A stretch of DNA of 64,000 bases from Pagrus major (lineage: Eukaryota > Chordata > Actinopteri > Spariformes > Sparidae), in NCBI RefSeq assembly GCF_040436345.1, contig NC_133232.1, positions 28,831,315 to 28,895,314 on the forward strand. Reading direction: 5' to 3'. Positions 1 to 64,000 of this stretch are shown here, one piece after another. Under the pieces are notes generated by a model, which was not told the DNA's origin, searched no databases, and worked only from the letters and a program-made list of their open reading frames with translations. Positions within the stretch are counted from its first letter, which is position 1. Each line of letters opens with the position of its first letter. A program made the translations under genes and the position numbers.

Positions 1-51
1 GACTTCAGAACATTTTAAGTTATGCTAAAGTTATGCTAAAGGGACACTTAC

Positions 52-1231
52 AAATCGTGAGCTTTTCCAGTTTGGCAAACGTATTGCTCAAGTCTTTTCC
101 AATTCTCCTACAAGGACACAAACAAACAAAATTGCAGCTTTCATTGTCATGCACTTGCTCAAGGAGTACCCCACCATTTTGTTTGCATTCCTACGAAAAG
201 TTAGATTATATCAATTCTATCTCTGTGCTCTGTGTTTCCCGGATAACATACTTTGTGATGTGCAATGCCAAACATACCCAGGACCAATCTTTTCAATAAA
301 AGACTAAAAATTCAACATCTTTGTTTAATTTATGGTAAGGCAATACATTGTTTTTATTAAGGTATAGCATACAAGTACAATAAAGATAAGGATGAGAAGG
401 ATGAGCAACACCTAACATCAACATAAAAAGTACATTCAGCACATATTTATGAGGTGTTGAACCCTAGAAGAAAACAGACTATGAGGAACTTACTTGGCCA
501 TAACCGTGAAGTCACTGCGCTGCCTGAGGGCGCTGAGCGCTGGTTTACTGGGCTGGACTCCATTCTGCCAGGAGGGGTCAAAAGTAGAGAGAATGAGATG
601 AAAAGATAAATTTCAAAATAAAAGAGGCAACTGTGACAACATGTCAGAATTCTTCACGATGATTCAGAACTTTTTAGTTGATGATAGAGTCCAATTTTTG
701 TTGACATACAATATACACAATATTTCCTGGTTAAATGCTTCCTTTGTTTACTTTATTATTAGTTAAAAAAATAAAACCAATAGCATTTGAGCTGTTGGTT
801 TTAACATTTCATGTTGTCTCTATGAGCACTGGTTACTTCAGATGATGATGAGTCTACCAAGTACTTTTGGTTCTAAGATGTTTTTTGCAAGTGCCTTCAT
901 AATTTCAAATGTTACACCCAGTTTAACAGGAGGTGTTTTTATGTTGTGAGTATGGAAACCCTCTGTCAAAACAAAACTAGACACAGAGGGTAAACAAGGA
1001 ACCAAAACCAAAAGCAACCTCACCAAAATCTTATCAGCAGAACAAGAAAAACAGAGTGAAAACACATCATCATCATTTCTCTAGGTCTTAGGCAAATGCC
1101 TGATTTCATAACTACGAGTGATCTCGTAATTATAGTGGTGTGATGTCCGGTATCCTGTGCCAACATACCGGTCTGCCCTGGAGAGATTTACAGGCTGACT
1201 GGAACTCGAGGGTCCGGTCACGGCACGTCAT
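52..1231 (-). CDS. stx5: Syntaxin-5, N-terminal part (gene runs off the left edge)
   Basis: Syntaxin-5 is the Golgi/ER-Golgi t-SNARE used in vesicle fusion. Three coding exons are visible on the minus strand: 1169-1231, 494-564 and 52-107, all with GT-AG borders and matching phases (0, then 2). The first starts at ATG 1231 and reads MTCRDRTLEFQSACKSLQ, which lines up with the conserved short-form start of vertebrate STX5. The second carries KPALSALRQRSDFTVMA and the third RIGKDLSNTFAKLEKLTI, both signature STX5 segments leading into the Habc region. About 63 residues are present; the rest of Habc, the SNARE helix and the tail anchor lie outside the window. The exon holding the ATG runs 1169-1260 if the acceptor at 1261-1262 is used, and then has an in-frame TGA just upstream of the ATG. 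Identification is from remembered family sequence and is strong. Confidence 0.93.
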
Positions 1232-1347
1232 CCTGCCGCCGGTACACGGTCACCAGCCCGCTGTAAGACCACAGAACCACCCGGGGTGTACCTCTGCTGT
1301 GTGTGGCGGATAAACAACAAGACCTCCCTGTGTGTGGGCAAACTCAC

Positions 1348-1390
1348 ATCCAAGGTGGAGTATCCTTCGTGGACATATGGACACACATGC
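1348..1390 (-). other. stx5: Candidate 5' untranslated exon of stx5
   Basis: A 43 bp segment is bounded on the minus strand by a pyrimidine-rich acceptor ending in CAG (after a CT-rich stretch at about 1400-1420) and by a strong donor GTGAGT. It lies between the putative first exon near 1839-1960 and the exon with the start codon. It contains ATGs but no convincing coding frame. It could be a skipped or alternative leader exon. Confidence 0.4.
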
Positions 1391-1838
1391 CTGTGTAGCA
1401 GAGAGAGAGAGAGAGAGGACGTGTCAAAGCTTTTAGGCGACCAGCTTCAGATGTGACTGACACAAACTAAATCAGCTAGCTTAGGTACAGAGATGCAGCC
1501 GATACCGTTAGCTGACTGTTCACACCGATTTAAGCACAACAACCAGCCGATAAATAGAAAATAACAGCCACAACCCACAAATAAAGCCACAGTTGAGCTA
1601 AATCTAAATATCATTAGGTAACGATGATTATCTCTGGACTGTACCAGCTCCGTGTGTACAGACGACGCACAGCTGATCACGGCCTGACCGGCTAACCACA
1701 GGCTAGCGTTAGCTTCAGAGTGCTAACCGGGCTTTTCCGTACGGCATCTCCCGCTTCACCTCGGTGAAACTCGACCTTAACTAACCAAGTCTGGTTTAAG
1801 CGTATTTAAAAGACAAAAATCGATCAGTTCCAACTCAC

Positions 1839-1990
1839 TTGAATCGATATTACATCATATTTCGAGAGCCCTCGATGTTTCTGGTGAAAAACTAATCAAC
1901 CCAGGAGTTAAAGTTCCGATCCGGGTCATTTCCGGCATCGACGTCACTGCCACGTCTACTTTACCGTGGCGGAAAATCCCTGCAGGCGCG
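1839..1990 (-). promoter_or_regulatory. stx5: stx5 promoter and first noncoding exon
   Basis: This GC-richer stretch has CpGs, a CRE-like GACGTCAC (about 1939-1946), an ETS-like CCGGAA on the minus strand, and ends at a minus-strand donor GTGAGT at 1833-1838. Together these suggest a TATA-less housekeeping promoter followed by a noncoding exon for stx5. The start site cannot be placed from sequence alone. A short upstream ORF opening with ATGCCGGAAATG lies in the leader. Confidence 0.5.
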
Positions 1991-2237
1991 ACGCTCCGCC
2001 ACCAGAGGTCGCCACATCTCCTGTTTACTGTACAGGTTCACCCCCACAGGAGAGGTTGCATTAATAGTAATGAGTACAGTTTTTGGTTTATAAGTTACAT
2101 CATGAGAAGGAAGACAACAAATCACTCAGTTCAAGATACTTTTACCAGCTACAGAATCACACCTCCCCCTCTGAGCCAAAACACATCCAGAAGATGTCTA
2201 TCCAACGTCCAGTGGAGAGCCAGAATTTACAGGAAGT

Positions 2238-2325
2238 TACATGCCATGTTTTGGTCATCCAGTCTTCATCAGGTAGGCTAATGATCCAAGGTGGATGGCA
2301 CCAAAACATGACATGTGATAAAGTT
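2238..2325. repeat. Imperfect hairpin with about 25 bp arms
   Basis: The arm around 2240-2264 (core CCATGTTTTGGT) pairs with the arm around 2292-2320 (core ACCAAAACATGA). There is one mismatch and a two-base bulge across roughly 25 pairs, and a loop of about 30 bases. It could be a small MITE remnant or a chance palindrome; a microRNA precursor is possible but unsupported. Confidence 0.45.
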
Positions 2326-5221
2326 GATAAACCGCTCACTTGGTAAAGTACATCCCTCATTCAGGCTACTGAGGCTGAGACCAGGGGATCAAATCCTCCC
2401 TGTAGCTTTTGCTGCATGGAGTAAAATTTGGCCGTCATAAACACTTGACATCTGTGACTGAAGTTGAGAAGATGTCTAAAATTACATTGTAAAAACTTAA
2501 AAACTTTTTTAACCCTGTAAGGATGTCACTTGGACATCACTAGTGAACGTTGAAAAGATGACAACAACAAAAAAAATGTTCACAGTAAGTCGGACGACAC
2601 AATAAAGTCTCAAACTTATTTCCCTTGTGGGTCTTGATGTAAAGAAAGTAAAGATGTAGGAGTTCAGATAACTAGGAAGCAAAAAAAAAAAAAAAAAAAA
2701 GACTTATTAGCAATAAAATCATCATCAAATTTGACCTCAGTTTCAGGAGTTCTCAATATCAAGTACTTAAACACATAGTCTTCATAGATGAAGATACATG
2801 AAGATACAACCGTCTAAACAAAATCAGAGTGCTGCCAAATAAGATTTTAATCTGAGGATATGTATTATGTCATGTGTAAGTTTAACCTCTGTGTAAATGT
2901 CTAGAACTGAACTGGATGCAAAATTCATTTTAGTGTACACTGACAACAAGGTTGTGTTATATCATATGTATTAAATCATATCAGATCTTATCGTATTGTA
3001 TTTAGCACTGATTACTACTTCAGTGGGGTTTTTTTTATTCTTATTTGTATTAAAAATAGACCAATTCAGGTGTGAAATGATAGGCTACATGAAAGTGATG
3101 GTGTGTGATATGAACGCTGCTAAATCATAATATTGTGAAAATATAAATGAGTCACTTCAGGCTGCTGCAACCAAACTGTGATGTGTCATTAGCGATGTTG
3201 TGCCGATGTAGAAGAAGTGAACCATCAAGTTTGAGGGAGCGGAGGAGGAATGAGGAGACAGACAGACAGAGAACGTGATTGGCTGCTGCCTCAGGTGAGT
3301 CGACCTGCAGGTATGGTATGGACAGGGAGATAACATTCAGCAGGCTCTCTGATCTCCTCTCACTCCTACTGGTACCCGCATCCTCCGCCTGACAGGATCG
3401 AGCATGCCCAGACCACAACTATGCCCTCGCCTATTTACCTGCTGCTAGACCCCCAACCACAAAACCCCCAGCCCTCAACCCCTCATCCACGCTCCCCTTC
3501 ACCTTTTATACCTCACTATGATCCACCAAACTTATCTCCTTCTCTGAAACACTCCCCTTTGTGCTTCTACACATTATTTGATGTTTTAATCTGTTTTGCT
3601 GAACAAAATTGCCCACATCAGGACAGAAGAGTTTCTCCTTCAAAATCTCCCTTTTCTCTTTGATTGTATCTCTACAGAATGAATTACAATACATTGAGTA
3701 TTTTACTGTTTTTTACATTCTGAATTAATACACTAATATTGTAAACATTACACAACATGCTTTGGCAAAACTTGACTTTATTACGGTCATGCCAACAGAG
3801 CAAAACATTTGAATTTGTGCAGACTTTCTCATTAAGGCTGTCACGCTCACTCTAAATTCTCAACCCGTTGACTTTTTCCCATGCAGTAACAAGAACTGTA
3901 AATCTTTTATCAAGGTTGATGTCCTTCAGTGGACAGAGACAGACGAGGCCTGTGGATCCATGTTTCTGTTGGAGATAACGCTGTTTGTTTGTTTTGTAGA
4001 ATAAAAAAAAAAAGTTCTTTGTATTCACAGGAGATGATAAAAACACTCACTTTCCTGTCAGTTGAACAGAAACCAGCAAACACACACGACTCTTCTTTAC
4101 ACTGCACATATTGAAGTCTTTTATCTCTGTCTCTCTCTCTCACACACACACATACATACACACACATACACACACATACAGGAGAGCTGATACCATCTAA
4201 CATAACACACTTGCAGGCCTGATAGCGTCCAGTACCTGCTTCAACACAGCTGCGGCTACAACAGCGGGCAGGAAACCACGGCTGGAGTTATTAGACAAAC
4301 ACGACTCTGAACGCAGAGAAAGCAAGGTGGGAAAATACAGGAAGTCCTGATACAAGTGCAAAGACTGAGAGAGAGAGGGAGATGGATGAAGTGGGGGGGA
4401 GCAGTGGGATGGAGGGAGGCAGACTAGTAGCTGAACATACACATAGGAAGTCAGATTAATGCATGAAATGTGTAAGAACATTCAGAGAAAGAGTCAAAGT
4501 GAAAGTGTGAGCAGAGATGGTGGCTCAGCTTCTTTATTATTAATATTCACCCGGGCGATGACGCTCATTTGGGGGTTTCTGACGAGTGCAGAGCTGTTGA
4601 AAAAAAGCAGATTTTGGAGTAAAGGCATCTTCACTGTATTGAGATGCATGACTCACACTGTCCTTTCCTCTCTCTCTTTCTGTCTCCCTAATCTTGCAGC
4701 TATATTTAGTGCTGGCGTTATGCCCTTCCAGACAGATAAGTTGGCAGCAGCATTTAGCTCATCTCCTCTTTCATCCTTTCCTCTCATCTTTCATCCTCTC
4801 CTTCACACTCTGTGAAGACTAATGATGGCCAAATTAAACTGCAGATACCTGCCATCAATCATCTGTAATTGAGTCATGCAAGCTTACTGATTTTGCAGCC
4901 AGTGACTGTGATACAAATCATTAACTTTGGCTTAAAGTTTGCTCTGTGACGTGAGATGATGACGAGGGAACGAATGAGGACTGAGCATCAGATTGCCAGC
5001 AACTTTCATCATCATTGTCGTCATTATAATTGATGATGGCAGGGGAAAGAGGAACAGTGCTGACAGGTACTGTATGTGAACAGAATACACAGATAATATC
5101 TCCTCTCTCAGTCAAGACACAAACACAAACTATATGACAATGTGACTGCTGAAACATACTGGAACAATAGCGCAAGTACAGAAAGGTCTAGATCTGAAGC
5201 TAACATTATATAACATTAGCA

Positions 5222-5420
5222 TCATAGGCTGCTGGTCTAGGCCGAGTGAGACCTCTCCAAAGAGGTTGTGTTTTTACCCATGTCCGATTGTTTGTTGGTT
5301 GGTTTGTCAGCAGGATTACATAAAATCTCTGCAATGGATTTCCACGAAACGTGGATGGAGGATGGGTCTCAGCCCAGAATAGATCCCATTAGCCAATTTT
5401 TAACTTTTACATGCATTTGG
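5222..5420. repeat. Dispersed teleost repeat fragment
   Basis: The stretch with GTTGGTTTGTCAGCAGGATT followed by a 'ggatttccacgaaac' block and 'gatgggtctcagcccagaat' matches, from memory, an anonymous interspersed repeat common in fish genomes. No coding potential or clear termini are visible. Confidence 0.5.
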
Positions 5421-7157
5421 GTAGTTTAAAGTTACTACAAGGAACTTTTTTTGGTGATACTGGCAGCCCCTGTTGATTAAAGCTGACGGCAGTGAAGCAG
5501 AGTAAACTCTGTTGTAGAGACTTTAAAGCCACTTCTTTTCTCAGGCTATGAGACTCCTTATCCACAGCACTGCACCATAACATAGTTTTACTTGATGACT
5601 TATCAAACCCAGCTGATCTATTATAATATAATAATAAATTAATTAGTTTATATGGGAATGATGATAATGTTGTTTTTAACTTCTGATAATCAGGTTGGAT
5701 GATAAAGGCTGGATGTGCTCCAGATTTTTATGTCTTATCGTACATTGTTTTATGTGAGCTGTGTTTTACCATTTGTTTCACATAGTTTTACAATATTTTA
5801 TCATGTTTTAACCTGTGATGTGTTTTGTATATGAATTCCTAATTTACAAAGTCACAATGAATTATAGCTCTTAAGTAAATAAAAAGCACAATATTTGCCT
5901 AAAGTACAAGTGCGTCATAAATGTACTTGAGTAAATGAACTTGGTAATTTTCCGTCACACAGTGTCGGGCTGCACACCTTTGTACTCGACCAGCCTCTGA
6001 CTCAGCAGTACAAATGAGAGGAGGAGAGGGAACAATATTATGTCTCATAACACCACCGCACATCACGCACACACACACGCTCTCTGTACCCAACTCCCAC
6101 TGTAATCAAAAGTGGCTGTTTACCTTTCATTACCGTCAAATGAGAGATTAAAACAAAGCAGAAGGACATTAGACGGGGACAGCAGGGTGGATAAACAGCG
6201 TCAGGAAGAAAACAAGAGGTTTATATGAAAAATAAGACATTTCCTTTAATAACATCTGTAACATCACGGTTGTATCCTGGTATCATTTTCAATATACTTC
6301 ACGATGCAGTATACACTTTTATGGGGACATTGAATCGACTAATTGGCATTTATATACTAATACAACATAAAACTGCATTGTTTTCTACAAAGACATCATA
6401 AAAGGGCACAAATGGTGTAGCAGCAAAAAAAGAGTGTAGTTTTTTCTTTATACATAGGCTACAGTAGTACAATGTATTAGCAGAGTACAGCTGCTAAAAT
6501 GAATTTACAAATACATCTCTAAAGTATGCATTACGTCATAGACAAGGTCACGGCTGGATATTAGAGATTATAAAATGTTATATAGTTTAGTAAGGGGTCT
6601 CTATAGGCTAAGACACTGGAGGCTAGAACAGAGCTACCTTTACAGTACAATGTAGACTGTGTCGATACAAAGCACACTGATGTTTCATACTGACTCAGGA
6701 CATTTGAATATTAGTATGTCCAAGCTGTTTATCTTAACGTTGTTATCTTGATCTAATGTTTTCTGATGGAATGCTTGCTTTAATTGTTCAATATAAGTAC
6801 TGTAAAATAAAAAACATTTGGTCACAAGAAGAAACAAGTCGAGCCCCAGAGGCCCTCAAAAAGGTATCGGTGCACCTCAACTCTTTTAGGTGGAATGCAT
6901 TTGAGAAGTCGTACATGTCTACGTGAGAGTGGAGCTTTTCAATCTAAGTCATCGTTTGCTCCTTAAGTTCTGTCTTCAACAGAAGTCATTATTTTTTTCC
7001 AGTGGACTGATGGACAGTATGTGCTTTGCAATCTCAAACACAAGTGCAATCTGTACTGAGGTTCAGGGACTCTTAGGGTTTCCCAAAACATTTGTTTGCT
7101 TGTTCCCAAAATGCAATATTATCGAGGAAACGCAGGTTAAAAAAAATTAGGAGAAAA

Positions 7158-8269
7158 ATTAAAGGGAAGTTTGGATATTTGGGAATAATGCTTATTGACT
7201 TTCTTGCAGAAGGTCAGAAGAGACGATTGATACCACTCTCATGTATGTCTAGTCAATACTCAAATACTAAATCCACAGCTGGTTAGCTTAGCTTCGCATA
7301 AAGACTGGAAACAAAGGGAAACAGTTAGCCTGGCTCTGTCCAAAAACAACAAAAGCTGCCTACATGCACCTCGAAATCTCAGTATACGCTGCTTGTTAAA
7401 TCCATATAAAAACCGAGCTGTAAAATTGACTATTTGCCATTTTAAGGGGGTTTATGTGCCAGACTACATCTCGACTGACAGCACTGACTTCCTGGAGTGT
7501 CTGTTGGATACACACATTCAGAGCCAACAAATAGTTTAGCACATAAACACCCACAAAACCACTTGTTGTTTTCACACTCATTTCAACAAAGAAAATTAAC
7601 TAGTTAGTTTCAGGGCCTAGACACACCAAATTTACATCAAAGAATTAGCGGCAATGAAAGTCGATTCTAGCACCGCCTCATATGGCTCGGCCAAAAAGCT
7701 GCAGTTGAACACAATGCAAAGATAACAGCCGACAGCCAACTAGCTGCGGGTAAACAAAATGTTGTTATGATGAAGCATTGTTTTTCATTTTTACATTGCT
7801 ATAACATACAGTTGCAAATGGTACTGGCAAAGAGGTGGAGGCAAAAAATAGGGAGAAACTGTGCTAAATCGGTGAAATCATGGATACTACAGCGAGAGGC
7901 TCAGAGGGCCATCTCTTTCATTTTTCGGTTTCTCTTCTCGTGCACTGATTCACCGACGGGCTCTGCCGCCAATTGAGTGTGCTTAGTAGGCCAAAAAGCC
8001 GCCAACAAAGGGCCGACTGGTGCCAACGGTCGGGTTGTGCAAAAACTATGGCCACTACGACCAAATACATGGATTTTTTTTACCTTCAGAAAGAGCCTCC
8101 TTAGCTGTTACCCCCTGTTTCCAGTGTTATGCTAAGCTAGGCTAACTGACTGCTAGCTCCAGCTTCATATAAACTGTACAGACATGACATCTGTATCAAT
8201 TTACTCATGTAACTCTCAGCAAGAAAGTGAGTAAGTGTGTTTCCCAAAATGTTTACTCTTCCTTTAAAG
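7158..8269. mobile_element. Non-autonomous TTAA-flanked inverted-repeat element (about 1.1 kb)
   Basis: The left arm starts TTAAAGGGAAGTTTGG and the right arm ends CTTCCTTTAA. The arms are inverted over about 180 bp, diverged but alignable, both including the 'gttagcctggctctgt' and 'gctaagctaggctaact' blocks. Related single arms occur at 48290-48445 and 54118-54210. The centre (about 7600-8040) looks like a separate inserted sequence. No transposase is encoded. The TTAA flanks suggest a piggyBac- or Kolobok-mobilised MITE. Confidence 0.65.
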
Positions 8270-10243
8270 CCAAAAATGGTCACCAGGACTTTGAGGCTAC
8301 AAACGCTTTGAGAAACCATTTCCTGTTCCATATTATCACACAGTGTCTAGGTCTGTACGCAGAAGACCAGTTAGTTCAGTTCTCCTCTTATGAAAAATGC
8401 TTCCCTTCAGATTACTAAAACACACACATAAAACTCCTATAGGATCCTCTAAACCAGTGACAATCACTACAGATCTGCTGCAGCTCCACATCTCTACACT
8501 GGAGACTATGCTTATTGCCAAATGTAAATGAAATACATCATTATCACAAAAGAGGTCTGAAATAACACAGAGAAAGTAACAACAATGCTCAAATACTTGG
8601 CCATTAATATGTTATGATATAGAGGTAGTGATTGAAGCATTGATTGACAATAATACCAAACACTGAACAAAGGACTCAAGCGTGGAAAATAATAATCTCA
8701 TCTCACGAGAGTATAAATACAGAGCTTATCACACCAGCCGCCGAAACAAAGTTCTGTTGCTCACGGCTGGCACACAAATAATTCAGACTCTAGACTGCAG
8801 GGAAAGTACAGACATGAATCATGGCATTTCAAAGCTACTATTTGTCATGAAGCTAAGACGTCACTGGCAAAATATTCTCAGTAAATTTAGCATGGGACAA
8901 AGGACTCCATGACCCGCCATTATGGCTCCTCTGAGCTCTGGCTTCAGCCCGTCACGCTGACTGACAAGCTGTTTGAGACCTCATCCTTTCTGAAACAGTC
9001 ACAGTTCAAATCCCCGGTCCCACCCGGCAGCCAAGCAGTCATGATCTAACATGGAGTTAAACCGTGAGATCCAGTCAGAATATAAACAAGTTATGTTCCA
9101 AATGAATAATGCTCTTTCTGTCCCGGCTCTAACATGCAACAAAAACAGCCATGTTTTCCTTTCACTGCACCGGGGACGGCTATTTGCTTGGTTTCTGTGT
9201 GCTGCGGACAACACTGCCCCACTGATTGTTTGAATTACACATTATAATGTATATAGTCTCCCATCGGTGCTCCGTGTGAGCCGTCTCTGTTTAAATTCAA
9301 TACATTTGGGTATCGGTTTAGATGGCGAGTGCGCACATAGCTGGCCACCCAGCGTGACTCTTTATGCAGACGGATTAAAGATGAACAGAAACAAAACAAA
9401 GACACATTCTGCAATATAGAATATCTTTTCAATCAACTTGACAGAATTATAATAAAATATAAAACAGAGGCATGTAATACAATATTAAATGAAGACTTTG
9501 CAGTAAATTGCAAATATAAACAACAGACATATTTGCACACTTGGTGTGGCACAAACAAAAGCTTATGGCTACCTGCATTCATTTCACATTGCATGTGTGT
9601 GTAAATAAGCATGTGTGTGTGTGTGCCTGCTATAGCACAGAGCGAGTGTGTGTCTGCCTCTGCAGTGTCGTCTGTGTTCCTGGTATTATAAGTGTGAATG
9701 TTTGTGTGTGAAGCAGTGGACAGCCGCCAGGCCTCATTATTGTCATTCTCCTCACTGCCTAAAAGAGAGGCAAAGAGAGGCAAAGCGGCTGCTTTCAATC
9801 GAGGAGCCGAGGAAGGATGGAGACAAAAGGCCCAAATTAAACAAATGCTGGAAAGCGGCTTGGAGAGCCAGCCCGTGGTCATGCACTTTGAATGAGAGAG
9901 AACGGCTGCAGGGATAACCCATCTGGTTCTTTCAGTGGGGAGACCACACAGATCTCGCTCCATCCCAGCATTCAGCTCAACTATAGGTCCACGCACACTG
10001 GGGTGCCAGTTCATGTGCATGTCCTGTGTCCTCCTGGGATGTCTGAGTGTGGACGTATCCATCTGTAATCTGTTGCAGTTGTTTTTAAAAATCCTTCGCA
10101 CAAAAATTGGCCTTGACTTCCCCATGGAATCTGACTCCGTGTGCAGTTTGCCTGCGAATAACAAATCGCAGCTTCCACTGAGCCGTCAATATTTAGGACA
10201 CCTGCGTATGACTGATCCACTACATGTCAATTGTTTCCACTGA

Positions 10244-10249
10244 TTTATT
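10244..10249 (-). terminator. vegfb: Candidate vegfb polyadenylation signal (AATAAA)
   Basis: AATAAA on the minus strand lies about 380 bp past the vegfb stop codon and is the first canonical signal downstream. VEGF-family transcripts often have long 3' untranslated regions, so a more distal site is possible. Confidence 0.4.
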
Positions 10250-10628
10250 GTATTTATGAGTTCAACTGCAGGCCAAAAGAACTTCTCATAGCAGCGCAGG
10301 TCTCTCAAAGTTGCCATTTCATCCCTCCACTCATGGAGATGTGTTTTGTGAGTCTACGTGTCTGGACTGACAGAAGCTCTGCTACAGAACCAAGGAGGTG
10401 GTGAGATGTTTGTCTGCACACACATAAGTAGAGGCTGTAATGCTGAACTTGTTGCTAAACTAGAGCGCTACATCAAGTTCTTGCGCGTGCTTCCATTAAT
10501 ATTTCCTTCAGTCTGAGGTACTGGATGTCCTAGAGTCCATATGTTCCATAGCACTGATGCTGGGAGTGGGCGATGAATCAGCAGGGTATGTAGGACACAA
10601 GGAGGTGAAAAGAAAGTGGGAGGACACA

Positions 10629-13600
10629 TCAAGTCCTCATGGCATCACACCTGGAACAATAATTAATAGAGAGAGAGAGGGTTTTAGTGTGAATTTTTGT
10701 TTGACAGATACAGGAATGATTCTCACACGTACGATGGATTCTTTGTGCCGTGATAAAGTGAGCATGTACATGTGCTTTTTCTTGGCAGAAGCTCTTGTCC
10801 AGAACATCTTACATTATGAGCCATACCTACCATATGAGATACAGCTGCTCCCAGAAAACCTCCAAACAACAGATCTTTATTGTAATGGCTGTGTGTGGAC
10901 TGACCTGCAGCGTTGAGGGTTGAGCCTCCGGTTCTTCCGGCTGCAGCTCTCAGCGCTGATGGTGCAGCGGCACTGACAAGACGTCTCATCCAGAACCCAC
11001 TTCCTCCCTCTGCAAGGGCGACAACGAGGCCTCGTAGATGGCGTCGGAGAGGGAGACGAAGGGGGAGAGACACTGGTAGGAGGAGGTGATGGAGGAGGAG
11101 GAGGAGAAGAGGATGGGGGAGGGAGAGTTGGGGCAACATGGGTCCTGCATGTAAGAGGGGTTTAAGAACAGTGTGGTTAGCTGCAGAATTCATAATTTAT
11201 TGATTAAGAGTTTAAATTAAAAGTGCAATTATTCTGTAAATGCTGGTTACATTGAAAATCCAATAAATAAAGTTATATATATACATATAAAAAGAGTCTA
11301 CAGCCATGTAAGCAGCTCTTGGAGACTGAGACGTCTGAGCCGAATGCTAACATGACTTATATGTTCACCATCTTAGTTTAGTGTGTTACCATGCTAACAT
11401 TTGCTAATTAGCACTAAACTCAAAGTACTGCTGAGGCTGATGGGAATGTCATTAGTTTGGTCAAAGTTTTTACTTTATCTTAAGGGAGGCATGAATGTCT
11501 GAACCAACTTTCATGACATTCTGTCCAGTAATTATAAAGACACTTCATTAAAAAACACAAAAGTCCACCTTATGGTTGTGCTACAGAAAAGGTCAGGGGG
11601 TCATCACATTGTGCAGTCTTCAACCTGAGGTGATCATGAATGTTTGTACAAAATTTAACGACAGTCAATATTTCAGTCTGTGCCAGTGGTTGTGAGCCGA
11701 TAGACTGTCATAGCATGAGTCACATTATAGGATCAATACAAGGTCTAAAAGATTTTGCTATTGATCCCAAACCACGTCACCAGCATGGTAAAAATAAAAT
11801 GCTTTGTTTAAACTTTGCCACAGTGCCAGTCGGAGACAAGCCCACACAATGCAGTGTGTGGGAGATGTGTGACTAATGTGGGATACTGTTTCCTTTTCTG
11901 CTAGCAAACTTTCTGCTCTTTTTCGTCGGTCTGTCTCATGTCCGTTACCATGGCTATGGTCACTCGGTTGCCTTTGAGGCCGTCAGTTTCTCCTCCAGAC
12001 TCTCTGTACTTTCTGAGTCTGAGAAAGTTCTCTACGTCAGTTGGTCCATTAACTGGAGCTGGTTCTGCCCCAGTCTTCCCGGGAGGCTGGCAGTCTTAAT
12101 GAAGTAACTTAATGAGGCAGAGAGGGGCAATCTTTGTTCACATCCCGATGACCACGCCTGCCGCTGGCATAGACAGAGAAGGTGGCATTTGGGAGCAAAT
12201 TACACAGATTTCACCCCTGCCAGAGTCTGAATAAAGCCTGTTCTGAGTGATGGATGGGTGTTGAGGAACATCACACCCAGACCGAGCCACCTCTGGCCCC
12301 CAGAGGCCGGAAATGACTGACAGCAAAGTGAAGGGGAAGCAGATGGAAAAAGAGAGTGCTAACAGTGGCTGAATCAGCTCACCTGATCTGTGTAACAGGT
12401 TAAAGGGTAACTTCAGTATTGTTGTGTCTAAATGACTAGCAGGGACAACAATATTTAAATTGGTCCACTATTGAGCAAGAGCACTGAAGTCAGCAGCCGT
12501 GAAACAGGCTGCAATGAAATAAACCCTTAATTCACTGTGAGATGAAAATACGCTGGCTCTGTCTTCTCTGAAGGCTGCCCTCTCTCTGCAGCCTAATATT
12601 TGCACATCTACCTCAGTTAATTAGGGGTTTCAACCAGACCAGAGTTGGTAATTGTTGGAGCATTGCATAGATGAACCAAGACGGCTTTGGTGGGTTTTAC
12701 TTTGTTTCTGTCGAGCTTGAATGAACTCTGTTTTACATTGATAAAATTAACGTTAAGCAAATGGAGTCAGGATGGATGGCTTTACCAGGAGCAAAATGAT
12801 GGCTGATTCTGGTTAAACAAAATGGATCTGTGGGTCTATCTCTGTAGGAATTATTTCTATAATGTTGTCAAACAAGTAGAGTGTGGGACTCGTGCACATA
12901 TGTTCTGGAAATGTATAAAGATGCAGTCATTTTGGAGAGAAGTTTAAGATCAGGTGGTTGAACCTGAGAATCTGAGGCAAAAACAAGCACCTTTAGTGGA
13001 CGTACATTGACCGCAGGGATTACATTGCAGAGAGCCATCATTGAGGACCAATGTCCAAAACTGTTGTCCCCATTTGACACAAACACATGAAAACATGATG
13101 TCCAGGTTGAAAAATACCTAAGTTTAATAGCTTCAAAATGTTGGCTTTGTCCTTGTATATTTCCTACTGACCTTTTTAACAGCCTGAGTTGTGAATTATA
13201 TAAAAAATAAAAGTCATATAACTGATTACAATAACTATTAAATACGAATGAATAGATGATATACAGTGTTGTTGTTGTTATTATAGACCTTACTAGTCTT
13301 TTGTTTTTCATATTACACAGAGGTAAGTCCCAGAGGTGGTGTTTGTGTTTGTGTGTGTGTGTGTCTGTGAGTGTGTGAGTGAGACCTTGACTGCTGTGGC
13401 TGTAAAATAAATTGTCCTTCAGAAATAATACAGACTAGATAACCCTTTTTTTTTTTCTAATCCAAACATTCACACTGATGATGACATAAACGTAAGGTTT
13501 GTAACTGGGTCAAAAAAACCTGAATATTTAACATACACAGCTCCGATGGCTCCAGCTGTCTTCTGTCTGGACTTTCCCCTCTCCTTCTTCTTGTCTTTTC

Positions 13601-16600
13601 TTGTTGGCTTCGGATGCGGCCTGGGAATATCAAACACACAAAGGTCAATCCCCCTGCACCTCCTGAGTGAATATACTTAATGAACCCTACAGTACATGTC
13701 CCTGTTGAATGTTTGTATTTCCTCACTTATTCTCCTCACTTATCATAATTCAGTCTGTTTTCTATACAGGCAAAGTCCCTGTACAGTTGTTTCTAACATT
13801 TGAAAATGAAGTCGGCTTCTTTTTTTAAAGCAATAAAAGGGCTTTAAAAAGAAACACAAGTTTATATCACGTTTAGTATCTACGCTTAATTATCTGAAAA
13901 TGTCAAACAGTACCCAGTCCCGATATATTTCATCTCATAATTGTATTTATAAAGCCCTAACACAAACATTCAGACCTTCAAAAAACACAATAAATCTCCT
14001 TTTCAAAACAGGAAGCTCACAGTAGCGTCAGAGTTTGGTGACTTTCAACTGAGCATCACATCCTCTACATTCTCTTGTACATAATTTCTAACATCAATAC
14101 AATCATTTTTAAAAGTAACTTCTGATATTTGTCTGTATCTGTATTACTTTTTTGCAACTTTATCCTGCTTTGCATTATTTTTCATATGTATCAGTGATAC
14201 GGATTCTGGTACTCAGAGACTTTTTAACATCTTCTCATATGATATACTTTCAAATATCAATTGTAACATGAGGAAACTTCTCAAAGATTTTTTGGCTTTC
14301 AGTCTTTATTTAGATAGGAGGAGATTGACCAGAACCATAAACAATATAAGAAAATGAATAATAAATAGTAAAAAACATTGAAATGCAAAACACAAAACGC
14401 TCAAGAAAAGGTTTTGAGTTGAATTTTAAATGAGTTTAGGGAATGGACTGATGGAAGGGAGGGTGGGAGATTATTTCCAAAGTTTAGGGGCCTTGACTGC
14501 AAAGGCGCGGTCACCACTGAGCTTGTAGTTGGATCATGGAGGAAAGATGACTGACTGGAAGGCTCCAGTAATTGTTGATTACTATTTAATTATATTTTGG
14601 GGCGATGTCCACACTGCCTGGAGTTTACCAGGCAGATCTCTATCCTCCTTATCTACGTTTCCAGCCTCTATTGAGCAAAATCTATTTTACTTTGATAAAC
14701 GCTGGTGTCCTCAACAGCAAAGTACATCTGCACACAGCTTTGTTTTTTTGACTTTACTGCTTTAACGTCCTCGTCTCTCTGTTCTAATCCCATCTGCTGC
14801 AAACTGTATTAAACTATATCAAATTATGGGTACAGTGTTAACCAGCTTAGCTCTGACATTATTAACTGCTGCTGTTGTCTTTGGAGCTCTAATTTACAAT
14901 CATGGATGCGTGACTCTGCTCCATGACTCTGTGAGACAGCACATGGCAGCGGAGATAAAATCATCACTATGGTGACAACAGGATGCGGGCTGTCCCAGGG
15001 GATGCTGGGAAAGAGTCACACAGATGCTAACTTGCTGAGGGGCACACACACATAAACACACAGAAACAAATATTCACACACACACACATGAAAAACTTTC
15101 ACACACATTTATACCAAAACATAGAGAACGTACACATGCACACATGCAGTATGTGTAGAGATTCAGCAAAACCAAACAGTCATATAGACACATGAACCCT
15201 TAACACACACTGTACACACACATACATTGGAATCCTTTATTTATGTCCGCACACTAACAGGAAGCAGGGGGACATAAACATTAAAGATGCAATCATATGA
15301 TTGTCTGGTTGGACCTGCCAGTATGAGGTACACAAACAAACATCAGGGATCCAACAGAAATGTTCCCTTCACAGTGTACAGCTGTTAGTCCCAGCTGACC
15401 ATCAACCAGACCTGAACAGCAGGGTATCTACAGCATGAACGAGAATGTTTCATTGTCCAGAACTAGAACAACAAAATCACAATTCTATCCTGTTTGAGTC
15501 CACACAGTGTGCCTGGTTTAAATCAACCTTCACCTGCCTTGTTCCTGCCATTTTCAACTATCTCATAAAGGCATAAAAGTTTGATTTTTGTTGTGGGGTA
15601 ATGCAGTGGTTAGCACTGCCGCCTCACATCAAGAAGGTTAGGTTATCTGGTGACTCAAAATTGCCTGTCAGTGTGCATGTGAGCATGAATGGTTGTTTTC
15701 TCTATGTGTTGGCCCTGTGATGAGCTGGCGATCTGTCCAGGGTGTGCTCCACTTCTTGCCCAATGTCAGCAGGAAGTCCCCAGTTACTGACATGGCAGGC
15801 CACAGGCCAATCTCCCTGCACATAGCATCAGAAACATCTGGTGGACCAAACTGAGCCTTTCGCCCCACTTTAGGCAGCCTTGCTCCATGGGATAAGCAAT
15901 TATAAATAATGTATTGATGGTAATGCCGTTGCAACAAGTGACTGTTTTGAACTCTGCTGACAGTTGCCTGAAGAAAAGCATTGTATTAACTCACTTTTGG
16001 GCTTTTGCTGTTTTAACGCACCACACAAACAAGGTTGAGCACATCTATTCTTCACTGTGCTTAATCATTGTTAAACCTGGAAAGCAAACACTGACATTTC
16101 ATGTGTTGATGTGTTGTTTTGCTGCATTTAAAAGGTGAGACTTGGGCCTGAGATGTTGGACTTCTCAAAATCGTCCTAACAACCAAAATGACAAAATGTT
16201 TGAAACTAATGAAACCTGCTTGCCTCAGATAATAAATAAGAGAAAATATTAATAGTATCTGATTTTTCAGCACTATTAAGCCATTTAAGGCTCTGTGGGC
16301 TTCATCAGAACTGTTTTTGACTGAAACTGTCCTCAGACTAGCTCTTCCACATCAATAACATCAACAGCAGCATTATAAGAGCATCATTAGTGGACATGGC
16401 TGCACAGATGGGGTTTAATAAAGTCATTAAAGATGACAGAATGTGAGATTTCCCAACAACAACTCACCCACACACAATTAAACACGACCAGACAAGGAGA
16501 GATTAACATCCTGAATTGTTACCTTGTGGTTGGTGTTGGCTGAAACTGTTCTTTTAACCTGCACACAGATAAAACAGGTGGTGTCAGGGGAAGGTGCAGT

Positions 16601-19600
16601 GAGGTCAGGAAACAATAGGTATATCATACATCTCTGAGCATAACGTTGACAGTGTGTTTTATTACCTGCACTCACACTGGCTGTGCTCGACGAAGGGCAG
16701 CTCGATGAGCTCATGTTTCATGAAGGAAGTTCTCATCAGCTTTACACAGATCAGAAAAAATATCATGTTAAACTGCGAACATCCTCTCACTGTTTTCATT
16801 AGTCATCTGCTGTTCTACACTGAAGCAGGTTGGGGTTTAGAGTGTTATACCTCCATGGTGAGTGTGTGCGTGAGTGAGGGAACACACTCCAGGGCCTCGT
16901 CAGCACAGCAGCCACCACATCGCCTCACCGACACACAGGACGGGACGAAAAGATGGTGCGTCTCCCCCGGCAACTCCCGCCAAACCTCCACCAGAGTGTC
17001 CCGAGGCTCACAGCCGCTCCGCGAATAAACCTCCAACCACCGCCGCACTGGTGGAGAAAGCAGAGACACAGACAAATCAATACAGTCATCATCTTATCTA
17101 TCATCTCCATGAAGTCGTGAAGTCGACTCTTTGTAGAAACAGCGTACCTTCTCGACCTTCCCTGGATTTTGGGGAGTCTGCCGGCCGCCAGTGAGCAAGC
17201 TGAAGGGAGACAAAAAAGTCATGAAAAAATTAATGTGAGTGCACCGTTTCGATAAGTTTAGTGTTTTGACCTGTTTGATAGCGTTCAGCATTGCAATTAG
17301 GGTCATGAGTGCGTGGAAAAAGTGAAACAAGGATGTAGTAAACAGCCAAACAGTGGGTGATTAAGAAGAAGAAGAAGAAGTAAAATCTATCTTACAAATG
17401 TGTCCAGCAATGTAATATTGGGAATACCTGCTGCTATTGATCAATAATTGTGATTTTTTGCTGTTGCCAGAAATCTAACTCCCTGACCTACTGCCTGCAG
17501 CCTCCTGTTTGACATTGCTGTAAAATTGTAAGAGCTGCTGGTGCATAACAACCGATCAAAGTATTTCCTGTTAATGAATACCACAATACTTCACACCTGG
17601 CATCTGAACATGAAAAGCTCAATAATGCATCAGGAGGAATGAGAAAACTGTGAACTTTGATACATGTTAGAAAGTAAGAGTGGGCCAACAGCAGTAGGAC
17701 AACTACATCACGTGCCTCATTCTAGGCTGTATTATGACATGTTTCCTGTGTATAAGGGAGACCATTGGTCCATTTGAGCATGTAACTGAAAATGTCTGTG
17801 TTCTCTGTTTTTTAATGTTTTCTACCTGCTACCTTTGCCCTCAAGTCTATCACCCGATTACGGCGTTTGAAACACTTCCAGTAGCCTCACAGTGGGACAT
17901 AGTGAGAGTATCTGCCACTGGATTTCTCAACAATGAACTATTACAGTCATGGTGGAGTTTGAGGAGAAGGAAACCTAATAGTATTTTATAAAATGAGCTG
18001 AAGGGTTAAAACCTCTTCAATTCTTTTCATGTCACTTCATGTTGTCTGTATGTAGTTTTACTCTTACATGTAGCTACCTGCATTCAGAAAGAGGCAAATA
18101 GTGTACTTTTCACTCCACTACATTTATTTTACAGCTATAGTTACTTTGCAGATTAAAGTGGATGCAGACAACTCCTCCCCCACCCCGAGCATTCCCAAGT
18201 GTATTACTGTTGGGGTCACTGTTGCAAAGACAACCAGCTCACTCTCCGCTTTCCTCACAGTAGCAACTACCAACAACAGAGGGTAAGACATGAGTTCATT
18301 CACAACATTTAGTCAACAGTGAGGACGTGAAAGCTGCCAGCCTGATTGGATCCACCATTTTCCTGGGAGATTTTGTGCCCGATCACAAAAAGTGAAAGTG
18401 AGGTTTATGGAACCAAGAACCAAGATGTAATTAACTATTTCATAATTCAATTGTAAGTGTAACTCTATATATCAGATTTATGATATTTTACTGTTTGTAG
18501 CCTCGCCCTCGTTGGACCATCTTAAATCAAAATGGGAGGATGACTATGGTGAGACGATTTCAGGTGAAACCTGGAAAGTCATCCAGGTCTGGGATCCACT
18601 CAACCTACATGTGTGTCACATAATGTGATTCAATGTAAAATACTTCTCTGACTACTTCACCTGTCTAGAAACAGGCTCGCCCAGATTTTTCTGGAATTTA
18701 ACCCAACCTGTCGACAATGTAGCCGAGACCCAGCAACCCTTTTCCACTTATTTCAGACATGCCTTTGGGACAAAAATCTTTGAAACATTCTCATACATAA
18801 GTAATAAGGCCATAGACCCAGAGCCCAATTTGCCAATATTTGGCTTGGCTCACAGAGATCTGAGACTCTCCTGAGCCCAGACCCAAGCTCTGGCCTTTTC
18901 AGCACTGTTAGAAAGACGCCTCATTTTGCACAACTGGAAATCTAACCTCCCCCCTTTGCATAGCCACTGGGTTGATGAGGTAATGGCTCGCTTGAAGCTG
19001 GAAAAGCTTAGATTTGCTACTCAGGGATTGGCCAATGAATTGTATGCATGGCAACTATTCCTTGATTTTTAAAACAATGTCTTCAAATTAAGAAATGTAA
19101 TTTAATGCCTGTATCTGACCCCTGACAAATGAGCATTATATGATTGGGACCTCGTCATGTTTCAGATTAAAAGTCTTAGATGGTTTCTTTAAAAACCATT
19201 TGAGGCCCAACGAGGCAAAAAGAACTAATATCTCACAAATAACAGCAAATAGTTCAAAAATTAAAACAATTGTGTGTAACTTTCTTCTCTCCTCTCTTAT
19301 TAATCATCTAAGAGCTATCAGAATTATCTTGTGACCCACTGGAAGTGCCCAGACCTCAGGTTGGGAATCACTACACTAAACCTAACTGTATATAAAGCAG
19401 TTAAAACTAACTAACTCTAATTTGAATGCATGACTTTATATACATACTATACATTACTCTTACTTATAACAGGGTATTTTTGCATTTTTGTATTGGTAAT
19501 TTTACTTTGAATACTTCTTTGAATAACTCTTACACTCCTGGCAGAACACAGAGAACAAGAACCTCAATTTTATAGCTCTGTTTCTCTCCAACACACACAC

Positions 19601-19712
19601 ACACACACACACTGCCGTTATTGGACCTATGTGTGTGACGACCAAGGCCACTTGCAAGGGAATGTAGACTTTGTCCAGTTACCCCCCTTTGACTGCTCCA
19701 CCCCCTTCTACC

Positions 19713-19761
<49 letters not shown>

Positions 19762-22548
19762 ACACACACACACACTGATTTGGCCCACATTGATTCTGAG
19801 TTAAGCTGGGACTGAGGCCATTTTGTGACTGGTAGGATGTAAGCTTGAGTAAGTGTGTCTTTTCTGTATCACTCTTTGAGACGAGGATAAGATTACCTCC
19901 GTTTGGCAGCTATCTATGAGGAGCTGGCACACACAGACACACACACACAAACACACACACACTCCTGAGTGGCATCCCAGTGCCATCTGCACTGGTATTG
20001 ATGTCCGTCTACCATGTCTAACATGTCTAACTCCCAGCCACTCCCAGAGCACACTGTACAGATGGGCCAAGTGTGTGTGTCCTACACACCGTCTCTCCCA
20101 CACTGTGCTTCATCACTACAGGAGGAAACGAATGACCCCCTTTTTTTCCCAATTAGCTGTCAGAGTAGCAGACAGCCTGAAAGCAGAGAGTCTCAGGTGA
20201 AAGAAAGCAGCTGCGAGCAGGTGAGGAGGCCTTCTGGTGCGCGCTGCTGTGTGTCATGTAGTGTCTAGGATGATGCATCACTGAAACACACAGTCACGAG
20301 CAGCACAAAGTCAGGGCTGGATCCCACACGGCAGCACAGTACTGCCTGTTCCTGATAGAAGTCTCCAGACATAAATAAAAAACCAGCACATGCAGGTTTC
20401 TCCATGTACTGTATGTGTGCCTGAAGGTCTGTGTGAGTGAGTGTGGGAGGAAAATGAGCCCATTCCACATCAAGGACCATATCAGTACAATCATTTTATC
20501 ATCGCTTATGATTGATAGCTATAATAAAGCTGTTTTTAAATGACACAAAGCAAAACTTCAACGTCCATAAAGAATTATTGGTAGGCTACCACTTTCTAAT
20601 GAGGCACTCTTTATAACTGGCTTTTTTGTAGGCTACTATTTTCATTATTTTCTGATAGACTAAATTAATCAAATGATCCACAATCCATAACAAAAATAAT
20701 ATAATTTTAATAACGTACTGTATGTGCTAATGCTTTATATACGAGTTATAAGTCATTAATAAGAACTTTTGGGGTTTCAGGTTGTAGAAAATCCTTCTCC
20801 AGCATCTCACTCGCTTTGTCTTTTCGGCTAACTCTTTAGTTCATCAGGAGGACCTCTCAAATGGACTTATAATAATTAAAAATAAGGGTAACCCGATTAT
20901 CCTATTGGGGGCCGATACTCACCGATGTCGCATCCTTTCTCTGTTTGTAGTCTCCACTATGTGATCTTATGCAATGTCCCACCCACAACACTGTCTGATT
21001 GGTTACAAGTCACAAGTAACAGCCGTTCAACACTAAATAATCTGAATCTGCGAAATAACTTGTAACTAAAGTTATCCAGTTAAGAGAAGTAGAAGTATAA
21101 AGTAGCAGAAAATGGAAATGCTCAAGTAAAGTAACTCAAAATTGTATTGAAATACAGTGCTTGAGTGAATTGTAGTTAGTTACATTTCATCACTGGTTAT
21201 TCTCAACTTTAACACTAAGATTTTTATGTTTACTGCAAATTTATATCCGTTCCAAATATCGCTTTTTAGTCTGTTTGATTACTAATAATCGGGATTTAAC
21301 CATATTGGCTGACCCCGACTTAAAAGACTAGTTCAACACTTGAAAAATGCACTTAATTGCTTTCTTACCTCGAGTAAGGTGAGAACATCAATCCCACTCT
21401 CATGTCTTCCATTTTAAATTTGAAGCTACAGCAAAGCAGCCGGTTAGCTTAGCCTAGCTTAGGTTAGCCCAAAAAGTTGAAACAGCTAAATTAAAGTTCA
21501 AATCTGCCTAACAGCTCCTCTAAATCTCACTGATTAACATGTTTTATCTAATTGTTCTGAAGCTCATCAAAACGATGTGTAAAAAGGACAATTCACAGTT
21601 TTATGGGGTTTTTATACCGAACTTTTCTTTGGGCGAACCGGTTGCTAGGCAACCACTGGAGAATACAGGAAGTGACTAGTCCCATACAAAAAAAAAGTTT
21701 TTTAAGCTTAATTTCTGTAGCTACGGATTATAAACAGATACAAAATGCTTATTAGTGATCTTCAGATGTGCTTGTAGTCATATTTTATTACTTTTGGATG
21801 AGCCAAGCTAGCTGTTTTCCAGTTCCCAGTCTTAAACTAGCTAACGAGCTAACCTGAGTGGCTGCTTCTTCTCGTAAACACGCAAATAAGTGTATTTCCC
21901 GAAATGGCGAACTATTCTCTTAATTTTAAAGTTGTTAGTGAGTGGACGTCTGGTCCAGATGTCCAACAAACCTTTACCTAAAAGTAAGTAGTCATATAAC
22001 AGCCATTAGAGGGAGGTCTTTGCTAATTAACGAATTAAGAGCTAGTTAGCTTAAAAAAGACCAAGTAGCTTAAGTGCTATGCAACCTGGCAACCCAGAAA
22101 TAATTGATATACTTTGGTACATCATTAGTTGCAGTGTATAAACTGTCTACAAAGTGCTCTGCTAGTGAGATGAGACAATAAACAGTCATAAAGTGATTAA
22201 CTAGCGCTACAGACAAATCAAAACAGCCTACAAGGTCATTATAGTGGATTTTCCTGTCACTGGACCTTAAGTGACAGGTGTCATTGACCTAGAGGATAAC
22301 TTCCACTGAAGCTTTAAGTCCCACATGTTCTCCAGCACACCGAAACCCCCACTCAAAAAGGATATAACTTTATGCCAATCAAGTGACAATCCACATAAGC
22401 TGGAGCTAAACCGCACAGGCCAATGACCACTTGAGACAAGCAAGTGTTTCGAGGTCAAACACATACATACCTTGGCATGGGACGTGGGTATTCTGGTGAG
22501 CAGCAGGAATTGAAACATTCCTAGAATAACTTGAAGCATAATCCCCAT
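10629..22548 (-). CDS. vegfb: Vascular endothelial growth factor B
   Basis: Secreted VEGF-family ligand of VEGFR-1-type receptors. Eight coding exons: 22471-22548, 17148-17199, 16851-17047, 16666-16739, 16523-16558, 13537-13620, 10905-11144 and 10629-10650, giving 260 aa. The 52 and 197 bp second and third exons have the same lengths I recall for VEGFA, and all phases chain. Residues 1-26 are a signal peptide, with the ATG at 22548 chosen because it opens the hydrophobic stretch. The cystine-knot domain (about 44-134) has all eight cysteines, including [13 protein letters not shown] and the closing CEC. A basic exon ([14 protein letters not shown]) follows, then a Pro/Ser-rich stretch (about 174-210) and a cysteine-rich heparin-binding segment ([19 protein letters not shown]). 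The last exon encodes RCDAMRT. Assignment to VEGFB over VEGFA or PGF rests on dnajc4/nudt22 linkage and the Pro-rich insert. Confidence 0.93.
11330..11660. repeat. Dispersed fish repeat in a vegfb intron
   Basis: The blocks 'catgctaacatttgctaatt', 'ctgatgggaatgtcatta' and 'aggtcagggggtcatcac' occur in the order I recall for a very common anonymous teleost interspersed repeat. It sits just upstream of the 240 bp heparin-binding exon (in the intron). No termini or coding region are clear. Confidence 0.55.
14285..14540. repeat. Dispersed fish repeat fragment in the vegfb intron
   Basis: The segment with 'gagtttagggaatggactga', 'ttccaaagtttaggggcc' and 'tgcaaaggcgcggtc' resembles a repeat common in fish introns, probably a LINE 3' region. 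Assignment is from memory only. Confidence 0.4.
15590..15780 (+). mobile_element. SINE-like remnant
   Basis: The 5' block 'gcagtggttagcactgccgc' followed by 'ctcacatcaagaaggtta', and the 3' block 'ctgtgatgagctggcgatct' then 'gtccagggtgtg', match in order a familiar fish SINE of tRNA type. The usual B-box and centre are shortened, so this is an old, internally deleted copy. Confidence 0.6.
18663..19075 (+). mobile_element. L1/Tx1-like LINE ORF2 C-terminal remnant
   Basis: Frame-shifted and stop-interrupted translations give [20 protein letters not shown], then [19 protein letters not shown] (needing a small correction) and [19 protein letters not shown]. These match the Cys-rich C-terminal region that follows the reverse transcriptase in L1/Tx1-type fish LINEs. 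Several stops and frame breaks show it is dead. It lies in vegfb intron 1 (between exons 1 and 2). Confidence 0.7.
19330..19400. repeat. Short dispersed repeat tail
   Basis: The string 'gtgacccactggaagtgccc' followed by 'gttgggaatcactacacta' is a familiar terminal segment of a fish interspersed repeat. Only the end is preserved. Confidence 0.4.
19721..19775. repeat. (CA)n microsatellite
   Basis: About 55 bp of CA dinucleotide with one interruption, in vegfb intron 1. Shorter CA tracts lie at 19592-19610 and 19930-19962. Confidence 0.95.
21319..21925. mobile_element. TTAA-flanked MITE (about 0.6 kb)
   Basis: The left end TTAAAAGACTAGTTCAAC and right end GCGAACTATTCTCTTAA are inverted and continue as alignable arms that include 'gttagcttagcctagctt' on the left and 'ctagctaacgagctaac' on the right. 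It is a relative of the 7158-8269 element and lies in vegfb intron 1. No ORF is present. Confidence 0.6.
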
Positions 22549-23450
22549 TGTGCAGGAGTCCAAGGGGCACGCAAAAATATTTTTTGGACCAATCCAAAAA
22601 ACGAGTAGAAGATGGTGTCCTTCTTCCCTTCTCCGATCGATCCGTCCGATTAAAGACGCAGAAATCCCCGCTTTTTATTCTCCACACTCCCCTCCTTGAA
22701 AGGACACCCAGGGTGGCATCCTCAGTGCTGGGGAAAATAAATAACTTAAGTCTGGTTGGTTGAATGTGAAACTAAATGATTGTCTAAACTCTGCCAGGCG
22801 TCAGTTCTTGATAAGTCTAATGATAGTTTAATATATTATCTTTAATTAGTGAGACGCAGCTGTCTGAGATAACACTCCCTAACATAAAGACAGGAAATGT
22901 GCCAGTCTCCGGTGATAATTTAACACCTAACGCTGGTGTCATAACCTTGAAATCCTGATTTTTTTTTTTTAAATGAGACTTGTTTAAACTTTGAGAGATG
23001 CCTCCCTTCATTTATTTCAGGGCACCGTCAGTCTATTGGTCCTGCTCCCATTGAACCGGTCTGGGGGTCCGGGTGGCGTGACTGGATGGATCATCCGGAT
23101 TCCCGCTGAAACGTGGTGCGATCATAAAATCCTCTGTGACGCTGAAGGGAAGAAAAAAAAAAAAAAATCACATCATCCAGCCACAGGACGGTTTTATCCG
23201 GTAAAGATCCGACGCTTTGGTCCGACGTGCGGAGGGACAGTGCGACATATTCCGCTCCCCGGCTCGGTCACAGTCTCTCCACACTGTCGCTCCCCCTGAA
23301 AATATGACGTCTCCTCTCCAGGCGCATCTCCCCGTTTTTTTTTTTTTATCCTCTTATAAATATGACTAGAATAACATCCTCCACTGACACGGCAGCACTG
23401 CTACAACAGAGCCGGCAGAGCAGCAGCAGCAGCAGTGAAGTCAGAGAGGT
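22549..23450 (-). promoter_or_regulatory. vegfb: vegfb 5' untranslated region and promoter area
   Basis: Upstream of the vegfb start codon the sequence turns CpG-containing at about 23040-23320, with A- and T-runs (23153-23166, 23335-23346) and a CAG/CTG stretch at 23415-23435. VEGF genes usually have a long leader, so transcription probably starts in the CpG-rich part. I could not place the start site or an upstream exon. Confidence 0.4.
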
Positions 23451-24069
23451 CTGCAAAGGTAGCGGTGTTCATTTGTTGTGATCGGTTTCCTCATTTCCTT
23501 TGCCCTTGAGACGCACGCAGCGTAACCATTGCGCTGCCAACTTTTTCCAAACAGGACAGGCGCACTGAATACAGGTGCAGCCTCTCTATTGGTCCCAAAG
23601 CAAGGGGGTGGGGGGGTCAGGGGGCCTCCAGGGGCCCCATTGCAAGTGGGGAGCAGGGCTGTAACTCCCACTGAGGACAGCGAGGTCATGTAGAAGATAT
23701 TGTTTCTTAAAATTAGGATTTTTTTATGGGATTCATCCACTATTCTTGTATTTAAAAGAGCAGTTTTTTAAGAAAAAGTGACAGAAATTCACTGGTTCCT
23801 ACTGCTAAAATGTGAATATTCATTGGTAAGCAATGTGAAGATGTCACCTTGAAAAATGTGGTTGGCATTTTCCCCTTTTTTCTTACATTGCATAGACCAA
23901 TACAAGGAAATAATAAGCAGATAAATTGATAAAGAAATTGTAATACTAATAATTATAATAGTATTAATCCCCCAAAGTTGTATTATTAGCAGTGTGGAGG
24001 AGCCTCCATGTTTGGTAATAACATTTCATAACATGTTATTTACAAGTCTGCAACTTCTTGATAATTTCC

Positions 24070-24231
24070 TAAAGGGTAAGTTCACTAAAAAATTAAATAT
24101 TCACCCACATGCCGCTGAAGCTCCAAGCTCCAGAAATGTTTTGCGGACTGCAAAACTTCACCCGACTTTGCATCGGCATGAGGGTGAGATGATGACTGAA
24201 TTTTAATTTTTGGGTGAACTTCTCCTTTAAA
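24070..24231. mobile_element. Small MITE with inverted ends
   Basis: The left end 'aaagggtaagttcact' and right end 'gtgaacttctcctttaaa' are inverted over about 45 bp, including 'attcacccacatgccg' against 'cggcatgagggtgaga'. The total is about 160 bp with a small centre. The form is typical of abundant fish 'aaagggatagttcac' MITEs. Confidence 0.7.
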
Positions 24232-24804
24232 TCTCTCAGTAAGCTATGACATCACGAACAATGCCCGGACTTTGAAACTGAAAAAGCTAAATGAAATTCA
24301 TCATTTATATTTATTTTTACACATCTTGCACTTTTCATCAAAGGCCTCAAAAAGTTGTATATGCCCTTTAATTTGTACCAAATGACATCAGGAATCTTTG
24401 AGTGGTATCTAAAATGCATATAAAATGATGTTAACTGCGAAATTAAGATATGTAAAACCAAATAAGATAAGATTTGTGTAGATTTTGTAACGTCCTCGTT
24501 CCGGTCCTGGTGGGGAAACTCTATTATATCTGCATTATATTTTGAAACTCTAATGTAAACACCAGAATCGACTCACTCTGAGGTTCAATTTGTTGTTAAT
24601 GATTTTTCTTCCCACTCTGTCTGTAGTTTTCCAAGAGGACACACATGTCCGACACACATTGTGCTATTCCAGTGCACGATTTGACACACTTTCCCTCTGC
24701 AGCTCATTAAACTAAAGATAAAAGTCAATTAAAAATGTCTTCATAGCTGTTTTTTTTTTCTGTGTAGAGCTATAGATGCCTCTCTCGCGAAGCTTGTCTT
24801 CCAT

Positions 24805-24806
<2 letters not shown>

Positions 24807-24846
<40 letters not shown>
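24807..24846. repeat. (GT)n microsatellite
   Basis: An uninterrupted run of about 20 GT units. Confidence 0.95.
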
Positions 24847-24848
<2 letters not shown>

Positions 24849-26774
24849 GAATGCCAACACCAGAATCTCAGTCATTATGGTGTGTTTGGGTTATGACAGG
24901 GCACTCACACGCCACATGAGGGTGAGGGTGTCTGTAAGCTATGCAGGGATGTGTTATCTCCTGCAGAAGTCTGAGGACGAGAAGACACGAGGGAAAAGGC
25001 AATATCTTTTCTTCAAACATATTTCACGTGAAAGTTCAGTTCATTCTTGTGCAAGTAAGCCAGTTTTCCATGATGTCACCAGCACACAAATGTTGTGCAC
25101 CCAGGATGTTCTTATGTGAATTCATGTGAATCTAAATATGCAAACAAACATGTGTTATCTGTAAAGTCAGTTTTCGGTTAATCACATCTGCAGCAAATTA
25201 CACGTTTACAAGTGCAGTTCAAAATCGCAAAATATGACCTCTGAGATCATGGAAAATAAACTTCTGAGTCTTAAGTAGGTTGATAAATAATTATCTAATT
25301 ACAAACAACCCTGACCTGTCTGTGTGGTTGCTCATTAAAAAGGCAACTGACTACATCTGGATCGCCTCAGCCAGTAAGTGGCGATGAATTTCATTGTAGA
25401 GAGATATCGCTCAAATAGTTAAACCTTTACGAGGTGAAATAATCTTAAATTGAATGGTAGGTAATATAAGCAAGGAATTCTTAATTTTTGAAAAGCGGTG
25501 TCTGTCGTCCTTTCTGTATTACATAACCAGAATCAAACCGCGTGTGAATAAGAGACAAAACAAGCAGTGAGTAATGATTGATGAGAAAAAGTTGATCCTT
25601 TAATCATTTCTCTTTGACAACCCTTCAGGTAAAGAGGTAAGGCAGTTAAAACAGAAAACACAAAAAAGTCTAATATATAAAAACTGACGAGAGGCAAAAT
25701 GGTAAATGTTGATTCTGGAGGAACTTTCACCTGTAATTATAAACCATCGTTACATTTCCACACCTTCATAGTTTCAATAGTTTTAGTCGATCAATCATTT
25801 AGTCGATAATAGGAATGGATCGCCAGTTAACCTTCCTCTTCCCGGGCGACCACGTGTCCAGTGGCAGACAAAATTGTATAGTGATAGCGAGGTTAGAAGG
25901 GAACCGGTGTTAACACTGATGGCTTCATTATTCTACATCCATTATATTGTGTGATCAACATTTACTTCTTAATGATACGTTGAAGTGGAAAACTTGTCTG
26001 TTGCCAGTTTAAACATTATGACAGACTAGGTACAAATTTCGCAATGCTGGACTTTTTCAAAAAGGCTGTTGAACAAATGAAACAGTGAGGTTGTGTACAT
26101 AAATCAGAGTATTCACGATTGTGTATGAATGGGAATATTAGTGGAATATTTATTTTCATTGGCCATGTATTAGGCTTGGTTGGAATATTGGCAAAAACCA
26201 GAATATTTTGTGCATGTTAACACTGTCAATGAGGAGTTAAGATCTATATCTGTCGACACCTGGCAACCATTATCTCTGAAACTTTTGACTTTGCACCCTT
26301 CTCAATCAACCCTGAGGTTCACCTGAGAGAACATTACGGAGCGTCCTCTTGTGTGCAACAAGAGGTATGATTTTAATACAATATTGGCTTTACAGTCCGT
26401 TTCTTCTTGACTTGATAAACTCATCTCACTGTGATCTGTGAGCCCTGCATGCTCACAGAAATGAGGCTGAGGACAATAAATAACAAGCTCCTGTGAGATT
26501 ATTAGAGGCAGTGTTCATTATGGCTCTACGAGGTTACTGTGTTACTGTAGCTGGATCCTTTTGATGGTCGCATCACTTCAAATATTCTACCAACTATAAA
26601 TGCCTCATCAGCCCGGTCCAGTCTGATAAACAGTTCAGTCCGTTCAGTTCAGTGTGTCTTCAAGTGAGAACAAACACGGAGAAAAAAACTTTAAAAATCC
26701 TAAAACTTGTAGCATATTCTTCCACCCGCTGGCAGCTCAAACTCCATCATCACTGAGCACAGTTGGAGGCTCTC

Positions 26775-28625
26775 CTACTTGTCCTCTCCATCATTGTGGA
26801 TTTTGTATTTCTCCAGAAACTCAGCATGCTTCTGCCGCAGGATTTCTGTCTGTTTCTTAAAACCGTTGGCTCTGGGAAACAGCACAGTAGACACATTCAG
26901 ACTCCAGATTCGAGCATCACAAATGTACATTTCCCGGCCAAATGTGGCATCAAACCGAAGAAAAACAACTCACCTGGCCCTCTCTTTGGATTCATTGTAA
27001 ATTTCTGTGATGACTCGATCTTTCTCGTCCATGAAGTTGTTGTGAACTTCTTCCAGTTTCCTGAACAAGTCGGAGAAACACTTGAGTCAAGACACCCCTC
27101 ACAGAATAACTTTGCTTAACCTAAAAACTGGTCGCTCTGCAAGCGCTCTGTATGCTCTGTTGTATTTATGAGTTTGTGCAGCTGTTAAAACAGCTCTTCA
27201 GATCACAAAGAAGTGACTCAGCAAAAACAAAAGTGGCACAGAGTCAGCGTGTGAAAACAAGGACACAAGCCATGAGGTCGTGCCAAGACACATGGCACAG
27301 TGAAATGTCCACAAACAATCCCATTCATCTGGATGTGAATGTGCAGCAAAGAAAACAATGGATGGAACAAGATGGATGGGCTGCAGCGGGATGTCAGATA
27401 CAAAATTGTAAAATGGTGGCAGAGTTAAACATCAAGACTTGAGCTGATCACACAGTGAGGATCGAGTCGTTTTTTTACCTGAAGAAGATTACGTGGGCGC
27501 CGATGCTGAGCACCATAGTGATGACGCAGTAGCCCACCAGGCGGAAGTTCCTCCTCCTCCTCTTCTGCCACTCCTCTGCCGTCATCTCCTGTGCTTGAGA
27601 CTGATGAACCTGCTCCCAGTAACGCATGTTATCGTGGGCATCCGCGCTGATGGTAAAGCAGTCGAAGAAGGATCATGATCGGCGACGATTAAAAAACAAA
27701 GGTGGGACAGTGGGCAGTTCAGTTCACTAAGGTCAGCTAACGCAAGATTAATGAGCACGAACTGACAGATTGTGTGTGCATCTTCACCTGGCTCTGTAGC
27801 TGGTGTGACTGGAGGTAGATCTGAAGGCCTGGCTCCCAGCGTATGGATGTCTGATCTTGAAGTCGTACTCCCTCCTGCTCGGTTCCTTGCTCAGCACCCG
27901 GTACGCCTCGTTCAGCTCCACGAACTGGCTGTGCAGCGATGGGTTGGATGGGTCGCTGTCTGGGTGAAGCTGCATGATGTGACAGTAATGAGGTCGACTG
28001 ATATTCTGGTGCTTATCTGAATGTGTATACTTGAATTAACACACAAAAATATACCATCTCTGTTTAACAAATGCATGCGTATGTATGGTCTGCACTGACA
28101 CCCGGGCTTTTTTTCTCTAAAGGGTGAGCGCTGTCACCCCGTAATTACGCCAGAACCACAAGGTAAATACACATGCACATCCTTATTTACACAGGGAGCC
28201 ACAACATGAAAACAAACAGTCAGAAGCCCACTGTGGGAACAGTTAAAACGTAGAAACTAGGCTGTGAAAGGCTGCCCTCATGTGGCCGGACATTTTCTTT
28301 AAATGCAGAACAAATAAAGACCCTACCTTCTTAGATTTGTTAAAAAATGCATTTTTAATTTCCTCCAAGTTGGCATCAGATCTAACGCCCAGGAGATCGT
28401 AGTAGTTCACAGCTTTTCTGTGGTGAGCAAGAACACAGACATTCAGGCCTGTCCAAAGCTGAGTGCACAAACACAATCATTAAGTTGTTTTCAGTCATTC
28501 TGATTCAATTCAACACATATACACTAACTTCACCTGTGTGCATAGCTTTGGGAGAGCAGGCGCAGCCCACTCTTGTAGCACCAAAGACAACTCTGACATA
28601 GACGCAGCTGAGCCTCCAACTGCAT
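26775..28625 (-). CDS. dnajc4: DnaJ homolog subfamily C member 4
   Basis: Membrane-anchored J-domain co-chaperone that would stimulate an Hsp70 partner. Six coding exons: 28534-28625, 28327-28417, 27788-27969, 27479-27646, 26974-27060 and 26775-26871; phases chain and the frame closes at TAG, giving 238 aa (human about 241). The J domain (about residues 34-98) opens with NYYDLLGVRSDANLEEIK, keeps HPD at 63-65 and has NPSLHSQFVELNEAYRVLS, diagnostic for DNAJC4. After a basic RRRRNF a single hydrophobic helix (about 158-177) is predicted, then NFMDEKDRVITEIYNES, also shared with the family. The start is the first ATG in the exon and gives a basic/hydrophobic N-terminus. A further 5' noncoding exon probably ends at 29785. 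Neighbours vegfb and nudt22 match the human cluster, but nudt22 is divergent here. Confidence 0.95.
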
Positions 28626-29784
28626 GATGGTAAATGTTTTAAGTTCCACGGAGAGGACCTGAGCAGAGAGGACAGATGTCAACATCAGCAACAGTGTAGA
28701 GAAAGATTATTACAGGAGAAGCAGGGAGACGTTTAAACCAAAAACATATTAACTTCTGAATATGCAGACTGACTCCAAGCCCGAGCTTCACAGCATTTTT
28801 AATGTTAGTGTAGCACTTTGGGGGTACTACTGCTGGCAGGACAGAGAAAAATGGTTACTCTTTTTCATATTTTCTAGTCCTTTTATTATATATGTTAAAG
28901 GTAAGGTTGCCAATAAGATTATTTATTTGATTTGGAGGTTTAGTCACTTTATAGTTGGGCCCAATCCTTGATTATTAAGTATGATCATGTGTATGATTAT
29001 CTTTTAAAATACTTTTGGCAACTAAAAACAAAAACCAAAGCACAGAAATATCTGCAGACAGAGCCCCCAACCATGGATATCTGGATTCCAGCTGTCAAAG
29101 AAACACATTGGCCTGAAGACATATTGTAAAAAACAGTTTAAAATGAAGACACACACTGTTTGTGGACAAAGTGGTTGCTACTATCAAAGCTTTCCTTTCT
29201 TTACCTTTCAGTGGGCTTCCATTGAAAATGATGCTGTCAGCAGCTGACCCCTCATCTGTTAACACGTGACCTGACTTTGGACAACAAATGGACGAGGTGA
29301 GAGAGAGAGAGAGATTTATAAAAGGACTTTAACACCAGTCAAACAACACTCCCTGTCAGTCCCAGGATCTGCTATCATCAGCTGAAACATAAAACATGGA
29401 TTCACTTTGATACCAGGGGGCGTGTTAAACATGTGTAACCTAAGTTACTTTTAACATTACTTTGAATTAAAACTGACGTGCTTTATACTTTCATTAGCTT
29501 CACCTCTGGCTGCAGAGCGGCTGCTGTGTTTGCACACGAGTCATTACATGAAGTAAACAGACAAATGCAGAACAGTGTGTGCCAGTGAGGACACTTTGTC
29601 CTGCTACCTGAGCAGCAGAGCTAATGCTAACCAGCCGGGCTTCAATTTAAGTGACGATCTGCGCTAATGTTAGCAATGCTAACAATGATTTAATTTAGCT
29701 AGCAGTCTCGTTTGAACGATGAAGAGCAAATATTAAACAATGCTACAAAGCTGGAACAGGAATAAACAATGAAAAGTGACGTAC

Positions 29785-30533
29785 CAGCAGAGCTCGGTTT
29801 GATAACAGCAGCTGTCTGTGGGGCCTTTGCACAAACTCAGCTAAGTCAAGTTAGCTAGAGTGAAACCGGAAAACCAAGGTGCTTCCCTTCAAAATAAAGC
29901 GCCAGACTGATCGCCACTACAGGGTACACCAACTTTTATAGACTTATTTTATTGTAAAAGTCAACCACGGTCCTTCTGTCTGCTCTCTATTTTCTCTATT
30001 TCATTTTCACCTTATGTTATATTATGCACATATATCTATGTGTCTACATTTATTTTCGCTTTTATTTGTTTTGTATGTGTTACTGTGTGGCTTCCCTGAA
30101 TTCTTTGTAAGCTGTTGACAAGCTTGACAACCTGTGTTTTTATTTTTACACTTTAAATTTTAATTGCATTACATAGCCCCATAGTTTTTTTGTTTTGATT
30201 GTTTTGATTATGACCGGAAGTTGTGGTTGATTCTGGGCAGCTTGACAGATCACAAACACGCCCCCTGCACGTTGTTGTCACCACGTTCACCTACACAGGT
30301 TAAATAAAGGATTTAGACAATTTCCTAAAACGCATATACCTACAACATATCAAATGCACAGTTTAAAATGTTTAAAATGTAAATGTAAATGTAAAATGTT
30401 TCTGGGTGTGTTTGATGAAACCCGCCTGCAGTTCGCACTCTCGCCCACTAGGTGGTGATAATGAGCACGAGCTGCCGTCCGTCTGTCAGATAAAGAAGAA
30501 GCAGCTGCAGTCTGACTCTCTTCACCTCGGGAG
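29785..30533. promoter_or_regulatory. Divergent promoter region of dnajc4 (minus) and nudt22 (plus)
   Basis: A minus-strand donor (GTACGT, at 29784) ends a likely dnajc4 noncoding exon at 29785-29880. A plus-strand donor (GTAAGA) follows position 30533 and ends a likely nudt22 noncoding exon that begins near 30480. The roughly 600 bp between contain an ETS-like ACCGGAAG at about 30213 and no TATA box I would trust. Shared regulation is an inference from the arrangement. Confidence 0.5.
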
Positions 30534-31903
30534 GTAAGATGAAACTTCACCGTTTGGACCCAAATTTAACAGATTATAACAGCTGTCGAGGCTGCTGTAA
30601 TCACGATACACGTTACAAACATCTGTCGGTTCAATCGTTTTACATAATTATGTGTTTATTTGCTCAGTTCACGGTCTTTCTGCCTGTTCAGCTACAAGAT
30701 GGACTACAACTAAAAGTTGTCAGTTACTTCACACTGTTCACAACATTTATGCTAACTCATGTAACCTGACGAGTAGCATTAGCATAGGTAGCATGTTACA
30801 CCGAAAAATAAGTGACTCTCTTTTGAGTTTTGTCTGTATGATCTAACCTGTATGATCTATAAAGTGTTTATTATTAAAGGTAAACTAAGAGGTAACCTAA
30901 ACGCTGCTGCTAACTTGGTAGCATCTTCAACAACTTGGTCACAGGATGTGTTTTTGTTTATTACCTTTTATTGAAAAGAGAGCAGCTTTCAAACCACACA
31001 GTAGCACATACAAAAGAAAAGGAAAGCGAAAATAAAGCTACATGAGGTCATCAAACAAGGAGAATGCAAATAAATATATGTGCATAACATAACGTGAGAT
31101 GCAAGTTAAATAGAGAAAAATGAAGTGAGGAGACTGACAGATGGGTACAGATCAGTATAGACATCATTAGACAGGTTTCAGGGTAAAAATTACTCATAAA
31201 TGTATTACATTTTGAAATCAATCTAGAGCATTTCTGTAGTATTATGCATCTGGATTATTACAGTAACAAACAATCTTGTTTTTCAGCTGTCAGGAGGTCA
31301 CACACCTGCTGTGACTTCATAGATCAGGACCAGACAAGAGCCACAGTTTTCTTGACTGATACAACTAGAGCTGCGCTGATTAATCGATTAGTTGACAACT
31401 ATCAAATTAAAGCTGCTGTAAGTGATTTATTTTTATGAAAATGAGTGTTTATTAGCTCTATATTCTAACATTAATCACTGTTACAGAGTATTCGGTCAGA
31501 AAACCCATGTCTCTGCTTGCCGTAAAGCGAGCGGGATCCTCCTAATCCAGCTCTGTCTGGCATTTATTTATTGCCAGTAAACAAAAGTTGTCACATCACT
31601 GTTTATTTAAATATTATTCAACGTACTTCATTCTATATTAAGGATGATAAAACCCGTACCCATGATGAGTATTTGGGCTGGGGTCCTGATAACAACAGTG
31701 ATACAAATACTTTTAACGGTCCTGCACACACACAGGTATTTTTGGCAATTTCTATCAGACCTCTGCTTATATTCATGTTGGGATTTATGTTTATGTTATA
31801 TTTAAGTTGTCACACCATTATAGATGACAAATAAAGCTTACAGGAGAGTTAAGAAGTCAGGTGGATAGAGTGAAAACACCTGTGTGGGTGGACTATGACT
31901 TGG

Positions 31904-31970
<67 letters not shown>
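31904..31970. repeat. (GATA)n microsatellite
   Basis: About 17 uninterrupted GATA units in the first nudt22 intron. Confidence 0.97.
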
Positions 31971-31971
<1 letters not shown>

Positions 31972-32287
31972 GGGGGGACCAGGTTATCATAGCAGTGGGT
32001 ACATTCAAGTACAAAGTGCATATAGGGCTTTTACAAACCAGGAGAGGCTGGTTATACGCACGTCACGTGTTTTGAGTTGTGTTTGTTCTTGGCGTGTCTG
32101 TTTGTGTTTGAGCTGGGAGATGTCAGAAAAGGTACCTGCCCTGGACACAGCTATTTACTGCATTTAAACATTTTCAGACTCAGCTCTTTACAACACGTTT
32201 ATAGCTCCTGTTTCCTTCCTGTGAATTTTGTTTCCTTATTAGGACAGTTTAAAACACTTGGACTCCGATGATAAGCCACAGTGAGAG

Positions 32288-34733
32288 ATGATGGACTCTG
32301 AGGTGTCTGTGCTGCTGCACTGTGCAGCCTGGAGTGGCCTGCTGGAGTCTCAAGTACAAGTGGAGCTCTCTGAAAGGTAAAAATCTCTAAAAATGGATTC
32401 AAACCACAGAGTTTTATGATTATCAGGCCTTCCTACTAAACAGCACAGTCGCTCAAACACGTGACATGTATATTCGGATAGAAAGTACTCACTCTATAAG
32501 AATTGTCACTTTAAAAGAATTATATTTTCAGTAACTACCTTCAGTTGGCATCGAAGGAAAGTATTTTTATGCGATTTGTTGACAATAAGAAAAATATAGA
32601 ATAATACCAGTCTCATCCTTTTTTATAGTCATTTTAAATTGGGCAAGGTGTAATTGAAGTAAGCTAAAAATCTGATGCACTTCCTCTCCTCTCTTCCCAG
32701 ATTCAACAGGCAGACAGATCCGGCTCTGGAGCGTGAAATAGACAAGACGTGGACAGAGCGTGTGTCCAAGGAGCCGTGGCTTTTCAACGGGTCCAAATTC
32801 AGACTGCACTCATTCTGCTTGGCCTCATCGACCTCTGCTTCTCCTAAACACCCATCCTGCACTTGTCCGCCTCAGATCCCTGTCTTCGACCGTGGAGAGA
32901 ATCAAGAGGTCAAATCATACGGCAGGAAAAGACTGGAGGAGAATATTTGTACAAGCAATTCTCTGCATCACTCTGCTCCAAACGGTTTGGATGAAACACC
33001 TGCAGAAAACGCAGATGAACATGAGACTGGACTGCTCCTCACTCTCAGACTAGGCCTGACATGCTACAAAGACTACCTGGGAACAAACTGGTCGTGTCGA
33101 GTGGCAGAGCTCCGTCAGCTTGGAGAGGCAGAGTTCGGTGATCCTCTGGCGCTGCTGGCTCAGCCTCTGGGTGTGGGCGCCGTCCTGTGTACAGACGATG
33201 GTCAGGTGGTGTTGATCCGGAGGAGTCAGAAGGTGGCAGAGGCAGGCGGGCTCCTGGACATCCCCGGAGGTCACCCGGAGCCAAAGGTGAAGTAAAATAA
33301 AAGTGAATGATGTGTCACTAATATTCTGATGTGTTATTTGAACCATCACTGCCCTCCTCAGGTGGTGTGTGAGTGTTTGGGCCAGACAGTGCGTGAGGAG
33401 CAGATCAGTGTGGGCATGATGAAGCCGAGGGCCGTCGTCTCAGAGCTGTTCTCATCTGTGTGTGCTGAGATCAGAGACGAGGTGGGTTTCTCTGCAAACC
33501 ACTGTAGACTTTTTATTTCATGTCAAACTGATGTTCAGTTAAGCATATAATAAATATAATATAATAAAAACAAGAGGCTGCATTTCCATATTGACCTAAA
33601 AAAAACTTTATATGCTCTTTTTATTTATTCATGATTTGTTGTTAAATAAAAAATAAACCAAGTCCTTTTTTTCTTTCCATACTAAACTGTGGATAAAATT
33701 GATGGAAACTTTTGTAATCAATTCATGTTTTGTTCTGTTAATGTTATTTTTCTTTTAATTGGTCAATTATTTAATAGAAAATGGTAAAAGTGTCAATTAC
33801 AAATGTAATTAATTAATTAATTTATTGAATCTCTTACTACGTCATCCCGTCTCTCCTCTCGTCTGTCCACAGGTGAATATTCCTCTGGGCTCCCTCGGAC
33901 AGCCTGTCCTGATGGGTGTCGCTCTGAATCACACCAGTGCTGGCAGACCGAGCGCTGAGTTCTACGTCAGGTACCCATTCTTTCAGTTTTAATCCCTATA
34001 ATAAACAGTAACACGCATTTCGTATATAGAAGTGGTTCTAATGGTGGAGTCACTAAAAGTTACTCAAGAAAATGAGGAATAAATATATTAAACAAACTGT
34101 TATTTAATTCACTGGGAGAAGGTTTTTATGACAGGATTTATTGTCACCAATATGAGCATCTCGGGCTGCAACTTACGATAATTTTCATTGTCTATTCATA
34201 TATCCAGAATTTTTTTTGATGAAAAAATAAGATAAAGAAGATAAAATGCATTCTTTAGGGCTCTAAGATAATGAGTGCAAGATGTTTGCAGAGATACGAT
34301 GGAAGTTTGACTCGAATCTCTTTATAAAGATTTCATTTAGAGCCGACTTTCTATTTGTCCTCAGGTGCTCGCTGACATGTGATGAAGTCAGAAAGCTGTA
34401 CTGGAAAGGAGGAGCGGAGGCCAACGAGTCCACAGATATCGTCTTCCTCAGCAGAGCGGTAGGTGGTGGAGAGTTTTTATCTTTGTTTTGGCAAGTTGCA
34501 TTAGGAGAAGGTACAGGATGTCACACGATGTAGATAAATGACAAAATGTGTGAAATATTGTCAAGATTTAATTTCGTCTTTTCTGAAATGTGTAGGAGGT
34601 GATGCAGCTGGACCGAAGCAGCCCTGTGTGGTCGGAGCTGTGTCCTTCAGCTAAAGGAGCCGTGCTGCTTTATCAGAAAGTGAAGCCCGAACAACAACAG
34701 AACAATCAGCTGATTGGATCGGGGGATGGATGA
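32288..34733 (+). CDS. nudt22: Nudix hydrolase 22 (UDP-sugar diphosphatase type)
   Basis: Human NUDT22 is known to hydrolyse UDP-glucose and UDP-galactose to UMP and sugar 1-phosphate. Coding exons: 32288-32376, 32701-33286, 33362-33481, 33873-33970, 34365-34458 and 34596-34733; phases chain and end at TGA, giving 374 aa (human about 303). Family hallmarks are [59 protein letters not shown] and, after an insert, [15 protein letters not shown], which is the split Nudix box. [16 protein letters not shown] and the C-terminal ELCPSAKGA also match. The extra length is mainly a stretch of about 60 residues (about 79-139) rich in S, E and P in the 586 bp exon. The first of two tandem ATGs is taken as start; the exon begins at 32243 and is fed by a noncoding exon ending at 30533. 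Confidence 0.95.
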
Positions 34734-34911
34734 TTCAATGGAGACACACACACACAAAGAGAAACATTTCCATAAAGTTCAGGGATTTATTTACCTTTGA
34801 CTTTAAGTAGTCTTGGACCAATACTGGTGTTAAAACTGTGCAAAATACTGTATATTTTCATAATTTGTACACTGTACAGTAAAAACATGTTCAATTTTAA
34901 AATATATTTTG

Positions 34912-34917
34912 AATAAA
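34912..34917 (+). terminator. nudt22: nudt22 polyadenylation signal (AATAAA)
   Basis: The first canonical plus-strand signal after the nudt22 stop codon, about 180 bp downstream. It lies between the convergent nudt22 and hnrnpul2 genes. Confidence 0.7.
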
Positions 34918-35159
34918 AATCATAAAAAGTGACCTGTTTTTTTCAGTTGTAGGTGATTAAAAAACTACAAAACTGATCTTTGATTGGCCAAAGCGAGTGC
35001 AACACAGACTGTAGTCTGTAGTTCTCTGTGTAAAATCAATTGGTAATGAAGTTAGCTCTCTTTAAAATGACATGACATTTCAATTTCATAGAATTATTGT
35101 CCATGTAAACAAAGATGCAAAAGTGCAGCAGCATCTGTTTCTTCTTGCTCCAGGTTTCT

Positions 35160-36798
35160 TCACCAGTAACCTTCATAACTGCTGTCTCTGTAGTAGTAAC
35201 AGGCCTGGTCCTGATCGGCCGGGTTCCACTGAAATGTAAAGAACATAAAGCACATTGTGATTTAGAAGTTGTTGTTGTGACACTGAGCATCTGTCTGGTT
35301 TAGCTACCGGTTAGAAGAAGAACCAGAACTTTTAGTGGTTGAAATAGTTGTTTAATGCAACATTTTTACAGTTATTTTATTACTTGTATATTTAATTTTG
35401 TTCTCTATTTATATTTCATTCAACTCTCTATAGTGTGATACTTATATTCTAGAAGGAGCTAGTATAACATTTCCCCTCGGGGATCAATAAAGTATTTCTG
35501 ATTCTGAAAAAGCAGCAACAGAACATGATAAATGTCGGTCAAAACATGATCAGGACCAAGAAAAAGCCCCAAATGATGTTGTGTTTAATTTGTGTGTTGT
35601 ATAAGATTTCACAACACTCACATATCTTGGCTGCTGCCTCCAAGACTGCATGTTGCTCCACCCTACGAAAAAAAAAAGACAAAAATTTAAAATCTTTTAT
35701 TACAAAGTCTCCCAAAATACAACCCGTCATTTCACACACTGACCATGAAGTCCAGTCCACGGCATCCTATGTGAGGGTCGAATGCCGTGAGGGTGGGGTC
35801 TTTTCCTGTAAAGTCGGGGTTTCTTCTTCTCCGGTTTGGGGACGGGAGGCAGCAGCCTGCGAGCCTCGTCTTGGTACTCCTGCAGGAGCAACTGTGCCTT
35901 TTCCTGAGGCAGCTCGACGTATTGCAGCTCCTCCAGCAGGTCGCTCTGCTGCTCTGGAAGACTGCAGCTCACTGAGGAAAGAAGGGAAGTATAGGATTAA
36001 TTATAATTGTCAGAGGCTCCAGTTCTCAAACCAAAGAGAACAAAAATGTACATGACAGAATTAAATAATAACGTTAAGAGTCTGTTTTGTTTTTTCGTCT
36101 TCTCTCTCTTGATTCCTTTTTTGGAGAATGGGTTAAATGTCTCCTAAAGGGAGAATGACTAAACCTAAATATTATTACATGAAAAGTTTCCATCTCTAAA
36201 AGAAATCCCTTTCAGATTGAAACTGAAAATGAGGGTATTGTCTTTTCAAATCACAAATGTCAGTCAGACCTTGGAGTTTGAGCAGGGCGGTCTCAGGGAT
36301 CTGCTCCCCGCCGCTTGTCCCGTGCTGGGACAGTCGTCTTCTCCACTCGTCCGCTGAGGGAAAAACCACCACCACCCGCCGCCTGAAGCCTGTGAACAGC
36401 TGCAGCTTGTGACGGCGTGCAGAGAAGAGGATGTTGCACTGGACGACAGAGAGAGAGAACTTCACTTGACTTTTCATCCACATGAGGGTGAATAGATAAT
36501 GACTTATCATTTTTGTGTGAATTTATACAACTAGTCAAATGGCACCACTCAACAATAAAGTTCACAAAATACTGAGGAGAACAAAATGTTTTTGTCATTA
36601 TTTACTAACCAGTTAATTCTAATAAAACATAAATGTCTGAAGATTTAACTCAGGGTTAAAGTTAACTCTACATGTGCTCAGCAGTGAAGCGTTACCTGAT
36701 CGAGGATGTAGTTTCCAGGAGTCTGAGCAGCCATCTTGATAAGATCAGTTAGACACTGAGAGGCCTGCTGCAGCCTGCTGTCCCTCTGTCCACCACTC

Positions 36799-36871
<73 letters not shown>

Positions 36872-39137
36872 TTTGGGATTGATCAGATATTGAACATCAT
36901 CCTCAATGTATTCAATTTATACAATATAAAACTTGAGAGTGGTGACAGGAGGTTTGACAGACCATCATACACGTGAGCAGCTCCTCTGTGCCCAACAGTC
37001 TGTACTGTTTCTCTGGATGCTGCTTCATGTGAGTCCTGGCCCAGTGACTCTTCCCAGAGCCTGGAAGACCAACGATCAACAACACCTGGAGGGACAGAGA
37101 GAGAGATTCAAATGTAACAACTGCTAATGTCTAGCCTTTACATCCTGTATGTAAATAACCAAAATATGCTCATTTTAACAACACCACAGGGAACCATAAA
37201 TAACCTTGTGATAATGCAAATTCTACATTAAGCCTTTCTCTTATCCACGTTCAAATGCTTTTAATGGAAACCCAAGTACTGCCTCTCACCTCACACTGTG
37301 CTCTGGAGGTCGGAGCAAATATGGTGCGCACCCTCTGCCCAGCAGAAAGAGCTGCCAGCGGTGTAAACCCTGGAGGACCAGGGTACCAAGGAGGAGCTGT
37401 GGGGTCCAGGTGGAATCTGACTGAACAGCTCTTACAGAGGACGTGAGGGAACAGAGCGCGACCAGAGGCACCCAGGGAAAAGGCCACACCCATGAAACGA
37501 CCGTTTTTATGGAAAGAGAGCTCAACAGCACCGTCTGTAGAGAAAGACTGACACACAAACAGACACACACAGCTGAGATTAGGAAAAAGAAATGTCCTCT
37601 AATTTTTCCCAAACTAGATCTTTATGTAACAAGACGAGACAGTAAAGTTTCAAAGACTGTGAATAGAAACGTTTATTTTACAGCATAACAGCCAATGATG
37701 TCTCCCACTGAGAAGGGTTCTCCAAACTCTTCCTCCGTCCCACCTGACACTTTTTTACCGTGCCCATCGTAAGCAAAAGAGAGATCACCTTCACCTGGTG
37801 TCAAACAGAGAGAAAGCCAGAGGGACAAAGAAGCAAGTGATCTTAATGTGAATAAAGTGATCTCCAGAAAATGTGCCACTGTTCAAAAAGAACAGCTGAA
37901 ATGAATCTAATAATGACATGAATCCTTACCCAACAGTAGAGAGGTGTTAGTCATTGACCAGCCCACTCTCAGGCCGTGAGGATCCATTTCTTCTTGTGTA
38001 GTCGACAACGTCCTCTCCAGCCTCACCTCAAAGCCCACCATGCCCTGAAACACCCCATGGGTGAGCCTGCAGCCTGACCACAGCGAGGGGAATCGAGCCC
38101 AGAACCGCGGCTGACCACATGCACCGTCAGGACCCACCTCGAAGTGGAGGTGACTGTCATCTGTGCAACGCCAAGGAAAGTCAGTTATCTTCACAACATT
38201 AACTCACTACAGTTAATTAGATCAACTCAATCATGGGTGTTTCTTGTGTTGTGTTGTCTACAGACTTACATGGATTTAATCTGACTCCATCTTCCTCTTC
38301 TGTCTCCTCTCTGTCTGCTGGAGGCTGTGGTGATTTGGCTCTGGTTGAGAAGAGATAGAGACGCATGTTGCCTTAAAACACCCTTTTCAAAAAAGTATGT
38401 ATGCAAGTATGTAGCATAAACTGCCACACACTACAGCATTTATAGTCAAAGCTCATTGTCATGTTTGCTTGTGAAAGGTCATTGTAGGAGGTATGAAAAT
38501 CAGTAAGTTTAGGCATATATAAGGTTTAATCCTCACATTTATATGTATACCATCCCACGCCCATAACACAAACCTTCCTTCATGAACTGAACTGAAACTT
38601 TTAACTACAACCCATCTATGTTTACCTTTTGTATCGTATCTCCTCTTTAAACTCGTAGAAAGCTCTTCCTCTGCCCAGCTCAGCCCTCCTGTCCTCTGCA
38701 TCTCCCTGCTGCATCTCCACCTCTCCCTGCTCCTGCTCCTCCTCTTGGTGCACCGACACACACGCTGAAGTAAACTCGGAGCCTGGCTGAGGTGGAGTCA
38801 GGCCGGTGTCTGTCTCTGTCTGTGTGGCGGAGTCTGTGAACTCTCTGGCGGGGCTACGGTCTACTTTACGCCGCGCGGTGACATCAGCCTCTCTCGGTGG
38901 TGATGCGGACGGAGCGCGGACGGCGTCCACAGTCTCGGTCGGTTCCGAAGGCGTCAGCGAGGAGACATTTTGTATTTGTATCTCCTCCACAGCGTCTCCT
39001 CCGGGTTGTCTCGCCTCTAAAGCGGACCACAGCCTCCCGACCAGCTCAGCTTTCAGCCCCTTGTTGTCCAGCTCGAGTTCTTTGAGTTTGGACCGCAGCT
39101 CGGCCACTTTTAACTTCTTAATGTCCGTCAGCTTCAT
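35160..39137 (-). CDS. hnrnpul2: Heterogeneous nuclear ribonucleoprotein U-like protein 2
   Basis: Nuclear SAP-SPRY-kinase-fold protein linked to RNA processing and DNA-end resection in mammals. Eleven coding exons: 38626-39137, 38270-38340, 37930-38160, 37682-37794, 37290-37547, 36963-37085, 36696-36797, 36270-36438, 35744-35971, 35622-35662 and 35160-35228; all phases chain to TGA, 638 aa (human about 747). The SAP domain (1-40) reads KLKVAELRSKLKELELDNKG. An acidic/low-complexity stretch ends in GRAFYEFKEE, an hnRNPU-family mark. SPRY spans about 195-345 (FEVGPDG, HGLRVGWSM, FAYDGHGKKVSGG). A PNK-like P-loop GLPGSGKS lies at 401-408, and YILDQCNI follows. The C-terminus lacks the long RGG/RY-rich tract of mammalian UL2 and ends in CYYYRDSSYEGYW. 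Synteny with stx5 and tmem179b supports UL2 over hnrnpu or UL1. Confidence 0.9.
35440..35520 (+). repeat. LINE 3' tail fragment
   Basis: The end 'cggggatcaataaagtattt' followed by 'ctgattctga' is the familiar 3' tail of fish L2/Rex-like LINEs. It lies between the last two hnrnpul2 coding exons. Confidence 0.6.
36802..36870. repeat. (CA)n microsatellite directly upstream of an hnrnpul2 exon
   Basis: About 34 CA units. Read on the minus strand it is (TG)n ending in TATAG, and the exon begins at 36797, so the tract fills the position normally held by the polypyrimidine tract. Confidence 0.97.
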
Positions 39138-39529
39138 CGTTAAGTTACTATTGACTCTTCCGGTTCGAGTTATGGCTTCTTTAGTTAAAAAAAGAGACCT
39201 AAAGTACACTGTTAGTGGAAACACAGCAGCAGTTTGGATCAAAACATCGGTTCAATATGGTGCCCTGGTTTCTGATTGGCTCTTTACTTCTTCTTCTACT
39301 GTTCTTTTGTCAGCTCAGACACCGGAAGGAGTCTTTACCGCCACCACACGGTCAGAAATGTAACTACACCTGCTGTTCACTCATGGCTAATCAACATTAT
39401 TCAGGCTTTATCCATCGTTTTTCTCTTTTCTTTATTCTCTAATTTTCAGGTTGAAAGTCTACTGTAATGTGCTGTTGATTTATGAAGACTGATCCTAAAT
39501 TACAAAGCAGTTGTTTTTGACAGTCAGTG

Positions 39530-40215
39530 GTGGAAGAAGTATTGAGATCCTTTACTTAAAGGGTCTCTCCATCAACTTTACACATTAAAGTGTGTTTACG
39601 GGTCTTGGGGAGTACAACTACATATGTAAAAAAATAGCATTAAGCCTTTTGTGGCTCCAGAGGAAACTGCATGCAACCGGATAAACTGCATCCAGTGATT
39701 GCGTTAAATTAAATAAATTGCATTGTGGGTAATGTAGGCAACAGGTTTTTAAAAGGATGAAGAAAGCCTGAAATACATTTTAAAAAGGCAGTAGATCTCT
39801 GGTTCTGCTGCATCGATTTTGATCATTTGATTTTAAACTGTCCATAATGAGCCCAACACTGTTATAGGAGTGCAATAGACCAGTGGACTTCATTTTCAAA
39901 CCTACATTACCCACAATGCAACTTAGCCACTGAGTGACATCACTGGAGGCACTCAGATTACTTGCAGCTTCTTCTGGAGCTACAAAAGACTTCATAGTAC
40001 TTTTTCACATATGCAGTAGTACTCCCCAAGACCTGTAAACACTCTTCAAAGTGTGACATTGGTGGCGTTACCATTTAAGGAACCAAGTACTATTTAAGTA
40101 CTATTACAACAAATACTCTCAGACTCTGACAAGTAAAATACCTGCAGTATGTATACTGCAATACCTGAAGTACAAAAGTATTGCTAGCCAAATGTACTTA
40201 AAGTATCAGCAGAGT
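39530..40215. repeat. Dispersed 'agtactca-cttaagtaaaagt' fish repeat, split by a MITE
   Basis: Flanks 'cagtggtggaagaagtattg' plus 'gatcctttactta' on the left and 'aagtactatttaagtact' plus 'tgaagtacaaaagtattg' on the right belong to one common teleost repeat family. The same family appears at 5850-5950, 21060-21200 and 45250-45570. Confidence 0.55.
39557..40080. mobile_element. TTAA-flanked MITE nested in another repeat
   Basis: Inverted arms of about 110-130 bp: the left reads TTAAAGGGTCTC through 'gggtcttggggagtac', the right 'gtactccccaagacctgt' through 'ttaccatttaa'. A second inverted pair inside, 'attgtgggtaatgtaggc' and 'cctacattacccacaat', is shared with 58690-58800. No ORF is present. 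Confidence 0.65.
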
Positions 40216-40957
40216 GTCTACAGGTGGCAGATAATTTAATGAGACCCTTTTTAATAGGACCTTTTGAAGATATTTTTAACCAAATTTATGGAAAAATCAT
40301 CTTTTTCTTATTCAAGCACTGCAGGTATTTATAAAGGCAGGTAGTAAATATGTGGTACCATGCAGAGGTAGGTTTTATGTAGGAATTTGGTTGTTAGAAA
40401 GTGTTAGGTTAATCTAGATTTTGCCAACAGGTGAGTAGTACAAACTAAAGTACAAACTAAAGACAGTACTAGGTTTGGTCGTTTTTAATACTGTTTGTAG
40501 CAGTTAAGACCTCCCTAACAAATTCTGACAGTCAAAAGAATATTTAATGGCTTTAAGGGCCTAATATTTAAAAAACTAAAGTATTTTCCATTGACATACA
40601 GAAAACCTGTTCTCATTTATTAATTCATTTGGGACAGTGCAAGACACATTGTAAGAGGTTACAATAATCAAAAAAAAGATGTGTGGCATATAGGATTTCT
40701 AGCCAAAGCTTATTTATCACCACTATTATGAATGTTCATGATGCCCTTGTAGAGCTAATCTGCTCTGCTAGTTTATTTGATCTATTTATATGTTGTTTAT
40801 ATGTTGCAGTTATGTTCCTCTTTAAAATGTGAGGGACCTAAAGCATAAAAGCCTGCATGTAGTGGAATAACACTCTCAACTTATCAGTCAGTATGGATGT
40901 GTATGAACATTTTTAGTAAGTATAAGTTGAAACAACACTCTTTTATAACGGAAGATT

Positions 40958-40963
40958 TTTATT
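40958..40963 (-). terminator. tmem179b: Candidate tmem179b polyadenylation signal (AATAAA)
   Basis: Minus-strand AATAAA about 2.15 kb past the tmem179b stop codon. If used, it gives a 3' untranslated region that covers the otherwise gene-less 41.0-43.1 kb stretch, including the plus-strand open frame at 41086-41580, which has no ATG start. Confidence 0.35.
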
Positions 40964-43111
40964 CGACAAACAAGACAAATGCAAAAACATGAATGTGAAT
41001 GAGCACAAACGGTATAAGAGGTAAAAAGCAAGACTGTTGTCAGTTTTAATACAAAAAACATTTCATATATTACATTTAATGTCACGTGACACTACTGTCT
41101 CATCTCTCATTACTTCAGATTTGTTTCTCAGCTGTCTGTGTGTCATTACAACCACTTGGGTCAGTGATGGAGGGAGGAGCTTTGAATCATTTTAGTTCAT
41201 ATCTTCTTTCCTCGTCACTGACCCGTTTGGGGCTCCGCACAAATCTCTCTCAATATGAAAAGTACTTTCTAATAACACAGACTAAGTATCATCTGAGAGG
41301 AGCTGACAGCTTCATTATCACCCTGAGCGGCCACGTCCACACAGACAGCGTCATAATAACAATCGTCACAAGAAGAGAGAAGGTCAGCAGTGATTTTTCC
41401 GTTACACAACATTCGGGTCATGCTCACACAGTGAGCCTGCTTCTCGAACACGGTGGCTCAGTCTCACTCTCACCACTGCTTCACAATAAAAGCTCCTCAG
41501 TGCTACATTTTAATATTACATCAGAACATGTGTTCTCCCTGATGAGGACAAAACTGTGCAAAATGTCAGACTCCATCTGAAATGTAAACAACCATGCATA
41601 TTAAATATATTCAAAACGTACTCTAGGAAAACACCATCTGGTTGCTTGTGGTCAAATGACAACAATAAATAACACTGTGGTTATTAGATCACTGAGAACA
41701 TCTACAAATAATCTGATGAGTGTTTCTTTTCTGTCTCTGTAAAATCCCTTTTTGTCCCAAGACAGAGGTGAAGTTAGTTCCAGTTAGTGCTCACCGTCGG
41801 ATTTAAGTCAGAGCAGAGCCTCTGTGTTTTTCTGGAAAATAAAGTCCCACACAGATTTTAAAACACTAGAAGCTTGTTTAACAACACTTTGTGCTACGCT
41901 GAATCTGAATCCTTCGTGATTCTTCTAACCACATATTCAAAAAACTTCCTCCAAATTGTAACTCTGTCTCCTGACTAAAACAAAAATGTAGCTGTAAATA
42001 ACACATATCCTTGCTTGATTTGTACACCATACACCAAAATTTAAAAGCTTTAAAATCAATTATATCTCTCGATAATGATGTTACTATCATTTTAAGATTT
42101 CATACTGCAGCTATGTGCAGTAATTTCATGTCATAGAAAACAAGCAAGGAGATTTGTAATGCTGCATTCATGTGAGGTCTTTAGATTGGGTAAAACACGA
42201 ACACTTAGTCGTGTTCGCACATTTGTTCCAACATTTTCTGCCTAAATTAGCTTGTCGTGTTGTGTTATGTATTTGTATGTTTGTATAAACTGTGTATGGA
42301 TCCTTTTAAATGAGATGAATCTGTTGTTGTAGTGTTAATAATGAGTTTCATTTACATGTAACCCAGATATTCTACTTGGAGGCTGACATGGACGTACTTT
42401 CTCCGTTTGGTTGCTCATAATTAAGCTCAGAAATGACGTGAGCTACTGGATATTGGCGTGGGAAATGGAGTCACAACTTTTGATTTGTCTTCATGGTTTT
42501 TGGAAAATGTTCTTTCCTTTGTTTTTTTAAGATCAACTGGTATTTATCATTTAGAAAAATAGATGTTTCGTTCTGTGACTAAATAAATTCATGAGAGGCA
42601 CAAACTGGGTCCAAGTCGTGGTGTCACTGTGAGGTGACGGGTGCTGTAATGTAAGAGATGTTGGCCCTGCTCTAACATCATATCATTATATAATAAAGCC
42701 TGATCAATATTTGAGAATTTGAAAATCAGATATATTTTAGTATCAAGAGATAACAACCAGATTCTTTGGTTCTTAAAAAACTGTGACTTATTTCAGATTT
42801 TACAGTAAAAATGAATGTCAGCGCTCTTTAGAGAGAAAACTCTGTAATGTTTTGAAATGACCTGATAAACATCTTTGGCATTTCTGTTCTGTAATTTCTT
42901 GTTACGTATCAACTCACATATAGAATCTATCGGTCAGGGTCTATTATATAAGATGATGAATTATGATTCATATCAAATAAAAGCATGTCCGTTACTATAC
43001 GTCTTCATTCTACATGCAGCTGGGACTGTAGAGCAGAGAAAATGAGGTTCAAACTAAACTTAGCTAATGGTGTTAAGTGTATCATCTTCCATCAGTACCT
43101 CACACACTCAG

Positions 43112-45990
43112 TCAGACTAAGAGGGTGGGTGTCGCTGGAGGAGGTGAGGGCGAGACGCTTTCAGACGGACTGTGTCCCAACAGCAGCTCCTTCTCTCGGG
43201 GGCGACACGGCCCGGTGATGTGCTGACTGTGAGAGTGGTACAGCCGCAGGAACGCCAGGATGGACTGAGCCAGCCACAGAGCCGTCACACACCACAGAGA
43301 CGCCTGAGGACACACAGAGTGATTAATTGAGCTAACAGTCACACTTATATAATGAAAACAGCAGAATAAACTGGAAAGCTGTGGGCACACTTAGAAAAAG
43401 CCAATATGGGTGCTGGTGTGTGAGTGATGGCTGCCAAGAAGAAGGTTTTTCAGTGGGTCAAATGGGTCTGGTGTTAAGAGGGATTAAGAATCAGGACGTC
43501 ATGTTTCTTTGGAAGAACCAGAAAGAAGCTACACCCGTGGAAGAGTCACAGGAATCAGATTGCACAGCTGTAAAGCTTGTTGTAGGTCGACTTACACTTA
43601 GGCCTGTCACGAACACTACTTTAGTTGGACGATATGTTCTTACAGAAATATTTTAAGACCATTTATGGCACTATTATGAAGATATTATTGCATAATAATA
43701 AATAACTTGACAATAAAAGAGTAATGAACTTTTAGTCCTTGAAAACACTGAGTTAAAGCTTGCTGGCGACGACTACAATAGCTTCCACGTTGACTGAAAA
43801 AAATGACATCGCCACTGAGATTATCTCTGGTAAAACAGAACAAAATCCCTCTCCTCCCACACTGACATGGTCCAACATGAAAACACCGAACAATGAACTG
43901 AAACAAAACAGGAATTCAGTCCGTCTATCAGGCTAGATTACATCAGATGCACCCAATTAGTTAATCCAATAACAGCTAAAATGAAAAGCTTGTCTGTTCT
44001 CTGCTGAATGCTCGCTGCAGCAGCTGGTGTCAGTGTGCAGCCAAAAATAGTTTGTGAATAAAAAGACACATTATTATGTAACAGTGTACATGAGAGGACT
44101 GTGTGCTCAGCAACAGAGTGGTGACCCTCCTCCAGAGAAACTATCAGCTGATTTAACTTGAGGACAGTAGATTACAGTTGTAATTTGACGGTGGGTATAT
44201 ACAGTATATTCTGCTGCTCATCTCATGTTCAGGTTGTAGCTACAGACTGTTAGCATTAAATACTGTGTTGTTGCTGCACTAAAATGTGTATTAATGCCTA
44301 AAATGTTGACTTTAATTGCACGTAGCTGTTTGCACAAATAACCTTGGAAGAAATATTGAGTAGTCGGTTCCTACCTGTGCCAGACTGAGCTCTGTGTAGA
44401 AGGAGGAGGTGTCCACATCCAGGTAAAGAGGAACAGACTGGGACTCTGCACAGCTGAACACAAACACACATGAAGAGATGAGAAACACATTTTTTACATC
44501 TGTCTGATGTGACATTTTATCAGTCCGACATCACCACTGGATCCTAACTAACATATCGGCCAATATTATCGATATTATATTATTTTTTAGAGATTATAAT
44601 GCAGATTTTTTCCTGCTTGGAATAATGTATGATCACAGAAATCCCCGTAGGTTTACTGTTTCTGTAGTGGTGTTCAAGTCAGGAGACTCCTCTATGGACC
44701 CCATTTTAGAAGTACTCCTGACAGATCAATTACCAACTCCTAAACCAAACATCCATACACAGGATGATCCACCATTTAAGTTTCTCATCAGACTGCCAGT
44801 ATACCTGTACGGCCGTGTGTTGTCATTCGTCACAGTGTCACACCAGGAAACCAGTCCCAGAGACAGGAGGACGCTGGCCCCTCCAGACAGGAAGAGCACA
44901 CACACACTCAGCAGCACCGTCAGGAAGGACGAGAACAGAGTGCTGAAGGAAACACACATCACAAACATCAGACGTACTGTGTGGTGATTTAGATAAAAGT
45001 ACTGACCTAAAGCTATATGTTGGCGGACACTCACTATAGACATATTGATAATGTATTTCAGCTTGTGTATAAAGGCAAATTCATTTTGGAGTGAAATACA
45101 TTTTGGACATAGCTATTTATTTGCTGAGGAGTGCTGTTTTTACAGCTTGAAAGTTATTTCCAGTCTCTAAAATATATTTAAAATAGTACTTTATATGACT
45201 ACAGCTACCACTGAATTATTACTACGGCAGAAACCAGATGTACAATCCTTTAATTACAAGTGAATGTAGTAATACTAGACTGTAAAAAGTACAAAAGTAT
45301 TCACATCAAAATATACTTAGAAACCCAAAAGCCTATTTTAAAATAATGTACATTTAATTACAGAATTATAACTATTGATGCCTCTTTGTTTACATCACTA
45401 AAATGTTGCAGCTCTTAGTTACTTTACACTGCTATCATATTTTACTACTTGTTAGGTATTTTGACTCATAAATTTGCAAAGTAACTCATGAAGCAACGAG
45501 TAAAAAGTACAATTAAAGTACAATATTTGCCTGCAAAGTTGCGCACAAGAACAGTACTTGAGTAAAAGTACTTAGTTCCAGTGACAGCTGTGTATTAGTA
45601 CTGAGCTGTGCAGAACCAGGTCAGTAATGTGTCGGGGTGTGTGTGTGTGTGTGTGTGTGTGACTCACTCGTCATGCCGCCCGTGCAGATAGAAGAGACAC
45701 CTCCAGCCCTGCGCGGCGCCGTACAGCACCGTGAAAATACCCACAAATGTGGAGAACTGGCAGGCGGCCAGCGGGCCCCACTGCTGCACCACCAGGTGAG
45801 ACACTTCTCCCGGCTGCCCCGTCAGCTCGGCCCGGTCCTCCGTCCTCCAGTAGCCGGTGGAGAAGAGTGCGCAGCGGCCTTTGAACGCGGATCCGTTCAG
45901 AGCCATGGGGACGACCACCAGCAGACCCGCCACCACCGACAGGGCGTGGGTGGTGCAGTGCGCGAGCAGCAGCCGCCGGTCCAGCTCCAT
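43112..45990 (-). CDS. tmem179b: Transmembrane protein 179 family, probably TMEM179B
   Basis: Four-pass membrane protein of unknown molecular function. Four coding exons: 45668-45990, 44805-44942, 44375-44453 and 43112-43303; phases chain to TGA, giving 243 aa. Predicted helices lie near residues 12-31, 76-95, 112-140 and 181-201. Family marks are GSAFKGRCALFSTGYW, QQWGPLAACQFSTF, SLGLVSWCDTV and a C-terminal EKELLLG. Several of these resemble TMEM179 (A) as I remember it at least as closely as human TMEM179B; the B assignment rests on linkage to hnrnpul2 and stx5, as on human 11q12.3. The start is the only good ATG ahead of the first helix. A GC-rich upstream stretch (about 45990-46210) is a plausible promoter. 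Confidence 0.82.
45636..45661. repeat. (GT)n microsatellite
   Basis: A short GT tract immediately beside the donor of tmem179b exon 1, in the intron. Confidence 0.9.
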
Positions 45991-46009
45991 TTTTTATTAT
46001 TCTGACAAA

Positions 46010-46210
46010 AACTAAAAAGTGTTGTAGTTATAAACAAAATGTGGAGTGAAGCAGGCGCATCTCTGTTGTCTCCCCCGTGACGGTGCCTGGTGGTGGTATT
46101 TAAAGACGCTGGGGCGGGGCCGTGCGTTACACAACACCCCGCCCTCATCGGACACGCAGAGAGCAGGAGGAGGAGGCACAGAGGTCTCACTCCGCTGCAA
46201 AGACCAGGAA
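46010..46210 (-). promoter_or_regulatory. tmem179b: Probable tmem179b promoter
   Basis: GC-rich sequence upstream of the tmem179b start codon, with CpGs and a GGGGCGGGGC GC-box at about 46111-46120. No TATA box was seen. A 'catttacatttacattcagg' repeat begins just beyond, at about 46222. Confidence 0.5.
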
Positions 46211-46221
46211 CCAGGAAAAAA

Positions 46222-46990
46222 CCATTTACATTTACATTCAGGGCATTTAGCAGACAAGAAGAATCACCATTGTTGTCCAAATAATAAGAAGCACAGGCAG
46301 TTATGTTAGTTGTAGTTACTTATCATAATCACAATATATATAATACATAATATAAAGATGGGTTAGGGTTATTAAGTGGTGGTTATGCCAAGGGTGCAAG
46401 CAAGCACCTGTTATATTGTATTGTATTGATGAGATACAAATTGTTAATTGGATCCCAGGTTCCCTTAATCGACTGACTTCCAGTGTCACTCTGCTTGCCA
46501 CGCTCAGATAATCTCTATAAACATCTGGTGAGTTGACTGAACTGAACTGAATCTTATGGTAGGCCTTATGGCCCCACTTTGGCAGGCCATAAGGCCATCA
46601 CGATTATAACCCCTCCAGTTAATATCAGAATGCAATAATATAACAATATTATTTAATATGAAGGTTTATACTATATTATTGCTCAGACTCTGCATCTGTT
46701 ATGTTGAAATAATTTTGTTGCAATTGCACAATAGAGATATATATGTATGAAGGATATTTAATAGACATATGAGCCACTCCTATAACATATTAGCAACCAA
46801 TATGGTGCATTTTTCAGGCTGAAATAAATATGTTTTATCAAAAGACTTTGTGACATTACAATAAAGGGAAGAGAAATGAAAAGACACAGAATATAATCTT
46901 AACAGAAGAAATCCAGGAAGATAATTTTGCATCTATGTCTCAGATGAGTTATAACAGTATAAATATGCATTATTTTCTTCTCTCTTTCAG
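46222..46990. other. Gene-free AT-rich spacer with repeat traces
   Basis: Holds the short 'ggcatttagcagacaag' repeat (46222-46262), also present reversed at 54944-55013, and a GGCC-rich palindromic bit at about 46555-46600. Nothing else is recognisable. Confidence 0.4.
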
Positions 46991-46994
46991 GAAA

Positions 46995-47520
46995 AGAAGA
47001 CTTAGACTTAGACTTAGACAGACTTTATTGTCATTCTGTGAGCAACAAATGAATACAGAACGAAATTTCGTTTCAGGGGCTCAGCATAGAATTAAAATGA
47101 AAGCATATTAAAAAATACCACAATAAGAAAATAAATATTAAAAAAAAAACAGAAACATACTAAAAAGTGCAAATTATTTAAATACTGGAGTTAAGAATAA
47201 ACGACAACTGTCACTTAGAGTTCAGCAGTCTGATGACATGGGGGGAAAAAGCTGTTACAAAGCCTTGTGGTCCTGCACCGAATGCTGCAGAACCTCTTTC
47301 CAGAGGCCAGCACGGAAAACAGTCCATGGTGAGGGTGGGAGGAGTCTCTGATAATATTCCCAGCTCGGGACATGCAGCACTTGGGAGCAATGTCCTGAAT
47401 GGAGGGGAAAGAAGTCCCAATGATCTTCTCCGCTGTCCTCACCACTCTCCTCACATTCCTCCAATCAGAGGCTTTGCAGCTTCCACACCACATGGAGATG
47501 CAGCTGGTCAGGCTGCATTT
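46995..47520 (-). mobile_element. L2/Rex-like LINE 3' fragment
   Basis: On the minus strand the translation CKASDWRNVRRVVRTAEKII, then SFPSIQDIAPKCCMSRAGNI and DSSHPHHGLFSVL matches the C-terminal region after the reverse transcriptase in fish L2/Rex-like LINEs. The element ends in the usual AT-rich tail with 'gaaatttcgttctgt' (47050-47080). Only about 0.5 kb remains. It belongs to the same family as 48780-49618, in opposite orientation. Confidence 0.75.
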
Positions 47521-47755
47521 AAAAATAAAGCAGTGAAAATAAATAAAATACCTTTTTTAAAATTGTGCATCTTAAAATAAAGTACTTCATTTTTGAAAAA
47601 TAAAGTAAAGTGTGGCAGCACCTGAGTTTCCCTTTTTCTTTGTTTATGTTTCACATCTTAACAGTCTCAACCAATTTTACAACAGATAGATCTCAACACA
47701 TCTTAACAATTGAACAGTTTTACAGTTTCTCTTTCATTGAGCTCTAGCTTGTCCT

Positions 47756-47757
<2 letters not shown>

Positions 47758-47836
<79 letters not shown>
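47758..47836. repeat. Long (CA)n microsatellite
   Basis: About 39 uninterrupted CA units, the longest simple repeat in the window. Confidence 0.98.
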
Positions 47837-47837
<1 letters not shown>

Positions 47838-47839
47838 AG

Positions 47840-48510
47840 GTATAGGTATCCAAGAGAAGACTTCAGTGGCCATGCTCGACATCTGCAGAAAACAAAAGTA
47901 TGCATTACGTAGAGTCAACCTTTATATTAAAACAGAACAACAAAAGATTTTAATGTTTGTTTCATCTTTCAAAAGTCTGTTTTCAAACAGTCAGTAATGG
48001 AGAGTGAAAGATTTATCTGAATGGTTTCAGTCAGTGTGTTTTAAAGACGACTCTGAACTCGACCACCAAACATAAATCCTCAACCTGTTAAATCACTGAC
48101 TCACATTTAATTAGGTCAAGATTTCAGCTTCCATCACATCCTGTCAGGATTAATATAAACATCTATTTCAAACTCAACTGTTAATAATGATCACTGAGCA
48201 ATCACAGCTGTGAGTCACAGAGCTGATACCAGAACATGTTTGTCTCATCGGCTTAATAAATTAATCAATTAATTCATTATAAATATGGATTCTGATGGAG
48301 CTGGAAACAGGAAGCCATTAGCCTAGCTTTAGCATTTGAACTGTAAACAGGGTTAAACAGTTAGCCTGGTGCAGGAAGGTGTATTTCTAACTTTAGTCTG
48401 TTTCCTCCTGCTTCCAGTCTTTATGCTAAGCTAAGCTAATCACCTCCTGAGTTTAACTGCACATTAACAGACAGACATGTAACAGTGGTATCAATCAGCC
48501 TCAACTCTGA
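47840..48510 (-). repeat. Duplicate of the last exon region of the Ig gene
   Basis: 47884-48046 is alignable with 49846-50012 (shared 'aaaagtctgttttcaaacag') and 48420-48510 with 50058-50150 (shared 'acagacagacatgtaacag'). The acceptor TTTTCTGCAG of the terminal Ig-gene exon is kept at about 47884-47896. If spliced from the transmembrane exon it would add only DVEHGH before a stop. It is either an alternative short tail or a decayed copy. Confidence 0.6.
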
Positions 48511-48779
48511 CAGACATACAACTGTGATGTATACAGAGTGGAGAAGTGACCTCTGATCACAAGTCACTGGAGATGCACGTTGAGACGTCGAATGCCAGCT
48601 GTGAACTGACGAACTGTTCCCTTGTGATCGGCTCAACAAAGACGCACGTCAATGCCTGAATAAACAGCCTCATAGTTTATAATAAAGCAGCTCAGTGAGG
48701 ATACAGACGTTTCATAGAGGAGAGGGGTGAATATAATGCTGATCTTCCTGTTGGTCACAGAGACCCCTGACTGACAAAT

Positions 48780-49618
48780 CACAGCTCCAATCTGTCCCTC
48801 TCCACTATCCAGGTGAGAAACGAACTGAGGAAGATGAAGGCAAAGAAGGCCACGGGTCCAGACGGGATCAGCTCCAGGCTCCTCAAGTCCTGTGCAGACC
48901 AGCTGTGCAGGAATGTGGAGTACATCTTCAACATGAGCCTGAAGCTGGGAAAAGTGCCACTGCTGTGGAAAACCTCCTGCGTGGTACCAGTACCAAAAAA
49001 ATGACCAAAAGTCACCCAAAAGACCCTGTACACTGCAGACTTCTCCCACCAAACACCACACCGCCATCTACAAAAGTTCTCTGACGACTCTGCTATCATT
49101 GGCCTCATCAGGGACGGGGATGACAGAACCTACAGAGAACTTATTCAGGACTTTGTGGACTGGTGCCAGCGGAACCACCTCCAGCTCAACGCCGGGAAGA
49201 CCAAAGGGCTGGTGGTGGATTTCCGCAGGCACAAACAACCCTGCACACAGGTGAACATCCTGGGAACGGACATTGAGATGGTGACGTCTTACAAGTACCT
49301 GGGAGTTCACCTGAACAATAAACTGGACTGGACTGATCACACTGCAGCAACATACAAGAAAGGTCAGAGCAGACTCCACCTGCTGAGGAAGCTCAGGTCC
49401 TTTGCAGTGCAGGGGGCACTCCTGAGGACTTTCTATGACTCTGTGGTGGCATCAGCCATTTTCTATATATATACGAGTCTATTTTATTTCTTATCTTTTT
49501 ATTATATTGTTTATTTTTTACTTTTAATATTGTTTATTGTAATGTTCCTGTCCTTTGGCTGCTGTGACACAGAAATGTCCCCATTTGCAGGACAAGTAAA
49601 GGAATTCTGATTCTGATA
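48780..49618 (+). mobile_element. L2/Rex-like LINE remnant with internal deletion
   Basis: The translation starts with ATGPDGISSRLLKSCADQL and VPLLWKTSCVVPVPKK (reverse transcriptase fingers). It then jumps to LYTADFSHQ and KFSDDSAIIGLIRDGDD (the catalytic DD box), followed by KTKGLVVDFRR and VTSYKYLGVHLNNKLDWT. The palm region between PVPKK and the DD box is missing, so the element cannot code for a working enzyme. It ends in 'ggaattctgattctgat', the family tail. It inserted beside the duplicated Ig-gene terminal exon. Confidence 0.85.
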
Positions 49619-49759
49619 GTGCTTTTCTAGATGCTAAAGTCACTTAACGAAGGAAACAACAAAAAAGAAAATTAATCTGTGAGTAAAGGGAACATATCAG
49701 AAAGTGGAGGAGGAGAACAAACTTCTTTGGTTTTTTGAAAGTGGAGTAAATGTCATTTG

Positions 49760-52700
49760 TTACAAACCACCATTGCTGAGAGACTGGCTTGACATGGCAA
49801 TCTCTGTATCATCACAAGGACGCCTTCTCCGTAGTGACTCTGCAGAAAACAAAACAAAAGTATACATTACAGAAAGTCAACTTTTATATCACACAGAAAT
49901 GATTTTGGTGGGGATTTTAATGTTTGTATCATCTTTTAAAAGTCTGTTTTCAAACAGTCAAGAATGGAGAGTGAAAAGTTGCTCTGAACGGTTTCAGTTT
50001 TACTTTCATTGTTTTACAGAAGAATCTCAATGTTCCATGTTACACTTGTTACACAATGCTAAGCTAAGCTAACCACCTCCTGAGTTTAACTCCACAATTA
50101 ACAGACAGACATGTAACAGCGGTATCAATCAGCCATCAGTCTCTCTGTGAAAGAAAGCTAATACTGGTAAGGGTATTACTTAAAGTGTTGAACTGTCCCT
50201 TTAAAAGATTACAGCCTGACATATTCAGACCTACAACATTCAAACCAGAAGTATTAAATCTACTGATCTGGAAAACTAGTCCAGTGCCTCCTGTTTTAAG
50301 TCCGTTTCTGCAGTCAGATGTCTTTTACCAAACCAGTTAGTTGAGAGTTAATTCAAAGCATCATTCATTAAATGATAAACTGGATTAAAGGAGCATTCTG
50401 TAGTTTTGTGAAAGTAATCAGAAGAGAAAGATCTTCATTGACTGATTTGTTTTCATGACTAAATAAACTCAATTAACGAACTATACGAAAAATATGAGTG
50501 GGTGATATTCAGAGGTCTGTCTGATGGAGCTTAATCAATAGTGTTAGGCAATGATTCATGAGTGTATTTCATTTTCTTTTCATGTAATCCGTCAGTATTA
50601 TAACCAGAGGCCTCATGTAAATAAACAGAAGGGTTCAAATCTGAGGAGACAAAAACAAACTGTCTGGACGTGATTGTATCACACAATGTATCTGTAATGT
50701 TGATGTCTGAACATGATGTGTTGATATATATTGATACAATACATAACATTAACTTACCTCGATTACAGGTTACTGTGATGCGCTTTGTAGCTACAAGCAC
50801 AGCCAGAACTGCAGCAAGAACTACAGCAAGAACTACAGCTCCTAAAACGAATCCAGCCAGCCATCCAATGACCACTTTGGTGGATGGGTCCCCTGAATCA
50901 CATCACAAAGAGTTCATGTAAAACTCAAAATGTTACTGCATATCATGTAACTCATGACACACTGAACATAGACTACACAGAACAACATTTAAAGGTGTCT
51001 AAAATATTTTAAACTAATGACACATGAACAATTAAAATCATTTGATGAGTAAAACATCAAGACACAAATCTCACCACTGATATACACTTTGGTCTCAGCA
51101 AAAGCCTGATGGCTAATTTCCTCCTGTGTGACATGACAGCGGTAGCGTCCTGTCTTGGTCACAGTGGTGTTGAGGGTAACATGGTAACGGCCTCCTCTCT
51201 CTGAGACCTGAGGCTCCTCAGCAGGAAGGATGTTTCCAGCGCTGTCCTGCCACTCGACTTTAGGTTTTGGAGAAGCTCCTCGAACATCACACTGCAGCAG
51301 CGACCAGTCCTTTGTGATATCAAGTATTGTGATGCTGGACTTTGATGCACCTGTGAACATAATAAAAAAAAAATTTTTTTAAATGTAAATGTAACAATGG
51401 CATGTTTTTGTGTTTCTACCTTCACTGACTGTGGTTGTATGGTAAATAAGCTCACCCCTTCAAACCTGTCCAACCTCATTAAACCTCATATTCCATTTAT
51501 TTAATTCTTAATACGGTATTAACTAATATTTATTGATGTACTCTTATTGTAAAGTGTTACCTTGAAATTTTGACTCAGGCTAAATTCAAATATGAATCAC
51601 AGCTTAATTTTGATCACAATTTCCCATCCAATGACCACTGAGTCCCCTGAATCACATCACAAAGAGTTCATGTAAAACTCAAAATGTTACTGCATATCAT
51701 GGACAACACACTGAACATAGACTACACAGAACAACATTTAAAGGTGTCTAAAATATTTTAAACTAATGACACATGAACAATTAAAATCATTTGATGAGTA
51801 AAACATCAAGACACAAATCTCACCACTGATATACACTTTGGTCTCAGCAAAAGCCTGATGGCTAATTTCCTCCTGTGTGACATGACAGCGGTAGCGTCCT
51901 GTCTTGGTCACAGTGGTGTTGAGGGTAACATGGTAACGGCCTCCTCTCTCTGAGACCTGAGGCTCCTCAGCAGGAAGGATGTTTCCAGCGCTGTCCTGCC
52001 ACTCGACTTTAGGTTTTGGAGAAGCTCCTTGAACATCACACTGCAGCAGCGACCAGTCCTTTGTGACATCAAGTATTGTGATGCTGGGCTTTGATGCACC
52101 TGTGAACATAATAAAAAAAATAAATTAAAAAATTAAATGTAATAATGGCATGTTTTTGTGTTTCTACCTTCACTGACTGTGGTTGTATGGTAAATAAGCT
52201 CACCCCTTCAAACCTGTCCAACCTCATTAAACCTCATATTCCATTTATTTAATTCTTAATACGGTATTAACTAATATTTATTGATGTACTCTTATTGTAA
52301 AGTGTTACCTTGAAATTTTGACTCAGGCTAAATTCAAATATGAATCACAGCTTAATTTTGATCACAATTTCCCATCCAATGACCACTGAGTCCCCTGAAT
52401 CACATCACAAAGAGTTCATGTAAAACTCAAAATGTTACTGCATATCATGGACAACACACTGAACATAGACTACACAGAACAACATTTAAAGGTGTCTAAA
52501 ATATTTTAAACTAATGACACATGAACAATTAAAATCATTTGATGAGTAAAACATCAAGACACAAATCTCACCACTGATATACACTTTGGTCTCAGCAAAA
52601 GCCTGATGGCTAATTTCCTCCTGTGTGACATGACAGCGGTAGCGTCCTGTCTTGGTCACAGTGGTGTTGAGGGTAACATGGTAACGGCCTCCTCTCTCTG

Positions 52701-55700
52701 AGACCTGAGGCTCCTCAGCAGGAAGGATGTTTCCAGCGCTGTCCTGCCACTCGACTTTAGGTTTTGGAGAAGCTCCTCGAACATCACACTGCAGCAGCGA
52801 CCAGTCCTTTGTGACATCAAGTATTGTGATGCTGGGCTTTGATGCACCTGTGAACATAATAAAAAAAATAAATTAAAAAAATTAAATGTAATAATGGCAT
52901 GTTTTTGTGTTTCTACCTTCACTGACTGTGGTTGTAGCGTCACTCTATAATCACCAGTCATACTTATTCTAAGCTGAGGGAATACATTATACGTATATGC
53001 AAACCTGTTGTACTTGTAACAATAAATCAATGCCACCGAACAAAGTCGTGCAGTTACAGCAGCACTCACTGTACATATCGCCTTGTGGTTTTTGCCACAG
53101 GAACCCGTATCAATGCTGCAGAAAATCTGAGTAAGAATATTGTTTTATTTTATTTGCACAGATGTTCTTGCTCTTACTGAATTACTGAATGTGTTTGTAG
53201 TGTTCCCTGGCTGTTTATCCACACTGGCCAGCCTTTATAAAATAAAATAAAAAAAAGAAAATAGTTCTGTAGGCTATATTAATCAGTGACCTATGACATT
53301 AACTGGCATATACAAATAAGAGACAACGCGCTCAACAATGTTTTGGGTTAGGGAAAGTAGTTTCCTTACATTTTGTGTTCAAGAAGAGTCAAAAGACGCA
53401 CCTAACGCCCCTTTTTATGGAAACATGAGCTTGACTCATGCTCCGTATCAGCCTGAGCAAACAACAGTATCTGAAGCTCAGAAGCTACATTAGCTTCAAA
53501 TGATCAGTCAAAATGTTGCTGAAGACAGATTCAGTGCAGCTGCCTCTAAGGAAACAGCAGTGTTTATGTGTATTTACAGTCAGATGTTAACAGGACATTC
53601 ATTTGGAGATGTGATAAAATAGTTTTAAGAACCAAATCAAAGCTGATTCAATGAAGTGATCAGCTGACATGATGTTTGTTAACCTGCAGCTGCTGGTTGT
53701 CGATCTGCTCATGTCTACCTGCTGCACTGTGAGAACAACACGTCTAAATGAAGTTACTGCATCAAAACCTGAGGCACAAAAGAGTTGTAGCACACCTTAC
53801 AGGTACAGAGATCAGTGACATCATCACTCACCTGTGGTTTCCCCTGATCGGTCTCTCAAGATCCGTCCTGAAAGATAAATAAGAACATTATTTTTTGTCA
53901 AGTGAATGGGTGATATTATGAACTTGCCATAGGTCATTACTGGATTAATTTTTCAACATGAGCAGAGGAGCCAATTCACACAACACAAACCACATATTAA
54001 ATGAGGGAGCTGCATTCTTAAACTATCGTCTACTAACTAAGTAGGAAGAAGTAATTAGGCAGCACTCCACTCCTCAGCTTCCCGTTTCCTTTTTTACTAA
54101 GTTGCAGAGTTAGAAGATTGACACCAAAAGCTGCAGTTAGTGCTGGTTAGCTTAGCATAGCATAAAGACTGTAAGCAGGGGAAACAGTTAGCCTGGCTCT
54201 GTCTAAAGGTAAAGTCAGCATCTAGTAGCACTATGGAGCAGTATTTCTATGAGTGGGTCACTGTTTCACACTGTTGCACTAACCTATAGGTGACCTACCA
54301 GTGTCCTGCTGCCAGCATATAAAAGAAAAAGATAAAGACACCAAGTTACAAACATGCATGTAAACACTGCAGCATATAAAATTGGCTTTGCAGAATTTTT
54401 GGGGGGAAACAAATACATGCATTATATCTACATTATCTGGTGAGTAACACTGAACTGTTGTTTGTTTACAAGAAAAATCAGGAGTGGTTAGAGCATGCAG
54501 GAGCAGCAGCAACCTGAGCTGAGATTACAGGCAGACTGGTTAGTGAGCAGAAGAAGAGGTGCAGCTCCTCCACCAAGCAGAGACAGAGAAGATCTTGTAG
54601 GCAGGAAGAAGGCCAACATGTAATTGATTGGTGCTGCTTAGTAGGAAAGAAAGAAGAAAAATCATTGAAAATATTTTTACAGAAACACATTTAAACAAGT
54701 CTAGTGAGCAGAGACAGGTGATCTGTTTTTCCTTCTGGTTTTTCATTCATATAAGAGCTTTTGCCGGGACCTCTGTTGGCTTCCTGTTGGGGTCAGACCA
54801 CATGCCATGCACTTTTGCACTTAAGGTATCCTTGATAAATAGCAGCTACTTTGCTCAGATGAGGGCTTGAAAATTGTTTCTATCTTTTCTTTTCTACTTT
54901 ATCGACGGTGATATGTTGTGGTTTCTTTCTTGTGACAATTGTACTTATTGTAAGTCGCTTTGGACAAAAGCTAAATGCTTTTAGCCCTAAATGTAAATGT
55001 AAATGTAAAAAGAACTATCTTTAAAGGTGACATATTATGCTCATTTCTGCTTGTTGACATGGTTCCTTGATGTCTAAATGGAATGATAGTAACATGCTTT
55101 GGTCGAAAAAAATGAAGGATTGAGCACAGCAGGGGTGTTTACACACCAGTTTCACAGCCCTGTTTTAAGCGGCTGGTTTGAGTGCCTTTCCCTTTTATGC
55201 TAATGAGCTACTCCCACCACTTCCTGCCGGGCGGAAGACGTGAGGACGGCATCGCGTGACCATGGCAACGAGCTATACACATTTGCGAAGCAACTTTTCT
55301 GTGTCCATGCCTGCATATAACTGATAGTAGCACAGCAGACATGTAGCAGCTAACCCCTGTCTCCGGCTCCAAAACAAAGTAGTGATTGCTTTACTGCAGG
55401 TAACGTGCAGGTCACTGTCCTTTAGCACAACATGCTAATGAATTGTACCTCACCGTCCGCTAACAACCGAGACATTTCACCCCGTCTCCTCTGCGTGTTC
55501 ACGGCCAAGCAGTGGTTCACCGGCCAGTTAGAAGCGATAAAATCTCAATATCCTAATTAATTTTCTCAATTCACTGTCATGTTTTAAAAAGAGTGCTGAT
55601 ATGACAAATCGTGAATACTACGGCCAGTAAGCCCAACGTTGATAACTTCGCGTTAGTTCAGCCTCATATTTACATCGACGGTTAGCGTTAGCATTAGCGT

Positions 55701-58700
55701 TAGTGTTAGCGTTAGCTAATGTGCTAAACGGCCAAAGTAACACAAACTACACTGTTTTTTAAGTACTTACAGCTCCATCATTGACAGTGGGTATGGATCC
55801 ATCTTTTAAGGGACAATCTTGTTGCCAGTCCAGCGTCCAGTCCTGACCTGGTTGCTGAAGCAGTCCGACGTGAAGTGACTGGCACAGACGTAACGCTTTG
55901 CTCACTGAAGCTGGGACGTTTCCCTGATAAATAAAATGTAGCCGCTTCGCTCTGATATCCTCTTTGGCAGGGAGGCCATGTAGCGAAACAGGAGGATCCG
56001 TGCATCCGACGACAGAGCAGCAGTGCTCGGCTTTCGGGTTGTACATGGTAGCGGTCAGGCTGTCGCGTACAAGTTCAGCGAGAACGAGAAAAATGGCGGA
56101 TCCTCGTCCAGGTAGCTGGCGACCTGTGGGAGGAGATACCCAGCGCGAGGGCTGGAGTATGCAAAAGACCGGATTGTGACGTCACAATCCGGTCGAAATC
56201 CAAACGGCTCGTTTAGAGACCCAATCCCTGACTCCAGTAATTTACGAAATATTGACTTAGTTGTCGAAAAATCATGCTTAAGGGGTGGGGAGGCACTCCG
56301 AATACGCAAATATACATACTAAAGCAAGGAAAAAGTGAGTTTTGCATAATATGTCCCCTTTAATACAATATTGTGTTTTAATGGCGCAAACAGAGAAACT
56401 GATCAGCTGAAATCAGAAAGTGAAGTGAAGCTGTCCGCCCATAGCTATGGTACTAAGAAGCCCATTTAGATTTTGTCCAAGAATAGGTTAGTTCTGCGTC
56501 AGTTTTTCCATGAAACATAATATTTCATATTTCATACACTGTTCTTTTTACTACATATTTCTCCTCTATCGCACCATGCACTTGAGTTTATGCACCATGC
56601 ACTTGATTTTATGTATTCTTGTATGTATTCTATTCTTGGAAAGTGTCTTTGAGAGTTTTTAAAAGCGCTGTACAAATAAAATGTATTATTATTATTATTA
56701 TTATTATTTACAACAACGTATTCCATGTGCTCTTTGTTTTACTTGCACATTTAAGTTAAATGCTACATATTTACCTTGGGCTCAACCCTGTGGACTATCT
56801 TGAGCCAGGACACTTTGTTTTTTTGCATATCAGTGCTTGATTGTTAAATACAATAATGTGTTTACAGTAAAAAAGATTCTGTAACTTCCCTAAGCATCAA
56901 AAGTTTTCAAATTTATCTTTACGTTAGAAAGATATTGAAGATTTTATTTTAAAATTCAATAATTAATGACAGCATGACAACTATATGAGATTATCAGGTG
57001 TCAAAAAGGAAGAATAGATGGTCAAACCTACAATAACAGCTGGAGATCTTGTCATACAGCAAATTAACTGTTTAATGAAAGTACTCACCAACAACAAGCT
57101 CAATGTTGAATGTTCGTCTTGGCTCAGGAAGTGGAAAAATGCAGCTGTAGTTCCCGCTGTCAGCCGCCTTCGTATTATGGATCTTTATGGAGGCGTTGCC
57201 GTTCACCAGTTGATCTTGAAAATGTGAGACTCGACCTCTGAACTGCTCATCTTGACCTGTGCGGCCGTTATTGTAATGAATATCATTATTATAGAAGAAC
57301 ACCTCCTTCTGACCATCTTTCTTCCAGTCAAAGAGCTTTACTATGATGTCCTCCTTGGTGCTGGGGGAACAGGGTAAAACAGCATCACTGTCTTCTTCCA
57401 CGACCACTTTGACACCTGAAAAATAAAGTAAATTTAATCATTATGTTCAACGGAGAGCTGTCAGGTTAAAACATTTGCTCTGCAACACCAGTTTACAAGC
57501 ATGGTAGTTTGTAATCAAATTATTTATGGCTATAAGTTTTCCTCAACATCACACCTCCTGAAATATTCTCCCTCAGGAGACAGCTTTGATAGATCAGTTT
57601 GTGTGACAAATCCAACCTCAGCGTTATTTCAGTGATGACATCATCAAACCTGTATGACCTGGATATGAAAACTGTGTTTAGAAACATTTGAAGAGAGATA
57701 TTTTCTGATGTGTTTGGAGCTGCTTCTGGCCTGCTGTACTGCAGGCTGACAGAACCTCACACTGTCCAAAGAGACAGTCACAACACTGGACAACCTGGAG
57801 CCTTTCTTTACATTCTGACTTCTTACTAAGAGAGTTTAGAGTTTGAAACGTGCATATTATCACAGCGGATGAGACAACACAACACACACATTTCTCTTCA
57901 TTAACAACAAGATTAAGAATATTGTAAACAGGAGACTCTCAGGTGAAATCTGAGCTCAGTGCCTGTGATTCTGTTAAATGTTGGTGATCAAGTTTTGTTT
58001 GTATAGTTGTATAAATAGAACCAGAAATCATTAAGAATCAGGTGAAGGCATTTGAATTTATGATCCCTGCATCAGAGCACAGTGATCAAAGTAGAACAAG
58101 TAAGTGGTGGGCATCAGACTATGGAATATGCAAACCACATGTGGAAAACCTGCTTGCAAACATCACTACTGATTTCTGTAAGTAGCTTTTTAAAAAATGC
58201 ACAGTTTGAATCAAACTTCATGCCCATAATCAGGGCGTCACTTTGTGTTGAAGATATATATCAGAATTGGATTATATGTTGCCCGATATGCACCATTATG
58301 AAATCTTTTCTGGACTATAATCCAAAAGAATTATATTTTATATTAGGACCCGGGTTGAAAATGTTGCCATACTTTCACACCAGGATCACCAGCAGCCAGT
58401 TCTAGCAGTCGCTGATGGAGAGCAACGATTTCTAATTTGTTAGTTAACATTTTGGTGTAAGCTAGTTTACAGAACATTTTTTTAAATGATGCTTTTAAAA
58501 AGTGATGGAGACAAAATTGGCAATTTGAAACATAAAAGAAACCTGTGCCTATAATTATCAATAATGACACAAAATAATTATTTTTAAATACTGAATCCTG
58601 AATTAAGTATTTAAATGAAATTTAACCACATAATTTTGCAACAAGCTGGGATGCATGTGATCTGATTAACTGCCTCCAGGGATTTCACAAAAAGGTGTAT

Positions 58701-60117
58701 TTTGGGTAATGTAGGCAAGAGGTTTTTAAAAGCAGTCCGCTGGTCTAGCATTATACACTGCTATAACACTGTTGGACTCATTATGGACAAATTATATAAT
58801 GAATAAAAGCATTTATTTTGATGGGTGGGCCATGTTGCAAAACCTCGTAGATAATTACAACACCAGAACATTGAATTAAACAATGCAATTGTTGTTAGTT
58901 TTAATTTACTTGGGTGAAAGCAAGTGCAGCTGTTTCCGCCTTCGCTGAATGAATGCGTGCTCCAGCGGCCAGGGGAAACAGTTTCTGACGGGGATATCTA
59001 CATTGGCACGTGATGAGTTAATGAAACACTGGACCTACTTCCTGTTCCAGTAGCGCCGAGATCGAAAAGTGGCCAAAGGTATGTCGATTGCTGCTCAGCG
59101 GCATAAACCTCTTGCTCAGTGGTATGCCGCTGTTATGCCGCTGATATTCCACCGACACATGACGGTATGTGCCGCTAAAGACTGTTATGCTTCTGAAAGA
59201 CTGTTGGATGGGTACCGCCCCCTGATGGATATGCAAATATAATGCCACTGGGCTGGTTTTACGACAAGTACTGCCGTAAATGTATACATTTTTGTAGTTT
59301 TTTTTGACAATGCTAACTTAACACATTGCCGTAAATAAAGGAACGTAGGCTATGTATTTCTTTTGGATGTTATGTTGGTGGGATGTAGACATATAGACAG
59401 TAATTACACGTGGGATTCTTGCGATATGATGCCAAAGTAATATGTCTAAATTTGTGGCTATAAACTACTTAAAGCTAATGAAAGAGCTAGCCTTAGCTAA
59501 CATGGCTACTGTTAGCCCAGCCACCGTAGCCAGTCTGACTAATCGATAGCAGAAACTTTGAGCCAACCAACTAAACAATACTTAAGGTGCGTTCACACCG
59601 GACCTTTTATTTTTGTCGCTGGCGACAAGTTTACATATTAAGTCAATGCAAACGAGCGACTGAGCGATTAATCGCTCAGGCGAAATATCGCTGGGGCTCC
59701 GAGCGACAGCGACCGGGCGACGGAGCGAAAAAGCGCTCAATCGCTCTGTCGCTCGAGATGAGAAACCCCAAGTCTCTGGCCGTCAGTCGCTTGTCGCTCA
59801 GCGCTGATAGGCTGCCGTAATCTATGTGTAACTATGACAACTACTAAAACCATGGTCGTAATACAACTCCACCGGTCCGGAAGTGCAAAGCCGGCTTTAC
59901 GTTGACACACACACACACACACACACACAGCCACTCGCCGGACACCAACTACAGGCGCTCCTCAGCTGGGATGGTTGTTTTACTGACAGGTTTCCTTTAT
60001 TAGGAGAACACAATAATACATTACTTGATATAAAATCTACTTAGCCGAACATTAACCATTGTGGCATATTATGTATCATGTTCACTGTACATTGAGATAT
60101 TTTATAACTATTGTCAA

Positions 60118-60156
<39 letters not shown>

Positions 60157-60846
60157 AACAGTCTTTCAGAAGCACAACAGTCTCTAGCGGCACATACCGT
60201 CATGTGTCGGTGGAATATCAGCGGCATACCACTCCAAGGAACGGTATAAGAGTCTAGGGATCGGTATATGCCACTGAGCAGCAATCGACATACCTTTGGC
60301 CACTTTTCGATCTCGGCGTCACTCCCCTTTTGACCGTCAGGTCTACTTGCAACAGTGTTTAGAGACAAATGACTCATTTTCATTAGCTGGTGCATCAAAT
60401 GGTTCAACATCAGGTGGATGTGACTGAGGTAGGGTGCCATCATCGGTGCCCAATTGTGCCACACTTTGATTATTTTGCTATATACCGTTAGTCTTGAACA
60501 AGACAAACTGTCTTAAAACAAGAACTACGGCGGCACTCCCGAGCCAACTGCTCCACCCGCTTGATGACACGAAAATAACAAACGGCTTAAAACAAAAAAA
60601 AACAGTACAACCACCTTATGTGGCTACGCGGAGTCAGGAGCAGACGCGGATTAATGCACAGACGCAGCCTAGGGAAGCCTCGGCTGCAGCGCACATCACA
60701 AAAAGAGACTGAGCTGTAACGTGAATGCAGTACATTCACTTTTTCTTACCGTTTTGGTGTCCGAGTATTTTCCCATCAGGTGTCAGAATAAAGACACCGA
60801 TCAAAAGACTCCCCAGAGCTGTCGGTAGAAGTTTAAATCCCGACAT
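49760..60846 (-). CDS. B7/butyrophilin-like immunoglobulin membrane protein with three C-type domains
   Basis: Likely cell-surface immune co-signalling or adhesion receptor. Exons: 60750-60846 (signal peptide, ATG 60846), 57089-57415 (V-type Ig), 53831-53866 (linker), 52572-52847, 51824-52099 and 51075-51350 (C-type Ig), 50758-50892 (transmembrane) and 49760-49839 (tail, stop TAA). Every junction is phase 1 and the frame closes: 500 aa if all three C exons are used. The V domain has VLPC, FDWKKDG and DSGNYSC. Each C domain has LLQCDV, KVEWQDS and GRYRCHV plus an NTT glycosylation site. The membrane helix is GFVLGAVVLAVVLAAVLAVL. The tail begins ESLRRRRPCDD, is about 26 residues long and has no obvious ITIM or ITAM. 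I cannot name the ortholog; B7-H3, HHLA2 and butyrophilin-like fish proteins are the nearest types. Confidence 0.82.
50880..52937 (-). repeat. Tandem triplication of a 748-749 bp C-type Ig exon unit
   Basis: Three head-to-tail units begin near 50880, 51624 and 52372. The 276 bp exons within them differ at only about three to four positions, and long intron stretches are also near-identical. The left end of units two and three holds a shortened copy of the start of the transmembrane exon (about 51624-51646 and 52372-52393), so duplication began inside that exon. The third unit diverges after 52937, which marks the other breakpoint. Confidence 0.93.
52938..53830. other. Intron of the Ig gene, nothing recognised
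   Basis: Between the outermost C exon and the linker exon I find no exon, RNA or repeat I can name. Confidence 0.5.
54118..54210. repeat. Single arm of the 'gttagcctggctctgtc' MITE
   Basis: Matches the left arm of the 7158-8269 element over 'gttagcttagcatagcataa' and 'aaacagttagcctggctctg'. No partner arm is nearby. Confidence 0.55.
54944..55013 (-). repeat. Short dispersed fish repeat
   Basis: Contains 'gtaagtcgctttggacaaaa' and a 'gtaaatgtaaatgtaaa' tail. It is the reverse of the repeat at 46222-46262. Confidence 0.6.
55021..56363. mobile_element. Kolobok-type DNA transposon, non-autonomous (1.34 kb)
   Basis: The ends are TTAAAGGTGACATATTATGC and GCATAATATGTCCCCTTTAA: near-perfect inverted repeats just inside TTAA on both sides. 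A TTAA target site, a purine-GG terminus and a THAP-like ORF (55759-56046) together are the signature of the Kolobok superfamily. The remaining transposase is absent. The element sits in the intron between the V-type and linker exons of the Ig gene. Confidence 0.72.
55759..56046 (-). pseudogene. THAP-like zinc-finger ORF of the Kolobok-type element
   Basis: From ATG 56046 the 95-codon frame contains CCSVVGCTDPPVSLHGLP, KRLHFIYQGNVPASVSKALR and LCQSLH, then CPLKDGSIPTVND. Spacing and conserved words match the THAP-like DNA-binding domain seen in many fish transposon proteins. The second half of the domain is degraded (normal C-x2-H followed by F is altered), and no catalytic domain follows. 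It is probably not functional. Confidence 0.6.
56364..57088. other. Intron sequence with a short (TTA)n tract
   Basis: Holds a duplicated 'gcaccatgcacttga' word at 56573-56606, a TTA run at 56686-56708 and otherwise AT-rich DNA. No exon was found. Confidence 0.5.
58680..58830. repeat. Fragment of the 'gtgggtaatgtaggc' MITE family
   Basis: Shares 'gggtaatgtaggcaagaggt', 'ttttaaaag' and the 'aacactgttggactcattat' block with the centre of the element at 39557-40080. Confidence 0.55.
59049..60322. mobile_element. DNA element with about 165 bp terminal inverted repeats
   Basis: The arm at 59049-59215 (start AGTAGCGCCGAGATCGAAAA) is inverted at 60157-60322 (end TTTTCGATCTCGGCGTCACT) with few mismatches, including 'cgacacatgacggtatgtgc'. 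The interior contains a separate insertion at about 59585-59880 with the familiar 'gcgttcacaccggac' end, plus CA and GT microsatellites at 59905-59930 and 60122-60154. No transposase frame was seen. It lies in the first intron of the Ig gene. Confidence 0.75.
59585..59880. repeat. GCGAC/GTCGC-rich nested repeat
   Basis: A dense series of GAGCGA and TCGCTC words includes a perfect 20 bp palindrome, CTGAGCGATTAATCGCTCAG, at 59660-59679. The 5' end 'tgcgttcacaccgga' is typical of a class of non-autonomous fish DNA transposons. Confidence 0.6.
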
Positions 60847-61039
60847 GTTGTCTCGGTGTGACAGCTAGTTCAGCGCAGTAGTGGTGGACTGATCGATCCA
60901 AATATCTATACCAACGTTGGTATTGATCAATGTAATGAGATCGATACTTTAATTTCAGTCTCTCTCCTGTATGTGGCAGTTTCATCAAAGAGGCGACCTG
61001 GCTGTCTTTGTATGTGCCGCTGATTCAAGAACAGTATCC
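60847..61039 (-). promoter_or_regulatory. Upstream region of the Ig gene
   Basis: Includes the presumed leader of the Ig gene and a palindrome-rich stretch ('gtattgatcaatgtaatg', 'taccaacgttggtat') at about 60910-60950. No TATA box stands out. Promoter role is inferred from position only. Confidence 0.3.
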
Positions 61040-61650
61040 CATCCTATCCTGACAGTAGGCTCGTTCGAGATGAACTGTGCCTCGCCTTCCAGGTGCATTT
61101 CAGTTACATGGGACACCCCTTCGCACTACTTGCAAAGTGGGAAATCTCGCGACATTTCACGCCCCCTTTTGGTCGGAATGTATAGCGAGGATAGACCATG
61201 GATATCCGACTCGTCAAACAAAGATGGCTGCGCCCATAATTGATGTATTTTCTTTGTATTTGTACCAAGTTGGTCGTTTTAATGTCGATTTTAAATGCTC
61301 TTACACATTTGATTACATTGCTGCTTTAATCCGGTCACCAATTTATGCATTGCACGGTCTTGCTGTGCGTGCAATACAATGTAAAGTTTTGTTTTCGAGC
61401 TGGTTTGCTAAAGAGGCTAATGTAGCTAACAATAACAATAACAATGATTAGCCTGCTACTACCCTGATGGCGTCCATGTTTTTCCGACTCGTCGTGTAGC
61501 GAGACAAACGGGAACGCTATTTGTGCTACAAGCCAGGAAATTACGTCACGTTCTCGCGTAAGAGCAACTCGGGTGAGTGGTCTCCCATGTAACCGAAATG
61601 CAGGCGGCAGCAGCAGGGGACGGTGACAAAAAGCTGAAGTCAGTCTTTCA
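61040..61650. mobile_element. MITE with partial inverted ends
   Basis: The left block 'tgcatttcagttacatggga' (about 61092-61111) is inverted on the right as 'tctcccatgtaaccgaaatg' (about 61581-61600). The left flank 'cgttcgagatgaactgtgcc' is, from memory, the end of a common fish element. The arms align imperfectly outside this core. It lies between the Ig gene promoter and the piggyBac remnant. Confidence 0.5.
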
Positions 61651-61657
61651 GCCGCCT

Positions 61658-61849
61658 TTAAAGAACATACATTAAGTCACAGAAATATTCACATCCTGTT
61701 AGATCCATCTGTAGGCTACCTGTAGTTTGCAGAACACGTTCGGATAGCTATGGCTGAAGAAATTGCGTATGCACTGTCATTTATAAATCATACAATCCAT
61801 AAATTTAAGAAATTGAACTACTGAATTAACAGTCCAAACGTTCTCATAG
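61658..61849 (+). repeat. 192 bp direct repeat, left copy
   Basis: Starts at TTAAAGAACATACA and ends at 'gttctcatag', immediately before the piggyBac-like frame. It matches 63770-63961 with only about three differences. The word GCTATGGCTGAAGAAATTGC inside could be a start region. Confidence 0.9.
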
Positions 61850-62635
61850 GAGGAGACATCTTCTGCCCAAGATGAGGACACGTCCTCTCCTGAAGATGAG
61901 GGGACACCTTCCTCAGAGGATGACAGCAAAACCACGGATGAGGAGTACCAGCCAGTGCCTGATTCCTCTTCCTCAGGGGAAGAGGACGATACAGACACAG
62001 CGGTGGAGGCCGAGCAGCTGATGGCAGAGACAGAGGAGCTGGCGGGTGAGTGGATGTCTCGTCATAGGAAAATTATGTGGTTTCCCACTCCTGAAGAGAC
62101 CCTGCACTATAATCCAGTATCCACTGGTATCACCCCAGGGCCCACCCTGTATGCAGTTGCCCGCATCAGCAACCTGAGGTCTGCCTTTGACCTGTTTATA
62201 ACAGAGGAGATAATTCAGCTGCTGTGCACCCACACAAACATGCATGGGAGGCGAAGGTGTGAGGATTGGAGGGATGTGGATGAAGTGGAGATGAGAGCCT
62301 ACATTGGGATTCTGGTTCTGGCTGGCGTCTACCACTCAAGACACGAAGCAACACGTGGCATGTGGGATGCCAAGACAGGACGGGCCATGTTTCGTGCTAC
62401 GATGCCCCTCTACCGCTACACTCGGCCATGTCCCCCACGCTCAGCAGCTGCTGCTGCCATTGTTACCGGGATACAAGAGGGTGAATCAGAGTGTGACCCA
62501 GAACCTGCCAACAAATTAGGAGAAGGTGTGAACTGTGCACCCAAAGAGGAACAAGAACGGCAACCACTTCTCCAACTGTGGAAAGTGTGTCTGCAAGGAC
62601 ACTCTGCTGTGGTTTGCACATCCTGCTGCTCTTGA
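61850..62635 (+). pseudogene. piggyBac-like transposase with internal deletion
   Basis: An open frame of 261 codons without a good ATG near its start (the frame enters through a CATAG acceptor-like junction). An acidic Ser/Asp/Glu-rich N-terminus is followed by KIMWFPTPEETLHYNP, RSAFDLFITEEIIQLL, VEMRAYIGILVLAGVYHS and TRGMWDAKTGRAMFRATM, the N-terminal half of the DDE_Tnp_1_7 (piggyBac) domain. After about 62420 it jumps to a Cys-rich C-terminal tail, QGHSAVVCTSCCS, like the piggyBac zinc-binding end. The part holding the catalytic aspartates is gone, so it cannot transpose alone. The retained frame suggests a recent deletion. Confidence 0.85.
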
Positions 62636-62729
62636 GCATGCACACACACACTGAAACACACTGTTTAACTTCTCTCTCTCTGACACACAAACACGCACAT
62701 GCTGTTGTTGTTCTCTAAAAAAACAACAA

Positions 62730-63769
62730 ATGGGCATTTTTGGCCACTCACATGCAACATTGGAGTTTTGTCTTTTTTGTCACTGCTAAAAAGTAAAAAT
62801 GCAAAAAAATAATAATCTTTGTTACTGTTACTGACCTGCAATGATAGAAAAATATTGGGTTGCATCAATCATATGGTGAAAAAATGACAACTTTCCCCCT
62901 GGAAAGTTAGTGGTAATATATAAATATATAGTCTAACTGGTATTTAAAGGGTTAAAATTCTGGAATTGATTAACATTTTGGATTTCATGATCAGGACTGA
63001 TGCCAAATTAAAAAAATTAACCAGTGAAAGAAGCAAATATTTTCAGTATATAGTGTTTTGTAGAAGCAAACAGGAGGTGGCCATTTTTGGCCACGAACAA
63101 GCTGAGAGGGAGTTTTTTTGTTTTTCTGTCACTGCACAAAAAACTAATGAAGCATAAAAATCATTGTTACTGCTTATTGTTGACACACATTAAGCTGCAA
63201 TGATGGTTAAAGAATAAATCAGGTAGCATGTATTATTTGGTAAAAACAATGTGATTTTATGCTTTTCTCCCTTATAAATCATCAGCATTATGTGATCTAA
63301 CAGGCATTTAAAGGGTTCTTTATATATATATTCATTTTATAGCATTTTGGAAATGTAAACAGGAGGTGGCCATTTTTGGCCACGAAAAAGCTGAGGGGGA
63401 GTTTTATCTACTTTGCCTTCCCTGCACAAAAATAATAATGCATAATAATCAGTGTTGTTGTTAATCAGTTACATATCTCAGACTGTGTTATTGATAATAC
63501 AAGAAAAACCGGTAGCACTGAGAAGATAGGCAGTGGTCATTTTTGTGGTAGTTTTCCATTGTGCAAACTAATTGGCATTTGAGGGGTTAAAAAATTAAAA
63601 AGGAATGGATATGTTGTACTGGTGACAAGAACTGATATTGATTAAAAACTTTATGCAGTAAAAGCAGCAAAAAACACAAAAAATCTAAAAAATTACAGAC
63701 AATCTGTTGGTGGCCATTTTTGGCCACGAACAAGCTGAGAGGGTAGTGATTTTGAACAAGGCCAGAGGG
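62730..63769 (+). repeat. Tandem repeat array of about 290-345 bp units
   Basis: The word GGCCATTTTTGGCCACGAA recurs near 63078, 63366 and 63711, with a decayed copy near 62738. Each copy is followed by 'caagctgagaggg'-type and T-rich sequence. A second word, 'ggcatttaaagggttaa' or close, recurs near 62940, 63300 and 63570, and the array ends in 'ccagagggttaa'. Spacing is about 339, 288 and 346 bp. There is no coding potential. Confidence 0.8.
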
Positions 63770-63961
63770 TTAAAGAACATACAGGAAGTCACAGAAATAT
63801 TCACATCCTGTTAGATCCATCTGTAGGCTACCTGTAGTTTGCAGAACACGTTCGGATAGCTATGGCTGAAGAAATTGCGTATGCACTGTCATTTATAAAT
63901 CATACAATCCCTAAATTTAAGAAATTGAACTACTGAATTAACAGTCCAAACGTTCTCATAG
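63770..63961 (+). repeat. 192 bp direct repeat, right copy
   Basis: Second copy of 61658-61849. It begins at TTAA directly after the 3' end of the array. Beyond 63961 the sequence differs from the first copy ('ctatataggctacacatgg') up to the window edge. Confidence 0.9.
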
Positions 63962-64000
63962 CTATATAGGCTACACATGGGGAGGACAAGCAGCAAAGGT

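Follow-up and report, generated by a model that had tools for sequence, protein, structure and literature searches.

A B7/butyrophilin-like gene of Pagrus major carries three tandem units, each with a C-type Ig exon, and this array probably arose when a single C exon was recently duplicated in tandem, in two steps, within an otherwise intact, dispersed gene whose product would be a membrane protein bearing one, two or three C domains. The gene lies within positions 28831315-28895314 of contig C18, the whole stretch of 64,000 nucleotides that was analysed (the window), and its relatives were searched for in a genome of 785.9 Mb in 25 contigs. The three units are in register, with steps of 749 and 748 bp. 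As the gene runs on the minus strand, the array is ordered C3-C2-C1. Unit 2 shares 97.7% identity with unit 1 (754 columns) and 99.6% with unit 3 (542 columns), and one block of 300 bp is 100% identical across units 1, 2 and 3. These values and the coordinates in Table 1 bear out the original prediction of three 276 bp C exons in units of 748-749 bp, near-identical including their introns. The units lie side by side, each repeating the same exon in a compatible phase together with its flanking intron, and form a tandem exon duplication. The acceptor TTCACAG and the donor GTG/GTGAGA are identical in C3, C2 and C1, each of which is phase 1-1, as had been claimed, and keeps an open reading frame. 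Exactly three bases vary among the exon copies, and each changes an amino acid: Ser/Pro, Ile/Val and Arg/Gln, the same few encoded differences that had been listed. All three lie between C1 and C2 (3 nonsynonymous, 0 synonymous). With exon copies just 1-3 bases apart, the view that the triplication is very recent holds. Among the 40 of 112 candidates that were scored genome-wide, only C1, C2 and C3 are 99-100% identical. An upstream intron segment of ~207 bp is common to units 1 and 2, and unit 3 is without it.

By our reading of the sequence, the gene comprises eight exons in the order signal peptide, V, mini-exon, C3, C2, C1, TM and tail. The internal joins are phase 1 throughout, and the splice sites are canonical. 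The three-C product would be 500 aa long and stop-free, and the one-C product 316 aa. A signal peptide, a single TM helix and one domain per phase-1 exon are all present in the model, and the Ig cysteines are retained in its 500 open codons. The tail exon contributes 25 residues (ESLRRRRPCDDTEIAMSSQSLSNGGL minus the split codon) before its stop, and tyrosine is absent from it. There is one V match in the C18 region. By matrix score, the C donors rank lowest in the gene, at 7.84 vs 8.6-12.5 for the rest. The minus-strand orientation, the 36-bp mini-exon, the TM-exon remnants described below and the intron gap in unit 3 are refinements that the original prediction did not contain.

Table 1. Features of the C18 gene and its C exon array, in positions of the window.
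Feature	Positions	Strand	Details
Signal-peptide exon, coding part, MSGFKLLPTALGSLLIGVFILTPDGKILGHQN...	60750..60846	-	ends phase 1; donor GTAAGA; C6 genes have a similar stretch
V-type Ig exon, 327 bp, phase 1-1	57089..57415	-	PF07686, E 3.3e-10; C6 relatives 86-90%
Mini-exon, 36 bp, 12 codons (stalk), phase 1-1	53832..53867	-	splice sites; C6 matches 85-91%
C3, first C exon in the gene	52572..52847	-	276 bp
Junction block 1, TM-exon remnant (GDSVVIGWEIVIKIKL, then stop) and repeat-bearing intron	52183..52394	-	acceptor ends 52395
C2, middle C exon	51824..52099	-	276 bp
Junction block 2, remnant and intron, same as block 1	51435..51646	-	direct comparison
C1, C exon adjoining the TM exon	51075..51350	-	276 bp; PF22705, E 6.2e-9
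Transmembrane (TM) exon, 135 bp, phase 1-1	50758..50892	-	hydrophobic stretch and splice sites
Cytoplasmic-tail exon, coding part and stop	49760..49839	-	similar stretches in C6

Domain searches support the assignment of the gene to the B7/butyrophilin-like membrane Ig family, in agreement with the original prediction. In Pfam, the V exon is a V-set domain and the C exon a C2-set_3 domain, the butyrophilin C type (E-values in Table 1), and the long form contains three PF22705 stretches in addition to the V-set. When V and C together are compared with solved structures, CD276 (B7-H3) ranks at the top (2.3e-14) and BTN3A3 scores 3.5e-12, while for C alone Robo2 (7e-8) and DCC outrank BTN3A3 (5e-5). 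The single-sequence structural model of the C exon is all beta and of middling quality (pLDDT 70, pTM 0.59). A Foldseek search with this model returned no matches at E <= 0.001, and butyrophilin ectodomains appeared from rank 5, at a TM-score of ~0.5, below unrelated beta proteins. Like the butyrophilins BTN2/BTN3, the predicted protein has a V-set plus C2-set_3 ectodomain; unlike them, it has three C exons instead of one, and no B30.2/SPRY match was found within the 500-aa model protein. A butyrophilin proper was rejected on the absence of B30.2 from this model and a tail of just 25 residues.

The segments between the C exons record how the array was built. The introns after C3 and after C2 are 177 nt each and mutually identical, and they align to the 182-nt intron between C1 and the TM exon with 176 identical positions, 1 mismatch and 5 gap positions. 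Each closes with the TM acceptor, copied without change, which opens a remnant of the TM exon, and in this remnant an in-frame stop follows 16 residues. The two junction blocks are identical at 212/212 bases. They open with copies of the intron between C and TM, of the TM acceptor and of the initial TM codons, with a net loss of 9 bp, which places the break of the first duplication step ~30 bp inside the TM exon. C3 and C2, together with their flanks, are set apart by one base and one A within a run, and unit 1 departs from units 2 and 3 at about nine places; therefore C1 and the ancestor of C2/C3 arose first, and that ancestor was recopied later. We propose that the block copied in the first step would have extended from the intron upstream of C through ~30 bp of the TM exon, giving the order C - TM remnant - C - TM. 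In the second step, the block of C, remnant and junction intron would have been copied again, with almost no divergence since.

Further details of the copies bear on this history. At the Ser/Pro site, Pro is found in 10 of 11 sequences from C6, the contig that holds the relatives, and Ser in C1 is thus probably derived. The nine differences between units 1 and 2, collapsed by hand, are clustered, with a chance of 0.0001 for two gaps that long. This suggests conversion, a signal that is weak because mutations accumulate faster in the A/T run than at the other positions. Under an assumed substitution rate, an order-of-magnitude estimate would put the last duplication step about 10^5 years back, and it could seem younger through conversion. 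Given growth in two steps, the last of them almost undiverged, length alleles are plausible. Other origins of the array were considered and rejected. A chance repeat is excluded by length (540-750 bp) and identity, and a doubled V-C pair, the 4Ig-B7-H3 pattern, by the fact that C alone is repeated. C6 was dismissed as the direct donor of the third copy, its best C exon being 89% identical. Nor is unrelated filler needed between the units, as the start of the inter-unit segment resembles (33 bp, 85%) intron sequence directly preceding C in one of the C6 genes. The middle of that segment is an interspersed-repeat fragment.

The gene stands alone on C18, and all other relatives found are on C6. 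In the search with the V exon, the 40 candidates scored (of 76) were the exon itself and 39 on C6, at 2.47-4.27 Mb and 86-90% identity. The C exon search gave a similar picture, with the three exons described here and 37 on C6 (77-90%) among the 40 of 112 scored. A 32-base C-exon pattern, allowed up to 3 mismatches, occurs genome-wide at 34 places, three on C18 and 31 on C6, counts that are lower bounds as diverged C exons escape; the reversed 32-base pattern, used as a control, occurs at 0 places. Only one pair of the C6 places is <11 kb apart, corresponding to 29 single loci and one C-C pair. Direct scanning for C exons in 14 C6 stretches (12 distinct loci), some covering just 1-1.5 kb either side, found one C at 11 loci and two at one. 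One place with such diverged exons is C6:3419624-3423013, where a V exon precedes two C exons of different subtype, with 52% and 70% identity to the C18 C. Over C, intron and TM, the closest single-C relatives are C6:2879954 (88.0%) and C6:3167684 (87.6%), with one C each in 10 kb. No V match was found within these two 10-kb stretches, and the intactness of the comparators is therefore uneven.

The one C-C pair belongs to the gene at C6:2443075-2436900, which has a V exon, a mini-exon, two C exons and a TM-like exon. Its C exons are identical at 255/276 positions, in units of ~1354 bp, and the ~190 bp of intron just upstream of the two agree at 182 positions, against 2 mismatches and 16 gap positions. 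It resembles the C18 gene in its V, mini-exon, multiple C and TM exons and in phase 1, but differs in the greater age of the pair, the longer unit and a junction that the two genes do not have in common. The C6 pair is a separate, older event, and it shows that two C exons in one gene are tolerated by this family. We also compared C1 with C6 exons by dN/dS, including stop-free C matches that cover the query from residue 1 to residue 90 or beyond; 11 were kept of at least 20 C matches plus two extra loci, partial ones being dropped. The values are 0.82-1.35 against six type-1 C6 exons and 0.41-0.57 against the five others. They fit a fast-evolving family and by themselves are no proof of constraint on the array.

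The question is then how the three C exons would be used. We infer that the gene is expressed and that at least part of its transcripts join the C exons in series. The product would be a type I membrane protein in which one to three near-identical C domains hold V further from the membrane, their number being set by splicing, as each C exon is phase 1-1 and can stand in for the others. The number would probably also depend on the allele, since 748-bp units favour unequal crossing-over. The original prediction that all three exons could be spliced in series stands insofar as they are phase-compatible and give an open V-C-C-C frame of 500 aa, but it had missed the stop-bearing TM remnants. Because the 177-nt introns end in an intact TM acceptor that opens such a remnant, serial C-C splicing would have to compete with that acceptor and is possible, not simply the default. 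It is conceivable, if rather doubtful, that the array is real and its copies are not used serially: each transcript would include one C, or C3 or C2 would be joined to a remnant, giving a poison exon or an anchorless V-C or V-C-C protein. Products ending in the remnant are predicted at 261 residues (V-C) or 353 residues (V-C-C), truncated and possibly secreted. The exact acceptor copy, reached through an intron nearly identical to that between C1 and TM, and the early stop speak for this route, as do two donor-like sites that could define an exon, AAG/GTAACA at remnant +86 (6.77) and GGG/GTGAGC at +191 (7.86); with the same matrix, GT scores across the gene span (n=732) have their 95th percentile at 5.35 and their 98th at 7.72. 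In addition, AATAAA occurs at remnant +113 and +146. Together, the acceptor, the donor-like sites and the AATAAA signals make a cryptic exon possible, either decay-inducing or secreted. However, the acceptors of C2 and C1 are likewise intact and unchanged, and every C copy keeps its frame. The AATAAA pair, sought after the fact, is weak evidence: the chance of at least two in 230 nt is 0.006 under the gene-wide base model and 0.053 under the local model. Moreover, the stretch from remnant +86 to +150 is a fragment of a common interspersed repeat that is matched at 23 other places genome-wide. The most far-reaching combination, a living length-and-anchor switch in which individuals carry different unit numbers, the count of C domains (one to three) is chosen by splicing, and the remnant, joined to a repeat fragment that supplies a donor-like site and AATAAA signals, yields secreted V-C or V-C-C, seems to us quite unlikely; were it true, the choice between membrane and secreted forms would be a by-product of exon duplication and a mobile element.

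Units 2 and 3, at 99.6% identity, are the type of repeat where assemblers can err, and one or two units might have been falsely added, which we regard as unlikely. The nine or so differing places of unit 1 imply that at least two units are real, the entire array is just ~2 kb, and the window contains 0 N bases, as do 200 kb of C6; the chromosome-size contigs suggest, without proving, long reads. We give still less weight to the C18 copy being a C6-family duplicate that is dead or not expressed and whose array drifts neutrally, a reading that we consider very improbable. It is a lone copy away from the C6 cluster, dN/dS is near 1 against the six type-1 relatives, and mobile-element fragments surround the gene. 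Against this, none of the eight exons interrupts the frame of 500 codons, the splice sites are canonical, and the Ig cysteines are in place. The duplication of a C exon within an intact membrane-protein gene remains our preferred reading.

Tandem Ig exon duplication inside one B7 gene is already known. In mammalian B7-H3, according to PMC3172298, it gives rise to 2Ig and 4Ig forms, both spliced and both seen in RT-PCR, which differ in shedding, and fish B7-H3 has short VC forms. The C18 gene is like 4Ig-B7-H3 (CD276), as described there, in being a B7-family gene with very similar Ig exons tandemly duplicated within it, but there the V-C pair is doubled (V-C-V-C), whereas here C alone is tripled (V-C-C-C). 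Soluble B7-family forms made by splicing or shedding are reported in PMC8438243. Teleost IgD offers a second parallel: according to PMC5192425, C-delta has repeated blocks of C exons, and its domain number varies among species and transcripts, with four C2-C3-C4 blocks in zebrafish and 3-19 CH domains in sturgeon. That is also a fish Ig-superfamily gene with repeated C exons; unlike the C18 gene, it is, on that account, an antibody heavy chain with multi-exon blocks and not B7/butyrophilin-like. General context is found in PMC13403563 and PMC12841164. A literature search, with subscription papers mostly outside its reach, turned up no recognised account of this gene or of a V-C-C-C B7 protein. 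What differs here is the recent tripling of C alone, with copies 1-3 bases apart and TM-exon remnants in between.

If the C exons are not used together, the array would be a recent exon duplication of an ordinary kind, in an immune gene family that changes fast. If they are, it would represent a V-C-C-C B7-like protein caught shortly after its origin, for which the genome also supplies relatives with one and with two C exons as a comparison set. In that case, both the height of a co-signalling ligand above the membrane among individuals and the splicing of truncated membrane exons would become testable.

The transmembrane (TM) exon of the B7/butyrophilin-like gene in the window contains a 12-bp tandem repeat (3.4 copies), which lengthens its hydrophobic stretch; the relatives on C6, the contig of the same genome that carries them, are shorter at that place. 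The tail-exon region is present a second time, adjoined by a (CA)n run, with an acceptor followed by DVEHGH and a stop, and this copy may possibly serve as an alternative last exon. Between both tail-exon regions sits a reverse-transcriptase-like fragment, and the window also holds a transposase-like reading frame, which we take to be of the piggyBac type. Among the neighbouring genes is a frame without a Pfam match that is presumably TMEM179-like.

Coordinates of features in the window and on C6
Feature	Position	Strand	Pfam evidence
Neighbouring genes	window 32663-46027
NUDIX-domain gene	window 33 kb		Pfam
SAP-domain gene	window 39 kb		Pfam
TMEM179-like frame (presumed)	window 45.7-46.0 kb
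Second tail-exon region	window 47758-48500
Reverse-transcriptase-like fragment	window 49005-49610	+	PF09004, E 2e-7
12-bp repeat in TM exon	window 50799-50839
Transposase-like frame	window 61850-62635	+	PF13843, E 1.1e-9
B7/BTN-like family	C6 2.43-4.27 Mb
C-C pair	C6:2439050-2437418
Block starts	C6:2508653, 2577453, 2626825
Two-subtype locus (L036)	C6:3419624-3423013

The B7/BTN-like family on C6 is large and lies along this one chromosome, with at least 39 V exons and at least 31 C exons, both counts being lower bounds. Within it, one block starts near-identically at three places with a signal-peptide-like stretch, followed about 1.4 kb on by a partial C exon and, in the first two blocks, by a V exon. 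Several further partial C copies of equal extent occur on C6 among the matches listed.

At L036, a V exon precedes two C exons of differing subtype, 52% and 70% identical to the C exon of the window gene; both are open and in phase 1 by reading, and a TM exon was sought up to 0.7 kb away. The exons of the older C-C pair are 276 bp long and differ from each other at 21 positions; by an eye count, 17 amino acids are altered. The introns upstream of them, by contrast, are almost the same (2 mismatches, 16 gap positions). This pattern looks like diversifying change or conversion.
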